Shown here: positions 1 through 45,373 of the stretch, piece by piece
Layout: each line of letters begins with the position of its first letter
Numbering within the stretch: the stretch's first letter is position 1
IMG/VR virus record: IMGVR_UViG_3300032087_002454
Location: 1 to 45,373 of that record
Source of the DNA: a virus
Direction: 5' to 3' (one strand)
Length of the DNA: 45,373 nt
Program-made: the position numbers and the translations under genes
The notes under the pieces: generated by a model
Told to the model about the DNA's origin: nothing
Database searches by the model: none
The model's input: only the letters and a program-made list of their open reading frames with translations

Positions 1-910
1 GACGATACACTTTCAAACCGTAACGAGCAGTCGTGACGTATTCTTCACGTTGCTTGTTCATGTTATACTGTCCATCAACTTTAGGCATCTGACGCATAGC
101 ACCCATGAATGGGAGCAGGTCAGGTGATGCAGCAGACATAAAGATGTTTGCTACGCCAGCAGCTGTAGTCAGCGTGATCGTTTCATTTGCAGTCGGCAGG
201 TAGTTAGAGACGTAGAAGTCAAACCCGAAGATGTTCTTGATGAACCTCATGTCAGATCCGATACCAGACTCGATGATGCCTTCCCAACGAGGGTTGTTGC
301 TTACGTTGGTGATGTTCGTAATAGTATTAAGTGCATACTCTACGGACGGATCAACGATTGCAACCAAGTTGCTTGACGGTACGTTGGCTTTCTTCAGTGC
401 GAAGAGAGCTTTAGCGGCGTCAGCCACTGCGAAGGTTTCGTTCGTACCCGTACCAATGAAGCGATGCTCTGCGCCATTGATTGAGTTGGTAGCACTAGCG
501 GTTTGACCGCCTGATGCACCACCAGCTGCCAATGCCAGGATATCCGTTTCCAACTTCTCAGCCATTGCGCGCTGTTGTGAAGGTACAAACTTAGATTCCA
601 GCTGTGCAGCATAGAACAAATCTTGCCGTGCTTTTTCTGTGATGTAGTGCCCAGAAGACAGGTACTCAGAGATAGAGAAGGTGAACTCACCAGTGTCGAG
701 AGCATCGAAGGTCACATCTGTGTCTTCGCTGTAATCTCGTACTGTGCTTTCGCCAATAGAAGGGATCGTAAACTGGTCACCATCGGGAAACTCCGATAAC
801 CAATTAACCCAACCTTGGGCTTCAAGCTGGTCCTGAAGGACCTCTTTGAGTTGCGTACTCCAAATCTCTGAACGAGTCAACACTGCACTGTTACTTGTAG
901 TCATAGTCAT
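1..910 (-). CDS. Major capsid protein (HK97-fold type), C-terminus cut by window edge
   Basis: The minus-strand frame is open from an ATG at 910 to the window edge (about 303 residues). It follows a Shine-Dalgarno-like AAGGA. A second in-frame ATG lies two codons in. The protein begins MTMTTSNSAVLTRSEIW and has the character of phage major capsid proteins: an N-terminal arm, alternating helix and strand segments, a Gly/Ala/Ser-rich stretch (LAAGGASGGQTASA), and a late LVAIVDPSVEYAL segment. It lies directly downstream of the scaffold gene and in the same operon as portal and terminase, the usual position for the capsid gene. The family call rests on context and sequence character; no diagnostic motif exists. 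The 3' end is missing because the window ends, not because the gene is broken. Confidence 0.85.
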   Translation of the reverse strand, partial: MTMTTSNSAVLTRSEIWSTQLKEVLQDQLEAQGWVNWLSEFPDGDQFTIPSIGESTVRDYSEDTDVTFDALDTGEFTFSISEYLSSGHYITEKARQDLFYAAQLESKFVPSQQRAMAEKLETDILALAAGGASGGQTASATNSINGAEHRFIGTGTNETFAVADAAKALFALKKANVPSSNLVAIVDPSVEYALNTITNITNVSNNPRWEGIIESGIGSDMRFIKNIFGFDFYVSNYLPTANETITLTTAAGVANIFMSAASPDLLPFMGAMRQMPKVDGQYNMNKQREEYVTTARYGLKVYR

Positions 911-935
911 GCTTTGTTTTCCTTATTCAAAAAGA

Positions 936-1676
936 TTATTTATTGAAGCGATCACCAAGTGCTATCGCGTCCTTAGTATATGCGCCTTGTACTTTCACGT
1001 TGTTCCAATACTTCGTCGGACCCATCTCTTGTTTGAGGTGGTCGTAATAAGCTTTGGTTTTGTGGCCTTCCACTTCCATGGGTCGGCTCACACTCGTGTC
1101 TACTTGGCCCGAACTAGGGAGTTGCGAAGTACTCCGTGATGCGGTACTTGGATCAACATCTATCAGCTTAGCAAAAGCGTTTGGAGATCGTTCACTCAGC
1201 TCGCCTAAGTCTTTGGCACTCATGCCCAGTTGCTTAGCGCGTTCTGCTACGTAAGTCTTGGCAGCTTCAACGTCACCATTAACTTTACCTAGTACTAATG
1301 AATTACTCCTGCTACGGTTCTCAGCTGCGGTCGCTTGCCGAGACTCTCCTTGCATGATTTCTTTGATCTTGTTACTCAGGTCATCTTCGGATAAAGGGTG
1401 GTTACTCTCTTCAGTTACCTGTGGTGCTTTAGACGAACGAACAGATTCGATCAATTCCTCGATCTTGCTGGTCTGGTCAGATTGTGATTCTAGCTTAGCT
1501 AGTGCCTCACGAATCGTTTTGTTCTCAGCTTGAATCTGTTCAATAAAGTTGTCAGCTTCCTGCTTGCCTTTAGCAAGTTCGTTTACGTCAGCAAACTTCT
1601 TACCTTCGCCTACCAGTTCAGACAATACATCTTGGCTGGGATTCTCCGTGGTCGGAGTGTCAAATACATCGGTCAT
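936..1676 (-). CDS. Capsid scaffolding protein
   Basis: 246 residues from ATG 1676, preceded by AGAGG. A TTG two codons upstream is less likely. The N-terminal half is acidic and rich in Glu, Lys, Gln and Ser, with predicted coiled-coil heptads (roughly residues 25-110, including FIEQIQAENKTIREALAKLE). The C-terminal end is basic (KYWNNVKVQGAYTKDAIALGDRFNK region), as in scaffolds that bind the capsid protein through their C-terminus. It sits immediately upstream of the capsid gene, the standard order portal-(small genes)-scaffold-capsid. It should direct procapsid assembly and leave before DNA packaging. There is no protease motif, so a fused prohead protease is unlikely. Confidence 0.8.
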   Translation of the reverse strand: MTDVFDTPTTENPSQDVLSELVGEGKKFADVNELAKGKQEADNFIEQIQAENKTIREALAKLESQSDQTSKIEELIESVRSSKAPQVTEESNHPLSEDDLSNKIKEIMQGESRQATAAENRSRSNSLVLGKVNGDVEAAKTYVAERAKQLGMSAKDLGELSERSPNAFAKLIDVDPSTASRSTSQLPSSGQVDTSVSRPMEVEGHKTKAYYDHLKQEMGPTKYWNNVKVQGAYTKDAIALGDRFNK

Positions 1677-1685
1677 GGTCAACCT

Positions 1686-1946
1686 CTAGTTTAATAGTTT
1701 AATTATACTTCTAAGTGTTTTCCTAGCACTGGCGTTGGCAATAACCAAACGCTCATACGAGGGGTTTGTGAAGTCTTCTTCGAGACGATAAGTTGTCTCG
1801 ATCTCTTCTTCTAATATACTCTTTAACCTACGCTGTATCAGCGTAGAGTTTGAAATGATCTTTGCAGATTCCTTGATCGCTTCCTCTTGCTCCCCCTTAG
1901 GGAGTGTGCGATCTTCTTTGAACCATCGTTGGTCTAGCTTACTCAT
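1686..1946 (-). CDS. Small hypothetical protein of the head gene cluster
   Basis: 86 residues (MSKLDQRWFKEDRTLPKG...), strongly charged and predicted nearly all helical, with a long Glu-rich central helix (ILEEEIETTYRLEEDF). The ATG overlaps the stop of the upstream gene as ATGA, indicating translational coupling. It lies between a virion structural gene and the scaffold gene, so a role in head assembly or head completion is likely. I recognise no family. Confidence 0.75.
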   Translation of the reverse strand: MSKLDQRWFKEDRTLPKGEQEEAIKESAKIISNSTLIQRRLKSILEEEIETTYRLEEDFTNPSYERLVIANASARKTLRSIIKLLN

Positions 1947-2731
1947 GTGTTTACATTGTTAGGTAGTCTTTCGTTGCTAACTAGGTACCCACCCCACACA
2001 GCAAATACTTGTGTGCTTACAGTACCGATGACTTGTTGCTTGACTTCTGTCTTCTCTGGGATCAGAGTAGCACCGGCATTGTTTGCGTAAGTCTCACCGT
2101 TGAACAACCAGACCTCAGAGATAGCTCTCCAAGCTGTATCAGTACCATAGAGCTTGATCAAAGACTTAATATGTAAGTCTACGTTACCACTCATGCGACC
2201 TACGCCCATGGTGAAGTTGTCTACGATCACAGTCTTATTTGCTGGAACTGTGAAGTGTGTCTGCTGGGTCTGTCCTTCTAAGGCTTCTATATATGCTTGC
2301 AGTGCCCCACCTATAGAAATAGATATGTTACCTGCATTAATCGCAGCAGTACCTGCGGTGACATTGTAAGCTCTATTAACTCTGAACCAGTCTGTGCCCA
2401 CTGAGGCAACAGCTACTTGTCCGTCTAGTACTATTGTCTCTTCTATCTCTAGGTAGTTACTATCAAGTCCCTCGACTCTGATAGTCCAAGCTCCTGTGCC
2501 TGCGGCGGCTGAGTCATCAGCAGTACTCGATGATACGATAGATAAGGCTCCTCCACTCGTTGGGAGTACCCTAACAGTACCTGGACTCCACATCTCTTCG
2601 GTGCCAGAAGCCACTGCATCATTCATCCCGAACTTGCGGAAGATCTCCCAGCCGGGGATGTATCCAGTAGCTGTAGCTACATGGAGTTCATCTGGTGTAT
2701 TACCAGCTGCTGATTGCAGAAGTGTAGTCAT
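1943..2731 (-). CDS. Predicted virion structural protein, beta-rich
   Basis: 262 residues starting MTTLLQSAAGNTPDELHVATATGYIPGW. Low in charge, rich in Gly, Ala, Ser, Thr and Val, with alternating hydrophobic strands throughout and no signal peptide. Composition and place between portal and scaffold fit a head-associated or tail-associated structural protein, perhaps decoration or a fibre connector. The ATG overlaps the stop of the 34-residue gene upstream (ATGA) and its own stop overlaps the next ATG. No motif assigns a precise function. Confidence 0.75.
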   Translation of the reverse strand: MTTLLQSAAGNTPDELHVATATGYIPGWEIFRKFGMNDAVASGTEEMWSPGTVRVLPTSGGALSIVSSSTADDSAAAGTGAWTIRVEGLDSNYLEIEETIVLDGQVAVASVGTDWFRVNRAYNVTAGTAAINAGNISISIGGALQAYIEALEGQTQQTHFTVPANKTVIVDNFTMGVGRMSGNVDLHIKSLIKLYGTDTAWRAISEVWLFNGETYANNAGATLIPEKTEVKQQVIGTVSTQVFAVWGGYLVSNERLPNNVNT

Positions 2732-2832
2732 GGCTTGAGCCAGACCCAGTACAACCAGAAGGTGTACGGGTATTCCTTCTTAGGGAAAAGGTGGAACTTG
2801 CCTGAGCGTCCCTTCAGCCTGCCCTTCTTCAT
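2728..2832 (-). CDS. Tiny basic/aromatic protein (34 aa)
   Basis: A 34-residue gene. It begins KKGRLKGRSGKFHLFPKK and ends in an aromatic stretch (TFWLYWVWLKP). Its ATG overlaps the portal stop codon (ATGA) and its stop overlaps the next ATG in the same way, so it is tightly stitched into the operon. This coupling at both ends is the main support. The basic N-terminus and Trp/Tyr-rich C-terminus could be a nucleic-acid or membrane contact. Function unknown. Confidence 0.6.
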   Translation of the reverse strand: MKKGRLKGRSGKFHLFPKKEYPYTFWLYWVWLKP

Positions 2833-4625
2833 TCTTCTATAACCCCCTGATTGGCTAACTCGTCATCGAGTTCTCTATCAGCGATCTCACCAACCACGTT
2901 CTCTTGTGCTTGTGTAGCCAGAGACTGTGTATTCTGTTGTTCAGCTATACGGATGTTATCCTGCACCAGCTCAAACTTGTTAAGACCAAGGTGCTCTTCA
3001 AAGAGCTCAGCGATACGCTTACCAGAGATGTGCGCGTTAACGCTTGGGTCTTGGTAGGCTGCTGAGTTGATCATACCAAGTAGGTTCTGGATTACTTGTG
3101 CGTTCTGTGCGAAGTGTCGAGCTCCGACAGGACGGAGGCGACCACGCATGTTTAAGTCCTCAGGTTTAATCTGAAGGAACTGTTGTACTGCGAAGTCATC
3201 ATCTAGTACCTTGACAATTTCTACTGGTGCTATGTTGCGTCGAGCTGCTTCGAGCATCTGATTCAACAGGGGCTCGACGAGCTCTTCCTCGAACTTCTGT
3301 ATCTTCTGTTGGAAGATGCGCCCAGCTGCATTCTCTAATGCTTGGACTTCAAAGGCTGTCTTCTCACCTGGGGTACGAATACCCATAGCTTGCTTAGGTG
3401 CGCCAGCTAGATCTTCCATGTGATTCATCAGTTGTTCTATCTGGAAGTCCGCGTTCAACGCAGTGGAATCGGGACGCAGTACCTGCACATCCGAGTCCGT
3501 ATCTCCAAATATAACTTCACCCGGTCCCCACTCCCATGCTTCCACCATGCCACGTTGGTATATGACTGGGTGGGCTATCATGTCGAAGACATCAGCCTTC
3601 AGGTTCTCTAGGTGGTCAAGCCTGTACTGCATACCAACTAGGTTGTCAAGAGGGCCAGCAGCTAGCAGGTTATCTGGGCGTTCACGCCAGCCTACGTGCT
3701 CCTTGTTGGAGCGCCCAAGCCAAGAGGCCATGGGCTCTGAGTGTACAACCCACTTACGATCCATGACAATGATCTTATGGTTCATCATCAGTTCATTAGT
3801 CTCTGCATTAAACATATCCCCTTCGTACTCTAGTATCTCTACCATGTCCGAAGAGTAGTATGCGCTTAGTGAGCCAAGTCCATCTCTCTGGAAGCCTTCG
3901 CTCTTATCCAGGTCCGAGTCACCGTATGACTTAAGGCTAAGACGGAGATCTCGTGACTTCCCTACTGCATCACGTACCCATTCAAAGCCAATGGGATCTT
4001 CCTCCGCAGCACGGAGGAGAGAGCCATAGGATAGATTTCGTCGGGTAATCTTGCCTGCATCTTTATAGGTTGCTGCTGTCAGATCAAAGTAATGATCGTA
4101 TGGTGACAGACGATAGACCTGTGGTCCACTGTAGATGTTCCGTACAGTACCATCATCTGTTACATGGTTCTCATTGGTATAACCAACTTCACCGAAGGCA
4201 TTGCCGTAGTCAATGTAGTCATACACTAGCTTAGATACAGTAGTCTTAAAGGTAGACTCTCTGATCTTCTGCTGCATGTATGCTTCGATCTTAACTACTG
4301 TGTCTCGCGCTGCTGCATCAGCTGCTTCAGCTTCCCACTTGAACCAGTTGTCATTAGGGAACAGGGCTGCCATGTAGTTAGCGTGGAGGTTATCACGGAG
4401 CTGTGTCAGCTTCGGTACACTGGTCTTATTCTTCCATGGGAGCTTAGCATTGGATGTTTGGGTCGTGTCAGTCTGGAAGATATAGTCTCGCAGTTCCTTG
4501 GACTCATCGAGCCAAGTCATCTGCTCACCCCGCCAGCTAACATACTTGTTAGTAACGAATGAAGCTAGGTCTTCTGGCTGGAGAAGACTATTGATCTCTT
4601 GTACTGCTCGTGAAGTTCTTGCCAT
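2829..4625 (-). CDS. Portal protein (head-tail connector)
   Basis: 598 residues, the size of podophage portals. It starts at ATG 4625, overlapping the terminase stop as TAATG. It opens with a helical N-terminus (LQPEDLASFVTNKYVSWRGEQMTW is within the first 40 residues), followed by the mixed alpha/beta wing with LSPYDHYFDLTAA and a long helical stem/crown with LENAAGRIFQQKIQKFEE. It forms the dodecameric ring at the capsid vertex through which DNA is packaged and ejected, and docks TerL, which is encoded directly upstream. The C-terminal 80 residues are Gln/Glu-rich, as in T7 gp8 relatives. Confidence 0.88.
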   Translation of the reverse strand: MARTSRAVQEINSLLQPEDLASFVTNKYVSWRGEQMTWLDESKELRDYIFQTDTTQTSNAKLPWKNKTSVPKLTQLRDNLHANYMAALFPNDNWFKWEAEAADAAARDTVVKIEAYMQQKIRESTFKTTVSKLVYDYIDYGNAFGEVGYTNENHVTDDGTVRNIYSGPQVYRLSPYDHYFDLTAATYKDAGKITRRNLSYGSLLRAAEEDPIGFEWVRDAVGKSRDLRLSLKSYGDSDLDKSEGFQRDGLGSLSAYYSSDMVEILEYEGDMFNAETNELMMNHKIIVMDRKWVVHSEPMASWLGRSNKEHVGWRERPDNLLAAGPLDNLVGMQYRLDHLENLKADVFDMIAHPVIYQRGMVEAWEWGPGEVIFGDTDSDVQVLRPDSTALNADFQIEQLMNHMEDLAGAPKQAMGIRTPGEKTAFEVQALENAAGRIFQQKIQKFEEELVEPLLNQMLEAARRNIAPVEIVKVLDDDFAVQQFLQIKPEDLNMRGRLRPVGARHFAQNAQVIQNLLGMINSAAYQDPSVNAHISGKRIAELFEEHLGLNKFELVQDNIRIAEQQNTQSLATQAQENVVGEIADRELDDELANQGVIEE

Positions 4626-6190
4626 TATATTGCTACGCCTCCGAAGCGTGAGTGTGTTAGCACGTTGCTACGAGATGCCTTGTTGCGGGCTTGTCGTATC
4701 ATCGGGACTTTCATTATACCCACTGCTGAGTGGAGTGCGTCCTTGATATCATCATTAGGTGGATTGTATTGGATAAGCTCTTGCTCTAGTGCTTCACAGA
4801 GCCCACCCTCAAAATGCCATACTGAGTTGTTCTCATAGTAGGGGAGTAGCGTATTCTGGATGCGCTCCTCTTTCGATCCCATTGTACGAGTTGGGTTAAA
4901 GTCATCAACGGACAGAGCTAAGCCATCAGCTCTGATGTCGTCCTTGATTCGTTCTACTATGACACGCTGTGCTGCCGTTACCTCGGCGCGTAACTTACGG
5001 AACCCCCACTTTAGGTGGGCCCTGTATACCATGTCATAGTAATCCTTGGTCTTATTGGTCTTCCTTCGGTCTATGCCTAGTACGTAGATGTTACCATCGT
5101 GGTCTACCCCAATGGTACAGATAACGGAGTAGTCAGCTGTACTGCGTAGGGAATACGCGAAGTCCATGGCTGCGAATACATTAAGCTCTCGCCCATTGAA
5201 ATGCCACTTGCCATCAAGCTTCTTGAGGAACTCTGGATTGTAGTGTTGAAAGTAATCATGGGCTATTGCTTCGTCGCCTGGGTCGTTCGGGTTGTTATAG
5301 TATTGCGCATAGAACTGAGTACGATCAAGATACTTAGCTCGCTTACGGGCGAGTATCTGCGTTGAGAACCCGAACCATTTCCCGTCACCTCTTTGACTTC
5401 GGGGCCAGACGAAGTTACCTGTGCCATCACCTAAGTCTTCGACTTCTCTGACCCAGCTTTCGTATACCAATGTGGAATCGGTTTGGTGGCCTTCTTCATC
5501 ATATACATCTTCAGCAATGGTAAGGAGTGTTCCATATAGATCCTTTGGGTGGTATCGTGTTCCAACGATCCACTCTCGTGCATTTGTTGTTTCAATGGAG
5601 GACAGTAACGAGTACTGGTTACTGACCTTGGTTCGGCCTTCCCGTGTGAAGGCATTCTCTTTAACTACTACGTCATCTAGAACAGCTACGTTACAATGAA
5701 GTCCCGTGATCTGTGTAGTTAGTCCAGCAGCAAATACGGTAGCATCTCGTACACCTTCTGCTGCTCGTATAGGATGGTCTACCATGATCTCTGTAGAGGT
5801 CCACTTCTTTCGTTTACCTTCATCAGGATGTGTCATCTCAGGCCAGTACCTACGGTAGACTGGGCTGTTGAGAATGTCCTTGATGAATCCTAGTTGCTTC
5901 TCAGCCAGACCAGAGGTCGAGCTGATATACAGTATTGTTATAGCTGGATCTTTCGTTATCTCCCAAGCACACCTGTATGCAATCATTGCACTCTTCTGGT
6001 GATCTCGTGGTAAGAGACTCATCTGGTGATCATACGCTTCATCCCTAGTCCACCACTTAATCAATTCCTTGTGGCATTGGCCTAGGACTCGATGGGGTGC
6101 CACCAGTTGAATGAAGGACAGCAGGTCATCTTCAGCTGCTTGTTTGATATCCTCTTTAGAGTGAGTCATAGTACCGCTTGAAAGCGTCAT
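4625..6190 (-). CDS. terL: Terminase large subunit (packaging ATPase/nuclease)
   Basis: 521 residues. The ATPase domain has a Walker A variant LLPRDHQKS (residues 59-67) and Walker B VAVLDD (168-173). The RNase H-like nuclease domain begins near residue 340 with AAMDFAYSLRSTADYS, whose Asp should be a metal ligand, and a later acidic site lies in DDIKDALHSAVGIM near the C-terminus. It pumps DNA into the procapsid through the portal and cuts concatemers. The start is uncertain: ATG 6190 overlaps the upstream gene by 35 nt, and an in-frame ATG at 6169 would overlap by 14. Neither has a strong Shine-Dalgarno. The family assignment is firm. Confidence 0.92.
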   Translation of the reverse strand: MTLSSGTMTHSKEDIKQAAEDDLLSFIQLVAPHRVLGQCHKELIKWWTRDEAYDHQMSLLPRDHQKSAMIAYRCAWEITKDPAITILYISSTSGLAEKQLGFIKDILNSPVYRRYWPEMTHPDEGKRKKWTSTEIMVDHPIRAAEGVRDATVFAAGLTTQITGLHCNVAVLDDVVVKENAFTREGRTKVSNQYSLLSSIETTNAREWIVGTRYHPKDLYGTLLTIAEDVYDEEGHQTDSTLVYESWVREVEDLGDGTGNFVWPRSQRGDGKWFGFSTQILARKRAKYLDRTQFYAQYYNNPNDPGDEAIAHDYFQHYNPEFLKKLDGKWHFNGRELNVFAAMDFAYSLRSTADYSVICTIGVDHDGNIYVLGIDRRKTNKTKDYYDMVYRAHLKWGFRKLRAEVTAAQRVIVERIKDDIRADGLALSVDDFNPTRTMGSKEERIQNTLLPYYENNSVWHFEGGLCEALEQELIQYNPPNDDIKDALHSAVGIMKVPMIRQARNKASRSNVLTHSRFGGVAI

Positions 6191-8753
6191 CTAGGCCATA
6201 GTCTATGTCGTCACCTGATAGCCCTGCTACACTGTGTAGTGCCGTTCTGTAGTCTCTAGCTAGATCACCTGTCTTGGTTATACCACTATCATCTATAAAG
6301 GTCTGGAACCTAGTTTCGTCCGTAGGCATGGAGTCCCTAGGGAATATAATGTTACTTAAGGAAACAGATGGCAACCCATTCGTTGAATAGTCTTCCAAGG
6401 TTGCGTTAGGTAGTCGTGTGTTAAAGTAGGCAATCTCGGCTATGTGACCGTTAGAGTATAAAGAATCGTTATATTCTCTTCGGCCAACAGCAACCGTGGT
6501 TAATCCTGTAGGTGGTGTTCCAGTTGTGTCTGGAGTAGGATCAGCGGTTCCGTTTAGGTATAGGGCTGAGTCGTTTGTAGCATACGTGGCAGCCATTTCA
6601 TTTGCAGTACCGTCGTTTTCAGCGTTAACGACTGCGTTATTATACTGTGTTGCAGTAGCGTAGACGGCATGCCCTGCGTCTCCGGTTCCATCCTGACTTG
6701 AGTCAGATATTAGTTCGTGCCTATCGCTTACCGTTCCATCGGTAATCGTAAACACAACAGACCCAGCACTATCCATATTGCGAATATAACGTATGTAATA
6801 TGATCCCTGCGATTCGTTGAGCCACGTTAAATCACTACTGTCCACATCATCAGCATTCCGCGTCACACTGGCAGTCGTCGTCGGTATGTAGGACAAAGGG
6901 AAAGCACCCGCTTCGACTTGTGCGCCCCATACTAGAACAGACTCTTGTGTTAAACCTGTATAGCTGACCCCGCCATCAGCATTGGCGGGTGCAACAAGAA
7001 CAGAAGGCGTACTAACAGTGGTAGTTGTATATGTGATTGAACATCTATACCAACCACCGCCAGCGTCCTCAATAATTGCAGTAACACCAACATCTACAGT
7101 ACCAATTGTACCGTCTGCCAAATTAAAGTAAGCATCTTGTGCCGCACTTAGCCCATAAGCCTGTACAAGTAGCCAAGCTCGATTGGAAGCCTTGGCATAC
7201 ACCGAGTATGTGTACTCTGTGGAACTTGCCATTGCAATAGGCTGGGAGACGAAGTGCGCCCCAACAGTACCATCTTCGTTTATAGAGTCAGCTGTTAGAG
7301 TACCATCGGGTGCAGTAGCCACATTTGATACATCGGTAGATTTTGTATTAGCCCAAGTCGTGCTGAGGTCCTCACTCTGCAAGCAGAGGTTCGTCCGCGC
7401 TTCTTCGACCAGTAACCCCGTAGGAGTAATGGCTGTAAGGAAGTCAGTTGAGGCTACCCCACCAGATGTTGGGAGGAAGGTTGTTGCTGTAGCGCCTCTT
7501 TCTACTTGTGCTCCCCATGCGTATACGGACTCGCCTGCCCCTACGTAATTGTAAGTTCCAGAATCGTTAGGAACGACTATACCAAGTTCCGCTTCACTCA
7601 CTGTTTCGCTTGCTACATGGGTAAGGGATAGTCTATACCACCCATCGCCCACAGACTCTATGCTAGCAGTTCCTGCGGTTGGAGGGGCAACAGCAATAGT
7701 CCCAAGTGTCAGGTCTGCCCACCAGAAACCTGTGCCTGGGAACCCAGCACCAGCCACTCGTGTAATAGCGACTTTATCTGAGGAAGCTGCCTTTACGTAT
7801 GCCGAGTAGGTGTATGTAACACCAGCAACTACAGGGAACTTCTCTGTGATGCCATGCGACTGAGAGTCAGTAGTTACGACAATTTCATCTGCTGTCGTCG
7901 TGCCATCGGGAGAGGTGGTTTGATTTGCGTTAACAGTTACAAATGATTTTACCCATGCAGCATTATCCAGCTCTGATGAGTAGGTAATTAGATTAGTAAT
8001 GCGCTTAGTCGCGTACCACTTAGCGGCTGCTGCTGTAGTCGTAGGGACGTACTCAGAGGGAGCAGAGTCGTCTTGACCTATTACGTATTCTAGTTGTGCG
8101 CCGTAGACAAGGAGTGATTCTTGGGATAGGCCACTATAGGTTATGTCCGAATCAGCCTCTGCCGCATATATCCTTACATCGGCATCGGCATCTGAGACCA
8201 TGGTTGTGTAGCATCTATACCACCCGCCCCCAACGTCTACAATTCCAGAACCTGCAAAAGCCGCATTAACCGAACCCTCTACGCCATTGGCTAAATCGAA
8301 ATAGGCTAGTTTTGTAGAACCTGCTACGTCCTGTTGTGTCAGTGCCGCCCACGTTCTATTCGATGCTTTTAGATACACCGAGAATGTGATGGTGTCAGCC
8401 TCCGCATTTCCGGTATTTGATTGTTGTATGTAGTGCGTAGTTGCAGCGGTTCCATCTTCGTTAAGTGAATTGACATCCGCCGCACCCGTTAGTGGGTTTG
8501 TCTGTCCTGCAACATTCTGAGAGTCAGTAGATGCGGTATTTGCCCACGTAGTGCTAAGGTCATTTGACTGCAAGCAGATATTCTCTACCCTACGCCCACC
8601 CGTAAACCTAGCTTCATTAGCTTGGACAGTACGTAGTACGTTGTTGTAGTCGGTGACGGTAGCAGTCGTAGCACGAGTGCTAGTGAGGGTTGGGCCAACT
8701 GTAGCTTCGAGGCTTACGTTGTCTGCAAATTTGTAGTGGAGGGTTTTAGACAT
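6156..8753 (-). CDS. Repeat-containing virion appendage protein with LamG/concanavalin-like end
   Basis: 865 residues. Three copies of a domain of about 190 residues are visible. Their anchors are CLQSNDLSTTWANT (from residue 60), LITYSSELDNAAW (from 255) and CLQSEDLSTTWANT (from 457). Each has a GWYR motif (177-180, 371-374, 567-570) and a GAQ(L/V)E motif (about 218, 414, 610), two of them followed by Y(V/I)PTTTA. Copies 1 and 3 are nearly identical at their starts. A C-terminal segment (about 640-790, with ALYLNGTADP and HIAEIAYFNTRL) resembles LamG/concanavalin A-like lectin folds. No signal peptide. I infer a surface fibre or carbohydrate-binding virion protein. Unusually, it sits between the two terminase genes rather than with the tail genes. 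Its ATG overlaps the preceding stop (TAATG). Confidence 0.75.
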   Translation of the reverse strand: MSKTLHYKFADNVSLEATVGPTLTSTRATTATVTDYNNVLRTVQANEARFTGGRRVENICLQSNDLSTTWANTASTDSQNVAGQTNPLTGAADVNSLNEDGTAATTHYIQQSNTGNAEADTITFSVYLKASNRTWAALTQQDVAGSTKLAYFDLANGVEGSVNAAFAGSGIVDVGGGWYRCYTTMVSDADADVRIYAAEADSDITYSGLSQESLLVYGAQLEYVIGQDDSAPSEYVPTTTAAAAKWYATKRITNLITYSSELDNAAWVKSFVTVNANQTTSPDGTTTADEIVVTTDSQSHGITEKFPVVAGVTYTYSAYVKAASSDKVAITRVAGAGFPGTGFWWADLTLGTIAVAPPTAGTASIESVGDGWYRLSLTHVASETVSEAELGIVVPNDSGTYNYVGAGESVYAWGAQVERGATATTFLPTSGGVASTDFLTAITPTGLLVEEARTNLCLQSEDLSTTWANTKSTDVSNVATAPDGTLTADSINEDGTVGAHFVSQPIAMASSTEYTYSVYAKASNRAWLLVQAYGLSAAQDAYFNLADGTIGTVDVGVTAIIEDAGGGWYRCSITYTTTTVSTPSVLVAPANADGGVSYTGLTQESVLVWGAQVEAGAFPLSYIPTTTASVTRNADDVDSSDLTWLNESQGSYYIRYIRNMDSAGSVVFTITDGTVSDRHELISDSSQDGTGDAGHAVYATATQYNNAVVNAENDGTANEMAATYATNDSALYLNGTADPTPDTTGTPPTGLTTVAVGRREYNDSLYSNGHIAEIAYFNTRLPNATLEDYSTNGLPSVSLSNIIFPRDSMPTDETRFQTFIDDSGITKTGDLARDYRTALHSVAGLSGDDIDYGLDDAFKRYYDSL

Positions 8754-9280
8754 TAGATGAAGATCCTCGGTGTTTGACCGAACAGAAGATTGACATCTTG
8801 AAGGTCTGCATTAGACGAGGGCTGTGTCGGTAAAGGATTTCCGTCTCCATCTAGTAGCTGTGGCATAAATCGCCATAGCCAGTTTGGAATAGGATAGACC
8901 GGAGTACCTGTGGTTGCTGTTCGTTCTTCATCTGCCCACTGTGTTCCTGCTTGACGGCCATCCATGAGCCAGGCTCCTACGATGGCAATCTGATTAGGGT
9001 ATTGAGCGATCAAACCATCTATCTCATCTTGGATAGATTGCAAGGTGCTCTTGCTTGTGTCGAAGTCAATCGACCACAGGTTATAGGTTGTTCCTTGCAG
9101 TGTAGCACTGGCGTACATGGAGCGCCGCAGCGCATCGTCTTGCATATACTTAAACAAGCGAATCTGCCTACTCGTCAATGGCCCACTATACTCCCCTTGG
9201 GATTCCGCATCCCAACGAAGAGCTGTGACCACTACCGACTGGGCAGTGTCTGACAAAGCTATCCAAATGTTTACTATCAA
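8753..9280 (-). CDS. Hypothetical protein between terminase genes
   Basis: 175 residues, probably started by TTG at 9280, which overlaps the stop of the small terminase gene. The N-terminus would read IVNIWIALSDTAQSVVVTALRW. It is mixed alpha/beta, Gln/Asp-rich, with a Pro-rich segment (GTPVYPIPNWLWRFMPQLLDGDG) near residue 130. The stop overlaps the next ATG. It could act with the repeat-containing appendage protein encoded just downstream, for example as a chaperone or attachment protein. I recognise no family, and the exact start is uncertain. Confidence 0.65.
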   Translation of the reverse strand: MIVNIWIALSDTAQSVVVTALRWDAESQGEYSGPLTSRQIRLFKYMQDDALRRSMYASATLQGTTYNLWSIDFDTSKSTLQSIQDEIDGLIAQYPNQIAIVGAWLMDGRQAGTQWADEERTATTGTPVYPIPNWLWRFMPQLLDGDGNPLPTQPSSNADLQDVNLLFGQTPRIFI

Positions 9281-9813
9281 AGTCCTAGTCTCTCTGCTTC
9301 TTCTTTAATTAGTTTATCTTCTTCGGACTCCTCCTTGAGGAGCTCCTTCTTTTCTTCCTTAGAGGGACGGCCCCGCTTAGGCTTAGGTCCATTGTACCTG
9401 TCAGCTAACCACTTAGTGGCTTGGACCCCTAGGGTAGAGCCAGCTTGGTTCTCAGCAATCTCTTGCATCTCATACCATCGCTCACTCTCGAATTTTACTT
9501 TTAGTTCTTCGCGCCAGCGAATAACGTATTCACTGAACCACGCGGCTGAGCTAAGAGCTCGCCAGTGGGCCCAAGAGCCAAACATGGCTTGGGCGAAGGC
9601 GTACTCGGTGGGGTCACCGATCTCCATGTACCTCTTGTACATTGATAGCGCGCCTTTGTGGTCGTAGTCCTTGAGGGTGAAAGGAGCTGGGTACTTAGAG
9701 TTTTTCTTCTCTATGAACAAGGATTGGGTGCGGAATCGCCCCATGGTATCCTTGAGGGCATCGTACGCGCCAGCCTCTTTCTTGGTCAAGGGAAAGGTCC
9801 CTTTAGGGACCAC
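9277..9813 (-). CDS. terS: Terminase small subunit (DNA recognition)
   Basis: 178 residues from GTG 9813 with an AAGGA nine bases upstream. A helical N-terminal half (residues 1-60) is followed by an aromatic core (FGSWAHWRALSSAAWFSEYVIRW) and an assembly helix. The C-terminal tail carries KPKRGRPSKEEKKE followed by a Glu/Lys-rich end. This KRGRPSK tail is common in small terminases of T7-like and T4-like phages. It should recognise the phage DNA and bring TerL to it. The usual adjacency to terL is broken by two inserted genes. Confidence 0.72.
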   Translation of the reverse strand: MVPKGTFPLTKKEAGAYDALKDTMGRFRTQSLFIEKKNSKYPAPFTLKDYDHKGALSMYKRYMEIGDPTEYAFAQAMFGSWAHWRALSSAAWFSEYVIRWREELKVKFESERWYEMQEIAENQAGSTLGVQATKWLADRYNGPKPKRGRPSKEEKKELLKEESEEDKLIKEEAERLGL

Positions 9814-10013
9814 TACGTTATTTCCTTCATTATGTCCTTTCGGGTTCTACGAAGTGTAGCCCGATCAGACCCAGCAGCCTGGTGGATACCAGACTTACGT
9901 GTACGTTCGTTGTTCACTGCCTTGTCCCGCACCTTGCGCAGGGCTTCCATTGTACGTTCCAGGAACCCTTGTTCCTGCTTCGTTGGCTTACGCTTAGACT
10001 CTTTACCTGGCAT
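9813..10013 (-). CDS. Small basic protein, unknown
   Basis: 66 residues, very rich in Lys and Arg (PGKESKRKPTKQEQGF...), predicted helical, with a TLRRTRKDIMKE end. ATG 10013 overlaps the stop of the preceding 47-residue gene (TAATG), and its own stop overlaps the GTG start of terS. Charge suggests nucleic-acid binding, but no domain is recognised. It may be an accessory to packaging given its place. Confidence 0.65.
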   Translation of the reverse strand: MPGKESKRKPTKQEQGFLERTMEALRKVRDKAVNNERTRKSGIHQAAGSDRATLRRTRKDIMKEIT

Positions 10014-10156
10014 TATTTGGCACTCTTTTTCTTTTTCTTGCGGTTACGAGCAGGCCGAGCGCCACCGGGACCTGTGTCCCCTGGCTTACCCTTAGTTGTA
10101 ATACGTTTAGGTTTACCGCCCTTCTCTGGGCGCTTCATCGGTTTCTTCTTAGCCAT
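10013..10156 (-). CDS. Tiny Lys-rich protein (47 aa)
   Basis: 47 residues: a KKKPMKRPEKGG start, a Gly/Pro-rich middle (KPGDTGPGGARPARN) and an RKKKKKSAK end. More than a third of residues are basic. GGAACC lies upstream as a weak Shine-Dalgarno, and the stop overlaps the next ATG. Likely unstructured and nucleic-acid binding. Function unknown. Confidence 0.6.
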   Translation of the reverse strand: MAKKKPMKRPEKGGKPKRITTKGKPGDTGPGGARPARNRKKKKKSAK

Positions 10157-10246
10157 ATCGGTTCCGTTGTAAGGGTGCAGTCCTCGTAGACAGCATTGAC
10201 AGCTTCAACTGTGTGCTTGTGTGGAAACAAGGACCACACATTAAAT

Positions 10247-10432
10247 TTAAGTTCCTCCAACTCCGCAGTGGCCTAACCACTCTGGTTCTGGGGTTGTATA
10301 GTGTTCGTGTGCTACTTCCCATCGCCAGGCCATACATTCAGGGCCTACACAATGAATAGCTATTGTTGGATTCTTTTGTTCTAGTTTAAGGGGGCAAGCT
10401 TTCAGCGCTGCCACTTCCACTGTGTATTTCAC
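10247..10432 (-). CDS. Small Cys-rich protein, first gene of the leftward operon
   Basis: 61 residues from a GTG at 10432 with GGAG upstream (TGGAGAAACTCAA-GTG). It contains KACPLKLEQKN and IHCVGPECMAWRWE. The CxGxxCMAWRW pattern recurs in small phage proteins of unknown function that look like one-zinc or metal-binding folds. A Pro/Trp-rich tail (TTPEPEWLGHCGVGG) follows. It is the promoter-proximal minus-strand gene, next to the control region, so it may be expressed before the structural genes. Confidence 0.6.
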   Translation of the reverse strand: MKYTVEVAALKACPLKLEQKNPTIAIHCVGPECMAWRWEVAHEHYTTPEPEWLGHCGVGGT

Positions 10433-10550
10433 TTGAGTTTCTCCAAGTAAATCCTTTTACACAAGCCCAGGTTGTATCTGGGTAATCCCTTCTGTTGTCA
10501 GCCAAATAAGGCTGCTATTAAAATAAGTAGTAGTAGAGCCATACATTTGT

Positions 10551-10617
10551 CTCTTCTATGGAAGAGGATACTCTTCTCTCGCCCTTTCTGTCTCTTCGGA
10601 CCTCAAGGGGAGAAGAG
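10551..10617. promoter_or_regulatory. Mutually complementary CTCTTC/GAAGAG segments (possible attenuator)
   Basis: Five six-base segments lie in 67 bp: CTCTTC at 10551, GAAGAG at 10561, CTCTTC at 10571, CTCTTC at 10592 and GAAGAG at 10612. Each copy can pair with more than one partner (10551 with 10561, or 10561 with 10571, or 10592 with 10612), the logic of an attenuator or antiterminator. It would lie in the untranslated leader of the leftward operon that begins at 10432. Regulation is inference; the repeats are directly visible. Confidence 0.35.
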
Positions 10618-10746
10618 ATATTAAAGATAGTTCTTTAAGTCCTCTTATATTAGACACCATAAAATCAATTTAGTTCCATTGGATTTGCTTTTTCCTTATA
10701 AGTCAGCAACTTATATTTTGCTATTTCTGTGAATTAGCACAATTTC

Positions 10747-10786
10747 AAGGGGTTGTATTTTCAACTTAAGGGGGTGTATAGTCAAC
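10747..10786. repeat. Tandem 19-bp imperfect direct repeats (possible operators)
   Basis: Two copies of AAGGGG(T/G)TGTAT(T/A)(T/G)TCAAC occur at 10747-10765 and 10768-10786. They match at 16 of 19 bases with a 21-bp period, close to two helical turns. On the minus strand each begins GTTGA, so they may instead be overlapping -35 elements. They lie midway in the divergent control region. Confidence 0.5.
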
Positions 10787-10882
10787 ATTGCTTGATCGAA
10801 ATCCTATGATTTCTGTTAGATAATTTCATCCTGGCTTTCCACGTAGTGGAACCGTCTTGATCCCCCTCCCCCGGCCACTTAA

Positions 10883-10921
10883 CATAACGTACGCTAATGA
10901 GAATCATTCGTATGCATTATG
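10883..10921. promoter_or_regulatory. Fur-box-like dyad
   Basis: The core AATGAGAATCATT (10896-10908) sits in a larger imperfect dyad with CATAA and TTATG ends. From 10893 it matches 14 of 19 bases of the E. coli Fur consensus GATAATGATAATCATTATC, including the continuous AATCATT. Sites of this form occur upstream of iron-regulated genes in proteobacteria. It also has a GAA loop like the other hairpins nearby, so it may simply belong to the hairpin array. Confidence 0.3.
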
Positions 10922-10954
10922 ACAAATTCCCGACGTATCCATTGATGTATAACC

Positions 10955-11008
10955 TGTGGATAACTTTAGCATTAATGCTAAGGGATTGAGATAACAACCT
11001 GTTGATAA
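10955..11008. promoter_or_regulatory. DnaA boxes; candidate replication origin
   Basis: TGTGGATAA at 10955-10963 is the exact complement of the high-affinity DnaA box TTATCCACA. TGTTGATAA at 11000-11008 gives TTATCAACA, one base off. They flank a perfect 16-bp palindrome (10966-10981) in an AT-rich stretch, and a related ACCTGTTGACA follows at 11009. This is a plausible origin or host-DnaA control site just upstream of the early genes. Confidence 0.4.
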
Positions 11009-11216
11009 CCTGTTGACAATAAGGGAAGATAATAGGAACTATTATCGTCCCTTATCATGTGCGTATATAGGATTGTATACAATCCTTAAACACCTGTGTA
11101 TATAACGGAACTCTGTTCCGTTATCCCGTGTGTTGAACTTATCTTTGATAAGTTTAAGAGATTGGCTGGCGGCCTCTTGTATCGAAGATACAACTTTGAT
11201 AAACTGCTGGAGACTT

Positions 11217-11260
11217 AGGGGAAGTAGCCCTTGAACGAAGTGAAAGGGCGTACTTACCCT
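11217..11260 (+). promoter_or_regulatory. Structured leader element with GAACGAAGTGA loop, copy 1
   Basis: The inner stem GCCCTT/AAGGGC (11227-11232 with 11244-11249) closes the 11-nt loop GAACGAAGTGA (11233-11243). An outer stem (11217-11226 with 11251-11260) adds nine pairs and one G.A mismatch, with a single bulged G. It ends 21 nt before the ATG of the first early gene at 11282, whose CGGAG is outside the stem. The loop can form A-U, C-G and a GAA triloop flanked by tandem G.A pairs. Confidence 0.7.
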
Positions 11261-11281
11261 TACCAACCGGAGAAAATTGCC

Positions 11282-11536
11282 ATGATGAGAAAATGCATTT
11301 GCCACACCGAATCCGTAGCCTTTGGCTACGTAGACTGCGAAGCTTGTGAAACAAGCTTAATTGACAGAGAAGCTCTCGATTGCAAAGCAATCGAAGCTTA
11401 CCCAGAGTCTTCGACTCTGACTGAAGCAATAACAAAGTATCTAGCGAAGCTAGACCCCCACTCTTTAGAGTGGGACTCTTGGATCGAAGCTTATACCGAA
11501 GGTAAACTGGCAAACTATTTTGGAGTTCAGATATGA
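11282..11536 (+). CDS. Early small protein 1, Cys-rich N-terminus, hairpin-dense gene
   Basis: 84 residues from ATG 11282 (CGGAGA upstream). The N-terminus MMRKCICHTESVAFGYVDCEAC has CxC and CxxC pairs that could bind one zinc. The remainder is acidic and helical (TLTEAITKYLAKLDP). The first gene of the rightward operon, so probably expressed right after infection. Its coding DNA holds at least six perfect hairpins, so codon choice here seems tied to DNA or RNA structure. Its stop overlaps the next ATG (ATGA). No family recognised. Confidence 0.7.
   Translation: MMRKCICHTESVAFGYVDCEACETSLIDREALDCKAIEAYPESSTLTEAITKYLAKLDPHSLEWDSWIEAYTEGKLANYFGVQI
11314..11474 (+). repeat. Six short perfect hairpins inside early gene 1
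   Basis: Stems and loops: 11314-11330 (7 bp, TTT), 11340-11358 (8 bp, GAA), 11376-11394 (8 bp, AAA, with a further AAGCT/AGCTT extension), 11403-11419 (7 bp, TTC), 11440-11454 (6 bp, GAA) and 11457-11474 (7 bp, TTTA). Stem sequences are unrelated to each other; only the geometry is shared. They do not keep one reading-frame phase. Confidence 0.9.
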
Positions 11537-11712
11537 TCACAGCATACACAGGTTGGCTCAACAGCATAGCTGATGAGCTTGAAGTACCCAGCTTTCAGCT
11601 GGGTTGTAGTCCTGCTGAACAGCAGGGTTCCCCTGAAGTCCGAGAGATTAACTTCGTTAATCACTCGGGATGTCCTGAAATGGACTTGACTCAAGTCTAC
11701 GACTTGAGTTAG
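11533..11712 (+). CDS. Early small protein 2 (59 aa), hairpin-dense gene
   Basis: 59 residues, beginning MITAYTGWLNSIADELEVPS and ending MDLTQVYDLS. The ATG overlaps the preceding stop (ATGA), which supports it as a real coupled gene. Acidic, mixed structure, no recognised motif. Four perfect hairpins fall within its 180 bp, the last ending at the base before the TAG stop. Function unknown; the position suggests an early host-takeover role. Confidence 0.6.
   Translation: MITAYTGWLNSIADELEVPSFQLGCSPAEQQGSPEVREINFVNHSGCPEMDLTQVYDLS
11586..11709 (+). repeat. Four short perfect hairpins inside early gene 2
   Basis: 11586-11604 (8 bp, TTC), 11611-11626 (6 bp, GAAC), 11646-11662 (7 bp, TTC, extended by CCGAG/CTCGG across an A.A mismatch to 11640-11668) and 11689-11709 (9 bp, TAC). 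Confidence 0.9.
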
Positions 11713-11726
11713 ACTTGGCAGCTTAC

Positions 11727-11766
11727 GTAACACACCCTTCTCATTTATGAGAAGGGAGTGTGTTAC
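11727..11766 (+). repeat. Strong intergenic hairpin between early genes 2 and 3
   Basis: GTAACACA/TGTGTTAC (11727-11734 with 11759-11766) stacks on CCCTTCTCA/TGAGAAGGG (11735-11743 with 11748-11756), with a two-base bulge. This is the longest stem of the region. No T-run follows, so it would be a weak terminator at best. An RNA-processing or stability site is as likely. The outer GTAACACA also occurs in the stem of the GAACGAAGTGA element at 14822. Confidence 0.8.
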
Positions 11767-11783
11767 TTACTAGGAGATTTGAA

Positions 11784-12101
11784 ATGCAAATTGCAGACAT
11801 GTTGGATCCAACCTTGTTGGATGAGATGAAAGATGCCTTCGGCATCTACGATGATGATCCTCGTGATTACATCGAAGATGTAATGGGATACAGGGATGGA
11901 ACATCCCTTTGGTATGCTGCTTGGCTCTTCGGCATCATCGTAGATGATGACGTTGATTCACTTGGTTGCCTTTGGCAACCTGACGGACAAATAGCCTCTG
12001 GCTATTACATACCTGATGACTTCGATACCGAAGTTGATCTGATCACTATTGACAATCCCAATAGGGATTGTGTTGCTTGGGATGCTAAGCCTCTGGCTTA
12101 G
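11784..12101 (+). CDS. Early small acidic protein 3, hairpin-dense gene
   Basis: 105 residues from ATG 11784, with AGGAG 8-12 bases upstream. Very acidic, with repeated Asp runs (IYDDDPRDYIEDV, IIVDDDVDS), aromatic patches (LWYAAWLFG) and no Cys pair. Highly acidic early phage proteins are often DNA mimics or inhibitors of host DNA-binding enzymes, but nothing specific shows that here. Ten perfect hairpins tile the 318-bp gene, the last containing the TAG stop. Confidence 0.7.
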   Translation: MQIADMLDPTLLDEMKDAFGIYDDDPRDYIEDVMGYRDGTSLWYAAWLFGIIVDDDVDSLGCLWQPDGQIASGYYIPDDFDTEVDLITIDNPNRDCVAWDAKPLA

Positions 12102-12134
12102 TAGTCCCCTTAATTTAGGGAGCTTTGCTCCCTA
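11806..12134 (+). repeat. Eleven short perfect hairpins in and after early gene 3
   Basis: 11806-11822 (7 bp, CTT), 11831-11847 (7, TTC), 11866-11884 (8, GAA), 11892-11908 (7, GAA), 11933-11949 (7, GTA), 11964-11980 (7, TTT), 11990-12006 (7, TCT), 12019-12034 (6, ATAC), 12052-12071 (8, AATA), 12085-12101 (7, TCT) and, beyond the stop, 12116-12134 (8, TTT). Centres are spaced about 20-35 bp, an almost regular tiling. Confidence 0.9.
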
Positions 12135-12146
12135 TTGGAGATTCAA

Positions 12147-12302
12147 ATGCTTGACATACACGTAGCATCATGGGCGCACAACATCATCGAAGATGATGTG
12201 GAACTGGTTGTCACTTACGATGACCTCATTGAAGCTGAACTACAAGCTTTGCTTGTAGAGTATGAAGAAAACACAGATCCTACGGATCTGGATATGTGGT
12301 GA
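12147..12302 (+). CDS. Early small acidic protein 4 (51 aa)
   Basis: 51 residues from ATG 12147 with TTGGAG upstream: MLDIHVASWAHNIIEDDVEL, then an acidic helix (DDLIEAELQALLVEYEEN) and an LDMW end. Similar in size and acidity to its neighbours. Three perfect hairpins lie in the gene and a fourth follows the stop. No family recognised. Confidence 0.6.
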   Translation: MLDIHVASWAHNIIEDDVELVVTYDDLIEAELQALLVEYEENTDPTDLDMW

Positions 12303-12324
12303 AAATCCAACACCGAAGGTGTTG
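12181..12324 (+). repeat. Four short perfect hairpins in and after early gene 4
   Basis: 12181-12199 (8 bp, GAA), 12240-12258 (8 bp, TTT), 12274-12290 (7 bp, TAC) and 12308-12324 (7 bp, GAA). The last lies six bases past the TGA and abuts the larger structure at 12326. Confidence 0.9.
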
Positions 12325-12325
12325 T

Positions 12326-12374
12326 TCATCCCCTGAAGCCCCTCGAACGAAGTGAGAGGGGCGTAAGGGGATGA
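12326..12374 (+). promoter_or_regulatory. Structured leader element with GAACGAAGTGA loop, copy 2
   Basis: The inner stem GCCCCTC/GAGGGGC (12338-12344 with 12356-12362) closes the identical 11-nt loop (12345-12355). The outer stem TCATCCCC/GGGGATGA (12326-12333 with 12367-12374) is separated from it by a 4x4 internal loop (TGAA/GTAA). It lies 52 nt before the ATG at 12426. Confidence 0.7.
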
Positions 12375-12425
12375 CCCACCCCATCACGGCAATTTTGCCA
12401 ACCGATACGAGTCGAGGAGACTAAC

Positions 12426-12824
12426 ATGACAGCACCAACAAGAACGAGCAACAAGCAGATCCTAGATGCAATCTTGGATCTTACCGTGGCGATCAAAGGC
12501 ATGGCAACTCCAGTTGCTGCACCTGTAGCACAGCAAGCTGTGCCCTTCATGCAACCAGTTGCTATTGCAACTCCAGCTGAAGTAGCGGCAGCTACTCAGC
12601 CGAAGGCTGAGACACCTGTTAAGATCGACGCTGCTTACCTTAACCACGTTAGTGGTGGCAAGGCATTGGCTTATGCCAATAAGACTGGTGAACAGGTTGT
12701 TATTTATGCTCGCCGCAATGGTCATGGTGAAACCAAGCTTGCCTACTGCGCTGCCTCTAAATGGACTGGCCTTAAGGACAAGTCCAACTTGGGAGCTGTC
12801 GCTACCGTCGAACCTACTTCGTAG
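12426..12824 (+). CDS. Early protein 5, Ala/Pro-rich linker with C-terminal domain
   Basis: 132 residues from ATG 12426, with GAGGAG upstream. Residues 1-28 form a charged helix (NKQILDAILDLTVAIKG), 29-65 an Ala/Pro/Val/Gln linker without charges, and 66-132 a compact basic domain with KALAYANKTGEQVVIYARRN and CAASKWTGLKDK. The layout looks like an oligomerising helix joined by a flexible linker to a small binding domain. No family recognised. Its TAG stop lies inside a hairpin. Hairpins in this gene are weaker (mostly 5-6 bp) than in the previous three. Confidence 0.7.
   Translation: MTAPTRTSNKQILDAILDLTVAIKGMATPVAAPVAQQAVPFMQPVAIATPAEVAAATQPKAETPVKIDAAYLNHVSGGKALAYANKTGEQVVIYARRNGHGETKLAYCAASKWTGLKDKSNLGAVATVEPTS
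12504..12680 (+). repeat. Seven hairpins inside early gene 5
   Basis: 12504-12517 (5-6 bp), 12528-12543 (6, CAAG), 12557-12572 (6, TATT), 12581-12596 (6, GGCA), 12595-12611 (7, GAA), 12643-12656 (5, GTTA) and 12665-12680 (6, TTAT). Loops here are mostly four bases and stems shorter, so the array fades. Confidence 0.75.
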
Positions 12825-12870
12825 GTTCCTTATCGAGGGCACTAGCTATGCTAGTGTCCTCTATTAAGGG
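12810..12870 (+). repeat. Hairpin over the stop codon plus long stem-loop after early gene 5
   Basis: 12810-12828 (8 bp, TTC loop) contains the TAG at 12822-12824. Directly after it, 12835-12861 forms a 12-bp stem (one G.U) with a TAT loop, extended by CCTTA/TAAGG (12828-12832 with 12865-12869). No T-run follows. It closes the hairpin-dense block and may act in termination or transcript processing. Confidence 0.7.
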
Positions 12871-12970
12871 ACTTAAACGTGTAGCACCTAGCGTCATGGT
12901 GTGGTGCCGACCGGGGCATCTTACGTAGTAAGACCGGAGTCCAAGTGTAGCTGGCACTATATCCATGCAA

Positions 12971-13061
12971 TCCAATGAGGTGAGGTGGCACACACACACC
13001 TGGGATCTAGCCAATAGGCTAGTGAAATGGTGGTTCGCAGGTTCAAGTCCTGCCATTGGAA
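12971..13061 (+). tRNA. tRNA-like gene with abnormal, hairpin-interrupted anticodon region
   Basis: A perfect 7-bp acceptor stem (TCCAATG 12971-12977 with CATTGGA 13054-13060), discriminator A, and a canonical T-arm (GCAGG-TTCAAGT-CCTGC, 13037-13053) are present. A D-arm-like GTG-AGGTGGCA-CAC (12980-12993) has the A14/G18G19/A21 pattern. The length of 91 nt is about 18 more than a type I tRNA. The middle contains a 6-bp hairpin CTAGCC-AATA-GGCTAG (13007-13022) and no 5-bp stem with a 7-nt loop, so I cannot assign an anticodon. CCA is not encoded. It is either a degenerate tRNA, a tRNA with an inserted hairpin, or a tRNA mimic. Confidence 0.5.
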
Positions 13062-13093
13062 CTTATTTTTTAACGCACTGTGTATTTAACATA

Positions 13094-13227
13094 ATGCAAT
13101 TGAAACTGGAGAACCTGCCTTAAAAGTAGGCCGCATCATATAGGATGGTCGGAGCCATAGGTAGAGGTAGCAGTGCAGGATAACAAAGCGCGTGGCTACC
13201 ACCTTTATGCAATGGAAATTGGAGAAC
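13094..13227 (+). repeat. Duplicated leader with ribosome-binding site
   Basis: ATGCAATTGAAACTGGAGAA (from 13094) and ATGCAATGGAAATTGGAGAA (from 13207) match at 18 of 20 bases. The second copy supplies the GGAG for the gene at 13231. The first opens a nine-codon frame (MQLKLENLP, 13094-13123) with no gene behind it. It looks like a translation-initiation module left by a duplication or gene loss. Confidence 0.6.
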
Positions 13228-13230
13228 GAT

Positions 13231-13449
13231 ATGTTAGTTAAAGGTATTAACTTTAATGGTTGTGACATCTGCTTTGATAGCACTATCAGGGCTAACCATG
13301 CCTATGTATCACGGGGTGCTACTGGTCGGTACTGTGCAGTACTGTCAGTATGTAACGACTGTGCTCCTAAGGAACACAATAAAGTGTGGGAACTAAGTGA
13401 AGCCCGCACATGGTGTGACTCCCAACCTAATAGCTGGAGTGAATTCTAA
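13231..13449 (+). CDS. Small zinc-finger-like early protein
   Basis: 72 residues from ATG 13231 (GGAG 8 bases upstream). It has NGCDICFDS near residue 10 and RYCAVLSVCNDCAPK near residue 35, two Cys groups that can hold one zinc. The C-terminal tail is Trp/Ser-rich (SQPNSWSEF). ATG 13207 is in frame but lacks a ribosome-binding site. The stop overlaps the next ATG (TAATG). Function unknown. Confidence 0.65.
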   Translation: MLVKGINFNGCDICFDSTIRANHAYVSRGATGRYCAVLSVCNDCAPKEHNKVWELSEARTWCDSQPNSWSEF

Positions 13450-13640
13450 TGCCACACAAGTATAAGGGTAAGACACCTGTTAAGACAGGTGATAGTGTGC
13501 ATCTCATCGTAGATGATGAGGTGTACCAGACTGTGCGAGTGAAGGATACACTAGCTGTACAGTTCACGGTGTCCGTTAATAAACGGATACGTTTCTTCTT
13601 CTACGAAGACCGAGGTGTAACATGGAAGCACAAGACCTAG
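13449..13640 (+). CDS. Small basic beta-rich early protein
   Basis: 63 residues: MPHKYKGKTPVKTGDSVHLIV then alternating strands (VYQTVRVKDTLAVQFTVSV) and a basic aromatic end. The pattern resembles a small barrel (SH3 or OB-like), but it is too short to assign. Coupled to the genes on both sides; the next gene starts inside its last codons. Hairpins at 13474-13491 (7 bp, TAAG) and 13572-13587 (6 bp, AATA) lie in the gene. Confidence 0.6.
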   Translation: MPHKYKGKTPVKTGDSVHLIVDDEVYQTVRVKDTLAVQFTVSVNKRIRFFFYEDRGVTWKHKT

Positions 13641-13837
13641 AATATGGCGATCACTTTAAGCTAGCTGAGCCACTAGATAAGGGCAATGACCTGCTAGTGT
13701 GGTTAGGTGACGAGTATGATGAGGACTGGTTGTGGTGTCTCATAGTTGAGACGTTTGTACCAGTAGCAGTTAGTAAGTTCTACGAGGTAGAACTGTGGCA
13801 TAAGGTGCAAGGGAAATGGGAGATAAGAAACGATTAG
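13622..13837 (+). CDS. Small acidic early protein
   Basis: 71 residues, MEAQDLEYGDHFKLAEPLDK followed by an acidic aromatic segment (WLGDEYDEDWLWCLIVETF) and FYEVELWHKVQGKW. Beta-rich and acidic, complementary in charge to the basic protein encoded just before it, with which it overlaps. A small beta-barrel is likely. No family recognised. Confidence 0.6.
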   Translation: MEAQDLEYGDHFKLAEPLDKGNDLLVWLGDEYDEDWLWCLIVETFVPVAVSKFYEVELWHKVQGKWEIRND

Positions 13838-13962
13838 TGAAGCCTAGTAAGGGGCATAGCCCCGCTATAATGGGTAAAGGTGCACCCCATAAAGACCGCA
13901 CCAAGTACACAAGGAAGCAGAAGCATGAGAAACTGGCTATTAAAGAAACTAAATGGGATTGA
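13816..13962 (+). CDS. Small basic protein (48 aa)
   Basis: 48 residues from ATG 13816, overlapping the end of the previous gene by 22 nt. It reads MGDKKRLVKPSKGHSPAIMG then KGAPHKDRTKYTRKQKHEK. A short, Lys/His-rich, probably disordered nucleic-acid-binding peptide. The next gene starts within it at 13925. A 5-bp GGGGC/GCCCC hairpin lies at 13851-13863. Confidence 0.5.
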   Translation: MGDKKRLVKPSKGHSPAIMGKGAPHKDRTKYTRKQKHEKLAIKETKWD

Positions 13963-14098
13963 TAGAGCACAGTACACTAGGCTATACGCCCAGTACCTTG
14001 ACGCACACTCTCAGTGGAACAAGACCATTGAGAAGTTCGAGATGCAAGGTGCTTGGGAACAAGTGAAGCTAGAGCGTAAAGCTCGGAGGTTAAACTAA
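13925..14098 (+). CDS. Small helical basic protein (57 aa)
   Basis: 57 residues from ATG 13925 with AGGAAG upstream: MRNWLLKKLNGIDRAQYTRL, then YAQYLDAHSQWNKTIEKFEM and a basic end. Predicted all-alpha, possibly a helical hairpin or coiled coil. The stop overlaps the next ATG (TAATG). Unknown function. Confidence 0.55.
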   Translation: MRNWLLKKLNGIDRAQYTRLYAQYLDAHSQWNKTIEKFEMQGAWEQVKLERKARRLN

Positions 14099-14286
14099 TG
14101 TACATAGTTAAGCGTACCCTTCCCAATGAGGGTAAGGTTGGCTACCTTAAGGATACAGGCTGGGTGTACTACACCATTGGTATGCCTATTGAATTAGATG
14201 GAGTGCTCCGCTTCACCCAAGGTGAACGGAACTATAACATCCTACCTGCCACGGATCAGTGGCTATACTACGGGAGCTACAAATGA
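14098..14286 (+). CDS. Small beta-rich early protein (62 aa)
   Basis: 62 residues, MYIVKRTLPNEGKVGYLKDT followed by GWVYYTIGMPIELDGV and an aromatic end (WLYYGSYK). Predicted small beta sheet. The next gene's ATG overlaps its final codons. A 6-bp hairpin (14212-14226, CAA loop) lies inside. No family recognised. Confidence 0.55.
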   Translation: MYIVKRTLPNEGKVGYLKDTGWVYYTIGMPIELDGVLRFTQGERNYNILPATDQWLYYGSYK

Positions 14287-14462
14287 ACACACAAAATAAG
14301 CAGGACTGTCTGATGGTACTGGATCGCATCCTTAAACACACACCATTAGAGATGCCTGAATACATAGGCTTAGGCTATGCTCGACACTTAATCGAGGGCA
14401 TGGAACCAGAAGATGACAGTAACGAGGCATATGAGGAGTACACTAATGAACCGCCTAACTAA
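14283..14462 (+). CDS. Small helical acidic protein (59 aa)
   Basis: 59 residues from ATG 14283, overlapping the previous stop. MNTQNKQDCLMVLDRILKHT then a helical centre and an acidic tail (EPEDDSNEAYEEYTNEPPN). It looks soluble and helical. The next gene starts inside it at 14446. Unknown function. Confidence 0.5.
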   Translation: MNTQNKQDCLMVLDRILKHTPLEMPEYIGLGYARHLIEGMEPEDDSNEAYEEYTNEPPN

Positions 14463-14676
14463 ACAGGTGATTGAAGATGTGCTCACACTAGGTGTGATCC
14501 TATGTCTGACAGGCATGACAGTGGTAGCTATACTGGATGCAGTGTACCCTAATGTACCTGCTGCAATGGAACGTGAAGCTATTGAATCGAGGGTTCATCT
14601 GCCCTCTAAATGCAGAGAGTTCTATAACACCAGTACAGATGAGTGGCAACGGTGTATGATGGTGGAGAAACGCTAA
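14446..14676 (+). CDS. Small single-pass membrane protein A
   Basis: 76 residues from ATG 14446. A short basic N-terminus is followed by one hydrophobic segment (LTLGVILCLTGMTVVAILDAV, about residues 13-33) and a charged C-terminus with two Cys (CREFY, QRCMMVEKR), which could form a disulfide if periplasmic. It is followed at once (TAATG) by a second membrane protein gene. Early inner-membrane phage proteins often alter host envelope or exclusion functions; nothing shows which here. Confidence 0.6.
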   Translation: MNRLTKQVIEDVLTLGVILCLTGMTVVAILDAVYPNVPAAMEREAIESRVHLPSKCREFYNTSTDEWQRCMMVEKR

Positions 14677-14888
14677 TGAAAACAGTAACTAAGATAGCCC
14701 GTCTTATAGGGTTAGGTACATTATATGTACTGGATTTCTGGGCAATGGTGTTCTTAATACCCGGTGTCTTACTGCTTGCGCTCGTGTTGTTACTGAAAGA
14801 GGGGCTGGATACCCTCTCCTTCGTAACACAAGAACGAAGTGATTGTGTTACGGAAGGAGAGGATGATGAAGCTGAAGTTAACGAGTGA
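14676..14888 (+). CDS. Small membrane protein B
   Basis: 70 residues from ATG 14676: MKTVTKIARLIGLGTLYVLD and a long hydrophobic run (FWAMVFLIPGVLLLALVLLL) of one long or two tightly turned segments, then an acidic cytoplasmic-like tail (TEGEDDEAEVNE). Coupled to the membrane protein gene upstream. Its 3' end contains the third GAACGAAGTGA hairpin and the ribosome-binding site of the next gene. Confidence 0.6.
   Translation: MKTVTKIARLIGLGTLYVLDFWAMVFLIPGVLLLALVLLLKEGLDTLSFVTQERSDCVTEGEDDEAEVNE
14818..14857 (+). promoter_or_regulatory. Hairpin element with GAACGAAGTGA loop, copy 3, at a ribosome-binding site
   Basis: CGTAACACAA/TTGTGTTACG (14822-14831 with 14843-14852) closes the same 11-nt loop (14832-14842). 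The stem extends by CCTT/AAGG across one bulged G, so AAGG of the AAGGAG Shine-Dalgarno (14854-14859) of the gene at 14863 is paired. It lies inside a coding region, unlike copies 1 and 2. Confidence 0.7.
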
Positions 14889-15294
14889 TCCAGCTGGATT
14901 GCCGGGCATCTATTATGATGCGTGGTACCAGATGACACCGGAGGATAAGGAGAAGGGCTGGGCATGGGATAGGATGCGTATTACTAGTTCCACTGCTGCT
15001 ATGCCTAGTGAGGAGCCGCTGCTAATAGCAACTGCTGCTGTTGAAATAGAAACAGACATGGAGGAGCGTATAATAGCTGTCCTTGAGGAGTTCAGTGATA
15101 GTGATGAGGATACAACTGAGTACGAGAAAGGTAGTGGCCAAGAACTGGACGAAGGGGATCAATTTCGGCACGTTCTACCAGCTGCACAAGATGCAGAAGA
15201 CGATGGCATCCCAGTGCTTTACCCTGAAGCAGCTGTTGATAGAGCAGAGGACACTCGACCAGCAATCGACTTCATACAAGTGGTGTTGACATGA
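14863..15294 (+). CDS. Acidic early protein (143 aa)
   Basis: 143 residues from ATG 14863, or 142 from 14866; AAGGAG lies just upstream. The N-terminal third (MMKLKLTSDPAGLPGIYYDA, then EKGWAWDRM) is folded-looking. The rest is strongly acidic with long Glu/Asp runs (FSDSDEDTTEYEKG, AAQDAEDDGIP). No motif recognised. Translation may be modulated by the hairpin that covers its Shine-Dalgarno. Confidence 0.6.
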   Translation: MMKLKLTSDPAGLPGIYYDAWYQMTPEDKEKGWAWDRMRITSSTAAMPSEEPLLIATAAVEIETDMEERIIAVLEEFSDSDEDTTEYEKGSGQELDEGDQFRHVLPAAQDAEDDGIPVLYPEAAVDRAEDTRPAIDFIQVVLT

Positions 15295-15500
15295 CTAAGG
15301 ATGAGATGAGACTCCACATAGTGGAGCAAGACAAGGAGATATTCTCTTTGATTGCATTAGTCATTGATGTAATACATACTCACTCCCTTTGGGGAAGTGA
15401 GGATGAGTATACATTTAGTAATGGTGAGACATGGCACAGGTTTAAGCCTGATGAGGACTACGCTATCAACGTAGGGAAACTTGGAGACAGTGATGAATAA
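15291..15500 (+). CDS. Small acidic early protein (69 aa)
   Basis: 69 residues, overlapping the preceding stop (ATGA). A helical hydrophobic core (EIFSLIALVIDVIHTH) is followed by an acidic aromatic tail (GETWHRFKPDEDYAINVG). The next gene begins inside its final codons. No family recognised. Confidence 0.55.
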   Translation: MTKDEMRLHIVEQDKEIFSLIALVIDVIHTHSLWGSEDEYTFSNGETWHRFKPDEDYAINVGKLGDSDE

Positions 15501-15798
15501 TTATGTAGTACGATTGGAGCTAAACATACATGGCTATGAGAAGACAGCTATCGTAGGTGTAGCAGCAACCTCATATGATGAGGCTGGCACCATTGCACTA
15601 GCAGGTGAGTGCCACAATACTCCCGAATGGGATGATGATTCAAAGCAGTCATGTTGGGACGACACCATGATGTACAGTGTATCAGGTGTAACTGAGATTG
15701 AAGACGAGGCTGAGTACCAGTTGATATGTAAGCACATCAACAACCTTCCAGCTACATACGGACAGATTATTAAAGAGGAGATGGACAATGAGCAATGA
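15493..15798 (+). CDS. Early protein, beta-rich (101 aa)
   Basis: 101 residues from ATG 15493. It opens MNNYVVRLELNIHGYEKTAI, followed by GVAATSYDEAGTIAL and an acidic middle. The strand-helix pattern resembles small ferredoxin-like folds of phage proteins, but that is only an impression. Overlaps both neighbours slightly. Unknown function. Confidence 0.6.
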   Translation: MNNYVVRLELNIHGYEKTAIVGVAATSYDEAGTIALAGECHNTPEWDDDSKQSCWDDTMMYSVSGVTEIEDEAEYQLICKHINNLPATYGQIIKEEMDNEQ

Positions 15799-16009
15799 GT
15801 TTGAGTTAGAGCAGGTATGGGAAGACGGACTTAACCTTAAGATGGATGAGTTCATTCGCACGTTGTTAACGCAGATGTTTGAGAGTGACAACGGTACTAG
15901 CTACATAGTAGCAGACATGGGTGAAGGTGACAAGGCCACTAAGGTGGAGCTTAAGGTAGAGATTGTATCTATCAATGGAATCCAGGCTGACGACAAGGAG
16001 CACTCATAA
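15788..16009 (+). CDS. Small early protein preceding the MoxR gene
   Basis: 73 residues: MSNEFELEQVWEDGLNLKMD, then FIRTLLTQMFESDNG and a beta-rich C-terminus (KATKVELKVEIVSINGI). Its stop overlaps the MoxR start (TAATG), so the two are probably co-translated and might act together. No family recognised. Confidence 0.6.
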   Translation: MSNEFELEQVWEDGLNLKMDEFIRTLLTQMFESDNGTSYIVADMGEGDKATKVELKVEIVSINGIQADDKEHS

Positions 16010-17118
16010 TGGCACAGTCATTACAGGATCTGTATGGATCTGAAGTAGTTGAGAACCTCAAGCGAGGCAACCATATAGGTGAGGAGGAACAACAAGCTGA
16101 ACCACCACCCGTAATTGATCCGTTCGATCAGATAGAGGTGCGTACATTTAAGGGATTGGCAGGACAGAAGCTCTTTAGTGAACTGTTCTGGAAGCCGACC
16201 ACTATACCTGACATCCCAATCACTGTGTTCAAGGCAGAGGACTGGGACGTAGAGGCAAGGTTACATATCCCTACTCTTGACCCTAACTGGGTATGGAATC
16301 GCAAGGTAACTGAAGCGTTCGCTTTAGCTATGCATGAGGGTGACACTACCCTGTTACATGGACTCCAAGGTACAGGTAAGACATGCTTGCCAATGAACTG
16401 GTGTGCTACACTTAACATACCCTTCTGGAGGATGTCTTGTAACCGTGAGACTAGAGAGACACACTTCCTAGGTTCACCTAGTGTGGAGTATAACGATGAA
16501 GGGCAGATGTACATTAAACAGGAACCCACTATCCTTACGGACAGCTTGCGTTATGGTGGAATCTTCTGCGAAGATGAGAGCTTCAGGCATAACAGTGCCC
16601 TTGTCCTCCAGTCTCTACGAGAGAAGACTAACCGCACCGTTCTGTTACCAGATGCACCGGGCAGGACAGCTGATGAGCGTAAGCTTAAGGCTCCAGCTAA
16701 TAAGTGGTGGTATGTATTGACTGACAATACCACTGGTAGTGGTGATGAGACAGGCATCTTCGATGCTGAAGTACAGGATGCTAGTACACTGGATCGTATT
16801 GATAGCACCATTGAAGTACCGTACCTTGGCAAGCCAGAGGAACGTAAGATACTCCAGAAGTATAGCGGATTGAATGACGACATCATCAATGGGATGATTG
16901 ACGTAGCTCAGAAGGTACGTACTGCCTTTAAGAAACAGAACATGATGGCAACCATGTCAGTACGAGGGCTGTTAGCATGGGCTAATAAGATAGAGCTGAT
17001 GGGTAACATCGGAGCAGGACTTAAGCTGTCCTTCTACAATAAGCTAGGCACCGAGGATAAGAAGATCCTTGAAGATATATTCCACCAAGTATTCGCGAGG
17101 CAAATCCATGGAAAATAA
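16009..17118 (+). CDS. MoxR/CobS-type AAA+ ATPase
   Basis: 369 residues. Walker A is HGLQGTGKT (117-125), Walker B IFCEDE (185-190). The downstream sensor region includes WYVLTDNTTGSGDETG and the C-terminal lid carries ATMSVRGLLAWANK. MoxR-family ATPases form hexamers and work with VWA-domain partners as chaperones that insert metal or remodel complexes; CobS/CobT of aerobic cobalt chelatase is the best known pair. The next gene encodes exactly such a VWA partner and overlaps by 11 nt. The substrate is unknown. Cobalt chelation for the phage's B12-dependent RNR is possible, but remodelling of a host complex is equally likely. Confidence 0.82.
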   Translation: MAQSLQDLYGSEVVENLKRGNHIGEEEQQAEPPPVIDPFDQIEVRTFKGLAGQKLFSELFWKPTTIPDIPITVFKAEDWDVEARLHIPTLDPNWVWNRKVTEAFALAMHEGDTTLLHGLQGTGKTCLPMNWCATLNIPFWRMSCNRETRETHFLGSPSVEYNDEGQMYIKQEPTILTDSLRYGGIFCEDESFRHNSALVLQSLREKTNRTVLLPDAPGRTADERKLKAPANKWWYVLTDNTTGSGDETGIFDAEVQDASTLDRIDSTIEVPYLGKPEERKILQKYSGLNDDIINGMIDVAQKVRTAFKKQNMMATMSVRGLLAWANKIELMGNIGAGLKLSFYNKLGTEDKKILEDIFHQVFARQIHGK

Positions 17119-18928
17119 ACCTATGAGTGTACTGGATGTTAACAACGTCCTTAATGTATGCAAGCGTAGGTGTGATGATATGGGAGTTAGGGTAGAGTTC
17201 GATCAGTGGGCAGATACAGCCTACACTACTGAGACTACGATTACTTTACCTCCAGTCACACACCCAGTGACACAAGAGGCAGTTGATAGACTGTATGGTC
17301 TAGTGATACATGAGTGTGGTCACCACCTAAGGCCACAAGCACTTAAGATTCTTAATAAGGTGCGACCACCTGAGCATGTATGTGGATTGTTTAACATAGT
17401 AGAGGATGATGGGATGGAACGTGACCGAGCTAACGCTTGGTTAGGTGATCGCAAAGCACTAGCCACTATGAATAACATAGTGATAGGCAAGATAGTAGAG
17501 GGTGCCAAGGAACACGGTGTTAATAACAACATAGACATGGCTCCAATAGCATGTCTTGCTATCTATCAGGAGTCACGGTTAAATTGGGACAAGGAGTCAG
17601 TTGATAACGTGGCTGCGTACATAGATGTACTGCCACCTAAGGCCAAGCAACTATACGGTGAGCTTAGAGATGAGGGGTATGTTGATAAGTTCCGAGCTAC
17701 TGTTAATGAGTACGATTGTTGGAACCTAGCTATTGACTTAGCTAAGAGACTGTACCCAGGTAAGGATGAGGAGTACGAGAAGCTACGTGAGGCAGCTGGC
17801 ACTATGCCAGATCCAGATGCTGTTGAAGAACCCAAGGCACCACCTAGAGATACATCAGGTGATACCTTTGAGGATGCACATGGTAAGGAAGGGGAACCTG
17901 AGCAGTTAGGTGAGGACAGCGATAGTGATGATGAGGGTGCACCCCAAGAGGGGCGCGTCATTAGTTGGAAGGACGTAGTACTATCTGAACATGATGAGTG
18001 GAAGTCCTCAGGTGAGAAGTCTAATGGTGGGTTCGGTCTAGACTGGGAAGGTTACCATGATAAGCGGGGTGTCAGCCTGATGCCTACCTCTAAGGTTAAC
18101 GTGGTTGACCTAGAGTATAAAGGTGGGTCGCTTGGTACATGGAGAGAATCACCTAAGAATTTTATGGGTGACCATAGTGAGACTCGTGCCTTCGCTAATC
18201 AGATACGTAGATACATCCAAGCACAAGCTAGAACTAAGATGAACCCAGAGCAGTACAGTGGCAGGCTTAACCGCAGTGCCATAGTTAGGCTTGCACTCCC
18301 ACCTGTAGATGGTGGTGAGTACAACAAGCGGCTGTTCTACAACCAGACTAAGCAGGAGATGAAGGACACTGCGATCTTCGTACTAACTGACTGGTCAGGT
18401 AGCATGTGTGGTGCTAAGATGGAGTATGCAGCTGATGCAAGTCAGCGGCTAGTACATACGTTTGAACGACAGCTCCGAGTACCAGTAGCACTGGCACTGT
18501 TCTCTAACCGTAGGTCTGAGTGTGACATAGGCTATGTGAAGCGCTTCAATACGAGGGGCACTAAGCAACAGGACATAGCTGATAGGTTCTCTAAGTTCTG
18601 CAACTACAGCTCAGGTAACAACGATGCTGATGCTGTTAACTGGGCATACAATGAGCTACTTAAACGTAAGGAGTCACGTAAGATCCTGATGGTACTCAGT
18701 GATGGGTCACCAACTGGTAGCTACAAGGGTAACCCCGGTACTGCACTGCGATTCATTACTGATAAGATCCAGAAGGATCACAAGATAGAAATGTGGGGAG
18801 TAGGTATACGTAGTGAGGCAGTGAAGGGATACTATAATAACTACGTAGTAATCGACGACCCAACACAAATTAACCATGAACTGTTTACAATTATAAAGGA
18901 TGGATACAATGAATACCGAAGAGGATGA
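17108..18928 (+). CDS. VWA-domain protein with N-terminal HExxH motif (CobT-like partner of MoxR)
   Basis: 606 residues from ATG 17108 (GAGG upstream); ATG 17123 is an alternative. Residues 1-110 contain VIHECGHH (H68-E69-x2-H72) followed by NIVEDD (97-102), the signature and likely third ligand of a zinc metallopeptidase-like fold. Residues about 240-290 are a highly acidic linker (SDSDDEG). The C-terminal third is a von Willebrand A domain with the MIDAS motif DWSGS in VLTDWSGSMCG and a later VLSDGSPTG. CobT-like and MoxR-partner proteins share this acidic linker plus VWA layout. Whether the HExxH site is catalytic is unknown. It acts with the ATPase encoded immediately upstream. Confidence 0.8.
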   Translation: MENKPMSVLDVNNVLNVCKRRCDDMGVRVEFDQWADTAYTTETTITLPPVTHPVTQEAVDRLYGLVIHECGHHLRPQALKILNKVRPPEHVCGLFNIVEDDGMERDRANAWLGDRKALATMNNIVIGKIVEGAKEHGVNNNIDMAPIACLAIYQESRLNWDKESVDNVAAYIDVLPPKAKQLYGELRDEGYVDKFRATVNEYDCWNLAIDLAKRLYPGKDEEYEKLREAAGTMPDPDAVEEPKAPPRDTSGDTFEDAHGKEGEPEQLGEDSDSDDEGAPQEGRVISWKDVVLSEHDEWKSSGEKSNGGFGLDWEGYHDKRGVSLMPTSKVNVVDLEYKGGSLGTWRESPKNFMGDHSETRAFANQIRRYIQAQARTKMNPEQYSGRLNRSAIVRLALPPVDGGEYNKRLFYNQTKQEMKDTAIFVLTDWSGSMCGAKMEYAADASQRLVHTFERQLRVPVALALFSNRRSECDIGYVKRFNTRGTKQQDIADRFSKFCNYSSGNNDADAVNWAYNELLKRKESRKILMVLSDGSPTGSYKGNPGTALRFITDKIQKDHKIEMWGVGIRSEAVKGYYNNYVVIDDPTQINHELFTIIKDGYNEYRRG

Positions 18929-19232
18929 GATTAAGGTAGTAGAGATGAAGTATGCACAAGCATTAAGTAATACTTGGTACGCTGCACTGTTGGCCTTACC
19001 AACAGCTGCTGGGATATTCTCAGTACAGGTAGAGAACTGGATTGCCACTGGTGCCTTCGCAGCAGTGGCGGGGCTAGTATACTATGGGCTAGTATCATAC
19101 AACACTTTATGTAGGTTGTTCAATGAGTTACAGCTTATGACCTTGATGTACCATGCAGCCAATGGAACTTTATCAGAGCATGATGGTCTAACTACAGCAC
19201 ACCTAGGGGATGACGATGAAGAAGATGCCTAG
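18900..19232 (+). CDS. Two-helix membrane protein
   Basis: 110 residues from ATG 18900, overlapping the VWA gene by 29 nt; ATG 18909 is an alternative. Two hydrophobic segments (AALLALPTAAGIFSV and GAFAAVAGLVYYGLVSY) are joined by a short loop, with an acidic C-terminal tail (HLGDDDEEDA). Both ends are probably cytoplasmic. Its overlap with the MoxR-VWA pair suggests it may recruit that complex to the membrane; this is inference. Confidence 0.65.
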   Translation: MDTMNTEEDEIKVVEMKYAQALSNTWYAALLALPTAAGIFSVQVENWIATGAFAAVAGLVYYGLVSYNTLCRLFNELQLMTLMYHAANGTLSEHDGLTTAHLGDDDEEDA

Positions 19233-19365
19233 TGAAGAGGAAGTAAGACGCTACTTTAATAGCATCTATCGTCACCCCGACGATATGGAAATGATATACC
19301 CTGAGGTAGAGGAGGACAAGGAACATGCCCCACATCAACATGAAACTCCACGACCAAACGATTGA
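19216..19365 (+). CDS. Small acidic protein (49 aa), possible
   Basis: 49 residues from ATG 19216 (or 19210, same frame; AGGGG upstream). It reads MKKMPSEEEVRRYFNSIYRH, then acidic and His/Pro-rich segments. It bridges the gap between the membrane protein and the primase gene and overlaps both. No family recognised; support is the ribosome-binding site and gap-filling fit. Confidence 0.45.
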   Translation: MKKMPSEEEVRRYFNSIYRHPDDMEMIYPEVEEDKEHAPHQHETPRPND

Positions 19366-20191
19366 AGACTTAGCCCCAGGTGAGACAACCAGAGTTAACC
19401 ACACTGACTGTTCAGCAGGTGAGGACACTAGACGTAGGTTGTACTTGACTCGCCAGCTTGGTGAGGCTAGTAAGACATTAGGGTACTGTCACAACTGTGG
19501 TTACAGTGGTGTGTACAGCAAGGGCTTCGACCAGTACCGTGATAGGTTACACCAGCCTAGGTCATCATCAATACAGGTAAGTGATAAGGTAACACCAGTA
19601 CCTAACTTGATTATCCAGTTGGGTGACTTCACTACCTTTGGTAGAGCTTGGGCTATTGCCAATAAAATTACACAGGGGATGTTAGATGAGTGGAACATAG
19701 CCATGACACCTGAAGGTAAGGTATATATACCTAGGTACAATGAGAATTCTTTCTTCACTGGCTACCAGCTACGTAATGTAGCTCCAGCTACTAAGCAACC
19801 TAAGTATACTACTGTCCTATCCAATAGGGACAGAGGGTACAGTTACTTTGGTGAGAAGGATGCTACCAACTTCGTGATAGTAGAGGACTCGCTGTCAGCT
19901 ATCCATGTACTGGAAGCTTACCGTAAGCTAGGTACTACCAACGTGGCAGCCATAGCTAACCACGGTGTACGTACTAACGTCCAGCTATTGGAGTTGTGTC
20001 TAGGGCACAGCACTGTTGTTTGGTTAGATAATGATAGCCCTAGTGTTATCAATGCAGCATCGTCAATGGCAAGGACACTACAACTAATGAGTGATGGTGA
20101 CGTAGAGCTAGTAGACATAAAGTACTCAGATCCTAAGCACTACAATCCAAGGACAATCCTTGACATACTAGAGGAGACATGTAATGGATAG
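19325..20191 (+). CDS. DNA primase (zinc-binding plus TOPRIM domains, T7 gp4 primase-like)
   Basis: 288 residues, matching the primase half of T7 gp4. An N-terminal zinc module is visible as H26-x2-C29 and C55-x2-C58 (YCHNCGYSG). The TOPRIM fold shows E187 in VIVEDSLSA and D235-x-D237 in VWLDND, the usual metal-binding acidic residues. It makes RNA primers for lagging-strand synthesis. In T7 primase and helicase are fused; here the helicase is a separate gene starting 8 nt before this stop. AGGA precedes the ATG. Confidence 0.85.
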   Translation: MPHINMKLHDQTIEDLAPGETTRVNHTDCSAGEDTRRRLYLTRQLGEASKTLGYCHNCGYSGVYSKGFDQYRDRLHQPRSSSIQVSDKVTPVPNLIIQLGDFTTFGRAWAIANKITQGMLDEWNIAMTPEGKVYIPRYNENSFFTGYQLRNVAPATKQPKYTTVLSNRDRGYSYFGEKDATNFVIVEDSLSAIHVLEAYRKLGTTNVAAIANHGVRTNVQLLELCLGHSTVVWLDNDSPSVINAASSMARTLQLMSDGDVELVDIKYSDPKHYNPRTILDILEETCNG

Positions 20192-21440
20192 TATAGACCT
20201 TGACATCCTTAAGTGGATGTCTAAGAGGGACAGGTACTTTGAACTACAAGGTGTAGTTGATAAGACACTATGTGTTAAGGAAAGTTGGATGATGTTGAAT
20301 GACTTCGGCAAGTACTTCAAGTCACACCCCACTGCGCAGGAGATTGGTGATGATTTTAAGATGTGGCAAAGGGTGCAAGAGCATCCCCAATGGAAGCCCG
20401 AAGAAGCAGGGCTGTACGGAAAGATGGTGGACAGAATTATCAACCGGACTAACCCGGACAGATCAGGATTTATGGAAGCTCTCACCTATCTTAAGGGTAA
20501 GAATTTATACAAAGGTATCTCAGAACAAATGGATGCCGGGACAATTACCGTTGAGCAAGCGGAAGTGGAAGTGCGCAGTTTTGGCAAGCAAGCCACTACC
20601 AATGATGGTAGTACACAAGTTATCCTCACACTGGATCAGCTCGCACAGCAAGCCAGAACAGGTGGGTTCTATTGGAGGATCGAGGACCTCAATAGGTCGG
20701 TGGGACCACTACGAACTGGTGACTTCTGTATCGTGGCTAAACGTCCAGAGGTAGGAGGCACTAGCTTCCTAGTGTCTGAGATGTCACACATGTTGGAGCA
20801 AACAGATGGCAATGCAATTATCTTTAACAACGAGGAAGAGCCAAGTAAAGTTTACAGTCGCATGGTATCATCAGCTTTGGATATGGATTACAGGCAACTA
20901 CTTACAGATCCCGTTAAGTATCAAGCTGACTACGAAGCTTGGTTAGGGACATCACAGTGGGACTTATGCCACGACACCAACATGACCATAGCTAGTATCC
21001 ATAAGGAACTAGAGAATAAGAAGTATGACCTCATTGCTATCAACGTACTGCTTAAGGTGGGTGGTACTGGCAAGAAGGAAGACCATGATAAGTTCCAGGA
21101 ACTAGGTGAGGAGTGCAGACGTATAGCACAGCAGTATGGCCCTGTGATTGCTATAGTACAGGCTGACCCTTCAGCTGAAGGGATGCAGTTCATACCACAA
21201 GATCGGATCTATAAATCTAAGACAGCACTGCAAGGTGAGGCTGATGCACTCATTATGATTGGCACTGATGATCCTATCGTGGATCACAGACGCTACCTAC
21301 ATGTAGCTAAGAACAAGCTGCCACCTGCACCTTGTACAGTGTCGAAGGAGAAGCACATCAAGTGCGAAGTTAAGTTTAACATTGATACAGGCAGGTTCAC
21401 ATCAGTGAACCATACTACTAACTCAAGGAGTACCCCGTGA
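20184..21440 (+). CDS. DnaB/gp4-family replicative helicase with degenerate Walker motifs
   Basis: 418 residues. The C-terminal RecA-like core is clear: GDFCIVAKRPEVGGTSF (179-195) at the P-loop, NNEEEPSKV for the catalytic Glu region, YDLIAINVLLKV at strand 3, and QADPSAEG ... SKTALQGEADAL typical of phage gp4-type helicases. However, the Walker A lysine is Gly192 (codon GGC, 20757-20759) and the Walker B aspartate is Asn287 (codon AAC). K186 lies six residues before the normal position. The N-terminal 150 residues are helical. It should unwind DNA ahead of the polymerase; ATP hydrolysis by this chain is in doubt, or it uses an altered P-loop. Confidence 0.8.
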   Translation: MDSIDLDILKWMSKRDRYFELQGVVDKTLCVKESWMMLNDFGKYFKSHPTAQEIGDDFKMWQRVQEHPQWKPEEAGLYGKMVDRIINRTNPDRSGFMEALTYLKGKNLYKGISEQMDAGTITVEQAEVEVRSFGKQATTNDGSTQVILTLDQLAQQARTGGFYWRIEDLNRSVGPLRTGDFCIVAKRPEVGGTSFLVSEMSHMLEQTDGNAIIFNNEEEPSKVYSRMVSSALDMDYRQLLTDPVKYQADYEAWLGTSQWDLCHDTNMTIASIHKELENKKYDLIAINVLLKVGGTGKKEDHDKFQELGEECRRIAQQYGPVIAIVQADPSAEGMQFIPQDRIYKSKTALQGEADALIMIGTDDPIVDHRRYLHVAKNKLPPAPCTVSKEKHIKCEVKFNIDTGRFTSVNHTTNSRSTP

Positions 21441-23347
21441 AGTATATATACTTTGACCTAGAGTGTACTGTTAATGGTGGTGTCAATAAGGACAGCCCTG
21501 AAGCACACTGGGATAACAACCGATGCCTAGTGGCAGGTTGGAAGGTAAACTATGGGCCTACTGTTACTGGTGATTTGCAGCATCTCGCTGATGTTATCAA
21601 GTCAGTGTGTTTAACACATGATGTTACACTGGTAGCACACAATGCTAAGTTCGATATTAAGTACCTACTTAGATACCACCGCAATGACATCCCTTGGCAC
21701 AAGATACATGTATGGGACACCATGACCTATGAGTACAGGGTGTCTGGACACTGGCAGAAGTTCACCTCTATCGGTGATGCTTGTGCCCTACGTGGTATCC
21801 CATTGAAGAAGACACTAGACCTAGGTGCTATCCTCAAGACAGGCATTAAGATGGAGGACATTGATACTCAGACACTTGAAGAGTACCTTGTCAACGATGT
21901 CCTAATGCTACATGAGCTACGGCGGGCACAGCAGAGAGACAACTATGACTGTGACATGGACTACATCCTGCCCCTAGCAGAGATGGAGTTGAATGGACTC
22001 AGGGTAGATGTACCTAAGGCACAACAACTATGCAGCACACTACAAGCTACGTGTGATGCTAGGTTATTAGGTGTGGAAAATTATATTAGGTACAACTGTT
22101 GTTGGCAAGATGGTAGTGTGCTATCTGACGACGACTTCGACCCTAACGTAACCCCCAAGGGTAAGTACATCAAGGCAATGGGAGCTCGCATGACTAGCTT
22201 CCTGCTCACTGGTGTACCTAAGACGATTAAGGTGACAGGTAAGTGGGAGCTTGGATTCAAGGTAGGTAAAGGAGCAGCACTTGAGAACCACATTGTGCAG
22301 CAGCACTTCGGTAAGGCTAAGATCACTAACCTGGGCTACCCAATGGCAGAGGATGTACTAAGTAAGATCAACATACCACTATGTGAGTCAGTGCTTGAGC
22401 ACCGTAAAGCACAGAAGGTACTCAGTACCTATGTGTCACCCATGCTAGAGCAAGCAGCACTGCAAGGGTGCATCTATCCTAAGCTTAACACGACAGTAAC
22501 TAACACTGGTAGGTTGTCAAGTTCTAATCCTAATGGACAGAACATGCCTACCATAGTGAGGGATCTCATCATACCACATGATATGGGTGCTGATGAGATG
22601 GTAGAGGTTGACTTCGATCAGCTAGAGATAGTGGGTGCTGCCTGTGTCAGTGGTGATCAAGTACTACAGGATCACTTGAAGACAGGAGCAGACACACACT
22701 ATGAGACTGGCAAGTCAGTAATGGGATGGAAGTACCCAAGTGAGATGACTAAGGAGGACAGGACTAAGGTAAAGAATGTCAACTTCGGTATACTGTATGG
22801 TGGTAAAGCTAATGGCTTATCACATCAGACTGGGGTAGACATAGCGATAGTTAAGAAGCTCATCTCTTCCTTCTATCATAACTACCCAGTAGTTAAGAAG
22901 TGGCAAGAGTCTGTACTAGAAGAGATACGTACCAATATGGAACCCTTCGGCATCAAGGATGGTGAGCAGGTGTATGCCTCACTGTATGAGTGTCCCACCA
23001 GTGGACGACGATACTTGTTTCAACAAGGTAAGTCACCTCAGTGGATGAGGGCTCAGACAGGGAGAAGCTATAGCTTCAGCCCCCAACAGGCAGCTAACTA
23101 CCCTATCCAAGGGTTCTGTGGTGGTGACATAGTAATGGGTACTCTATATGAGATGTGGTCTAGAGTACAGCAACAAAGTGACCCTATCAAATTCGTATTG
23201 ACTGTACACGATAGCATCCTGCTAGAAGTACAGAGAGGCTGGTCGATTAAGACCCTACTTAATCAAGCCTGCACCAGAGTAGAAAGTAAATATAACCTGC
23301 CCGTACCCCTCAGTATGTCTGAGGAACGTGGCCCAACATGGAAATAA
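21437..23347 (+). CDS. DNA polymerase I family (family A) with 3'-5' exonuclease
   Basis: 636 residues. Exonuclease: YFDLE (D7, E9), AHNAKFD (N69, D73) and EEYLVND (Y150, D154), all present, so proofreading should be active. Polymerase: motif A EVDFDQLE (usual DYSxIE, here D-F-D-Q-L-E), motif B KVKNVNFGILYGG and motif C VLTVHDS. Length and order match T7-like polymerases lacking a 5' nuclease. It replicates the phage genome with the primase and helicase encoded directly upstream; its ATG overlaps the helicase stop. Confidence 0.93.
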   Translation: MKYIYFDLECTVNGGVNKDSPEAHWDNNRCLVAGWKVNYGPTVTGDLQHLADVIKSVCLTHDVTLVAHNAKFDIKYLLRYHRNDIPWHKIHVWDTMTYEYRVSGHWQKFTSIGDACALRGIPLKKTLDLGAILKTGIKMEDIDTQTLEEYLVNDVLMLHELRRAQQRDNYDCDMDYILPLAEMELNGLRVDVPKAQQLCSTLQATCDARLLGVENYIRYNCCWQDGSVLSDDDFDPNVTPKGKYIKAMGARMTSFLLTGVPKTIKVTGKWELGFKVGKGAALENHIVQQHFGKAKITNLGYPMAEDVLSKINIPLCESVLEHRKAQKVLSTYVSPMLEQAALQGCIYPKLNTTVTNTGRLSSSNPNGQNMPTIVRDLIIPHDMGADEMVEVDFDQLEIVGAACVSGDQVLQDHLKTGADTHYETGKSVMGWKYPSEMTKEDRTKVKNVNFGILYGGKANGLSHQTGVDIAIVKKLISSFYHNYPVVKKWQESVLEEIRTNMEPFGIKDGEQVYASLYECPTSGRRYLFQQGKSPQWMRAQTGRSYSFSPQQAANYPIQGFCGGDIVMGTLYEMWSRVQQQSDPIKFVLTVHDSILLEVQRGWSIKTLLNQACTRVESKYNLPVPLSMSEERGPTWK

Positions 23348-23351
23348 AATA

Positions 23352-23900
23352 ATGGCGTATCAAGTTAAAGGCGTAGTAGATCGTTCGTTCTCTAAGGACA
23401 AGACCAGCAAGGCTGGACGTAATGTAACTATCAACTACATCGAGGTTGATGGTACTACGATTAGCACCGGGTTCAATCGTGAGCACCAACAGGGTGAGAT
23501 GATTAACATCGGTGTTGACAAGAAGTTCAATGAGATCCAGAAGGTAACAGCAAGTGGTGAAGGACTGCCACCTGTGTCACAGTTGACATCAGCACCAGCC
23601 CCTGTAGCTAAGGGTAACTTCGGCGGTGGTGGTGGAGGAGGTTGGAAAGGTGGGGCTAAGAGTAAGTTCCCCATTGATCCAACTGATGGACAGATGAGTA
23701 TCATCCGTCAATCTTCAATGAACCGAGCAGTAGAGATTGTAGAGCACCTAACGACGGCAGGGTTATTCAAGCCTAACAATGAGCAGGAGTACTTGCGTAA
23801 GTTGTTAGAGATCGCCCTGATCGTAGCTGACTTCGGGTCAGGTCAGGACATCATGCAGATGCAGGCTATTGCAGCAGAACGGAGTATTGTTAATGAGTAA
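23352..23900 (+). CDS. Single-stranded DNA-binding-like protein
   Basis: 182 residues from ATG 23352. Residues 1-62 are strand-rich and basic (VDRSFSKDKTSKAGRNVTIN), compatible with an OB fold. A glycine-rich linker follows (KGNFGGGGGGGWKGG, near residue 90), then a helical C-terminal domain (RAVEIVEHLTTAGLF). The linker and its place just after the polymerase suggest an SSB or a replication accessory factor like T7 gp2.5. It lacks the usual acidic SSB tail, ending AERSIVNE, so the call is moderate. Confidence 0.6.
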   Translation: MAYQVKGVVDRSFSKDKTSKAGRNVTINYIEVDGTTISTGFNREHQQGEMINIGVDKKFNEIQKVTASGEGLPPVSQLTSAPAPVAKGNFGGGGGGGWKGGAKSKFPIDPTDGQMSIIRQSSMNRAVEIVEHLTTAGLFKPNNEQEYLRKLLEIALIVADFGSGQDIMQMQAIAAERSIVNE

Positions 23901-24102
23901 AGTAATTGTACTATTGAAAGACGATGATGATGGTCATGTGTATGAAGGGGACTATGATGCGCAGCTCACCCCTAACAATGCGCTCCTCATAGTGGAGAAC
24001 GTAGTAGAAACAGGTGATGGGTTTGGGAAAGAAGAAGTAACTACCCCTATTGTCCGATCTATCTACAACGCACACCGTTGGGATCAAGTAGGAGTAAGCT
24101 AG
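23893..24102 (+). CDS. Small acidic hypothetical protein (69 aa)
   Basis: 69 residues from ATG 23893, overlapping the SSB-like stop. It begins MSKVIVLLKDDDDGHVYEGD and is beta-rich and acidic. ATG and stop are coupled to both neighbours. No family recognised. Confidence 0.55.
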   Translation: MSKVIVLLKDDDDGHVYEGDYDAQLTPNNALLIVENVVETGDGFGKEEVTTPIVRSIYNAHRWDQVGVS

Positions 24103-24103
24103 T

Positions 24104-24271
24104 ATGAAATGGGTACTGATAATCTGGCTACTAGGCATGGATGGTAGCGGATCTATCGGTCTGTTCAATGACGAGGCAGCTTGTACAGCTGCCTTGTCTG
24201 AATGGATTGAGGCCGCTGATAATCATAGAGGCATGTGTGTACAAGGAAATGTAATCAATGAAGACTATTGA
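24104..24271 (+). CDS. Small protein with N-terminal signal/anchor (55 aa)
   Basis: 55 residues from ATG 24104 (GGAG upstream). MKWVLIIWLLGM is a short signal or anchor segment, followed by a small domain with two Cys (EAACTAAL, GMCVQGN) that could pair in the periplasm. The next gene starts 14 nt before its stop. Unknown function; the export prediction is tentative because the hydrophobic stretch is short. Confidence 0.5.
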   Translation: MKWVLIIWLLGMDGSGSIGLFNDEAACTAALSEWIEAADNHRGMCVQGNVINEDY

Positions 24272-25154
24272 TAAGATAGGAGAGGATATATATGAGCTGC
24301 TCGATAGCTCTACGCACCACGAATCGGACCCAGAACTGGTCGCTGCATATTCAAAACGAATTGGTGGAGAGTTTGATAAGGCTACAGATGAAAGAAACAA
24401 GCCTCGTGAGAAAGGCAAGCTATGGGCTAGTGACCTGGGAAAACGATGCCTTCGACAGCATTGGTATAACTTTAATATGCCACAGCTTGGTGAGAAACTA
24501 ACAGGTAATACTAAGTTCAAGTTCCTTTATGGGAACATACTTGAAGAAGCTGTCCTCTACTTCGCAGAGTCAGCTGGTCACACAGTGGAAGAGGCGCAAG
24601 CAAGGGTAGAGACACAGCTGGACGACTGGATGATCAGTGGACGGATAGATGGGATCGTTGATGGTGTATTGATAGATGTTAAGTCAACATCTAGCTTTGG
24701 ATATAAGAGGTACAAGGATGGCATTGACCCTACGAACGACTCGTTCGGATACCTTGAGCAGCTGGGGTTTTATCGGGCGTTTAACGACCTGTCTCCCAGC
24801 TCAGTGGATGTTGGATTTATATGGATCGACAAACAGAATGGACACATATCATATACGAGAGCTGACGTTCCAGACAAAGCAGAACTTGAACTCAAGGCAA
24901 GACGTATTATATACGCAGTGGACCAGCAAGAGGAGGATGTGGCTCAGTTCTATAGTCCACAACCATACGGCAAATCAGGTAACATGAGCTTGCCTATGGC
25001 CTGCTCTTACTGCTCATACAAACAGCGATGCTGGAAGGATAGTAACAATGGCAAGGGACTCAGAGGATTCCTATACAATCAGGGTCCAGTGTGGTTTACT
25101 GAAGTGGGAAGAGAACCTAGGTGCCCAGAGATTACAGGGGACAAAGATGAGTGA
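24258..25154 (+). CDS. Cas4/RecB-like PD-(D/E)xK nuclease with Cys cluster
   Basis: 298 residues. Nuclease motifs: GNILEEA (E96/E97), GRIDG (D131), LIDVKS (D140-x-K142) and EQLGFY (Q168-x3-Y172). Four cysteines sit where Cas4/AddB nucleases bind an Fe-S cluster: C64 in KRCLRQHW, then C249-x2-C252-x5-C258 (CSYCSYKQRC). Enzymes of this kind degrade DNA ends, often 5'-3'. In this replication cluster it probably does the job of T7 gp6 exonuclease: host DNA breakdown, recombination or concatemer processing. There is no CRISPR array or Cas1 here, so a spacer-acquisition role is not supported. Confidence 0.82.
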   Translation: MKTIDKIGEDIYELLDSSTHHESDPELVAAYSKRIGGEFDKATDERNKPREKGKLWASDLGKRCLRQHWYNFNMPQLGEKLTGNTKFKFLYGNILEEAVLYFAESAGHTVEEAQARVETQLDDWMISGRIDGIVDGVLIDVKSTSSFGYKRYKDGIDPTNDSFGYLEQLGFYRAFNDLSPSSVDVGFIWIDKQNGHISYTRADVPDKAELELKARRIIYAVDQQEEDVAQFYSPQPYGKSGNMSLPMACSYCSYKQRCWKDSNNGKGLRGFLYNQGPVWFTEVGREPRCPEITGDKDE

Positions 25155-25407
25155 CTGCATGAACCGTAGATGCCCAAACGTAGCTGAGATCGAACAGCTT
25201 GAGGCACAACTAAAGGCTACGGAAGACAATGAGCAGGTGCTTGTAGATGCAAACAAACCATTGTTAAAGCGCATAGCCCAGCTTGAGGCTGCCATTAGGG
25301 ACACCATAAGTAACCTGTATACCGAGAAAGCCCCATATTATCAGATACATTTTGATGTGGCTGATATGTTAGAAGCAGCACTGGAGGACAAAGATGAATC
25401 CCTGTGA
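25147..25407 (+). CDS. Small coiled-coil protein (86 aa)
   Basis: 86 residues from ATG 25147. MSDCMNRRCPN contains a Cys pair. A long heptad-patterned coiled coil follows (IEQLEAQLKATEDNEQVLVD). The C-terminus (YYQIHFDVADMLEAALE) is amphipathic. The next gene encodes a protein with a similar VEQLEAV segment and Cys pair, suggesting a duplicated or co-assembling pair. Confidence 0.6.
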   Translation: MSDCMNRRCPNVAEIEQLEAQLKATEDNEQVLVDANKPLLKRIAQLEAAIRDTISNLYTEKAPYYQIHFDVADMLEAALEDKDESL

Positions 25408-25609
25408 GCGGCATGAGAAAGAAGATGTAGACCGACATGGCTCTGGCTTTGATTGTGTTTACTGTAAGGTCGAACAGCTTGAGGCTGTAGCAAAGGCAGC
25501 ACAAGACGTAGAAGATAATGTTGCGCATCCAACCGACTATCAAGAGGGCTTTTTTATGAATGCCCTGTATAACGCTTTAACAGCACTGGAGGAGAACAAA
25601 GATGGGTAA
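25394..25609 (+). CDS. Small zinc-finger/coiled-coil protein (71 aa)
   Basis: 71 residues, overlapping the preceding gene by 14 nt. MNPCERHEK ... DCVYCKVEQLEAVAKAA: Cys4, His7, and a CxxC near residue 21 could bind zinc, followed by a helix. The C-terminal end is helical. Function unknown. Confidence 0.6.
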   Translation: MNPCERHEKEDVDRHGSGFDCVYCKVEQLEAVAKAAQDVEDNVAHPTDYQEGFFMNALYNALTALEENKDG

Positions 25610-25874
25610 CCTAAGGCTACAAGACGGTGAAGTTGAAAGATTCAATGGCATGAGTGCCAGTGATGTGCAGATAGGTGGAACACACTACAAGGACTGTGTT
25701 ATACAGCCCAGTGAGTTCATCTTTAAGAATGGCCTCACTTGGTGTGAGGGTAACGCAATCAAGTACATCTGTAGACACCACCGTAAGCATGGTGTCAAGG
25801 ATATAGATAAGGCAATTCACTATCTAGAACTTCTAAAGGAGTGGGAGTATGGCAAGGAAGAAAGCGTTAGCTAG
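25602..25874 (+). CDS. DUF3310 protein (T7 gp1.7-like nucleotide kinase family)
   Basis: 90 residues. The C-terminal 65 show the DUF3310 signature: QIGGTHYKD, IQPSEFI, WCEGNAIKYICRH and KAIHYLELL. T7 gp1.7, which carries this domain, phosphorylates dGMP and dTMP. A nucleotide-metabolism role here fits the RNR encoded 1.3 kb downstream. This protein is shorter than gp1.7 (about 190 residues), so activity is not certain. Confidence 0.8.
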   Translation: MGNLRLQDGEVERFNGMSASDVQIGGTHYKDCVIQPSEFIFKNGLTWCEGNAIKYICRHHRKHGVKDIDKAIHYLELLKEWEYGKEESVS

Positions 25875-26280
25875 TGGCAGGCGATCCAAGTTTGAGGATC
25901 GTATTGCAAAGGAGTTGAAAGATGCTGGTATTAAATTTACGTACGAAACCTACTCATACGAGTACGATGAAATGCTGCGTAAGAACATGGCACGATGCGG
26001 AGAGTGTGGCTCTACTGAGCTTATTAGAACAGGCTGGTATACACCAGACTTCTTCTTGGACAATGGTGTCATTATTGAAACAAAGGGTAGGTTCACAGCT
26101 GCGGATAGGCGTAAGCACATCGCAGTGAGAGAGGCACACCCTGAACTACGCATCGTAATGCTATTCATGCGAGACAACAAGATACATAAGAACAGTAACA
26201 CCTATTACTCAGACTGGTGCATGTCGCACGACATTGAGTATGCAATTGGACATCCACTACAGGAATGGTTACATGGCTAG
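25849..26280 (+). CDS. Holliday-junction-resolving endonuclease I (T7 gp3-like) with zinc-knuckle insertion
   Basis: 143 residues. Catalytic residues align with T7 endonuclease I (E20, D55, E65, K67): E16 in SKFEDRIA, D67 in YTPDFFL, E77 and K79 in IIETKG. The D-to-E and E-to-K spacings (10 and 2) are identical. Between E16 and D67 there are 16 more residues than in T7, and they include MARCGECGSTEL, a possible zinc knuckle. The enzyme cuts branched DNA, resolves replication intermediates before packaging and helps digest host DNA. Confidence 0.88.
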   Translation: MARKKALASGRRSKFEDRIAKELKDAGIKFTYETYSYEYDEMLRKNMARCGECGSTELIRTGWYTPDFFLDNGVIIETKGRFTAADRRKHIAVREAHPELRIVMLFMRDNKIHKNSNTYYSDWCMSHDIEYAIGHPLQEWLHG

Positions 26281-27040
26281 ACCACTACATAATATGAAGA
26301 TACTTTACTTGGACATAGAGACTACGCCCCACCTTGGGACGTTCTGGAATCTATTCCCCAAGTTTATACCCATTGGACAGATCAAGGAACCTACTAAGGT
26401 TCTGTGTTGGGCTGCTAAGTGGGAAGGGGATCGGGAGATTATCTTCCGTTCCATTAAGGATAAGGAATGTATCCAAGATATGTGGGACCTCATTGACGAG
26501 GCTGATGCAGTGGTACATTACAATGGTAAGAGCTTCGACATGAAGCATCTCAATAGAGAGTTCATACTAGCAGACCTGCCCCCACCTAGTGCATACCAAC
26601 AGATAGACCTGCTTAGTGCGGTACGGCAGAACTTTAAGTTCGCCTCCAATAAGCTGGACTGGGTATGTAGAGCACTGGGGTTAGGTGCCAAGGTACAACA
26701 TGCTGGCATCGAACTATGGTACGGATGTATGGAAGGCAATGTAAATGATTGGAAAGTTATGGAGAAGTATAACAAGCAGGATGTACGCTTGTTGCCTAAG
26801 TTGTACAAGAAGCTGTTACCGTGGATCAAAGGCCACCCTAATGTCGGCATGTACATCGACGACCCCAAGTCCCCCACCTGTACGAACTGTGGCAGCAGGG
26901 ATCTGGTTAAGAAGGGTACGCAACACAACACAAAGACAGCAAGCTACGACAGGTACTCATGTAAGAAGTGTGGAACACCACTCCGATCACGTAAGCAAGC
27001 AAGAACCACAAGCCAGAACGTACTCACGAGGTCAGCCTAA
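26273..27040 (+). CDS. DnaQ/RNase H-fold 3'-5' exonuclease with C-terminal zinc ribbon
   Basis: 255 residues from ATG 26273; ATG 26294 is an alternative. Exonuclease motifs: LYLDIETTP (D14, E16), VVHYNGKSFDMKHL for motif II and YNKQDVRLL (Y-x3-D) for motif III. The C-terminus has TCTNCGSRD and YSCKKCGTPL, two CxxC pairs forming a zinc ribbon, probably for nucleic-acid binding. A predicted single-strand exonuclease; because the polymerase has its own proofreading domain, it more likely acts in recombination, host DNA breakdown or RNA removal. Confidence 0.8.
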   Translation: MARPLHNMKILYLDIETTPHLGTFWNLFPKFIPIGQIKEPTKVLCWAAKWEGDREIIFRSIKDKECIQDMWDLIDEADAVVHYNGKSFDMKHLNREFILADLPPPSAYQQIDLLSAVRQNFKFASNKLDWVCRALGLGAKVQHAGIELWYGCMEGNVNDWKVMEKYNKQDVRLLPKLYKKLLPWIKGHPNVGMYIDDPKSPTCTNCGSRDLVKKGTQHNTKTASYDRYSCKKCGTPLRSRKQARTTSQNVLTRSA

Positions 27041-27183
27041 TGAATGACTATGACTACTACGAAGAACTACTTAGTAACTTGGACCCAGACACCTTGGTAG
27101 GTGATCTGGGAATTACAACTGAAGACCTCATGGCTGCCTTCCCTGCGTTGGTAGCCGAGTACATTGAGGAGAACTACCTGTGA
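27040..27183 (+). CDS. Tiny acidic protein upstream of RNR (47 aa)
   Basis: 47 residues from ATG 27040, overlapping the exonuclease stop (TAATG); its TGA overlaps the RNR ATG (TGATG). Begins MNDYDYYEELLSNLDPDTLV and is very acidic. The double coupling supports it as a real gene. Unknown function. Confidence 0.55.
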   Translation: MNDYDYYEELLSNLDPDTLVGDLGITTEDLMAAFPALVAEYIEENYL

Positions 27184-29066
27184 TGAACGACTACCAGAAG
27201 TACATCCACCAATCCAAGTATGCTCGCTATCTCCCAGAGGAGAATAGGCGAGAGACATGGGAGGAGACAGTGGACAGGTACATGGATGCCATGCTAGAGA
27301 AGCAACCTGAGTTGTCAATTAAGTATAAGGCAATACGCAAAGCTATACTGGACCTAGAGGTCATGCCCAGCATGAGAGCCTTGATGACAGCAGGCCCAGC
27401 CCTAGATAGGGACAACGTAGCAGGATACAACTGTGCTTATGTAGCAGTTGACGACAGGAGAGTGTTCGATGAGATCATGTACATACTCATGTGTGGGACT
27501 GGTGTTGGATTTAGCGTGGAACGACACGTTATTGATAAGCTGCCAACCATTGCAGAAGAGTTCTTCGATGATGGTACAACGACACTACATGTCGCAGACT
27601 CCCGCATCGGTTGGGCTACATCCTACCGGAAGCTCATATCGCTACTCTATGACGGACTCATACCGAGCCTCGACTTTAGTAATGTCCGAGCAAGCGGAGA
27701 AATACTACGGACATTTGGGGGTAGAGCAAGTGGGCCAGAGCCACTACAGAACCTTTGTACCTATACAATCAACCTATTCAAGCAAGCCAAAGGGAGAAAG
27801 TTAAATGAATTGGAAGTACACGACCTCATCTGCAAGATCGCTGAGATCATTGTGGCGGGCGGGGTTAGGAGGAGCGCTCTTATTAGTCTTGGGAACGCAA
27901 CTTCTGATAGGCTCCGCAGTGCTAAGTCAGGGCAATGGTATATCCCGAGCCCTCATAGAGCACTCGCGAATAACAGCGTTGTCTACTCGGAAGCCCCTGA
28001 TCTTGGATTGTTTCTTAAAGAATGGACTGCCCTTATCGAATCCAAGTCCGGCGAAAGGGGCATTTTCTCCAGACCTGCGGCTGCAAGTAATATGCCAGAG
28101 AGGAGAGATCCGTCCTATGAGTGGGGATGTAATCCCTGCTCCGAAATCATCCTCAGGTCGAGACAATTCTGCAACCTCAGTGAAGCAGTCTGCCGACCTA
28201 CTGACGATATGGCTGACCTTAAACGAAAGGTAGAGATGGCTACTATCCTTGGTACGATACAGTCTACGTTGACTGACTTCCGCTACCTAGGTAAGAGATG
28301 GAAGCAGAACTGTGAAGAGGAACGCTTACTAGGTGTAAGCTTAACTGGTATCATGGACTGTCCCATACTCAATGGAGAACCTGGTATTAAGGGAGCCCTA
28401 CTCCCTCAGACATTGACGGAGTTAAAGGATCATGCTATCGCTACGAATAAGAAGTGGGCCAAGAAACTGGGTATCGAACCCAGCGCTGCCATTACCTGTG
28501 TCAAGCCTAGTGGAACAGTTAGCCAACTGGTGGATTGTGCCTCAGGAATTCATCCCAGGTATGCTAGACAATATGTTAGAACAACCCGTCAAGACATTAA
28601 AGATCCACTCACCGACCTGCTCGTCGAACATGGTGTACCACACAGCGTGGATGTCACCAACCCCAATAACATGGTCTTCGAGTGGCCCATACGAGCACCC
28701 GAATCCAGTGTCACAGTAGAAGATATCGACCCAATTGCCCAGCTGGAGCTATGGAAGACATACAACGAGTACTGGTGTGAGCACAAGCCTAGTGTGAGTA
28801 TCTATGTGAGGGAGGATGAGTGGCTTAAGGTAGGGTCATGGGTGTATGAGAACATGGACATCATGTCAGGTGTGTCCTTCTTCCCATACGATGATAGTGT
28901 GTACCAACAAGCACCTTATCAACCTATCCTTCACGAGGAGTACGTGGTCCGTAGCCACGTTAGTGGGGCTAATGGGCCTATCCCTTGGGATCAACTAGAA
29001 GAGGAGACAGACAGCACTACAAGCTCTCAGGAGCTAGCCTGTGCTGGAGGAGCATGTGAGTTATGA
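27183..29066 (+). CDS. nrdJ: Class II (adenosylcobalamin-dependent) ribonucleotide reductase
   Basis: 627 residues from ATG 27183; an in-frame GTG lies one codon earlier. It matches the monomeric Lactobacillus-type RTPR. The thiyl-radical Cys is C319 in NPCSEI and C330 in FCNLSE is one of the redox pair, with the same 11-residue spacing as C408 and C419. The other redox Cys is probably C84 in GYNCAYVA. The C-terminal CAGGAC has the five-residue Cys spacing of C731/C736. It is shorter than RTPR (739 residues). It converts ribonucleotides to deoxyribonucleotides using B12, without oxygen or an NrdB partner. Bases about 27580-28200 look more GC-rich in codon use than the flanks. Confidence 0.92.
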   Translation: MNDYQKYIHQSKYARYLPEENRRETWEETVDRYMDAMLEKQPELSIKYKAIRKAILDLEVMPSMRALMTAGPALDRDNVAGYNCAYVAVDDRRVFDEIMYILMCGTGVGFSVERHVIDKLPTIAEEFFDDGTTTLHVADSRIGWATSYRKLISLLYDGLIPSLDFSNVRASGEILRTFGGRASGPEPLQNLCTYTINLFKQAKGRKLNELEVHDLICKIAEIIVAGGVRRSALISLGNATSDRLRSAKSGQWYIPSPHRALANNSVVYSEAPDLGLFLKEWTALIESKSGERGIFSRPAAASNMPERRDPSYEWGCNPCSEIILRSRQFCNLSEAVCRPTDDMADLKRKVEMATILGTIQSTLTDFRYLGKRWKQNCEEERLLGVSLTGIMDCPILNGEPGIKGALLPQTLTELKDHAIATNKKWAKKLGIEPSAAITCVKPSGTVSQLVDCASGIHPRYARQYVRTTRQDIKDPLTDLLVEHGVPHSVDVTNPNNMVFEWPIRAPESSVTVEDIDPIAQLELWKTYNEYWCEHKPSVSIYVREDEWLKVGSWVYENMDIMSGVSFFPYDDSVYQQAPYQPILHEEYVVRSHVSGANGPIPWDQLEEETDSTTSSQELACAGGACEL

Positions 29067-29308
29067 ATATATATGATGGGAGATGTAACAATTGTAATGA
29101 TACGTTTGAATACAGAGCTAAGCCGGGAGCGTCTGCCCCTTGCTGTAGCTCATGCGGCAGCCTTGATACTAAGAGGATCTGGAAGGCAGTCCCCATACTG
29201 GACAAGGCTAAAGATCCGTATGACCTGCTTGACGGGCGCATACCGGACAGTACCCCGATCAAGTCATTCGCTAAAGACCACCGCAAGGGAGGTAAGGATA
29301 CTACCTGA
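29063..29308 (+). CDS. FmdB-like zinc-ribbon protein
   Basis: 81 residues, overlapping the RNR stop by 4 nt. RCNNCNDTFEYRA and PCCSSCGSLDTKRIW form a four-Cys zinc ribbon like FmdB/putative regulatory proteins. The basic C-terminal tail is disordered. It is the last gene of the rightward operon. In several phages a zinc-ribbon protein follows a reductase gene, but its function is not known; a thiol-related or RNA/DNA-binding role is possible. Confidence 0.72.
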   Translation: MNIYDGRCNNCNDTFEYRAKPGASAPCCSSCGSLDTKRIWKAVPILDKAKDPYDLLDGRIPDSTPIKSFAKDHRKGGKDTT

Positions 29309-29343
29309 GGATGAGCTGGCTAAACGACTATGGTAGAACGCAA

Positions 29344-29366
29344 AAGGCCCCCTTAATGGGGGCCTT
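29344..29366. terminator. Bidirectional intrinsic terminator between convergent operons
   Basis: AAGGCCCCC-TTAAT-GGGGGCCTT is a perfect 9-bp stem with a 5-nt loop. It is followed by CTTCTTG-type T-rich sequence on the plus strand and, on the minus strand, by CCTTTT. It sits in the 80-bp gap where the rightward early block and leftward lysis/late block converge, so it should stop transcription from both sides. Confidence 0.9.
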
Positions 29367-29388
29367 CTTGTGTGCGGGCGAGTGGTTG

Positions 29389-29700
29389 TTAAGTCAAGTA
29401 TCGGATGTCCGCTACCATACCATGGGGAACAAACAACTTCCCTGCTATCTCATCTAAATCATTGTATACGTCAGTTGCCAGTACATACCCGTACCGGTTT
29501 CTACATATGAGGTAGCCTACAGTGGTACGCCACACTGGTTCAGTAGCTACTGCATCCTCGTAGGTGAAGTCGTCACTCTCAATGAACGCATCACCCCACT
29601 TGACCACTGCTATCCTATAGACACTCGGACTTGAACTGTTTGTTGTGCTCTCTTGCGAGTCGCTCGGCTGTTCTAACGTATGTCTTGAGCTTGAGGTCAT
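29389..29700 (-). CDS. Hypothetical protein at end of the leftward block
   Basis: 103 residues if started at ATG 29700, which overlaps the lipoprotein gene by 86 nt in another frame. The first 26 residues are Ser/Thr-rich and disordered. A compact domain follows (YRIAVVKWGDAFIESDDFTY, GYLICRNRYGYVLATDVYND and KLFVPHGMVADIRYL). This looks like a small beta-rich domain found alone in other phage genomes, where it is uncharacterised. A shorter version starting at the GTG in AVVKWGD is possible. Confidence 0.55.
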   Translation of the reverse strand: MTSSSRHTLEQPSDSQESTTNSSSPSVYRIAVVKWGDAFIESDDFTYEDAVATEPVWRTTVGYLICRNRYGYVLATDVYNDLDEIAGKLFVPHGMVADIRYLT

Positions 29701-29863
29701 TGTCAGCTATCTTCCTTAGTGTTTGAGCATTGATACTCATCTGCTCTACAGTTGTTATTGGTTCTAGTGGTGGTCTATCAGGTAGGCATAATGGTTCTAT
29801 TACGTTGTTAGATACACAACCACTAATAATCATTAGGGTTGTTAAGATTATCAATCCCTTCAA
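29615..29863 (-). CDS. Outer-membrane spanin subunit (Rz1-like lipoprotein)
   Basis: 82 residues from TTG 29863, chosen because AGGAG lies 7 nt upstream and the product then begins MKGLIILTTLMIISGC, a complete lipoprotein signal with lipobox ISGC. A longer frame from ATG 29917 would put a Lys/Arg-rich tail before the signal, which is unlikely. After the lipid-modified Cys comes LCLPDRPPLEPIT, a Pro-rich segment typical of o-spanins, then a helical tail. It overlaps the 3' end of the inner spanin gene in another frame, the classic Rz/Rz1 arrangement. It fuses outer and inner membranes with its partner in the last step of lysis. Confidence 0.65.
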   Translation of the reverse strand: MKGLIILTTLMIISGCVSNNVIEPLCLPDRPPLEPITTVEQMSINAQTLRKIADNDLKLKTYVRTAERLAREHNKQFKSECL

Positions 29864-30122
29864 AGTTGTTCTCCTTTCCTTCTTCTTGTTTCTTCTTCTC
29901 TTTGATTTGATTGACAAGAGTAGCTCTTCGGCTACTCTCTATGACTCTTTCTTCTTTTACTATCTTCTTCTTTACTCTCTCCGCGTGAACCGTGGCCTTG
30001 AGATGCTCGACATTCCTTCGAGCTATATCCCTCTGATTCTTCATCGTTCTGCTGAAGACTGCAAGCACTGTGAACAACACCCCCAGTGTTGCTATACCAT
30101 ACAACTTAAGTTTCGTCAACAT
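29823..30122 (-). CDS. Inner-membrane spanin subunit (Rz-like)
   Basis: 99 residues from ATG 30122 with AAGAGAG upstream; a TTG at 30143 is an alternative. One N-terminal membrane segment (YGIATLGVLFTVLAVFS, residues 8-24) is followed by a long charged coiled coil (IARRNVEHLKATVHAERVKK) and a Lys/Glu-rich end. Topology and size match i-spanins. It follows the holin gene directly and overlaps the o-spanin gene. Confidence 0.68.
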   Translation of the reverse strand: MLTKLKLYGIATLGVLFTVLAVFSRTMKNQRDIARRNVEHLKATVHAERVKKKIVKEERVIESSRRATLVNQIKEKKKQEEGKENNFEGIDNLNNPNDY

Positions 30123-30333
30123 CAGCACTCTCTTTAATTCCAATGGCTGTGTCTGTCACAGCACGTAGTACTAAGTTAACAACACCCGCACTAAACATCA
30201 ATAGGGCATACGTGTTAGGCTCAACCAGTGGCTGGAGAGTGGGGACTAGCCCCACCACTCCACTCACTACTGCACCCCCGACTACTAGGAGATTAACCCA
30301 CATAGTCTTACTCTTATACCATGCTTTGCCCAT
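30106..30333 (-). CDS. Holin, two transmembrane segments
   Basis: 75 residues. The amphipathic N-terminus GKAWYKSKTMW is common in phage holins. Two membrane segments (VNLLVVGGAVVSGVVGLV, about 13-30, and YALLMFSAGVVNLVLRAV, about 42-59) and a charged tail follow. It should form the inner-membrane lesion that triggers lysis. The ATG overlaps the stop of a 50-residue membrane protein gene (TAATG); the i-spanin starts within its 3' end. Confidence 0.78.
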   Translation of the reverse strand: MGKAWYKSKTMWVNLLVVGGAVVSGVVGLVPTLQPLVEPNTYALLMFSAGVVNLVLRAVTDTAIGIKESADVDET

Positions 30334-30485
30334 TACTTCTTATGCCTCATACGATCCCCTTCCTTGTCGCCGTCTGGCCTTTTGCCGTCTGGCACATCCT
30401 TAGGTTTCTCCTGTGTCCCACGTAGGATGATAAATATCCCCGCGACTGCTGCTACAAATACTACTAATCCAATTACTGCTTCCAT
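30333..30485 (-). CDS. Small single-pass membrane protein, lysis cluster (50 aa)
   Basis: 50 residues from ATG 30485: MEAVIGLVVFVAAVAGIFII is a single N-terminal membrane segment, followed by a basic, Pro/Asp-containing tail (KPKDVPDGKRPDGDKEGD). It is coupled to the holin gene downstream. It may be an antiholin, a second holin or another lysis accessory. No family recognised. Confidence 0.55.
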   Translation of the reverse strand: MEAVIGLVVFVAAVAGIFIILRGTQEKPKDVPDGKRPDGDKEGDRMRHKK

Positions 30486-30499
30486 CTTAACCTTACCCT

Positions 30500-32455
30500 T
30501 TACGCAATCTGCGCACCAATGTCTTCAAATGTAAATGCTTGGTTTGCTGTTGAACCACTAACTACGGTGGCATCACAGGTGCTGTCCAATACCAGAGTAC
30601 TGGCAGCGGTATGCTTTAGAACCTTCTTGGTTCCTGTCACCCCGGTTATATTGATGTACGTGCCATCCCCTGGAATATCTCCTGCGGTTACTGTGACAGT
30701 AGCAGAACCAGAGGTGGTACTAATGGTAGTACTTGAGAGTGCGCCACTCGTACCGGCAACGGTACAGATCCAACCCATCTGCTCAGTTAAAGCTGGGACA
30801 TTGTTCCAGAAGAGATGCCCAAGGTTGTATGTTCCAGCAGTAGGTGCTGCTACTCTACCTGCGTGGGTAACACCACCTATGTTCATATGATCAATGTTAT
30901 CATTGCCATCTTGATAGACAGTAAAGTCTCTGACCCTGTTACCTGTCTTCAGCACCGAGGACGTGTTGCCATTCCAGAAGTTTACGTTAGCACCCGTATC
31001 TTCCATGTACACACAGTACTGCTCGGTAGTACTGTCATTCTCTCCTGTGAAGTCATTGTTAGTTAGAGTGACTCGCGATACAGCAGTACCTACCCACACC
31101 CCCACACCTGAGGTTTGGTAGGTGTAAGCAGCATCAGTAACAAGAGCATCTGACAATGTAATCCAGTTATTGTTAATGGTGACATCAGATACAGTGGCCG
31201 ATGTTGTCAACTGCTTACCTAAGTAGATACCAATGGCAGCATTGATACGACAACTCTCAATCATAACTGTTCTACAGGTTTCACCAACCATGATGCCGAC
31301 ACTGGTTGCTCCATCTGCATAGGAGCATCCTCTCAAGTGGATAGTCTTGAGGTTAGCACCCAAGAAAGCACCGACAGTACAAGAGTTAGTACTACACCCA
31401 TCCATAATAACTCGACCACTAACCAAAGTAGCTGCTGAGTCAAGTCCACCAATGACTTGACCGTAAGCAAAGTCCTCTGATCTGACCTGAGATAAGGTCA
31501 TTACACTACCATCTGTCTCACCACTGTCTTGGAACAAGTAGAGTCCAGTGTTCTGTACTGACCCGCTCTTATTTACTATGTGGACATCGTTCATCTCTGA
31601 TAAGAACCAAGATCTCCATCTCATACCACCGCCAGTTCCATACTGGCCTATCAAAACTTGTTTAACTGCTGCTCCGTTCGATATGTTTAGGAAGTCTACT
31701 ACCCACGAGTTGTTACTTGCAATGATAGTCATATTCTCTATGCCAATGTTGCCGGCCTGCTTTGAACCACCCGACACATAACTAGAGTTGATAACTGACA
31801 AGGTAGCTGAACTACCCTTTAGCACTGTGCCCAGCGTGGAGTTAGCCATATCAGCATAGGTGGTCTGCAAGTTTGCTTTGGTCATTCGACCAACACCAAC
31901 CAATCGTATTCTCTGTTGGTTGCCAGCACCTGAGTTGTTGTACCCCGTGTTGAGAGAGGCATCGTAATAAGTATACAAAGCTGACACGACATAGACACCA
32001 CCTGGAAAGTACACGGCATTATGATTGCCGTAGCTTTGCACGTTAATGGCATTCTGGATAGCAGTAGTATCATCAGTAGTGCCATCGCCCGTAGCACCAT
32101 ACCTTAGTATGTTGCCTTCAGGGTGATAGTAGTTAGTAGGTGTAACACTAGCTGATACTTCAGCAGCAGTGCGAGGAAAGAGTACTGCTCCGACGTTCTC
32201 TTGTGTCAATGATACACTGACACTAGCTATGCTAGCTGCTTGTGAGAGGGTAATGGGCTCTTGGTTAGCCACTGCATCAGGAAGATTGACCAGTCTTTGA
32301 CTGTTCATATCCAGCTGCGCCTCCATGGTGTTAGGAGATGTTCCATCCCTAGACAGTGTGTTTTCTACCGCCGCATTAAGCAGAGTGTTATTAGCGTTGT
32401 ATGTTGAAACGCTTAAGTAACCCGCTGCAATATCAGTGAGTGTGAGTTTAGCCAT
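30500..32455 (-). CDS. Tail spike with pectate-lyase-like beta-helix
   Basis: 651 residues. The N-terminal 90 residues (LTLTDIAAGYLSVSTYNANN, then LDMNSQRLVNLPDA) resemble podophage fibre attachment modules. From about residue 113, RYGATGDGTTDDTTAIQNAI marks the start of a right-handed beta-helix as in glycan-degrading tail spikes. The helix runs to about 520 with repeated N/V/I/T-rich turns (VTINNNWITLSDA, VTLTNNDFTGE). A C-terminal domain with GAL...TISTTSGSATVTV ends it. It should bind and perhaps cleave a host surface polysaccharide, setting host range. Catalytic residues cannot be assigned by eye. Confidence 0.82.
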   Translation of the reverse strand: MAKLTLTDIAAGYLSVSTYNANNTLLNAAVENTLSRDGTSPNTMEAQLDMNSQRLVNLPDAVANQEPITLSQAASIASVSVSLTQENVGAVLFPRTAAEVSASVTPTNYYHPEGNILRYGATGDGTTDDTTAIQNAINVQSYGNHNAVYFPGGVYVVSALYTYYDASLNTGYNNSGAGNQQRIRLVGVGRMTKANLQTTYADMANSTLGTVLKGSSATLSVINSSYVSGGSKQAGNIGIENMTIIASNNSWVVDFLNISNGAAVKQVLIGQYGTGGGMRWRSWFLSEMNDVHIVNKSGSVQNTGLYLFQDSGETDGSVMTLSQVRSEDFAYGQVIGGLDSAATLVSGRVIMDGCSTNSCTVGAFLGANLKTIHLRGCSYADGATSVGIMVGETCRTVMIESCRINAAIGIYLGKQLTTSATVSDVTINNNWITLSDALVTDAAYTYQTSGVGVWVGTAVSRVTLTNNDFTGENDSTTEQYCVYMEDTGANVNFWNGNTSSVLKTGNRVRDFTVYQDGNDNIDHMNIGGVTHAGRVAAPTAGTYNLGHLFWNNVPALTEQMGWICTVAGTSGALSSTTISTTSGSATVTVTAGDIPGDGTYINITGVTGTKKVLKHTAASTLVLDSTCDATVVSGSTANQAFTFEDIGAQIA

Positions 32456-32457
32456 AG

Positions 32458-32793
32458 TTAATCATCTTCCAGTTTGTTTAGGATTTTATCTAGTTTTCTA
32501 GCATTGGCCTCCGCTCTGCGGGCAGCCCTCTCTAGCTGTGCTTTCATCTGTTCTTGTGTCGTTTCAATGCGTACTAATTTCTTGTCTATCTCTGCTACGT
32601 CTTCGTGCTCTTGTGCTATAGCTTCTTTATTCTCTTGTGCCAGTGCTTGAACACTAGCAAGAGTTATCCAACCCCCACCTGCTAGGAAGACAAGCATCAC
32701 TAGCTGTATAAAATACTTTTGCAAAGGGCTCTCAGCCTTAACAATAGTATCTATCTTGTGTTCCAATTCTTTCATACGGTCATCTGCATCCAT
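32458..32793 (-). CDS. Membrane-anchored coiled-coil protein
   Basis: 111 residues. DADDRMKELEHKIDTIVKAE, then one membrane segment (FIQLVMLVFLAGGGWITLA, about 28-46), then a long coiled coil (HEDVAEIDKKLVRIETTQEQ). Resembles XhlA-like haemolysin accessory or alternative spanin-type proteins. It lies between tail spike and endolysin, so a lysis role is likely, but it could also be a DNA-ejection factor. Confidence 0.6.
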   Translation of the reverse strand: MDADDRMKELEHKIDTIVKAESPLQKYFIQLVMLVFLAGGGWITLASVQALAQENKEAIAQEHEDVAEIDKKLVRIETTQEQMKAQLERAARRAEANARKLDKILNKLEDD

Positions 32794-32794
32794 G

Positions 32795-33172
32795 CTAGTT
32801 CTTTCCTATTAGTTCAAAGTGTGCCAAGTCCTTAAGACTTCTGAAGTGTCCCCCCCAACGGAGACATACTCCACGTTTAGAGGCGGCTCCCAGTACGTGA
32901 GTCGCCATCTCGTAGAAAACCTTGTCGTCAGCCGCAAACCCAAGTGGGTAAGGGATGATGTCGAAGGCTCTTGAAGGTGAGACATTGTGCTTAGACTGTC
33001 CCCACTGTGCGTTAGAGTTACCTTCAGCGAAGGCTTGCTCTTGTTCCTCTCTTCCTCTGAATCCACATATAACAGAAAAATCAAAATGGTTGATCGCCTC
33101 ATCGAGTACTCCCTGTAACTCTACTTCACATTGATCTCTCTTTTCTCTGGATCTTTTACCTAATGAGGGCAT
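32795..33172 (-). CDS. Endolysin, M15-family peptidase (L-Ala-D-Glu or D-Ala type)
   Basis: 125 residues. M15 motifs: SKHNVSPSRAFDI (H62, D71) and LAHFEL (H118), the zinc ligands of VanY/T5 endolysin-type peptidases, and CGFRGREEQEQAF upstream. It cuts peptide cross-links of the cell wall. No signal peptide, so release depends on the holin. Its ATG overlaps the preceding gene's stop. An alternative view, that it is a virion-bound peptidase, is less likely. Confidence 0.85.
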   Translation of the reverse strand: MPSLGKRSREKRDQCEVELQGVLDEAINHFDFSVICGFRGREEQEQAFAEGNSNAQWGQSKHNVSPSRAFDIIPYPLGFAADDKVFYEMATHVLGAASKRGVCLRWGGHFRSLKDLAHFELIGKN

Positions 33173-34575
33173 TACAGTGTGCCCTCTTCACCACGATCAC
33201 CGGGCATTTGGCTACTAACGCCAAGTACACCCAAGAAGTACGCAGCAGCTGCTCTAGCTGTGCTAGCTGGCTTCCCACCGGAGAGCCTAGGGTCAAACAA
33301 TGGCATGAATAGATCCTCGTTCCAGTTAATAATAGATATAGAACCAACGTCCTCTACAGTATTGTGATACACAATGTGATCGAACCCTTGGTCTTCTATG
33401 AAGGACTGTAATCTTTTCTGTGTGGCTACTGTACCAGTGCCGTTGTTCGTCAAGGCAAGGATCGTCTTTTCCTGCTCAGGGAAAATATCTAGTAGTTCTT
33501 TAACCATTGCGTCAGTGGTGAATCCACCCCTATCCTTCATGTATAGTCCGTTCTTCCCTTTGAACAGGTGAGGCGTAGAGTTAGCAGTCTTAAGCCGCTT
33601 AGCTCTACCAATGAACTTGGTTACTTCTCCTACATCCCCGCCTACTTCTCCGATAGCTTCACTTAGGACTTCTTGTACCTCGTCCCAAAGGGACGCTGCG
33701 TTGACAGAATCAGGATCATCACTGAACTTCTTGAAGAAGTGCGAGTCTAGTGCTTCAACAACAAGACCACGTATATCCTCAGGTTCATACTCTGACGCCT
33801 CCGAGACTTCATCAAGGAATGAGTCGAACTCATCGAATTGCCGCATAGCCTCATCAATATCACGTAGGCCAGCTTTAATAGCTGCTGCATTAGAGCCACT
33901 ATGGAGGCCACCCTCTCTAGGTCTGTCAAATTGAATGAAGTCCCTTGAGCCACGTACTGTGTCTGTCTGTTCCTCAACGTGAACCATGACTCTGGGTGTC
34001 CCATCTGCATTTACATATGGACTATCCTCCAGCCAATCCAGTGCAGCCGCCATGCGTCTCTTGTCTCTCCTAAAGACCCTGCCCACTTGACGCTGGAACA
34101 AGTTCTCTTGGTGGTTGCCCTTCTTAATGGCTAACGCTAGATCAAAATCCTCTGGTACGTCCCTCAACTCCATCCCGGCAACGGCTTTTTCGGTAACAGC
34201 CTTAGCTGCATAGTCTGGATCAGCCAGTTGTTCATGTAACCTGCGCTTGAACTGATCCTTATCAGTTGTCTGCACTCTGTTAAATGTGGAGCCCGAGGTA
34301 TCGAAGAGATCAAACTCATTCTGCGCTAGTTCTTCCTGCTCTTTCTTCAGTCGTATGTTCTCAATCTCTGCATCAGGTGCAGCTCCGGTCGTAACCTTAG
34401 CATTACGCAGTTCTATATCCCTAGCTAAGGTCGCATCTACATCATCCCAGTAGGCTTTAGTGCTAAGTTCCTTATTCTTTTCTGCTATCTTAGCAGCTTG
34501 CGTAGCTAGCCCTTTAGCTTGCTTAGAAGCTAGGGCTTCTATGCCCTCTTTGATGATCTTTGGCCCAGCTGCCAT
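33172..34575 (-). CDS. Virion-associated protein with ADP-ribosyltransferase-like (ART-PolyVal) domain
   Basis: 467 residues. The N-terminal 110 are helical and charged. A split domain follows: TPRVMVHVEEQ (about 190) with DFIQFDRPREGGLHSGSNAA, and at the C-terminus GFDHIVYHNTVEDVGSIS then INWNEDLFMPLFDPRL. This H/F..G..H..S..A plus IVYxNTVEDxGSxS..I pattern recalls ART-PolyVal-like domains of phage polyvalent and ejected proteins. It lies in the ejection-protein cluster, so it may be injected with the DNA and modify a host target by ADP-ribosylation. Assigned from remembered family patterns, not an alignment; activity is unproven. Confidence 0.6.
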   Translation of the reverse strand: MAAGPKIIKEGIEALASKQAKGLATQAAKIAEKNKELSTKAYWDDVDATLARDIELRNAKVTTGAAPDAEIENIRLKKEQEELAQNEFDLFDTSGSTFNRVQTTDKDQFKRRLHEQLADPDYAAKAVTEKAVAGMELRDVPEDFDLALAIKKGNHQENLFQRQVGRVFRRDKRRMAAALDWLEDSPYVNADGTPRVMVHVEEQTDTVRGSRDFIQFDRPREGGLHSGSNAAAIKAGLRDIDEAMRQFDEFDSFLDEVSEASEYEPEDIRGLVVEALDSHFFKKFSDDPDSVNAASLWDEVQEVLSEAIGEVGGDVGEVTKFIGRAKRLKTANSTPHLFKGKNGLYMKDRGGFTTDAMVKELLDIFPEQEKTILALTNNGTGTVATQKRLQSFIEDQGFDHIVYHNTVEDVGSISIINWNEDLFMPLFDPRLSGGKPASTARAAAAYFLGVLGVSSQMPGDRGEEGTL

Positions 34576-36794
34576 TAGTTATTCTCTCCTGCCACAGGCG
34601 CGAACACCCTTGCTAGTGAAAGCAATGATGGTTCATCCCGCCTTGCGTTCGGATTGTGTCGCTGTTTATTAAAGGCAGCCTGATAGTCCAGTTCTCCAGT
34701 AAGAGAGTACTCCATATTTCCTGTTGACTGCACATACTGTGTGGCTTCACGAGACAGCTGTGCTGCTTTTGCTTCAGCAGCCTCGGTAGCGTACTGTATG
34801 TACTGATCACGAGAAGTCCCACCGATTAAACCTAATCCATATGAAGCATTCATTGCTGTAGTAGCCACACCCATTTCAGCAGGAGCTGATGCTATTACAG
34901 CATCGGCGTATGAAGGGGAAACAGTGAGCTTGACTATACCGTCACTCACTAACTTATCTATATTAAGGACAAAGGTATTTTCCGCAGTGAAGCTAACACC
35001 ACCTATTTCTGTAATTGGTGCTTCCCAGATGTCTAGGACATCTTCTGTCCATGCACCGAGCTCATCTACACCACCAGGGGCGAAGTAATTCTTCGCAACA
35101 GCAGCGCCGAAAGCCCTTACAGCCGGGTCATCTGCCCCTGCTTCCTCAATTAACCTTCTAGTGCTAGGTGAAGCTAACATCGCTCTTACTTCGCGCCTAT
35201 GCACATCCGCTAAGCCAGTACGATTTGTCTCGTTCTGCAAAGTTATGAGGTTAGTAGCATGGTTGTTAAGATAGTCAGCACTCTGCCGCTGTGAGAGCTC
35301 ATCAGCAAACCTAGGTGCAGCTATGTCAGTTACTGTTTGCATTTGCCCAAGAGCATCAGTAGTAAGTAACTGGCTTCTTTCTTCAGGGGTCTTACCCTCT
35401 AGATATACAGCAGTCAAACGGCTATTTCTGCCAGTTCTAGCAGCTTCTTCTTGGCGTATCCTTAACTCGTCAGGTGAAGCAGCCCCAGAGTTCTCAACCC
35501 CACCTGCTATCAGGTTGCCCATCGTCTGCTCAAGCTCTGCGCTTAGTCCTTGGGACATCAGGTGAAGATCATACTTGTTTGAACCACTACCAGTGTACTT
35601 ATTCACTATATCAAAGCCATTCTCAGGGTACGTTGTAATTATATCCATTAACCCTTGGAGTACCCCACCCTCTGGAGTAGCATTGGCTACAGATATACGG
35701 GCTGCTGTGTCTAACAGTAGCTTAACCTCTCTTGGCTGGTCTTCTAGTGTGGCTTTTAGGACATTCAAGTCTTCCATTCTAGCATTGAATACACCACGTA
35801 GTCCCTCTACTCGTGGGTCACCAACGAACTTAGCAAACTGGTTATTAAACTTTATCCTAGCTTGTGCTATGGTATTATCAATTTCTCTTGACATGGATGA
35901 AACTTGCTCAGTCCAAACTCGTTCTTGATCGGACATCTGGCCTCTCGTTACAGCTCCTGCATGGAAGTCTCTACGTATCTTCTCCATTTCAGAGATGCGA
36001 GCATTGATCAGATTGTACCGCTGCTGAATCTCACCCTCTGGTGCATTAAGCATAGCTGTGGCTGTCTCAATAAGTGGTCGGATGTCTCTAGTAGCTATTG
36101 CTTTTGCATACTTCTCATCCTCGACAAGAGCTATCGTCCTCTGTTGCAGTGCCATCTTATTCTTGTACTGTACAGCAAACTCTAAGCTATCAAACTTGAC
36201 ATCTGGATCGATAGCAAGTTGGTTCGGGCCAGTGCCATAGGCTCTCTTCTTAATGTCTTCTAGGTAGTCAGTGTCTGGGCTAGACTTGCCAGTAGCGGTA
36301 GCTGCTGCATCCCTTAGTCCCATCTCTGCTAGCTCAGGCGAAGATGCCATGAACTTATTGGCTTCGGACTGGATCTCATCTCTCATCCAGCCATACTTAG
36401 CTTTAGCCTCTTGTACAGTCCTAAGCATACGAAGCTCTGCTCTAGTTCGTTCTCCACCAGCACCAGCTTGGGAGAGCTGTGCTTGTGCATTGCCCATCTC
36501 ATTCCTGAAGTTTATGATAGCTTGAGAATCAGTGTGCTCACTAACGTCATCAGCTAGCCCAGCAGCCTCAAGGTCTGCTTCAGTTACAGGAGTGTATGTA
36601 CTCTGCCCACTTGCTTGCACCTCTTCATTCAAGTCCTCTGCTAGGTCACCACGTACGTCAGCCGTAGCTGCCTCTGTGATAATCTTACCTGTTAGGTTGA
36701 GCCCAGAGTTAAGAGCAGCTAGATCGCCACCCCTAGAGATAGGGCTGACTCCACTGTTGGTCTGAGTTACGTTGATATTGCCTAATTCTGCCAT
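34575..36794 (-). CDS. Internal virion (ejection) protein
   Basis: 739 residues, almost entirely predicted alpha-helical and Ala/Glu/Gln/Arg-rich, with a Ser/Thr-rich N-terminus (ISRGGDLAALNSGLNLTG). No membrane segments and no enzyme motif. Length, helicity and place between two other ejection-type genes match T7 gp15-like core proteins that form the trans-envelope channel. Its ATG is separated from the previous stop by no gap. Confidence 0.7.
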   Translation of the reverse strand: MAELGNINVTQTNSGVSPISRGGDLAALNSGLNLTGKIITEAATADVRGDLAEDLNEEVQASGQSTYTPVTEADLEAAGLADDVSEHTDSQAIINFRNEMGNAQAQLSQAGAGGERTRAELRMLRTVQEAKAKYGWMRDEIQSEANKFMASSPELAEMGLRDAAATATGKSSPDTDYLEDIKKRAYGTGPNQLAIDPDVKFDSLEFAVQYKNKMALQQRTIALVEDEKYAKAIATRDIRPLIETATAMLNAPEGEIQQRYNLINARISEMEKIRRDFHAGAVTRGQMSDQERVWTEQVSSMSREIDNTIAQARIKFNNQFAKFVGDPRVEGLRGVFNARMEDLNVLKATLEDQPREVKLLLDTAARISVANATPEGGVLQGLMDIITTYPENGFDIVNKYTGSGSNKYDLHLMSQGLSAELEQTMGNLIAGGVENSGAASPDELRIRQEEAARTGRNSRLTAVYLEGKTPEERSQLLTTDALGQMQTVTDIAAPRFADELSQRQSADYLNNHATNLITLQNETNRTGLADVHRREVRAMLASPSTRRLIEEAGADDPAVRAFGAAVAKNYFAPGGVDELGAWTEDVLDIWEAPITEIGGVSFTAENTFVLNIDKLVSDGIVKLTVSPSYADAVIASAPAEMGVATTAMNASYGLGLIGGTSRDQYIQYATEAAEAKAAQLSREATQYVQSTGNMEYSLTGELDYQAAFNKQRHNPNARRDEPSLLSLARVFAPVAGENN

Positions 36795-39700
36795 TATTGA
36801 TCTCTCTGCGCTGGGTTATTCTCAATTAGATACTGTCGTATCTTTTCTGGTGAGGGGTCTGAATACAAATCATTTACCCAAGCAATCACATCCTTCTGTT
36901 CTTGCGGATCTTTGATCAGTCTCCTAACATATACAAGTACTTGTCCTTTATCTAGCTTTTGTGCTTCTATTAGTCGTAGCAACTGCTGATGTGGGGTATC
37001 TGTTGGGTCATTACCATCCAGGTTCTCTAACATAGAGCCTTCTATGACTTCTATCTTTCTACCTTCAGGAGCAAGAGCTGACATGTGGCCTACTATACGA
37101 GACACATCCATGAAAGTTTTTCTATCTATCTTACCTTTATTATAGAGTTGCAGGTACTGCTTAAGGAACCGCTGGTTAGCACGGATCATACTACGTACTT
37201 GCTTATCCTCATTCTGAGTCTCTCTATTCATGTTCATTGAGTACAATTCATCCATTGTACGAACACCAAAGATACCACGCGCCAGTAAAGACTGAAGCGT
37301 AGGCTCTAATTGAGTGGATTCACCAGTCTCAGAGTAGAGCTTATTCAATTCCCACCCTAACTTAGCCATCTGGATGTCATCATACTGTGGTAAGAGCTCC
37401 ATGCCTATCATATCAGCAATCATCATAAACTTGTCAGCTGCTGGCAGCTCACCTAAGCCCTCTTGTAGGTTAGAACCAAACTCTAGGGCATCCATAAGCC
37501 CACTAAAGCGGTTACCGAAGGGACCAAACATAGTTTTAATAGGAGCTTTGTAAGCAGAGGTTAACTGCATGTCATAGAACTGTGTTAAGTTCAGGACAGG
37601 AGCTATATTCTCTAGATCCAAGTCTTGCCAATCATCGAAGGCTTGAGAGAACATATTATTAACTACATTCTGGACAAGACCTGCTGACAATAGATCGACT
37701 AGGGTACCACCAACACCAGGAATCTCTTCATGGGCATACTGCCCTAGATTCATGCCATTCAAGTGTCCTTCTACTAGATCCCTTCCACCAAACATGTTGG
37801 CTCCGTACAACATAAGCCCACTGGCATAGATTTGGCCTACTTCTCTCGCTGACAGGGCTGGATTCTGTCCCATAAGGGTCAGTGCAACCCTGTGAGAGAA
37901 CGCTAGGAACTGCGTGGAGACGCTAATCATACCAGTCTGGTAGGCTGCGTTGTTAGGCCGTGTCATGGCTAATGAGAGGTTCTCAGTGTCTAGTCTTACC
38001 TGTCTCCAGTCACTATCTGTCATGTCAAGAAGTGATTTATATCCTTTTCTCTTCAGGTGTCTACGCCAAGCTAGGTTAAATGTACCTAGTTTATTGTACG
38101 TTTCACCAAAGTCAAAGCCAACCTTCTTAAGGGTATCTACTACAGCAGACGATCCCACTTTAACTCCGTATAGAGCAGCAGAAGTAGGGCTACCTTCCTT
38201 TGGAAGGGCCACCTTATTGAACTTTCTTGTACCTCCAGCAAAGGAGTTGACATTTACTACATCAACAACACCTGATCTATCCAGTTCCTTAACTAATTTC
38301 CTATATTCTTTCTGGGAGAGTCCCATGCGCTTGGCTGCCCAAGCAGTAGAGAACCCATCATTGAACCCCTCATCGTATAGCTTAACAAATCCGCGCTTCA
38401 ATGCTTGTGAGTCTACCAAGCCCTTGCCTGATAGCACATATACTGGGTCAATGCCAGCTAAGAACAGAGGCTGTGACATCTGCAACAGTGCCTGTCTTGC
38501 TGGCCTGAAGATCATAAACAAAGTGAAGGGAATAGCTCTCATCACACGACTAGGGTCTATGTTTCCTGCATGTTTCTCTAGCCACTTCGTTCCTCTTGTG
38601 CCTCCAGTGATCCTCTCCATCCACTGGGCTGATCGTAGTACCTGCCTACGCATGTACGGAATGACAGCACTGTCTACTCCTTCCATCTGTCGGATGTACT
38701 TACCAATCTTAATAGCTTTTTTTATCTGCTCCTGCTTGTCCAGGTCCTCTGTTTTGTTCAAGAGCCTCCCGAGCCCCTTAATTATAGCACCCATGTCAGT
38801 CTTATCTACAACTACACTCTCAAGCTCTTTAAGGATGCCCTTATATTCGCCATCGAAGGCGTTCTTAACGGTCCTCATTATGTCTTCTTCCATGTTCTGG
38901 CGAGCCGCAAGTGCAGTACCACGCTCAGTGGCCTTGGTGAAGTCCATAATCTCGGACTGGTTGCCATCTACGTCAAGCAGGCGCTCTCTATTACGGTGAT
39001 CCCAGAATAAACGACCTTCCCTATTGAGAGATTGCTTCTCTCTAAAGGTTCTATTGGTCTGGTTGATGTCCCTACCACGCTCAAAGTTGTATATGATAGA
39101 GGGGTCTTTCTTATCTACCCATCTGGCAGTGCCTGCACTATCAACTAATCGGTTAGCGATACGAGCTAAGTAGCGTTCTGCTTCCAAAGCAGAGCCAGCG
39201 GTCTTAAAGGCAGTCTCTACTGCCTCTTTGCCTGCCTTAGTAGCCCCATCTATCACTACCCCACTTTCAATCTTATTGACAAAGTATGGATCGTCATAGA
39301 AACGATAGCTGTACCCGGGGTAGTACTCTAATGGATTGTGTGAAAGGCTCCCTACCTTATAGTTGTTACCATCTAGTATTACTAGAGAGGATTGAACCTT
39401 ACCCCCAGAGCCTGGTACATCTATAGGGACATCTAATTTCATTATAACCCCACCATCTCCGTAGATTCCTTGCAGATCAGAAGCATTTACAGTAACACTT
39501 TTACGTGTTACTGGGTCATACACTGTCTTAACTCCTTTGAGTTCTGTATCATCAAGAGCTTTACCATGGAATCTAGGCAGTTCAGGGTCTATCGACTTGC
39601 CTGTTTTGAATCCTTGTCCCTTCATCTCTAGGAATAAGCGACGATTGAACACCTCGTACTGGGTGTCCATGCCCCTACGTAGTGCTATCAGCCCTTCCAT

Positions 39701-41983
39701 TTGCTTCTGTGGTATGTCTCCGAACTCAGCATGGAAGTCAATAAGGTCAGGGGCACGTCCGTGCTCCTTAGCCCAGTCTTCAGACCACTCAAACATAGAG
39801 TTAACCTTGCGCTTGTTCTTTACGCCAAGAGAGTAGTAAGGCTTGTACATAGTATCGAAGAGTCGTGTCACACGCTCTTGTATATTGTAGTTCTCAAGGA
39901 AAGAACCTACTAAGTTATCTCCAAATCTAGCATTGGGAGTGAGGAACCAGTCAGGCATCATTGTATGTCTGACAGTATCAGCACCAAAGCCCACCTTATC
40001 AGTGACATGCCAAGCACGGAACTGCTGGTGCTGCAAGAAGAACTCATCACCTAGTATAGCATCGACACTACGGATGTCACCAGCTCTCTTAGCTGCCTCT
40101 CGTTCCAGCATAAGGAACTCTATTGACCCCTTATCTAGATCAGCTGACCTACTTATTATTTGGGCATCAGTCATGTTCTTAAGATCCATGGTGACTACAC
40201 GAGCTAGTCCTTCTGCATCCATTTCTACTGGTACTAGGACTCCTTCATTGTTTCGTCGTAGTATAGTTAGGTTCTCTAATTGGGGATCTAAGTGCAGGAG
40301 CTCAGGTAAGAGCTCGTCAAAGGAATTCCAGCCAGCTGTGCCAGTCTTAGTTAGAACTGCATTGATCATAGCACCATCACCTACATCGTCAATGGTTGAC
40401 ATAGCAGGAGCCATGCGAGCGTGGTCGCCTAGCTGTAACTTATCCATCTCACCTTTGACTACTCCAACCTTCTCTTCAGTTGTAAGTATTCTACTTAGCT
40501 TGCCTCTATGTGCTTTAAGGATCTCTCCCTCTAGCGCATCAGCTCTACTCGTAGCTTGATCTACTCCTGGCATATGGATAGTACGTTCATCAATAAATTC
40601 TTCAGGACGAGCTAACTTAGTAGACGTAGTTGCCATGCCGGGGTCTACCCCCAGATCTTCTGCTAATCTACCACCTACATTCTGTTCCAACGCTGTTTGG
40701 AACTCTCTATTACCTACTTCACGAGAGGTTCTAGCTACTGTGCTAGTGTCCATGGCTCCATATATGCCACGCACTGACCTCATTCCTAGTTTAGCTACAC
40801 CTACTCCTAGCGTTAGAGCTTCAACAGCAGTTTCAAGGTTACCCCAGAATCTGTCCCAGTCTTGGTCTGTTGCTTCACCATTGAGAACAGGGTCTATCAG
40901 TATTCTCTCAAACTGTTCCTTTACATTATGGTTGTTAGCAATCACATAGAATACTGGATTCTTATTGAGCTCATCCACCATTGTATTCAAATTAAGTATC
41001 TCTGCTTGTAGTACATCAGGAGACATATCAGAGAATCGCTCTCTTAGAGCTTTACTACTTTCGCCAATCCAGAAGTCGGGTCCATCTTCCATGGACAGCT
41101 CATCCATTACCTGGCCTAAGAACCACTGCTTACTTGCCCATGCATATATAGGGGTCATGTGCTGGCCTATCCAGCCCATCACACCATCTTTGTTCATCTC
41201 AGTAGCATACCCACGGACAAGATCATTTCTTATCTGTCTAGTCTCTGCCTGTTTGCTCTTTATAGCATTCTCTTGCATAAGAGCAACTTCATCATATGAG
41301 AATGAAGTACCAACTATGCTCTCTATATCCGAACTAGGCAGGTTACCACCACCAGCTAACAATAGTCTGGTAGCTTGGAAGGTCTTACTCGTCATCTTAG
41401 CTGCATCCATACGAGAGACAAGAGATACTAATCTATCTTGCCTTTCTTGTGGGCTGTCAGTTTCTAAGTACTTTAGATTAGGGTCCTTTGATAGGTAGCC
41501 AGCTTGCCACTGTCTCTGTGCTTCAGCTGCTACCGTGCCTTCTACTGTATCAAGGTAGCCATCAACAATACCATTCTCTATTTTATTGTTAGCTACTGCT
41601 GCATTGTACCTAGATGGCTCATCTGTGCCTAGCATCTCTATTTGGGCTAAGTCTCTAGCTTGGTAATCGGTACGATTAGCCAAGGAAGGAGCTAGAACTA
41701 GGGACTGCGTTTGATCTTCTACGTGAGAAGGCAGTACTTCTGGTTGTGCTCTGCCATTCGCGTTGCCTCTAGCACGAGCTCTCTCCCTATCTGCTTCAAT
41801 CATAGCAGGATCGAACGGTACATCATATGTATCGTCTAGTATCGTCCCAGCCTTATCGTAGAAGCCTGTGTCCCCTTCAATGGGGACATCTCTGATAGGT
41901 GTAGTCTCACGCTTATCAACTTGGTCTTCTACTGTCTGGCCCCATTGAGAGGTAGATGGTTGCACTTCTGTTTCAGTTGCCAC
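36794..41983 (-). CDS. Giant internal virion (ejection) protein, 1,729 aa
   Basis: The start GTG 41983 is chosen because GGGAGG lies about 8 nt upstream and overlap with the upstream gene is only 11 nt; the product begins MATETEVQPSTSQWGQ. T7 gp16 has 1,318 residues. Largely alpha-helical. The N-terminal 120 are charged and disordered; a middle region (about 700-1000) has mixed beta and aromatic segments. A more hydrophobic stretch near 1,420 (SVSTQFLAFSHRVALTLMG and IYASGLMLYGANMFGG) could contact membrane. No lytic transglycosylase motif is evident, unlike gp16. It probably forms the inner core and is injected to translocate DNA. Confidence 0.72.
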   Translation of the reverse strand: MATETEVQPSTSQWGQTVEDQVDKRETTPIRDVPIEGDTGFYDKAGTILDDTYDVPFDPAMIEADRERARARGNANGRAQPEVLPSHVEDQTQSLVLAPSLANRTDYQARDLAQIEMLGTDEPSRYNAAVANNKIENGIVDGYLDTVEGTVAAEAQRQWQAGYLSKDPNLKYLETDSPQERQDRLVSLVSRMDAAKMTSKTFQATRLLLAGGGNLPSSDIESIVGTSFSYDEVALMQENAIKSKQAETRQIRNDLVRGYATEMNKDGVMGWIGQHMTPIYAWASKQWFLGQVMDELSMEDGPDFWIGESSKALRERFSDMSPDVLQAEILNLNTMVDELNKNPVFYVIANNHNVKEQFERILIDPVLNGEATDQDWDRFWGNLETAVEALTLGVGVAKLGMRSVRGIYGAMDTSTVARTSREVGNREFQTALEQNVGGRLAEDLGVDPGMATTSTKLARPEEFIDERTIHMPGVDQATSRADALEGEILKAHRGKLSRILTTEEKVGVVKGEMDKLQLGDHARMAPAMSTIDDVGDGAMINAVLTKTGTAGWNSFDELLPELLHLDPQLENLTILRRNNEGVLVPVEMDAEGLARVVTMDLKNMTDAQIISRSADLDKGSIEFLMLEREAAKRAGDIRSVDAILGDEFFLQHQQFRAWHVTDKVGFGADTVRHTMMPDWFLTPNARFGDNLVGSFLENYNIQERVTRLFDTMYKPYYSLGVKNKRKVNSMFEWSEDWAKEHGRAPDLIDFHAEFGDIPQKQMEGLIALRRGMDTQYEVFNRRLFLEMKGQGFKTGKSIDPELPRFHGKALDDTELKGVKTVYDPVTRKSVTVNASDLQGIYGDGGVIMKLDVPIDVPGSGGKVQSSLVILDGNNYKVGSLSHNPLEYYPGYSYRFYDDPYFVNKIESGVVIDGATKAGKEAVETAFKTAGSALEAERYLARIANRLVDSAGTARWVDKKDPSIIYNFERGRDINQTNRTFREKQSLNREGRLFWDHRNRERLLDVDGNQSEIMDFTKATERGTALAARQNMEEDIMRTVKNAFDGEYKGILKELESVVVDKTDMGAIIKGLGRLLNKTEDLDKQEQIKKAIKIGKYIRQMEGVDSAVIPYMRRQVLRSAQWMERITGGTRGTKWLEKHAGNIDPSRVMRAIPFTLFMIFRPARQALLQMSQPLFLAGIDPVYVLSGKGLVDSQALKRGFVKLYDEGFNDGFSTAWAAKRMGLSQKEYRKLVKELDRSGVVDVVNVNSFAGGTRKFNKVALPKEGSPTSAALYGVKVGSSAVVDTLKKVGFDFGETYNKLGTFNLAWRRHLKRKGYKSLLDMTDSDWRQVRLDTENLSLAMTRPNNAAYQTGMISVSTQFLAFSHRVALTLMGQNPALSAREVGQIYASGLMLYGANMFGGRDLVEGHLNGMNLGQYAHEEIPGVGGTLVDLLSAGLVQNVVNNMFSQAFDDWQDLDLENIAPVLNLTQFYDMQLTSAYKAPIKTMFGPFGNRFSGLMDALEFGSNLQEGLGELPAADKFMMIADMIGMELLPQYDDIQMAKLGWELNKLYSETGESTQLEPTLQSLLARGIFGVRTMDELYSMNMNRETQNEDKQVRSMIRANQRFLKQYLQLYNKGKIDRKTFMDVSRIVGHMSALAPEGRKIEVIEGSMLENLDGNDPTDTPHQQLLRLIEAQKLDKGQVLVYVRRLIKDPQEQKDVIAWVNDLYSDPSPEKIRQYLIENNPAQRDQ

Positions 41984-42461
41984 TACCAGTCCCTCCCAAG
42001 GCTTGTTCGCCAGTTGTGTTAGGTATCTTATCACCTGGTCCACCTCCACCAAAGGAGACAAACTGAGAAGAGAAGTTAGCGACTGCGCCAAAGGCTTGTG
42101 ATCTAAACTGGGCAGAGGCTGCTTTGTTTTGTTGATTAGCTACCTCTACTCCCAGCTCATCAAACTGCTGGAACTCTCGCAGTGCTAACCTTTGTTGGCT
42201 GCTCTCTGAGCCCAAGGTACCTTGTGTCCTACTCGAACCTAGACCTATCCCGCTAGCAATAGACGTAGAGAGCACATTGGCCTGTGCTTGTCTAAACCCA
42301 CGCATGAATTGCCGCTTCTGTTGTAGATTCTTCAGCCTGTTGGCCTTCATCTGTGCTGCGTTTGCTCGTTCTTGAGCTTTCTTAGCCTTGCCAGAAGCAC
42401 TTAAGCTCGCAGCTGTACTTGCTGCACTAACTGCTAATGCTATTCCTGCTGTTACACCCAT
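41973..42461 (-). CDS. Internal virion protein, T7 gp14-like
   Basis: 162 residues. An N-terminal hydrophobic Ala/Ser segment (GVTAGIALAVSAASTAASLS) is followed by a long Lys/Gln/Ala/Arg helix (AKKAQERANAAQMKANRLKN) and a Gly/Ser-rich end. This matches T7 gp14 and similar small ejection proteins that insert in the outer membrane. It is the first of the ejection genes, upstream of the two large ones, the same order as T7 14-15-16. Confidence 0.75.
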   Translation of the reverse strand: MGVTAGIALAVSAASTAASLSASGKAKKAQERANAAQMKANRLKNLQQKRQFMRGFRQAQANVLSTSIASGIGLGSSRTQGTLGSESSQQRLALREFQQFDELGVEVANQQNKAASAQFRSQAFGAVANFSSQFVSFGGGGPGDKIPNTTGEQALGGTGSGN

Positions 42462-42898
42462 TATATTACCTTCGTGTATACATTTTCAGAGAGCTTGTAC
42501 CCTTCGGCTACATAGTACTCTTGCATGTCTTTTGATGTTACCATATCTCCAAAGGAGAGTACGGTTACTCTTTCTTTTAGGTCTTCTTCTGCTTGTTTGA
42601 ACATCTCTTTTCCTCGTCCATCCCGTGCATCTGGGTGAACGAAGAAGAAGATCTCAGTACCTAGTGTATAGTCTGGATTGAAAGGAAACGGAGATATAAG
42701 GATTCCAAGGAATCCTAGTACCTTATCCTCTTCGTCAGTTGTAACCCTGAGGTAGTGGTTCTGCGACATCTCAATGAGCAGCTCTTCTACTGCCTCTGGG
42801 TTGTACTCTATAGCCTCGTGGTAAGGAGTCTGCTTCCAGAAGTAGGCTCCGTAGTGAAGCAAAGGAAGGATGTCGTCGTACGTAATTGGTCTTATCAT
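42461..42898 (-). CDS. GNAT-family N-acetyltransferase
   Basis: 145 residues. GNAT order is visible: an N-terminal MIRPITYDDILPLL strand-helix, DKVLGFLGILI beta hairpin, IFFFVHPDARDGRGKEMFKQ with the acetyl-CoA loop (R-D-G-R-G-K), and a C-terminal MQEYYVAEGYKLSE. Placed between tail-tube and ejection genes, so it is made late. It may acetylate a virion or host protein. Its stop overlaps the next ATG. Similar acetyltransferases occur at this spot in some other podophages, where their substrates are unknown. Confidence 0.75.
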   Translation of the reverse strand: MIRPITYDDILPLLHYGAYFWKQTPYHEAIEYNPEAVEELLIEMSQNHYLRVTTDEEDKVLGFLGILISPFPFNPDYTLGTEIFFFVHPDARDGRGKEMFKQAEEDLKERVTVLSFGDMVTSKDMQEYYVAEGYKLSENVYTKVI

Positions 42899-45297
42899 AC
42901 TTTACGTGTTATCTTATAGTTGGTAGTGAATCCTAGCAGGTGTGAATCTTTAGCTGCTGCGCCATCAAAGCGAAGCTGTAGCGCTCTGCCTCTCCCACGC
43001 ACCTTACTGCGTGTGACTACAACTGGGTATCCATCAACATCGTCTGCTGCACTTGGTACAAAGTTACGTTTGTGCCTGTACACTTCTTGCTGTGATCCAA
43101 TCTTGTTCGTAACTGCATCATCTGTCCAATCCCAATAGGGAGTTAATAGTGTACTAGATGCGTTCACTGCATCCCATCCATCTCCTGCTGCTGTGTACCC
43201 TGTCTCAGTACGTTTACTATAAACTGTGATAACGGGAGCTTGGCGTTTGCGCTGCCAGTCCCCTAGGTTATCGTGTCCTGTTACCATGTAGGGTAACGGA
43301 CTCTCAGCACCATCCCAATCATTAAAGTCAGTCTGATTAAAGTCAGCTACCTTTGTTGATGTGGAAGCAAGGGTATAAAAGAACTTCATTCTCTTGTTAA
43401 GATCAGAGTCATCACCACTAGGCAGAGCTACTCCTGTCAATAGACCAGTAGCACCGAAGGAGTAGTGTGCCCAGCCTGCACTGTCTATATCAAAGACTAA
43501 CATATTAGTATAGTCCTTGGCTGTTGCCGTAGCACCATACATGAAGTACACCTTACGTGTAGCTGAATCATGGAATGTCTGTAATTTACTCTGCTGCGCG
43601 TCAGGTATCTGGTTCCAGAAAGTCTGGATTGTGTTCTGGCTTGCCGACTGTGCCTCTAGCACAGAGGTGTACTGATTAGGAGCTATAATGAAGATACCAC
43701 CGGGGCCTGTATAGGCTACCGAGTTCTCTATTACAATGATGGAAGCTCCTGAACCACACCCCTCGTCAGTGATCTTACGCACGTTAAAGTCTAGTGCAGT
43801 GAATACACCCCTACTGCCTCCTACTTCCCATACTCCCTCATCACTAAAGATGAGCAGTGAGTTCTTTAAGGTTACAATGTCCCTTACCTGGGATAGCCCT
43901 GGTAACACAATGAAACCACCATCTGATGTGGTGGGTGCATTAAAGTTATCGTCTGTCGGATCTGCCTCTTGGTGGCAGCGTCCTAGCTTAGATGGGTTGT
44001 CTACTATTTGTGAGTAGAAGATTGTATCTGCCCACTCTGTGTTGCCCATGCCCGCGTACCAGCCCCGGCCAGCAAAGAACTCAATAGCATTAAAGCTATC
44101 ATCGAATGTTGTGCCGCTAGACCGAGCGAGGGGAGCATCACCATCAACAGCACCTAGTTGTTTGAATTGGGATACCCACGCTGTCCATAGTGTAGGTGCT
44201 TGACTGTAAGTGAACTCGATGGTAGTTCCAGTAACGGCAGTTGCTGTTTGTATACCATCGAAGGATCTCTCTGAATCCCAGTTACCCCGCTTAGTCGAGT
44301 AACTGGTGTACTCAAAGAGGTTGCCTGATATGGTAAACTCATCACTTACAGAAATGGTATGTGTGGCTGCTGTAGTAAGGGTTATAACCCACGGTGTCAC
44401 GTTGGCGTTAGCTACTGACCACGTAGTAATCTCGACAGGATCAGAGGTAGTAGTATTTGCTTGCCCATACGTAGTATCGTGTGGGTTAAGTAAGAGTGAG
44501 CCTTTAGGTGCAGAAGAGCCACCAAATGCTTCAGCCTCTAGCTTATCAGAGTTCCACCCTTTAACACCATCTTCTGGATTGATTGATGTGCCGTAGGTAC
44601 GCTCGTACCCTCTCCACCAGAGAGCATTCTTACTTGGGTTCTTGCTTTTGTTAGTAAAGTACGTATCCATATCATCTTGCTTCCAACCTCTGTTGCGGAG
44701 GTTGTAGCGGTGGTCAGCAGTAGCGGTACTTGTAGTCTCTTGACCTATGGGGACACCATCTTCAATGTCAGCATAGTCTCGAACTAGGATGTTGATAGCC
44801 TTAGTCGAGTAGGCTGTGCCACTCCACTCTACATAGAATGGGAAGATGTATTGACCAGTAATAAGTAAACGCCCGCGTCCTTGTGCAAAGGAGACGGGCG
44901 CATCATCTACTAATGCGCTAGTAGCGCCAGTAGTTTCATAGCTCTCTATTGAGACACCAGCACTAGCCCACCCTGAGGATAGGACGTTACCAATATCACA
45001 GAAGTACAACTCTTTCTCTTTACGGTAGACAACTACAGTCTTACTAGGATCACCACCTACGTTCTTCCAAACGTAGGTTTGGTTGTACCCTGCTGTGCGG
45101 TGAGCGCCTACAAGGAGATCAACCCCACTGGTTTCCTCGGCCAGACCTTTACGTCTCCTTCGGGAACCATCCTTCAGGATTTCATAGTTAGTCTCGTCCG
45201 TGGTATAACCATCGGGGAAGTTCAGCTCATTGATCTCGGTGTTTAATCCACCACTAAGCTGAAAGAAGTCCTTTTTTCTTTGTAGTTCCGCTGTCAC
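42895..45297 (-). CDS. Tail tubular protein B-like (T7 gp12-like) tail nozzle protein
   Basis: 800 residues from GTG 45297 with AAGGA about 10 nt upstream, the size of T7 gp12 (794). The N-terminal signature FFQLSGGLNTEINELNFPDG is typical. Beta-rich throughout with a central propeller-like region (VLPGLSQVRDIVTLKNSLLI, AYTGPGGIFIIAP). The nozzle closes the tail tube and anchors the spikes. Its stop overlaps the acetyltransferase start by 4 nt. Confidence 0.85.
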   Translation of the reverse strand: MTAELQRKKDFFQLSGGLNTEINELNFPDGYTTDETNYEILKDGSRRRRKGLAEETSGVDLLVGAHRTAGYNQTYVWKNVGGDPSKTVVVYRKEKELYFCDIGNVLSSGWASAGVSIESYETTGATSALVDDAPVSFAQGRGRLLITGQYIFPFYVEWSGTAYSTKAINILVRDYADIEDGVPIGQETTSTATADHRYNLRNRGWKQDDMDTYFTNKSKNPSKNALWWRGYERTYGTSINPEDGVKGWNSDKLEAEAFGGSSAPKGSLLLNPHDTTYGQANTTTSDPVEITTWSVANANVTPWVITLTTAATHTISVSDEFTISGNLFEYTSYSTKRGNWDSERSFDGIQTATAVTGTTIEFTYSQAPTLWTAWVSQFKQLGAVDGDAPLARSSGTTFDDSFNAIEFFAGRGWYAGMGNTEWADTIFYSQIVDNPSKLGRCHQEADPTDDNFNAPTTSDGGFIVLPGLSQVRDIVTLKNSLLIFSDEGVWEVGGSRGVFTALDFNVRKITDEGCGSGASIIVIENSVAYTGPGGIFIIAPNQYTSVLEAQSASQNTIQTFWNQIPDAQQSKLQTFHDSATRKVYFMYGATATAKDYTNMLVFDIDSAGWAHYSFGATGLLTGVALPSGDDSDLNKRMKFFYTLASTSTKVADFNQTDFNDWDGAESPLPYMVTGHDNLGDWQRKRQAPVITVYSKRTETGYTAAGDGWDAVNASSTLLTPYWDWTDDAVTNKIGSQQEVYRHKRNFVPSAADDVDGYPVVVTRSKVRGRGRALQLRFDGAAAKDSHLLGFTTNYKITRKV

Positions 45298-45373
45298 TCT
45301 TCTTGTATTCCTTTGCTACTTCTCGTTTACGTTCAGCTTTAACATCAGCAGCTTTTACTTGCTCTTCTCTTTG
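45254..45373 (-). CDS. C-terminal end of an upstream tail gene (partial)
   Basis: Only this minus-strand frame is open to the window edge: 39 codons, Lys/Glu/Arg-rich (EEQVKAADVKAERKREVAKE then KKSDSGTTKKKGLLSA), ending at TAG 45254-45256 inside the tail-nozzle gene (44-nt overlap). By gene order this should be the tail tubular protein A (gp11-like) or a small protein after it. The tail alone is not diagnostic. Confidence 0.45.
   Translation of the reverse strand, partial: QREEQVKAADVKAERKREVAKEYKKSDSGTTKKKGLLSA

Follow-up and report, generated by a model that had tools for sequence, protein, structure and literature searches.

The early promoter hairpins of phage N4 carry a 3-nt loop on a stem of 5-7 bp. 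A C-G closing pair and a loop with 5'G and 3'A ends are reported to be required for their extrusion, which was observed at a superhelical density of -0.035 with magnesium (PMC4496689). In the mitochondria of Nematomorpha, mostly perfect inverted repeats lie inside functional genes and are gained and lost between species (PMC6649704). Template switching has been reported to create and maintain the stems of RNA hairpins (PMC8794818), and cruciform-forming inverted repeats of E. coli are described as fewer just 5' of start codons and enriched about 25-60 bp after them (PMC6060812).

The locus described here belongs to a Zobellviridae-like podophage, whose record of 45,373 nt, analysed at its full length, is called the window below. 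Its hairpins share with the N4 early (vRNAP) promoters the location in a podophage early region, the small stem, the 3-nt loop, in most cases the C-G closing pair and, in about half of the triloops, the G..A loop ends. However, N4 has three promoters with a conserved sequence that are read by a polymerase, whereas the present array consists of dozens of hairpins without a common sequence, many of them inside genes, and our searches of the phage proteins found no such polymerase. The first 12 kb of N4 contain at most three triloop hairpins per 2 kb. Perfect repeats within genes and a bias against codon phase 3 are also reported for Nematomorpha, but there arms of up to 142 bp are spread across the mitochondrial genes (PMC6649704), whereas the array has arms of about 7 bp and 3-nt loops at one early locus; long arms (tens of bp) of the Nematomorpha type are absent from it. 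Compensatory changes on both arms, which are encountered here, are proposed to arise in one event in template-switch RNA hairpins, but that paper concerns RNA genes and does not explain why units of fixed size should be densely arrayed at one locus (PMC8794818). Scarcity of hairpins near start codons is common to the array and to E. coli, where the pattern is described as a genome-wide statistical trend and terminators dominate the repeats at gene ends (PMC6060812). Among the titles and abstract openings listed in literature searches, mostly outside subscription journals, none describes a comparable hairpin or inverted-repeat array in phages.

The hairpin array

The initial annotation of the window had claimed more than 40 hairpins in 2.3 kb, at a density far beyond chance, and both statements were borne out. 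Between positions 10540 and 12880, zone limits that were fixed after the hairpins had been seen, there are 42 non-overlapping perfect hairpins with a stem of at least 6 bp and a loop of 3-4 nt, or 46 if 5-nt loops and up to two mismatches are permitted. The remainder of the window (41,873 nt, excluding 10001-13500) contains 54 hairpins with such stems and loops. The densest 2 kb (from 11001) holds 43 stem/loop matches of at least 7 bp with loops of 3-5 nt, a tally that includes a hairpin more than once if it has nested loops, versus about 8.6 expected from base composition over the entire 45 kb. For stems of at least 6 bp and loops of 3-8 nt, the numbers per 500 bp from 10501 to 13000 are 7, 11, 13, 9 and 8; 10001-10500 has none, and the bins from 13001 to 14500 have 4 each. 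Hence, the array thins out rightward and stops short of the leftward genes. In 11806-12134, where a nearly regular spacing had been noted earlier, the centre-to-centre distances are 25-41 nt, slightly wider than the 20-35 bp given at the time. Helical phasing of the hairpins was not found. The array and its genes are as follows (labels beginning with L denote related records).

10540..12880, no strand assigned: hairpin array, 42 non-overlapping perfect hairpins in a control region and five genes
10551..11193, no strand assigned: non-coding stretch of the array (control region), flanked by the leftward genes on one side and the first rightward gene on the other
11282..11536, + strand: array gene 1, 84 aa, C-terminus similar by eye to an L036 protein (reverse complement 1853-2089)
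11533..11712, + strand: array gene 2, 59 aa, predicted ORF
11784..12101, + strand: array gene 3 ('AFG gene'), 105 aa, with aligned counterparts in L027, L032, L036 and L003
12147..12302, + strand: array gene 4, 51 aa, with a YDDLIE..QALL.EY segment common to L021
12426..12824, + strand: array gene 5 (A1), 132 aa, with a homologue in 7/7 array lineages
12810..12828, + strand: hairpin over the gene 5 stop (12822-12824)

The identity of the gene 3 protein to its four aligned counterparts is 28-42% with the window as reference; the direct BLASTP match to the L003 protein is weak (E 0.055), and a search of viral contigs with the gene 3 protein gave no confirmed match. Pfam has no match for genes 1 and 2 and no family for A1. 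The AlphaFold model of A1 is of moderate quality (mean pLDDT 68.6), and a fold search with it gave no match at E <= 0.001. Searches for the A1 protein in named phages and in bacterial or archaeal genome contigs found none, and searches of named phages gave no DNA relatives for window positions 9000-14500 or for the L021 array.

Hairpins had been said to run over or against the stop codons at 11710, 12099 and 12822, and they do so: hairpin 11689-11709 ends directly 5' of the stop at 11710-11712, hairpin 12085-12101 covers the stop at 12099-12101, and the third lies over the gene 5 stop. A hairpin of other sequence is found over the gene 5 stop or within about 10 nt of it in 5/6 other lineages (over it in L021, L028 and L032, before it in L027, after it in L036). 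L002 has no hairpin of at least 6 bp at this site.

Related lineages and compensatory changes

Six further lineages carry an array at the same locus with stems of other sequence, in agreement with the proposal that shape is conserved rather than sequence. All seven array lineages, uncultured viruses of bacteria in which the array occupies the first early genes, fall within one clade of the terminase tree, and eight Zobellviridae-type records without an array show at most six triloop hairpins per 2 kb. The seven are non-independent samples, L021 and L028 having hairpins in common. The terminase is about 50-56% identical to those of Zobellviridae among the matches listed (20 of 221 records), and the genome layout has divergent early and structural arms, as in that family. 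On both points tested, terminase relation and divergent arms, the predicted genes of the phage agree with Zobellviridae. Another candidate carrier, MW202697 (L004), was rejected by eye, as its peak falls on an extended AT repeat located at about 35.4-35.6 kb.

Comparison with relatives, suggested at the outset as a check, showed that related phages carry both the hairpins and compensatory changes. Two hairpins could be followed between lineages.

11831..11847, + strand: hairpin AGATGCC TTC GGCATCT, coding DAFGI (the AFG hairpin), with orthologues in L003, L027, L032 and L036
12240..12258, + strand: hairpin CTACAAGC TTT GCTTGTAG, within gene 4

In the five lineages, all 35 cells of the AFG hairpin are paired (35/35), and four of its seven pairs have changed on both arms. 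Its covariation score is 0.714 versus 0.174 for shuffled alignments, and 0/500 shuffles reach it. Four cells are not Watson-Crick; all four are G-U, and the outermost pair accounts for three. The L021 counterpart of the gene 4 hairpin is CATCAAGC TTT GCTTGATG, in which two pairs are altered on both sides.

Structure of the hairpin unit

The excess of triloop stems peaks at 7 bp (8, 20, 38, 54, 26 and 13 for stems of 4, 5, 6, 7, 8 and 9 bp, respectively). It is smaller for 4-nt loops and extends to a few 6-bp stems with 5-nt loops. In transcribed zones, with this mode of 7 bp, the longest triloop stem has 11 bp. A C-G closing pair is present in 136/178 hairpins of six arrays. The 136 triloops of these arrays include 39 GNA, 26 TNC, 33 TNT and 21 ANA loops, and a G..A loop occurs on either strand in 65 of them. 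GNA/TNT loops lie on the + strand in 70/112 cases (p 0.010), and energy models show no preference for the + or - strand. G-C content tends to rise a little as stems get shorter (Spearman -0.18, p 0.03). Flanking sequence carries at most 0.06 bit of information at each of 30 positions.

Next to 95 perfect 7-pair triloop stems there is one with an internal G-U, versus 1.24 expected by chance. G-U accounts for 0/11 core mismatches (1.12 expected by chance) and is found in 0/26 one-mismatch hairpins with 6-9 pairs. Seven stems have a core mismatch and 8-10 pairs, versus 0.5 expected. One-mismatch hairpins with 8-13 pairs are in surplus. That this clearly proves a stability threshold was considered and rejected, as these hairpins are mostly perfect cores of at least 6 pairs that were extended partly by chance; restricting mismatches to the core gave the same trend, resting on seven hairpins.

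Hairpins in coding sequence

Codon-preserving shuffles, the other check suggested initially, left the excess intact: the window genes contain 29 hairpins versus a mean of 2.33 and a maximum of 7 in 200 shuffles. In the seven related arrays, 26 genes with predicted translation contain 126 perfect inverted repeats versus 11.1 after shuffling (maximum 20, 200 shuffles). The middle of the loop falls on codon positions 2/1/3 in a ratio of 58/30/12, a bias against the most constraining phase. Start codons are avoided, with a hairpin coverage of 0.04, 0.00 and 0.04 at -10 to +19 versus a mean of 0.29 (27 starts), which suggests that hairpins in the mRNA matter too.

GA-tandem elements

A second, strand-specific element is a GA-tandem hairpin, found in 14 copies, on one strand only and mostly in gene leaders.

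11227..11249, + strand: GA-tandem hairpin GCCCTT[GA]AC GAA GT[GA]AAGGGC, leader of gene 1
12338..12362, + strand: GA-tandem hairpin, leader of gene 5
14822..14852, + strand: GA-tandem hairpin outside the array, directly 5' of a putative ribosome-binding site

Invariant mismatches are kept inside outer stems that are perfect and covary, and G-U is present in 0/104 cells. No copy with an outer-stem G-U was found within the arrays; elsewhere, the search returned two weak 4-of-6 matches (window 25363 and L032 14755) with one G-U.

Discussion

The array is real, clade-wide and fixed at one locus; it shows compensatory changes and a narrow unit size, and it generally refuses G-U pairs. We give an even chance to the explanation that it consists of DNA mini-hairpins under selection for how the DNA strand itself folds. 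The unit would comprise about seven Watson-Crick pairs and a 3-nt loop of the GNA/TNC or TNT/ANA type, usually closed by C-G. By analogy with the N4 early-promoter hairpins, it could be extruded in phage DNA by negative supercoiling; alternatively, it could fold while one of the strands, with + the likelier of the two, is single-stranded during early transcription or replication. The control/early region would in this way become a structural zone that takes up torsion or serves for the loading of phage or host proteins. What is selected would be the number and stability of the folded units and not their sequence, so that single hairpins could be replaced while the density stays. Among the roles offered in the initial annotation, the best fit is a DNA structure close to a control or origin region, its reader being hypothetical; no reader protein was recognised in our analysis.

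A bolder version, which we put forward tentatively and consider somewhat doubtful, is that the array represents a new class of genome feature, coding DNA co-selected to fold, strand by strand, into near-equal mini-hairpins. The early genes would also serve as a DNA scaffold, either extruded by supercoiling or with the + strand single-stranded. Its shape rather than its sequence would be read by dedicated proteins, and it would have specialised, strand-specific members in the GA-tandem hairpins.

It is unlikely, though well worth weighing, that the hairpins are functionless products of a mutational drive, in which short palindromes arise and are perfected time and again by template switching at fold-back ends and selection merely removes the harmful ones (at ribosome-binding sites and in conserved protein domains). 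Stems that are Watson-Crick perfect, with hardly any decayed forms, are equally expected from such arm-to-arm copying, which is reported to make and keep stems (PMC8794818), and the nearly hairpin-free start-codon regions and the codon-phase bias, similar to that of the Nematomorpha palindromes (PMC6649704), agree with it as well. So does the comparison of L002 and L003, near-identical elsewhere in the compared 1 kb, which differ by an indel and a single clustered change affecting the two arms of one hairpin. However, 0/15 substitutions between L036 and L038 lie in hairpins (only about 6 of the 15 are within the array), and the seven core-mismatch stems persist. A purely mutational origin is disfavoured because the trait is confined to one 2-kb locus of one clade, because the excess peaks at 7 bp rather than declining from short stems, and because of the mismatches of the GA-tandem elements, which outward copying from the loop should erase. 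Of the template-switching origin suggested earlier, a possible contribution is left: it may help in making the stems.

We regard structure at the RNA level as rather improbable, that is, an early mRNA folded into a string of hairpins that guards against RNases, blocks guide-RNA pairing, or stops R-loops and backtracking. The array does span an apparent transcription unit and spares ribosome-binding sites, the GA-tandem element keeps to one strand and mostly to gene leaders, eight examples fold as RNA at -5.2 to -12.0 kcal/mol, and the non-Watson-Crick cells of the AFG hairpin are all G-U. Nevertheless, G-U is otherwise treated as a mismatch, which makes selection on mRNA folding alone unlikely, and even at stem ends it is not in excess over A-C (in six arrays, the 119 first mismatches include 22 G-U and 21 A-C). 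The transcript processing or protection role proposed at first is disfavoured for the same reason. Rfam gave 0 matches at gathering scores in the window; 10340-13300 has five matches up to E 5 (best 0.18), all under gathering.

Promoters for an N4-type virion RNA polymerase would account for the geometry, the loop rule and the podophage early region, but many hairpins lie inside genes, the stems are not conserved and there is no conserved flank, which makes this reading very improbable. Moreover, no giant virion RNA polymerase was found among the PHROGs matches of 15 large ORFs, and the 1765-aa virion protein has no polymerase match in Pfam and no solved-structure match (PDB phmmer), remote homology being possible. 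Copies of a mobile palindromic repeat, such as REP or the Rickettsia palindromic element, or successive intrinsic terminators would also give short palindromes between and inside genes. Both can practically be dismissed, as the stems differ by site, each of the 11 direct-repeat families in 10340-13300 comprises 2-3 copies, and 10150-13700 has four terminator-like sites versus 2.5 by chance.

If folding of the DNA strand is indeed what is selected, coding DNA would be under strong, clade-wide and sequence-independent selection for its own secondary structure, not via RNA. The seven lineages would be natural replicates in which the same structural task is carried out by different sequences, and the clade would open short-hairpin extrusion in vivo at scale and the trade-off between structure and coding to testing. 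A mutational cause would still mean a very localised palindrome-making process.

Other features of the locus

Two further features lie near the ends of the array.

10949..11019, no strand assigned: three 15-nt repeats (ATAACCTGTGGATAA type), one with the DnaA-box-like word TTATCCACA
12832..12864, + strand: longer hairpin 3' of gene 5, with a G-T pair, likewise in L027 and L032

The 15-nt repeats are a possible origin or operator. DnaA boxes as an explanation were rejected, the window containing one TTATNCACA, which is not above chance. The longer hairpin is not followed by a T-run. The left part of the non-coding region 10551..11193 aligns by eye with L011, and in this alignment at least one hairpin-bearing segment has been swapped for a segment with a different hairpin.

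Hairpin density and setting of the array

The dense hairpin array claimed in the initial annotation proved stronger than first stated. Positions 10540-12880, which comprise a non-coding control region and five rightward genes, hold 42 non-overlapping perfect hairpins (stem of at least 6 bp, loop of 3-4 nt), versus 54 by the same criteria in the 41,873 nt of the window outside 10001-13500. Hairpins contact the stop codons of three genes, as the annotation had described. The density also withstood a codon-preserving control, in which synonymous codons were permuted within each gene: the five array genes contain 29 hairpins, compared with a mean of 2.33 and a maximum of 7 in 200 shuffles. The excess in five non-array genes of the window under the same control (11 versus 4.8) is mild and not in the class of the array genes.

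The window is a 45,373-bp virus record from IMG/VR, the source of its relatives as well. The array lies where its two gene arms diverge and takes in the control region together with the rightward genes nearest to it. The + strand carries DnaB-like helicase, DNA polymerase, ribonucleotide reductase, CobT-like and AAA-ATPase genes, and the - strand the terminase and virion genes. The large terminase shares about 50-56% identity with those of Zobellviridae phages, among them Roseobacter phage CRP-4 and Lentibacter phage ICBM1 (best 20 of 221 records). The ICBM1 record annotates direct terminal repeats, the genome ends, at the place equivalent to the array locus. The cumulative GC skew reaches its minimum at the array's left edge (10.5-11 kb) and its maximum at about 29 kb, where gene direction switches. 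At 16009-18928, the early arm pairs an AAA ATPase ("porphyrin biosynthesis" PHROG, CobS-like) with the CobT-like gene.

Array-bearing relatives

Relatives among viral contigs (virus records with L numbers) were found by querying with A1, the protein of array gene 5 (12426-12824), or, for L021 and L022, with a CobS-like sequence. The array adjoins A1 in all 10 distinct contigs apart from the window, an association that is partly built in because most array phages were found via A1. These contigs form six lineages (L002/L003; L021 with L022 and L031; L028; L027; L032; L036/L038), whose stem sequences differ from those of the window and whose terminases are 67-72% identical to its own. The array recurs in relatives with other stems, and compensatory changes are seen. 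In the terminase tree, all seven array lineages fall into one well-supported clade of 13 rows, the remaining six of which (L010-L015) are fragments with the array locus uncovered or covered at its left edge only (L011, L014). The seven arrays have 16-30 triloop (3-nt loop) hairpins per 2 kb versus at most 2-6 in eight Zobellviridae-type records (L004-L009, L043 and SIO1); all of these eight but SIO1 were placed in the tree, where they lie outside the array clade.

A1 and its homologues (alignment A3), which occur in all the array phages found, make up a family with no match in the databases; it has an N-terminal helix, a variable linker and a conserved C-terminal domain. A tblastn search of 50,697 phage records gave no match to A1, nor was it found in genome contigs.

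The hairpin unit and its turnover

In the seven arrays, the triloop excess over shuffled sequences peaks at 7 bp (8, 20, 38, 54, 26, 13 and 5 for stems of 4 to 10 bp). The excess is smaller for 4-nt loops; 5-nt loops give a few 6-bp stems, and 6-8-nt loops two stems of at least 7 bp. In six arrays, a C-G pair closes 136 of 178 hairpins, and 119 of 136 triloops are of the GNA, TNC, TNT or ANA type; in the seventh (L036), 12 of 24 triloop stems carry TTT or AAA. Among 100 coding triloop hairpins, the middle base of the loop is at codon position 2, 1 and 3 in 58, 30 and 12 cases, respectively. Tests of the array hairpins for helical phasing and for a flank motif found neither.

A hairpin around Ala-Phe-Gly in the gene 3 family (window 11784-12101) is conserved in five lineages, with standard pairs in 35/35 cells. 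Four of its seven pairs have changed on both sides, and its covariation score is 0.714 versus 0.174 shuffled (0/500). The residues on either side change in concert, in the pairs expected from reverse-complement codons (Asp/Ile, Glu/Phe, Lys/Leu, Gln/Leu); G-U occupies 4/35 cells, three of them at the outermost pair. The hairpin at 12240-12258 is shared with L021, two pairs having been exchanged. Comparison of L021 with L028 shows some unchanged hairpins, some with compensated pairs and many that have given way to a different hairpin close by; density and form therefore persist through the turnover of single hairpins. Counting all pairs, misaligned ones included, the fates are as follows.

Fate of hairpin pairs between L021 and L028
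L021 to L028: 89 same, 15 compensated, 29 one-side broken, 6 G-U, 9 A-C, 6 both-side broken, 48 in gaps
L028 to L021: 83 same, 12 compensated, 40 one-side broken, 8 G-U, 6 A-C, 13 both-side broken, 10 in gaps

The folding molecule

Selection on mRNA folding would be expected to leave many G-U pairs. Seven-pair triloop stems comprise 95 perfect cases (0.66 shuffled), one with an internal G-U (1.24 shuffled) and four with A-C (1.12 shuffled). G-U accounts for 0/11 core mismatches (1.12 expected by chance) and 0/26 one-mismatch hairpins with 6-9 pairs and loops of 3 and 4 nt. In six arrays, the first mismatched pair past the stem end is G-U in 22 and A-C in 21 of 119 cases. Among one-mismatch hairpins with at least 8 pairs, G-U occurs in 7/33, all seven with at least 10 pairs. 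Two of these seven, and one more case from the stem-end count, are a single hairpin after gene 5 whose G-U is kept in three lineages and which, unlike the array hairpins, may be an RNA-level element:

Window 12832-12864; L027 ~7864; L032 ~8349: post-gene-5 hairpin with conserved G-T pair

As G-U is not common in the stems, the folding molecule appears to be DNA, or both strands. The + strand carries the GNA or TNT loop in 70/112 cases (p 0.010), a weak sign that this strand matters more. RNA also has a say, because the zone from -10 to +19 at 27 start codons is nearly hairpin-free (coverage 0.04, 0.00 and 0.04 versus 0.29). Despite this avoidance, RNA structure is an unlikely explanation of the array, given that G-U is generally not taken as a pair.

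A second hairpin kind

A scan of seven zones for any two-base symmetric internal loop returned 13 hairpins, of which 10 had GA facing GA, versus 1/10 rows in the remainder of the window. In this GA-tandem element, the triloop sits on two pairs, below which GA faces GA and an inner stem of 6-12 bp follows; as judged by eye, an additional outer stem is frequent. Its 14 copies, in seven lineages, are all rightward and mostly in gene leaders. L036/L038 also carry a related form, with a loop of 4 nt, on the other strand and ahead of the array genes.

Window 11227-11249, 12338-12362, 14822-14852; also L003, L021, L027, L028, L032, L036; rightward: GA-tandem two-tier hairpin
L036 ~9122 and L038 ~2065, + strand: opposite-orientation GA-tandem, 4-nt loop

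The four G/A positions are invariant, and eight pairs, all covarying, are Watson-Crick in 104/104 cells (13 distinct rows). The initial search demanded perfect inner stems; when outer pairs were counted freely, GA-tandem copies had 6/6 and chance-like matches 4/6, with none between. No copy was found in L004-L019. The element suggests that a strand-specific structure is under selection in the array region, again without G-U.

Selection or copying

The reading with the best support is selection, at the level of DNA, for a string of mini-hairpins, and we give it about an even chance. That the hairpins do something beyond folding we infer; the closest mechanism, by analogy, would be extrusion as in the early promoter hairpins of bacteriophage N4. 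There, extrusion needs a closing C-G pair, the usual one in the arrays, and G..A loop ends (PMC4496689), which 65 of 136 array triloops have on one strand or the other.

Template switching, a mutational drive that makes perfect stems, could also yield them without decayed forms, as argued for Nematomorpha. L002 and L003 differ by one clustered change, perhaps a template switch or a recombination event, in which both arms of a single hairpin are altered together with an indel; between L036 and L038, none of 15 substitutions in 3.4 kb is inside a hairpin, and these two near-identical pairs are an informative but small sample. As the whole cause, however, template switching is improbable: the trait is confined to one locus and one clade, stem lengths are peaked, length trades weakly against G-C content (Spearman -0.18, p 0.03), and seven core-mismatched stems have 8-10 pairs versus 0.5 expected, whereas no surplus is seen at 6-7 pairs (4 versus 6.1).

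Control-region repeats

Three 15-nt repeats of the ATAACCTGTGGATAA type, one containing a DnaA-box-like word, lie next to the first array gene at 10949-11019 and are a possible origin or operator. Control regions of several relatives share a pyrimidine tract followed by CTTAACATAA or a CTTATGTCA-like sequence:

Window ~10860-10890; L021 ~3738-3762; L028: pyrimidine tract CCCCCTCCCCC

The L011 contig terminates at this tract, which is perhaps a genome end.

Follow-up and report, generated by a model that had tools for sequence, protein, structure and literature searches.

Three hairpins in one viral genome carry an identical loop on stems unrelated to one another, and each stands ahead of a start codon. 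This raises the question of whether they are a selected structure and what such a structure would do above these genes. The window analyzed here is the whole stretch of 45,373 nucleotides from an IMG/VR virus record.

Structure of the three hairpins and their surroundings

The three hairpins with a shared loop were confirmed as real. The 11-mer GAACGAAGTGA occurs exactly three times in the window, always on the plus strand, and uninterrupted Watson-Crick pairing extends from it for 6, 7, and 10 pairs in copies 1, 2, and 3, respectively. The start codons lie where a sequence-only reading had put them, and its placement of the copies in the early region was also supported (Table 1). In the gene below copy 3, Shine-Dalgarno spacing favors the in-frame ATG at 14866 over the ATG at 14863. 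The upper stems of the earlier account were recovered, but the true hairpins are longer, with a basal stem that continues past one bulge or internal loop. RNA minimum free energies were −22.8, −33.4, and −30.1 kcal/mol for copies 1, 2, and 3, with z values of −5.0, −6.9, and −7.5 against dinucleotide shuffles. The GAACGAAGTGA tip has an internal fold of its own, consisting of tandem G.A/A.G, two base pairs, and a GAA triloop. A kink-turn was rejected because no three-nucleotide bulge lies beside the tandem G.A and Watson-Crick pairs abut it on both sides. An intrinsic terminator was rejected as well, as a T-run directly after the hairpin is absent at all three copies.

Table 1. Positions of the hairpins, associated signals, and neighboring genes in the window
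Feature	Position	Strand	Remarks
Copy 1 (site a), hairpin	11216..11262	+	loop 11233-11243; upstream of ATG 11282
Copy 1 (site a), stems	upper 11227-11232/11244-11249		bulged G 11250; basal stem past the bulge
Copy 2 (site b), hairpin	12326..12374	+	loop 12345-12355; upstream of ATG 12426
Copy 2 (site b), stems	upper 12338-12344/12356-12362; basal 12326-12334/12366-12374		symmetric internal loop 12335-12337/12363-12365
Copy 3 (site c), hairpin	14813..14862	+	loop 14832-14842; upper stem 14822-14831/14843-14852; bulged G 14853
Copy 3 (site c), Shine-Dalgarno AAGGAG	14854-14859	+	within the 3' arm of the hairpin; serves the gene starting at 14863/14866
Array of ~30 perfect triloop hairpins	11027..12933	.	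stems of at least 6 bp; leader and ORFs
Triloop hairpin CAACACC-GAA-GGTGTTG	12308..12324	+	directly before copy 2
132-amino acid ORF below copy 2	12426..12824	+	kept in relatives; no known domain
Small membrane-protein-like ORF	14676..14888	+	3' end holds copy 3; overlaps the next gene
ORF below copy 3	14863..15294	+	its Shine-Dalgarno lies within the hairpin

The window copies sit amid a dense array of triloop hairpins, which had been overlooked before. Thirty perfect triloop hairpins were observed where 0.4 were expected, many of them within genes, and the array is confined to one region. The triloop hairpin next to copy 2 also directly precedes the site-b hairpin in four relatives (L010, L013, L027, and L029). 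The array poses a puzzle of its own, namely genes that keep perfect, G.U-free hairpins every 30-60 nucleotides.

Conservation and covariation in related phages

Relatives were located by protein homology, and an alignment of 18 sites was built from the hairpins, which contain 15 to 25 Watson-Crick pairs each. Pairing was Watson-Crick in 136 of 136 pair cells, with both sides changed in 68 and no G.U pair. None of 500 shuffles reached the observed covariation score, and slid alignments dropped to 42-66%. The two inner pairs of the tip covary as well (AC/GT, GC/GC, and GT/AC). Compensatory change had been claimed from the window copies; unrelated stems within one genome are insufficient for this alone, but the alignment of the relatives provides strong evidence. 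It also bears out the proposed selected structure with a tip of tandem G.A, two pairs, and a GAA triloop. In the arms, one T.G and three C.A mismatches were found beside 368 Watson-Crick pairs.

A covariance-model search of the relatives returned matches at equivalent gene positions and none elsewhere in those whole contigs, as the proposal of a regulatory element had anticipated; sites a, b, and c are all occupied at matching gene positions. Five loop variants had 19 exact occurrences in ~345 kb, all with at least six flanking Watson-Crick pairs and all on the sense strand. When any tandem mismatch was permitted at the loci found by protein homology, GA/GA accounted for 17 hairpins and the other listed tandem types for one each, the reverse complement of GA/GA excepted. 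The inner pair is A-T in all copies of one clade and G-C in all copies of the other although the stems differ, as would be expected if a trans-acting reader were shared. At site a the tip seems dispensable, because it is paired or different there in L010, L027, and L029.

Possible role at ribosome-binding sites and competing explanations

A Shine-Dalgarno sequence and a start codon followed within 90 nucleotides in 72% of 39 distinct hairpins, compared with 11% of random positions on the same strand and 8% on the other strand. The starts lay mostly 20-90 nucleotides past the hairpin. Copy 3 had been proposed to pair with the Shine-Dalgarno sequence of its own gene, and AAGGAG was indeed located inside its 3' arm; arm-embedded Shine-Dalgarno sequences were also found in L121 and L128. 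Sequestration was excluded as a general role because the Shine-Dalgarno sequences below copies 1 and 2 are free, and is limited to site c and some sites in other phages.

Sequence analysis demonstrated the fold, its covariation, an invariant GA/GA tip, sense orientation, proximity to ribosome-binding sites, and the arrangement at site c. We favor, with a probability of roughly 55%, an intercistronic, sense-strand mRNA element directly above ribosome-binding sites, including the roles in coupling and processing suggested here. The element would be a hairpin whose ~15-25 pairs are interrupted once, by a bulge or an internal loop, and whose fixed cap consists of GA/GA tandem, two pairs, and triloop. 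At site c, the hairpin would block initiation until ribosomes on the upstream ORF open it, which would amount to translational coupling. At the other two sites, a and b, the hairpin may set processing, stability, or initiation of the downstream cistron. The tip is probably read by a putative factor or kept for stability; in the former case it could be where a trans-acting factor, from phage or host, recognizes the hairpin. The 132-amino acid protein is a candidate partner of the hairpin. However, comparison of its predicted fold with the PDB gave no match below E 0.7, which leaves its role as a binder without support.

The intercistronic stems of 15-25 pairs, their single internal interruption, and the distances to the starts would also fit RNase III-type processing sites, at which the early polycistronic mRNA is cut above each gene and the tip only nucleates folding. 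The sites between the early genes of T7 are likewise intercistronic, ~20 bp long, interrupted once, and near gene starts. In contrast to these, site c lies within coding sequence. In addition, conservation within the hairpin is highest at the tip, although we know of no requirement of bacterial RNase III for a fixed loop and of no fixed apical loop in T7-type sites. We consider this explanation improbable.

The avoidance of G.U pairs is unusual for a purely RNA-selected structure. Because such pairs are nearly absent, a DNA-level role or maintenance by template switching has to be weighed. Acting as DNA, the hairpins of the early region, either single-stranded or extruded and with the triloop array included, could serve replication, DNA entry, or the start of transcription. 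In the array, 178 of 220 hairpins are closed by a C-G pair, and loops of the GNA type are ~2.5-fold enriched, whichever strand carries them, both in line with such a role; so is the location of the array, which lies between divergent operons where the GC skew is at its minimum, with gene direction as a confounding factor. Still, all GA tips are on the sense strand and near ribosome-binding sites, neither of which is required by a function in DNA, and we regard this role as unlikely. Counting against an RNA reading, the neighboring triloop hairpins likewise contain Watson-Crick pairs only and have, on one strand or the other, C-GNA-G loops that are stable in DNA.

The promoters of the N4 virion RNA polymerase share C-GNA-G triloops, a conserved tip, a partly variable stem, and extrusion as short DNA hairpins, which depends on a C:G closing pair and a G..A loop like those seen here (PMC4496689). 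In the present hairpins, however, GAA is on the non-template strand, the stems are far longer, and a GA/GA tandem is present. An N4-type promoter was rejected, as all tips are on the sense and not the template strand, which is the wrong strand for the GNA loop, and no phage RNA polymerase was recognized; profile scans of large proteins found no virion RNA polymerase gene within HMM sensitivity.

DNA template switching could have made and could keep the hairpins, the triloop array above all, with little or no function. Perfect stems are known to arise and persist through this process (PMC8794818). It would account for double changes without G.U intermediates and for transversions being as common as transitions. 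It would also fit the pair L015 and L018, which are 98.7% identical and differ in one hairpin with both arms rewritten. We consider it very improbable, however, since it would leave several features unexplained: a GA/GA tip that does not vary and is confined to one strand, hairpin positions that are fixed relative to the genes, the nearness of ribosome-binding sites, and an array found in a single region.

A wider reading, which we also regard as unlikely, is an undescribed and widespread system of phages: early genes and their leaders would be full of stable C-NNN-G triloop hairpins, and longer hairpins with a near-universal GA/GA-capped tip would precede the ribosome-binding sites. In many hosts or phages the tip would be read by a single kind of factor, template switching would keep the stems perfect, and the mechanism would include DNA-level pairing. 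In phages bearing both GA-tip hairpins and the triloop array, the RNA-level, DNA-level, and mutational explanations are directly testable.

Distribution and comparison with known elements

Exact-pattern scans of IMG/VR yielded ~20 further contigs with unrelated stems and up to six copies each, with the matches upstream of genes in unrelated phages. The expected family with several members was found in related phages and beyond them. Judged by sequence, the element is present in several phage groups, mostly uncultured, with a nearly constant tip and a stem that differs each time, and it is apparently a control signal ahead of phage genes that has not been described previously. No Rfam 15 family matched at the gathering score; at relaxed thresholds the best matches (E 0.25-1.9) were at chance level and away from the three hairpins. 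No paper on the element was found in open-access full text. If real, a regulatory signal at the ribosome-binding sites of several unrelated phage groups, with its near-universal tip and freely varying stems, would have escaped both gene annotation and Rfam. The closest relative in culture, Vibrio phage ICP2, has neither a triloop hairpin with 7 bp or more nor a GA-tip hairpin. One scan of GTDB genomes with a cobS alignment found no relative, and two contigs selected by their loops had no megablast match among cultured phages. A 67-nucleotide enterobacterial piece with two GAACGAAGTGA copies, intergenic on ~110-kb plasmids, was left out of the family because its stem has only 5 bp and it is antisense to the neighboring genes.

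The boxB element of lambda is a hairpin of ~15 nucleotides with a purine pentaloop, located beside boxA. Like boxB in N antitermination and other phage operator hairpins, the present element combines a fixed tip with a variable stem and occurs in early operons, on the sense strand, and in several copies per genome. Unlike the short boxB stem with its pentaloop, it has an 11-nucleotide, GA/GA-capped tip of the form GA-NN-triloop-NN-GA on a stem of 15-25 pairs and is found at ribosome-binding sites. The tip variant GAGCGAAGCGA contains the extra-stable DNA mini-hairpin d(GCGAAGC) exactly, but the latter is a physical motif and not a biological family, and the tips GAACGAAGTGA and GAGTCTTACGA lack GCGAAGC.

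REP palindromes of the GTAG/CGTC families have structured tips as well. In REPs, related stems recur, a foot tag is present, and the copy number is high (PMC3733652). Here, in contrast, the stems are unrelated and do not recur, the constant GTAG/CGTC foot tag is absent, and one to six copies occupy fixed gene positions. Identical 11-mer tips are carried by bacterial-type repeats of the form GTCATTCT-GAGCGAAGCGA-AGAATC.

Hairpins with a common tip in the window and its relatives

The window (45,373 bases) contains just three exact copies of the 11-mer GAACGAAGTGA, always on the + strand (11233, 12345, and 14832); uninterrupted runs of 6, 7, and 10 Watson-Crick pairs enclose copies 1, 2, and 3 (sites a, b, and c), respectively. 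Folded as RNA with their basal stems, the copies yielded energies of −22.8, −33.4, and −30.1 kcal/mol, 5.0 to 7.5 standard deviations under dinucleotide shuffles. The sequence-only reading, which had noted three identical loops on hairpins, was borne out and had somewhat understated the case. The tip that it proposed, a G.A/A.G tandem followed by A-T and C-G pairs and a GAA triloop, can be folded from GAACGAAGTGA.

The window is an uncultured virus record of podovirus type. Late genes (terminase, head-tail connector, tail, and internal virion protein) lie on the − strand and early genes (cobS, cobT, primase, helicase, DNA polymerase, ribonucleotide reductase, and endonuclease I) on the + strand. 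Vibrio phage ICP2 (Zobellviridae), among the best cultured matches at only ~27% identity in CobS and polymerase, is without the hairpins; the early region had zero nucleotide matches across 50,697 phage records, and no cultured phage bearing the element was identified. Relatives were sought in IMG/VR by protein homology, not by the loop, with the 132-aa ORF below copy 2 and CobS as queries. More than a dozen distinct relatives were obtained (L-numbers denote fetched loci; L003=L008, L001=L015=L017, L002=L018, L010=L019, and L020=L026 are duplicate contigs). The element was present in the window and 9 relatives, at 18 sites in total, with the loops GAACGAAGTGA, GAACAAAGTGA, GAGCGAAGCGA, GAGCAAAGCGA, and GAGTCTTACGA; RNAfold drew the two inner tip pairs at all 18.

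Locations of the hairpins and associated features
Feature	Location	Description
Site a	window 11216-11262 (+)	ahead of first early ORF; recurs in relatives
Site b	window 12326-12374 (+)	ahead of 132-aa ORF; recurs in relatives
132-aa ORF	window 12426-12824 (+)	no known domain
Site c	window 14813-14862 (+)	end of small membrane-protein-like ORF, ahead of next gene; recurs in relatives
Triloop array	window 11027-12933	~30 perfect hairpins, stems 6-10 bp
67-nt plasmid piece	e.g. NZ_CP023851.1 93525-93591 (L179)	232 plasmid places

In a gap-free 23-column alignment of the 18 sites, 136 of 136 pair cells were standard, 68 with both sides changed. Shuffled alignment controls were on average 51.8% paired, and the observed covariation score was reached by 0 of 500; sliding the partner columns lowered pairing to 42-66%. 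Because the site-finding search had demanded pairing, two fairer tests were added. Across ~345 kb, exact matches to the five loop strings numbered 19; every one has at least 6 flanking Watson-Crick pairs and lies on the sense strand. With any tandem mismatch permitted at the same place, GA/GA was found 17 times and each other listed combination once, the reverse complement of GA/GA aside. The covariance-model search of related phages suggested by the sequence-only reading was run over 20 whole contigs, where the core model recovered these sites and gave no additional hits at E ≤ 0.01, E-values from so short a model being rough.

Placement at ribosome-binding sites

Placement was scored for 39 distinct hairpins as a start codon, a Shine-Dalgarno, and an ORF of ≥50 aa (mechanical gene calls) ≤90 nt downstream. 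This was found for 72% of the hairpins, versus 11% of random same-strand positions and 8% on the other strand. The overlap of copy 3 with a Shine-Dalgarno was confirmed: AAGGAG (14854-14859) lies in the 3′ arm, with ATGs at 14863 and 14866. At sites a and b the Shine-Dalgarno is outside the hairpin. In 8 of 9 phages examined, the site-c hairpin, or a counterpart with another tip, occupies the last codons of the upstream ORF; judged from sequence, this is the textbook layout for translational coupling. Because of the sense orientation, the proximity to ribosome-binding sites, and site c, the hairpin is probably an mRNA-level element at these sites (probability roughly 0.55), the evidence being comparative throughout. 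RNase III-type processing as its main function appears quite improbable.

The first inner pair was A-T at all sites in the window, L010, L013, L027, and L029 and G-C at all sites in L008, L020, L025, L030, and L015; the simplest cause of this clade-uniform pair would be a shared trans-acting reader of the tip. Within one genome the stems of the copies are unrelated, and gene conversion of the 11-nt tip is therefore unlikely. At site a, L010, L027, and L029 retain a long hairpin whose tip is paired or of another kind; this position therefore does not strictly depend on the common tip.

The surrounding triloop array

Between 10.95 and 13.1 kb the window contains 30 perfect hairpins of ≥6 bp with a 3-nt loop, compared with 0.4 in shuffles (maximum 3) and 0.7 per kb in the rest of the window. 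Many lie within ORFs (1-8 per ORF versus synonymous-codon-shuffle means of 0.03-0.6), and the corresponding region in nine relatives carries 4.6-12.6 per kb. The closing pair is C-G in 178 of 220 array hairpins, and GNA loops (either strand) are ~2.5-fold enriched. Hairpin centres are common to relatives above chance (L008-L020, 7 of 17 versus 0.15). Pair changes in shared hairpins, whose inner four pairs were demanded by the search, comprised 111 double Watson-Crick changes and one G.T; transversions and transitions were equally common. L015 481-600 and L018, 98.7% identical, differ by a 21-nt indel and by a single hairpin whose arms have both changed sequence, a possible template-switch event.

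Perfect stems can be generated and preserved by template switching (PMC8794818), and for N4 there is evidence that C:G-closed G..A triloops are extruded (PMC4496689). The near absence of G.U pairs and the DNA-stable triloops on both strands would suit either a copying mechanism or a role of the hairpins in DNA, the latter also favored by the N4 precedent. We consider a DNA-level role unlikely, and mutational maintenance alone the least probable of the four readings. The four are not fully exclusive: template switching may preserve stems that also serve as RNA.

Directly after the 132-aa ORF, a terminator-like hairpin of the type GGGCACTCC-TTT-GGAGTGTCC is conserved in the window, L010, and L013; in contrast to the G.U-free array, it keeps a G.T pair in all three phages. 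The non-coding stretch that follows this ORF (12838-13100) folds better than shuffles (z −3.3). It includes a tRNA-like part (12971-13060; acceptor-like TCCAATG/CATTGGA, T-arm GCAGG-TTCAAGT-CCTGC) for which ARAGORN and Rfam gave no call; GGGGCATCTTACGTAGTAAGACCG in this region is common to the window and L010.

Novelty and breadth of the tip

Phage signals built as hairpins with a fixed tip and a free stem are already known. No Rfam family or known phage element combines a GA/GA-capped tip with free stems and a position at ribosome-binding sites, and a search of open-access full text found no papers on the element. The hairpin-saturated coding regions may be more than a variant of the known signal.

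IMG/VR was scanned with exact 17-18-base patterns, and stems were then extended. The scans returned 75, 66, and 6 stretches; long GA-tip hairpins were found in ~20 more contigs that differ in gene content (1-6 distinct copies each), a measure of breadth, not frequency, since these contigs were selected by loop. Over all fetched sequences, 55 distinct long hairpins had A-T (39), G-C (15), or C-G (1) as inner pair 1, C-G (44) or T-A (11) as inner pair 2, and GAA (33), CTT (8), GTA (7), or other triloops. Dense triloop hairpins recurred in some loop-selected phage contigs (L121, L128, L166, and L178), whose genes carry 4-7 per kb with stems of ≥7 bp.

The scans also gave short bacterial-type repeats, GTCATTCT-GAGCGAAGCGA-AGAATC, with the same tips on 5-bp stems. 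Such REP-like repeats with the same 11-nt tips were seen in L115, L126, L133, L145, L147, L151, and L155; at the foot they carry TGTC, which is reminiscent of the CGTC REP class. In E. coli plasmids of ~110 kb, which are probably phage-plasmids, the conserved intergenic 67-nt piece near rnhA contains two copies of GAACGAAGTGA.
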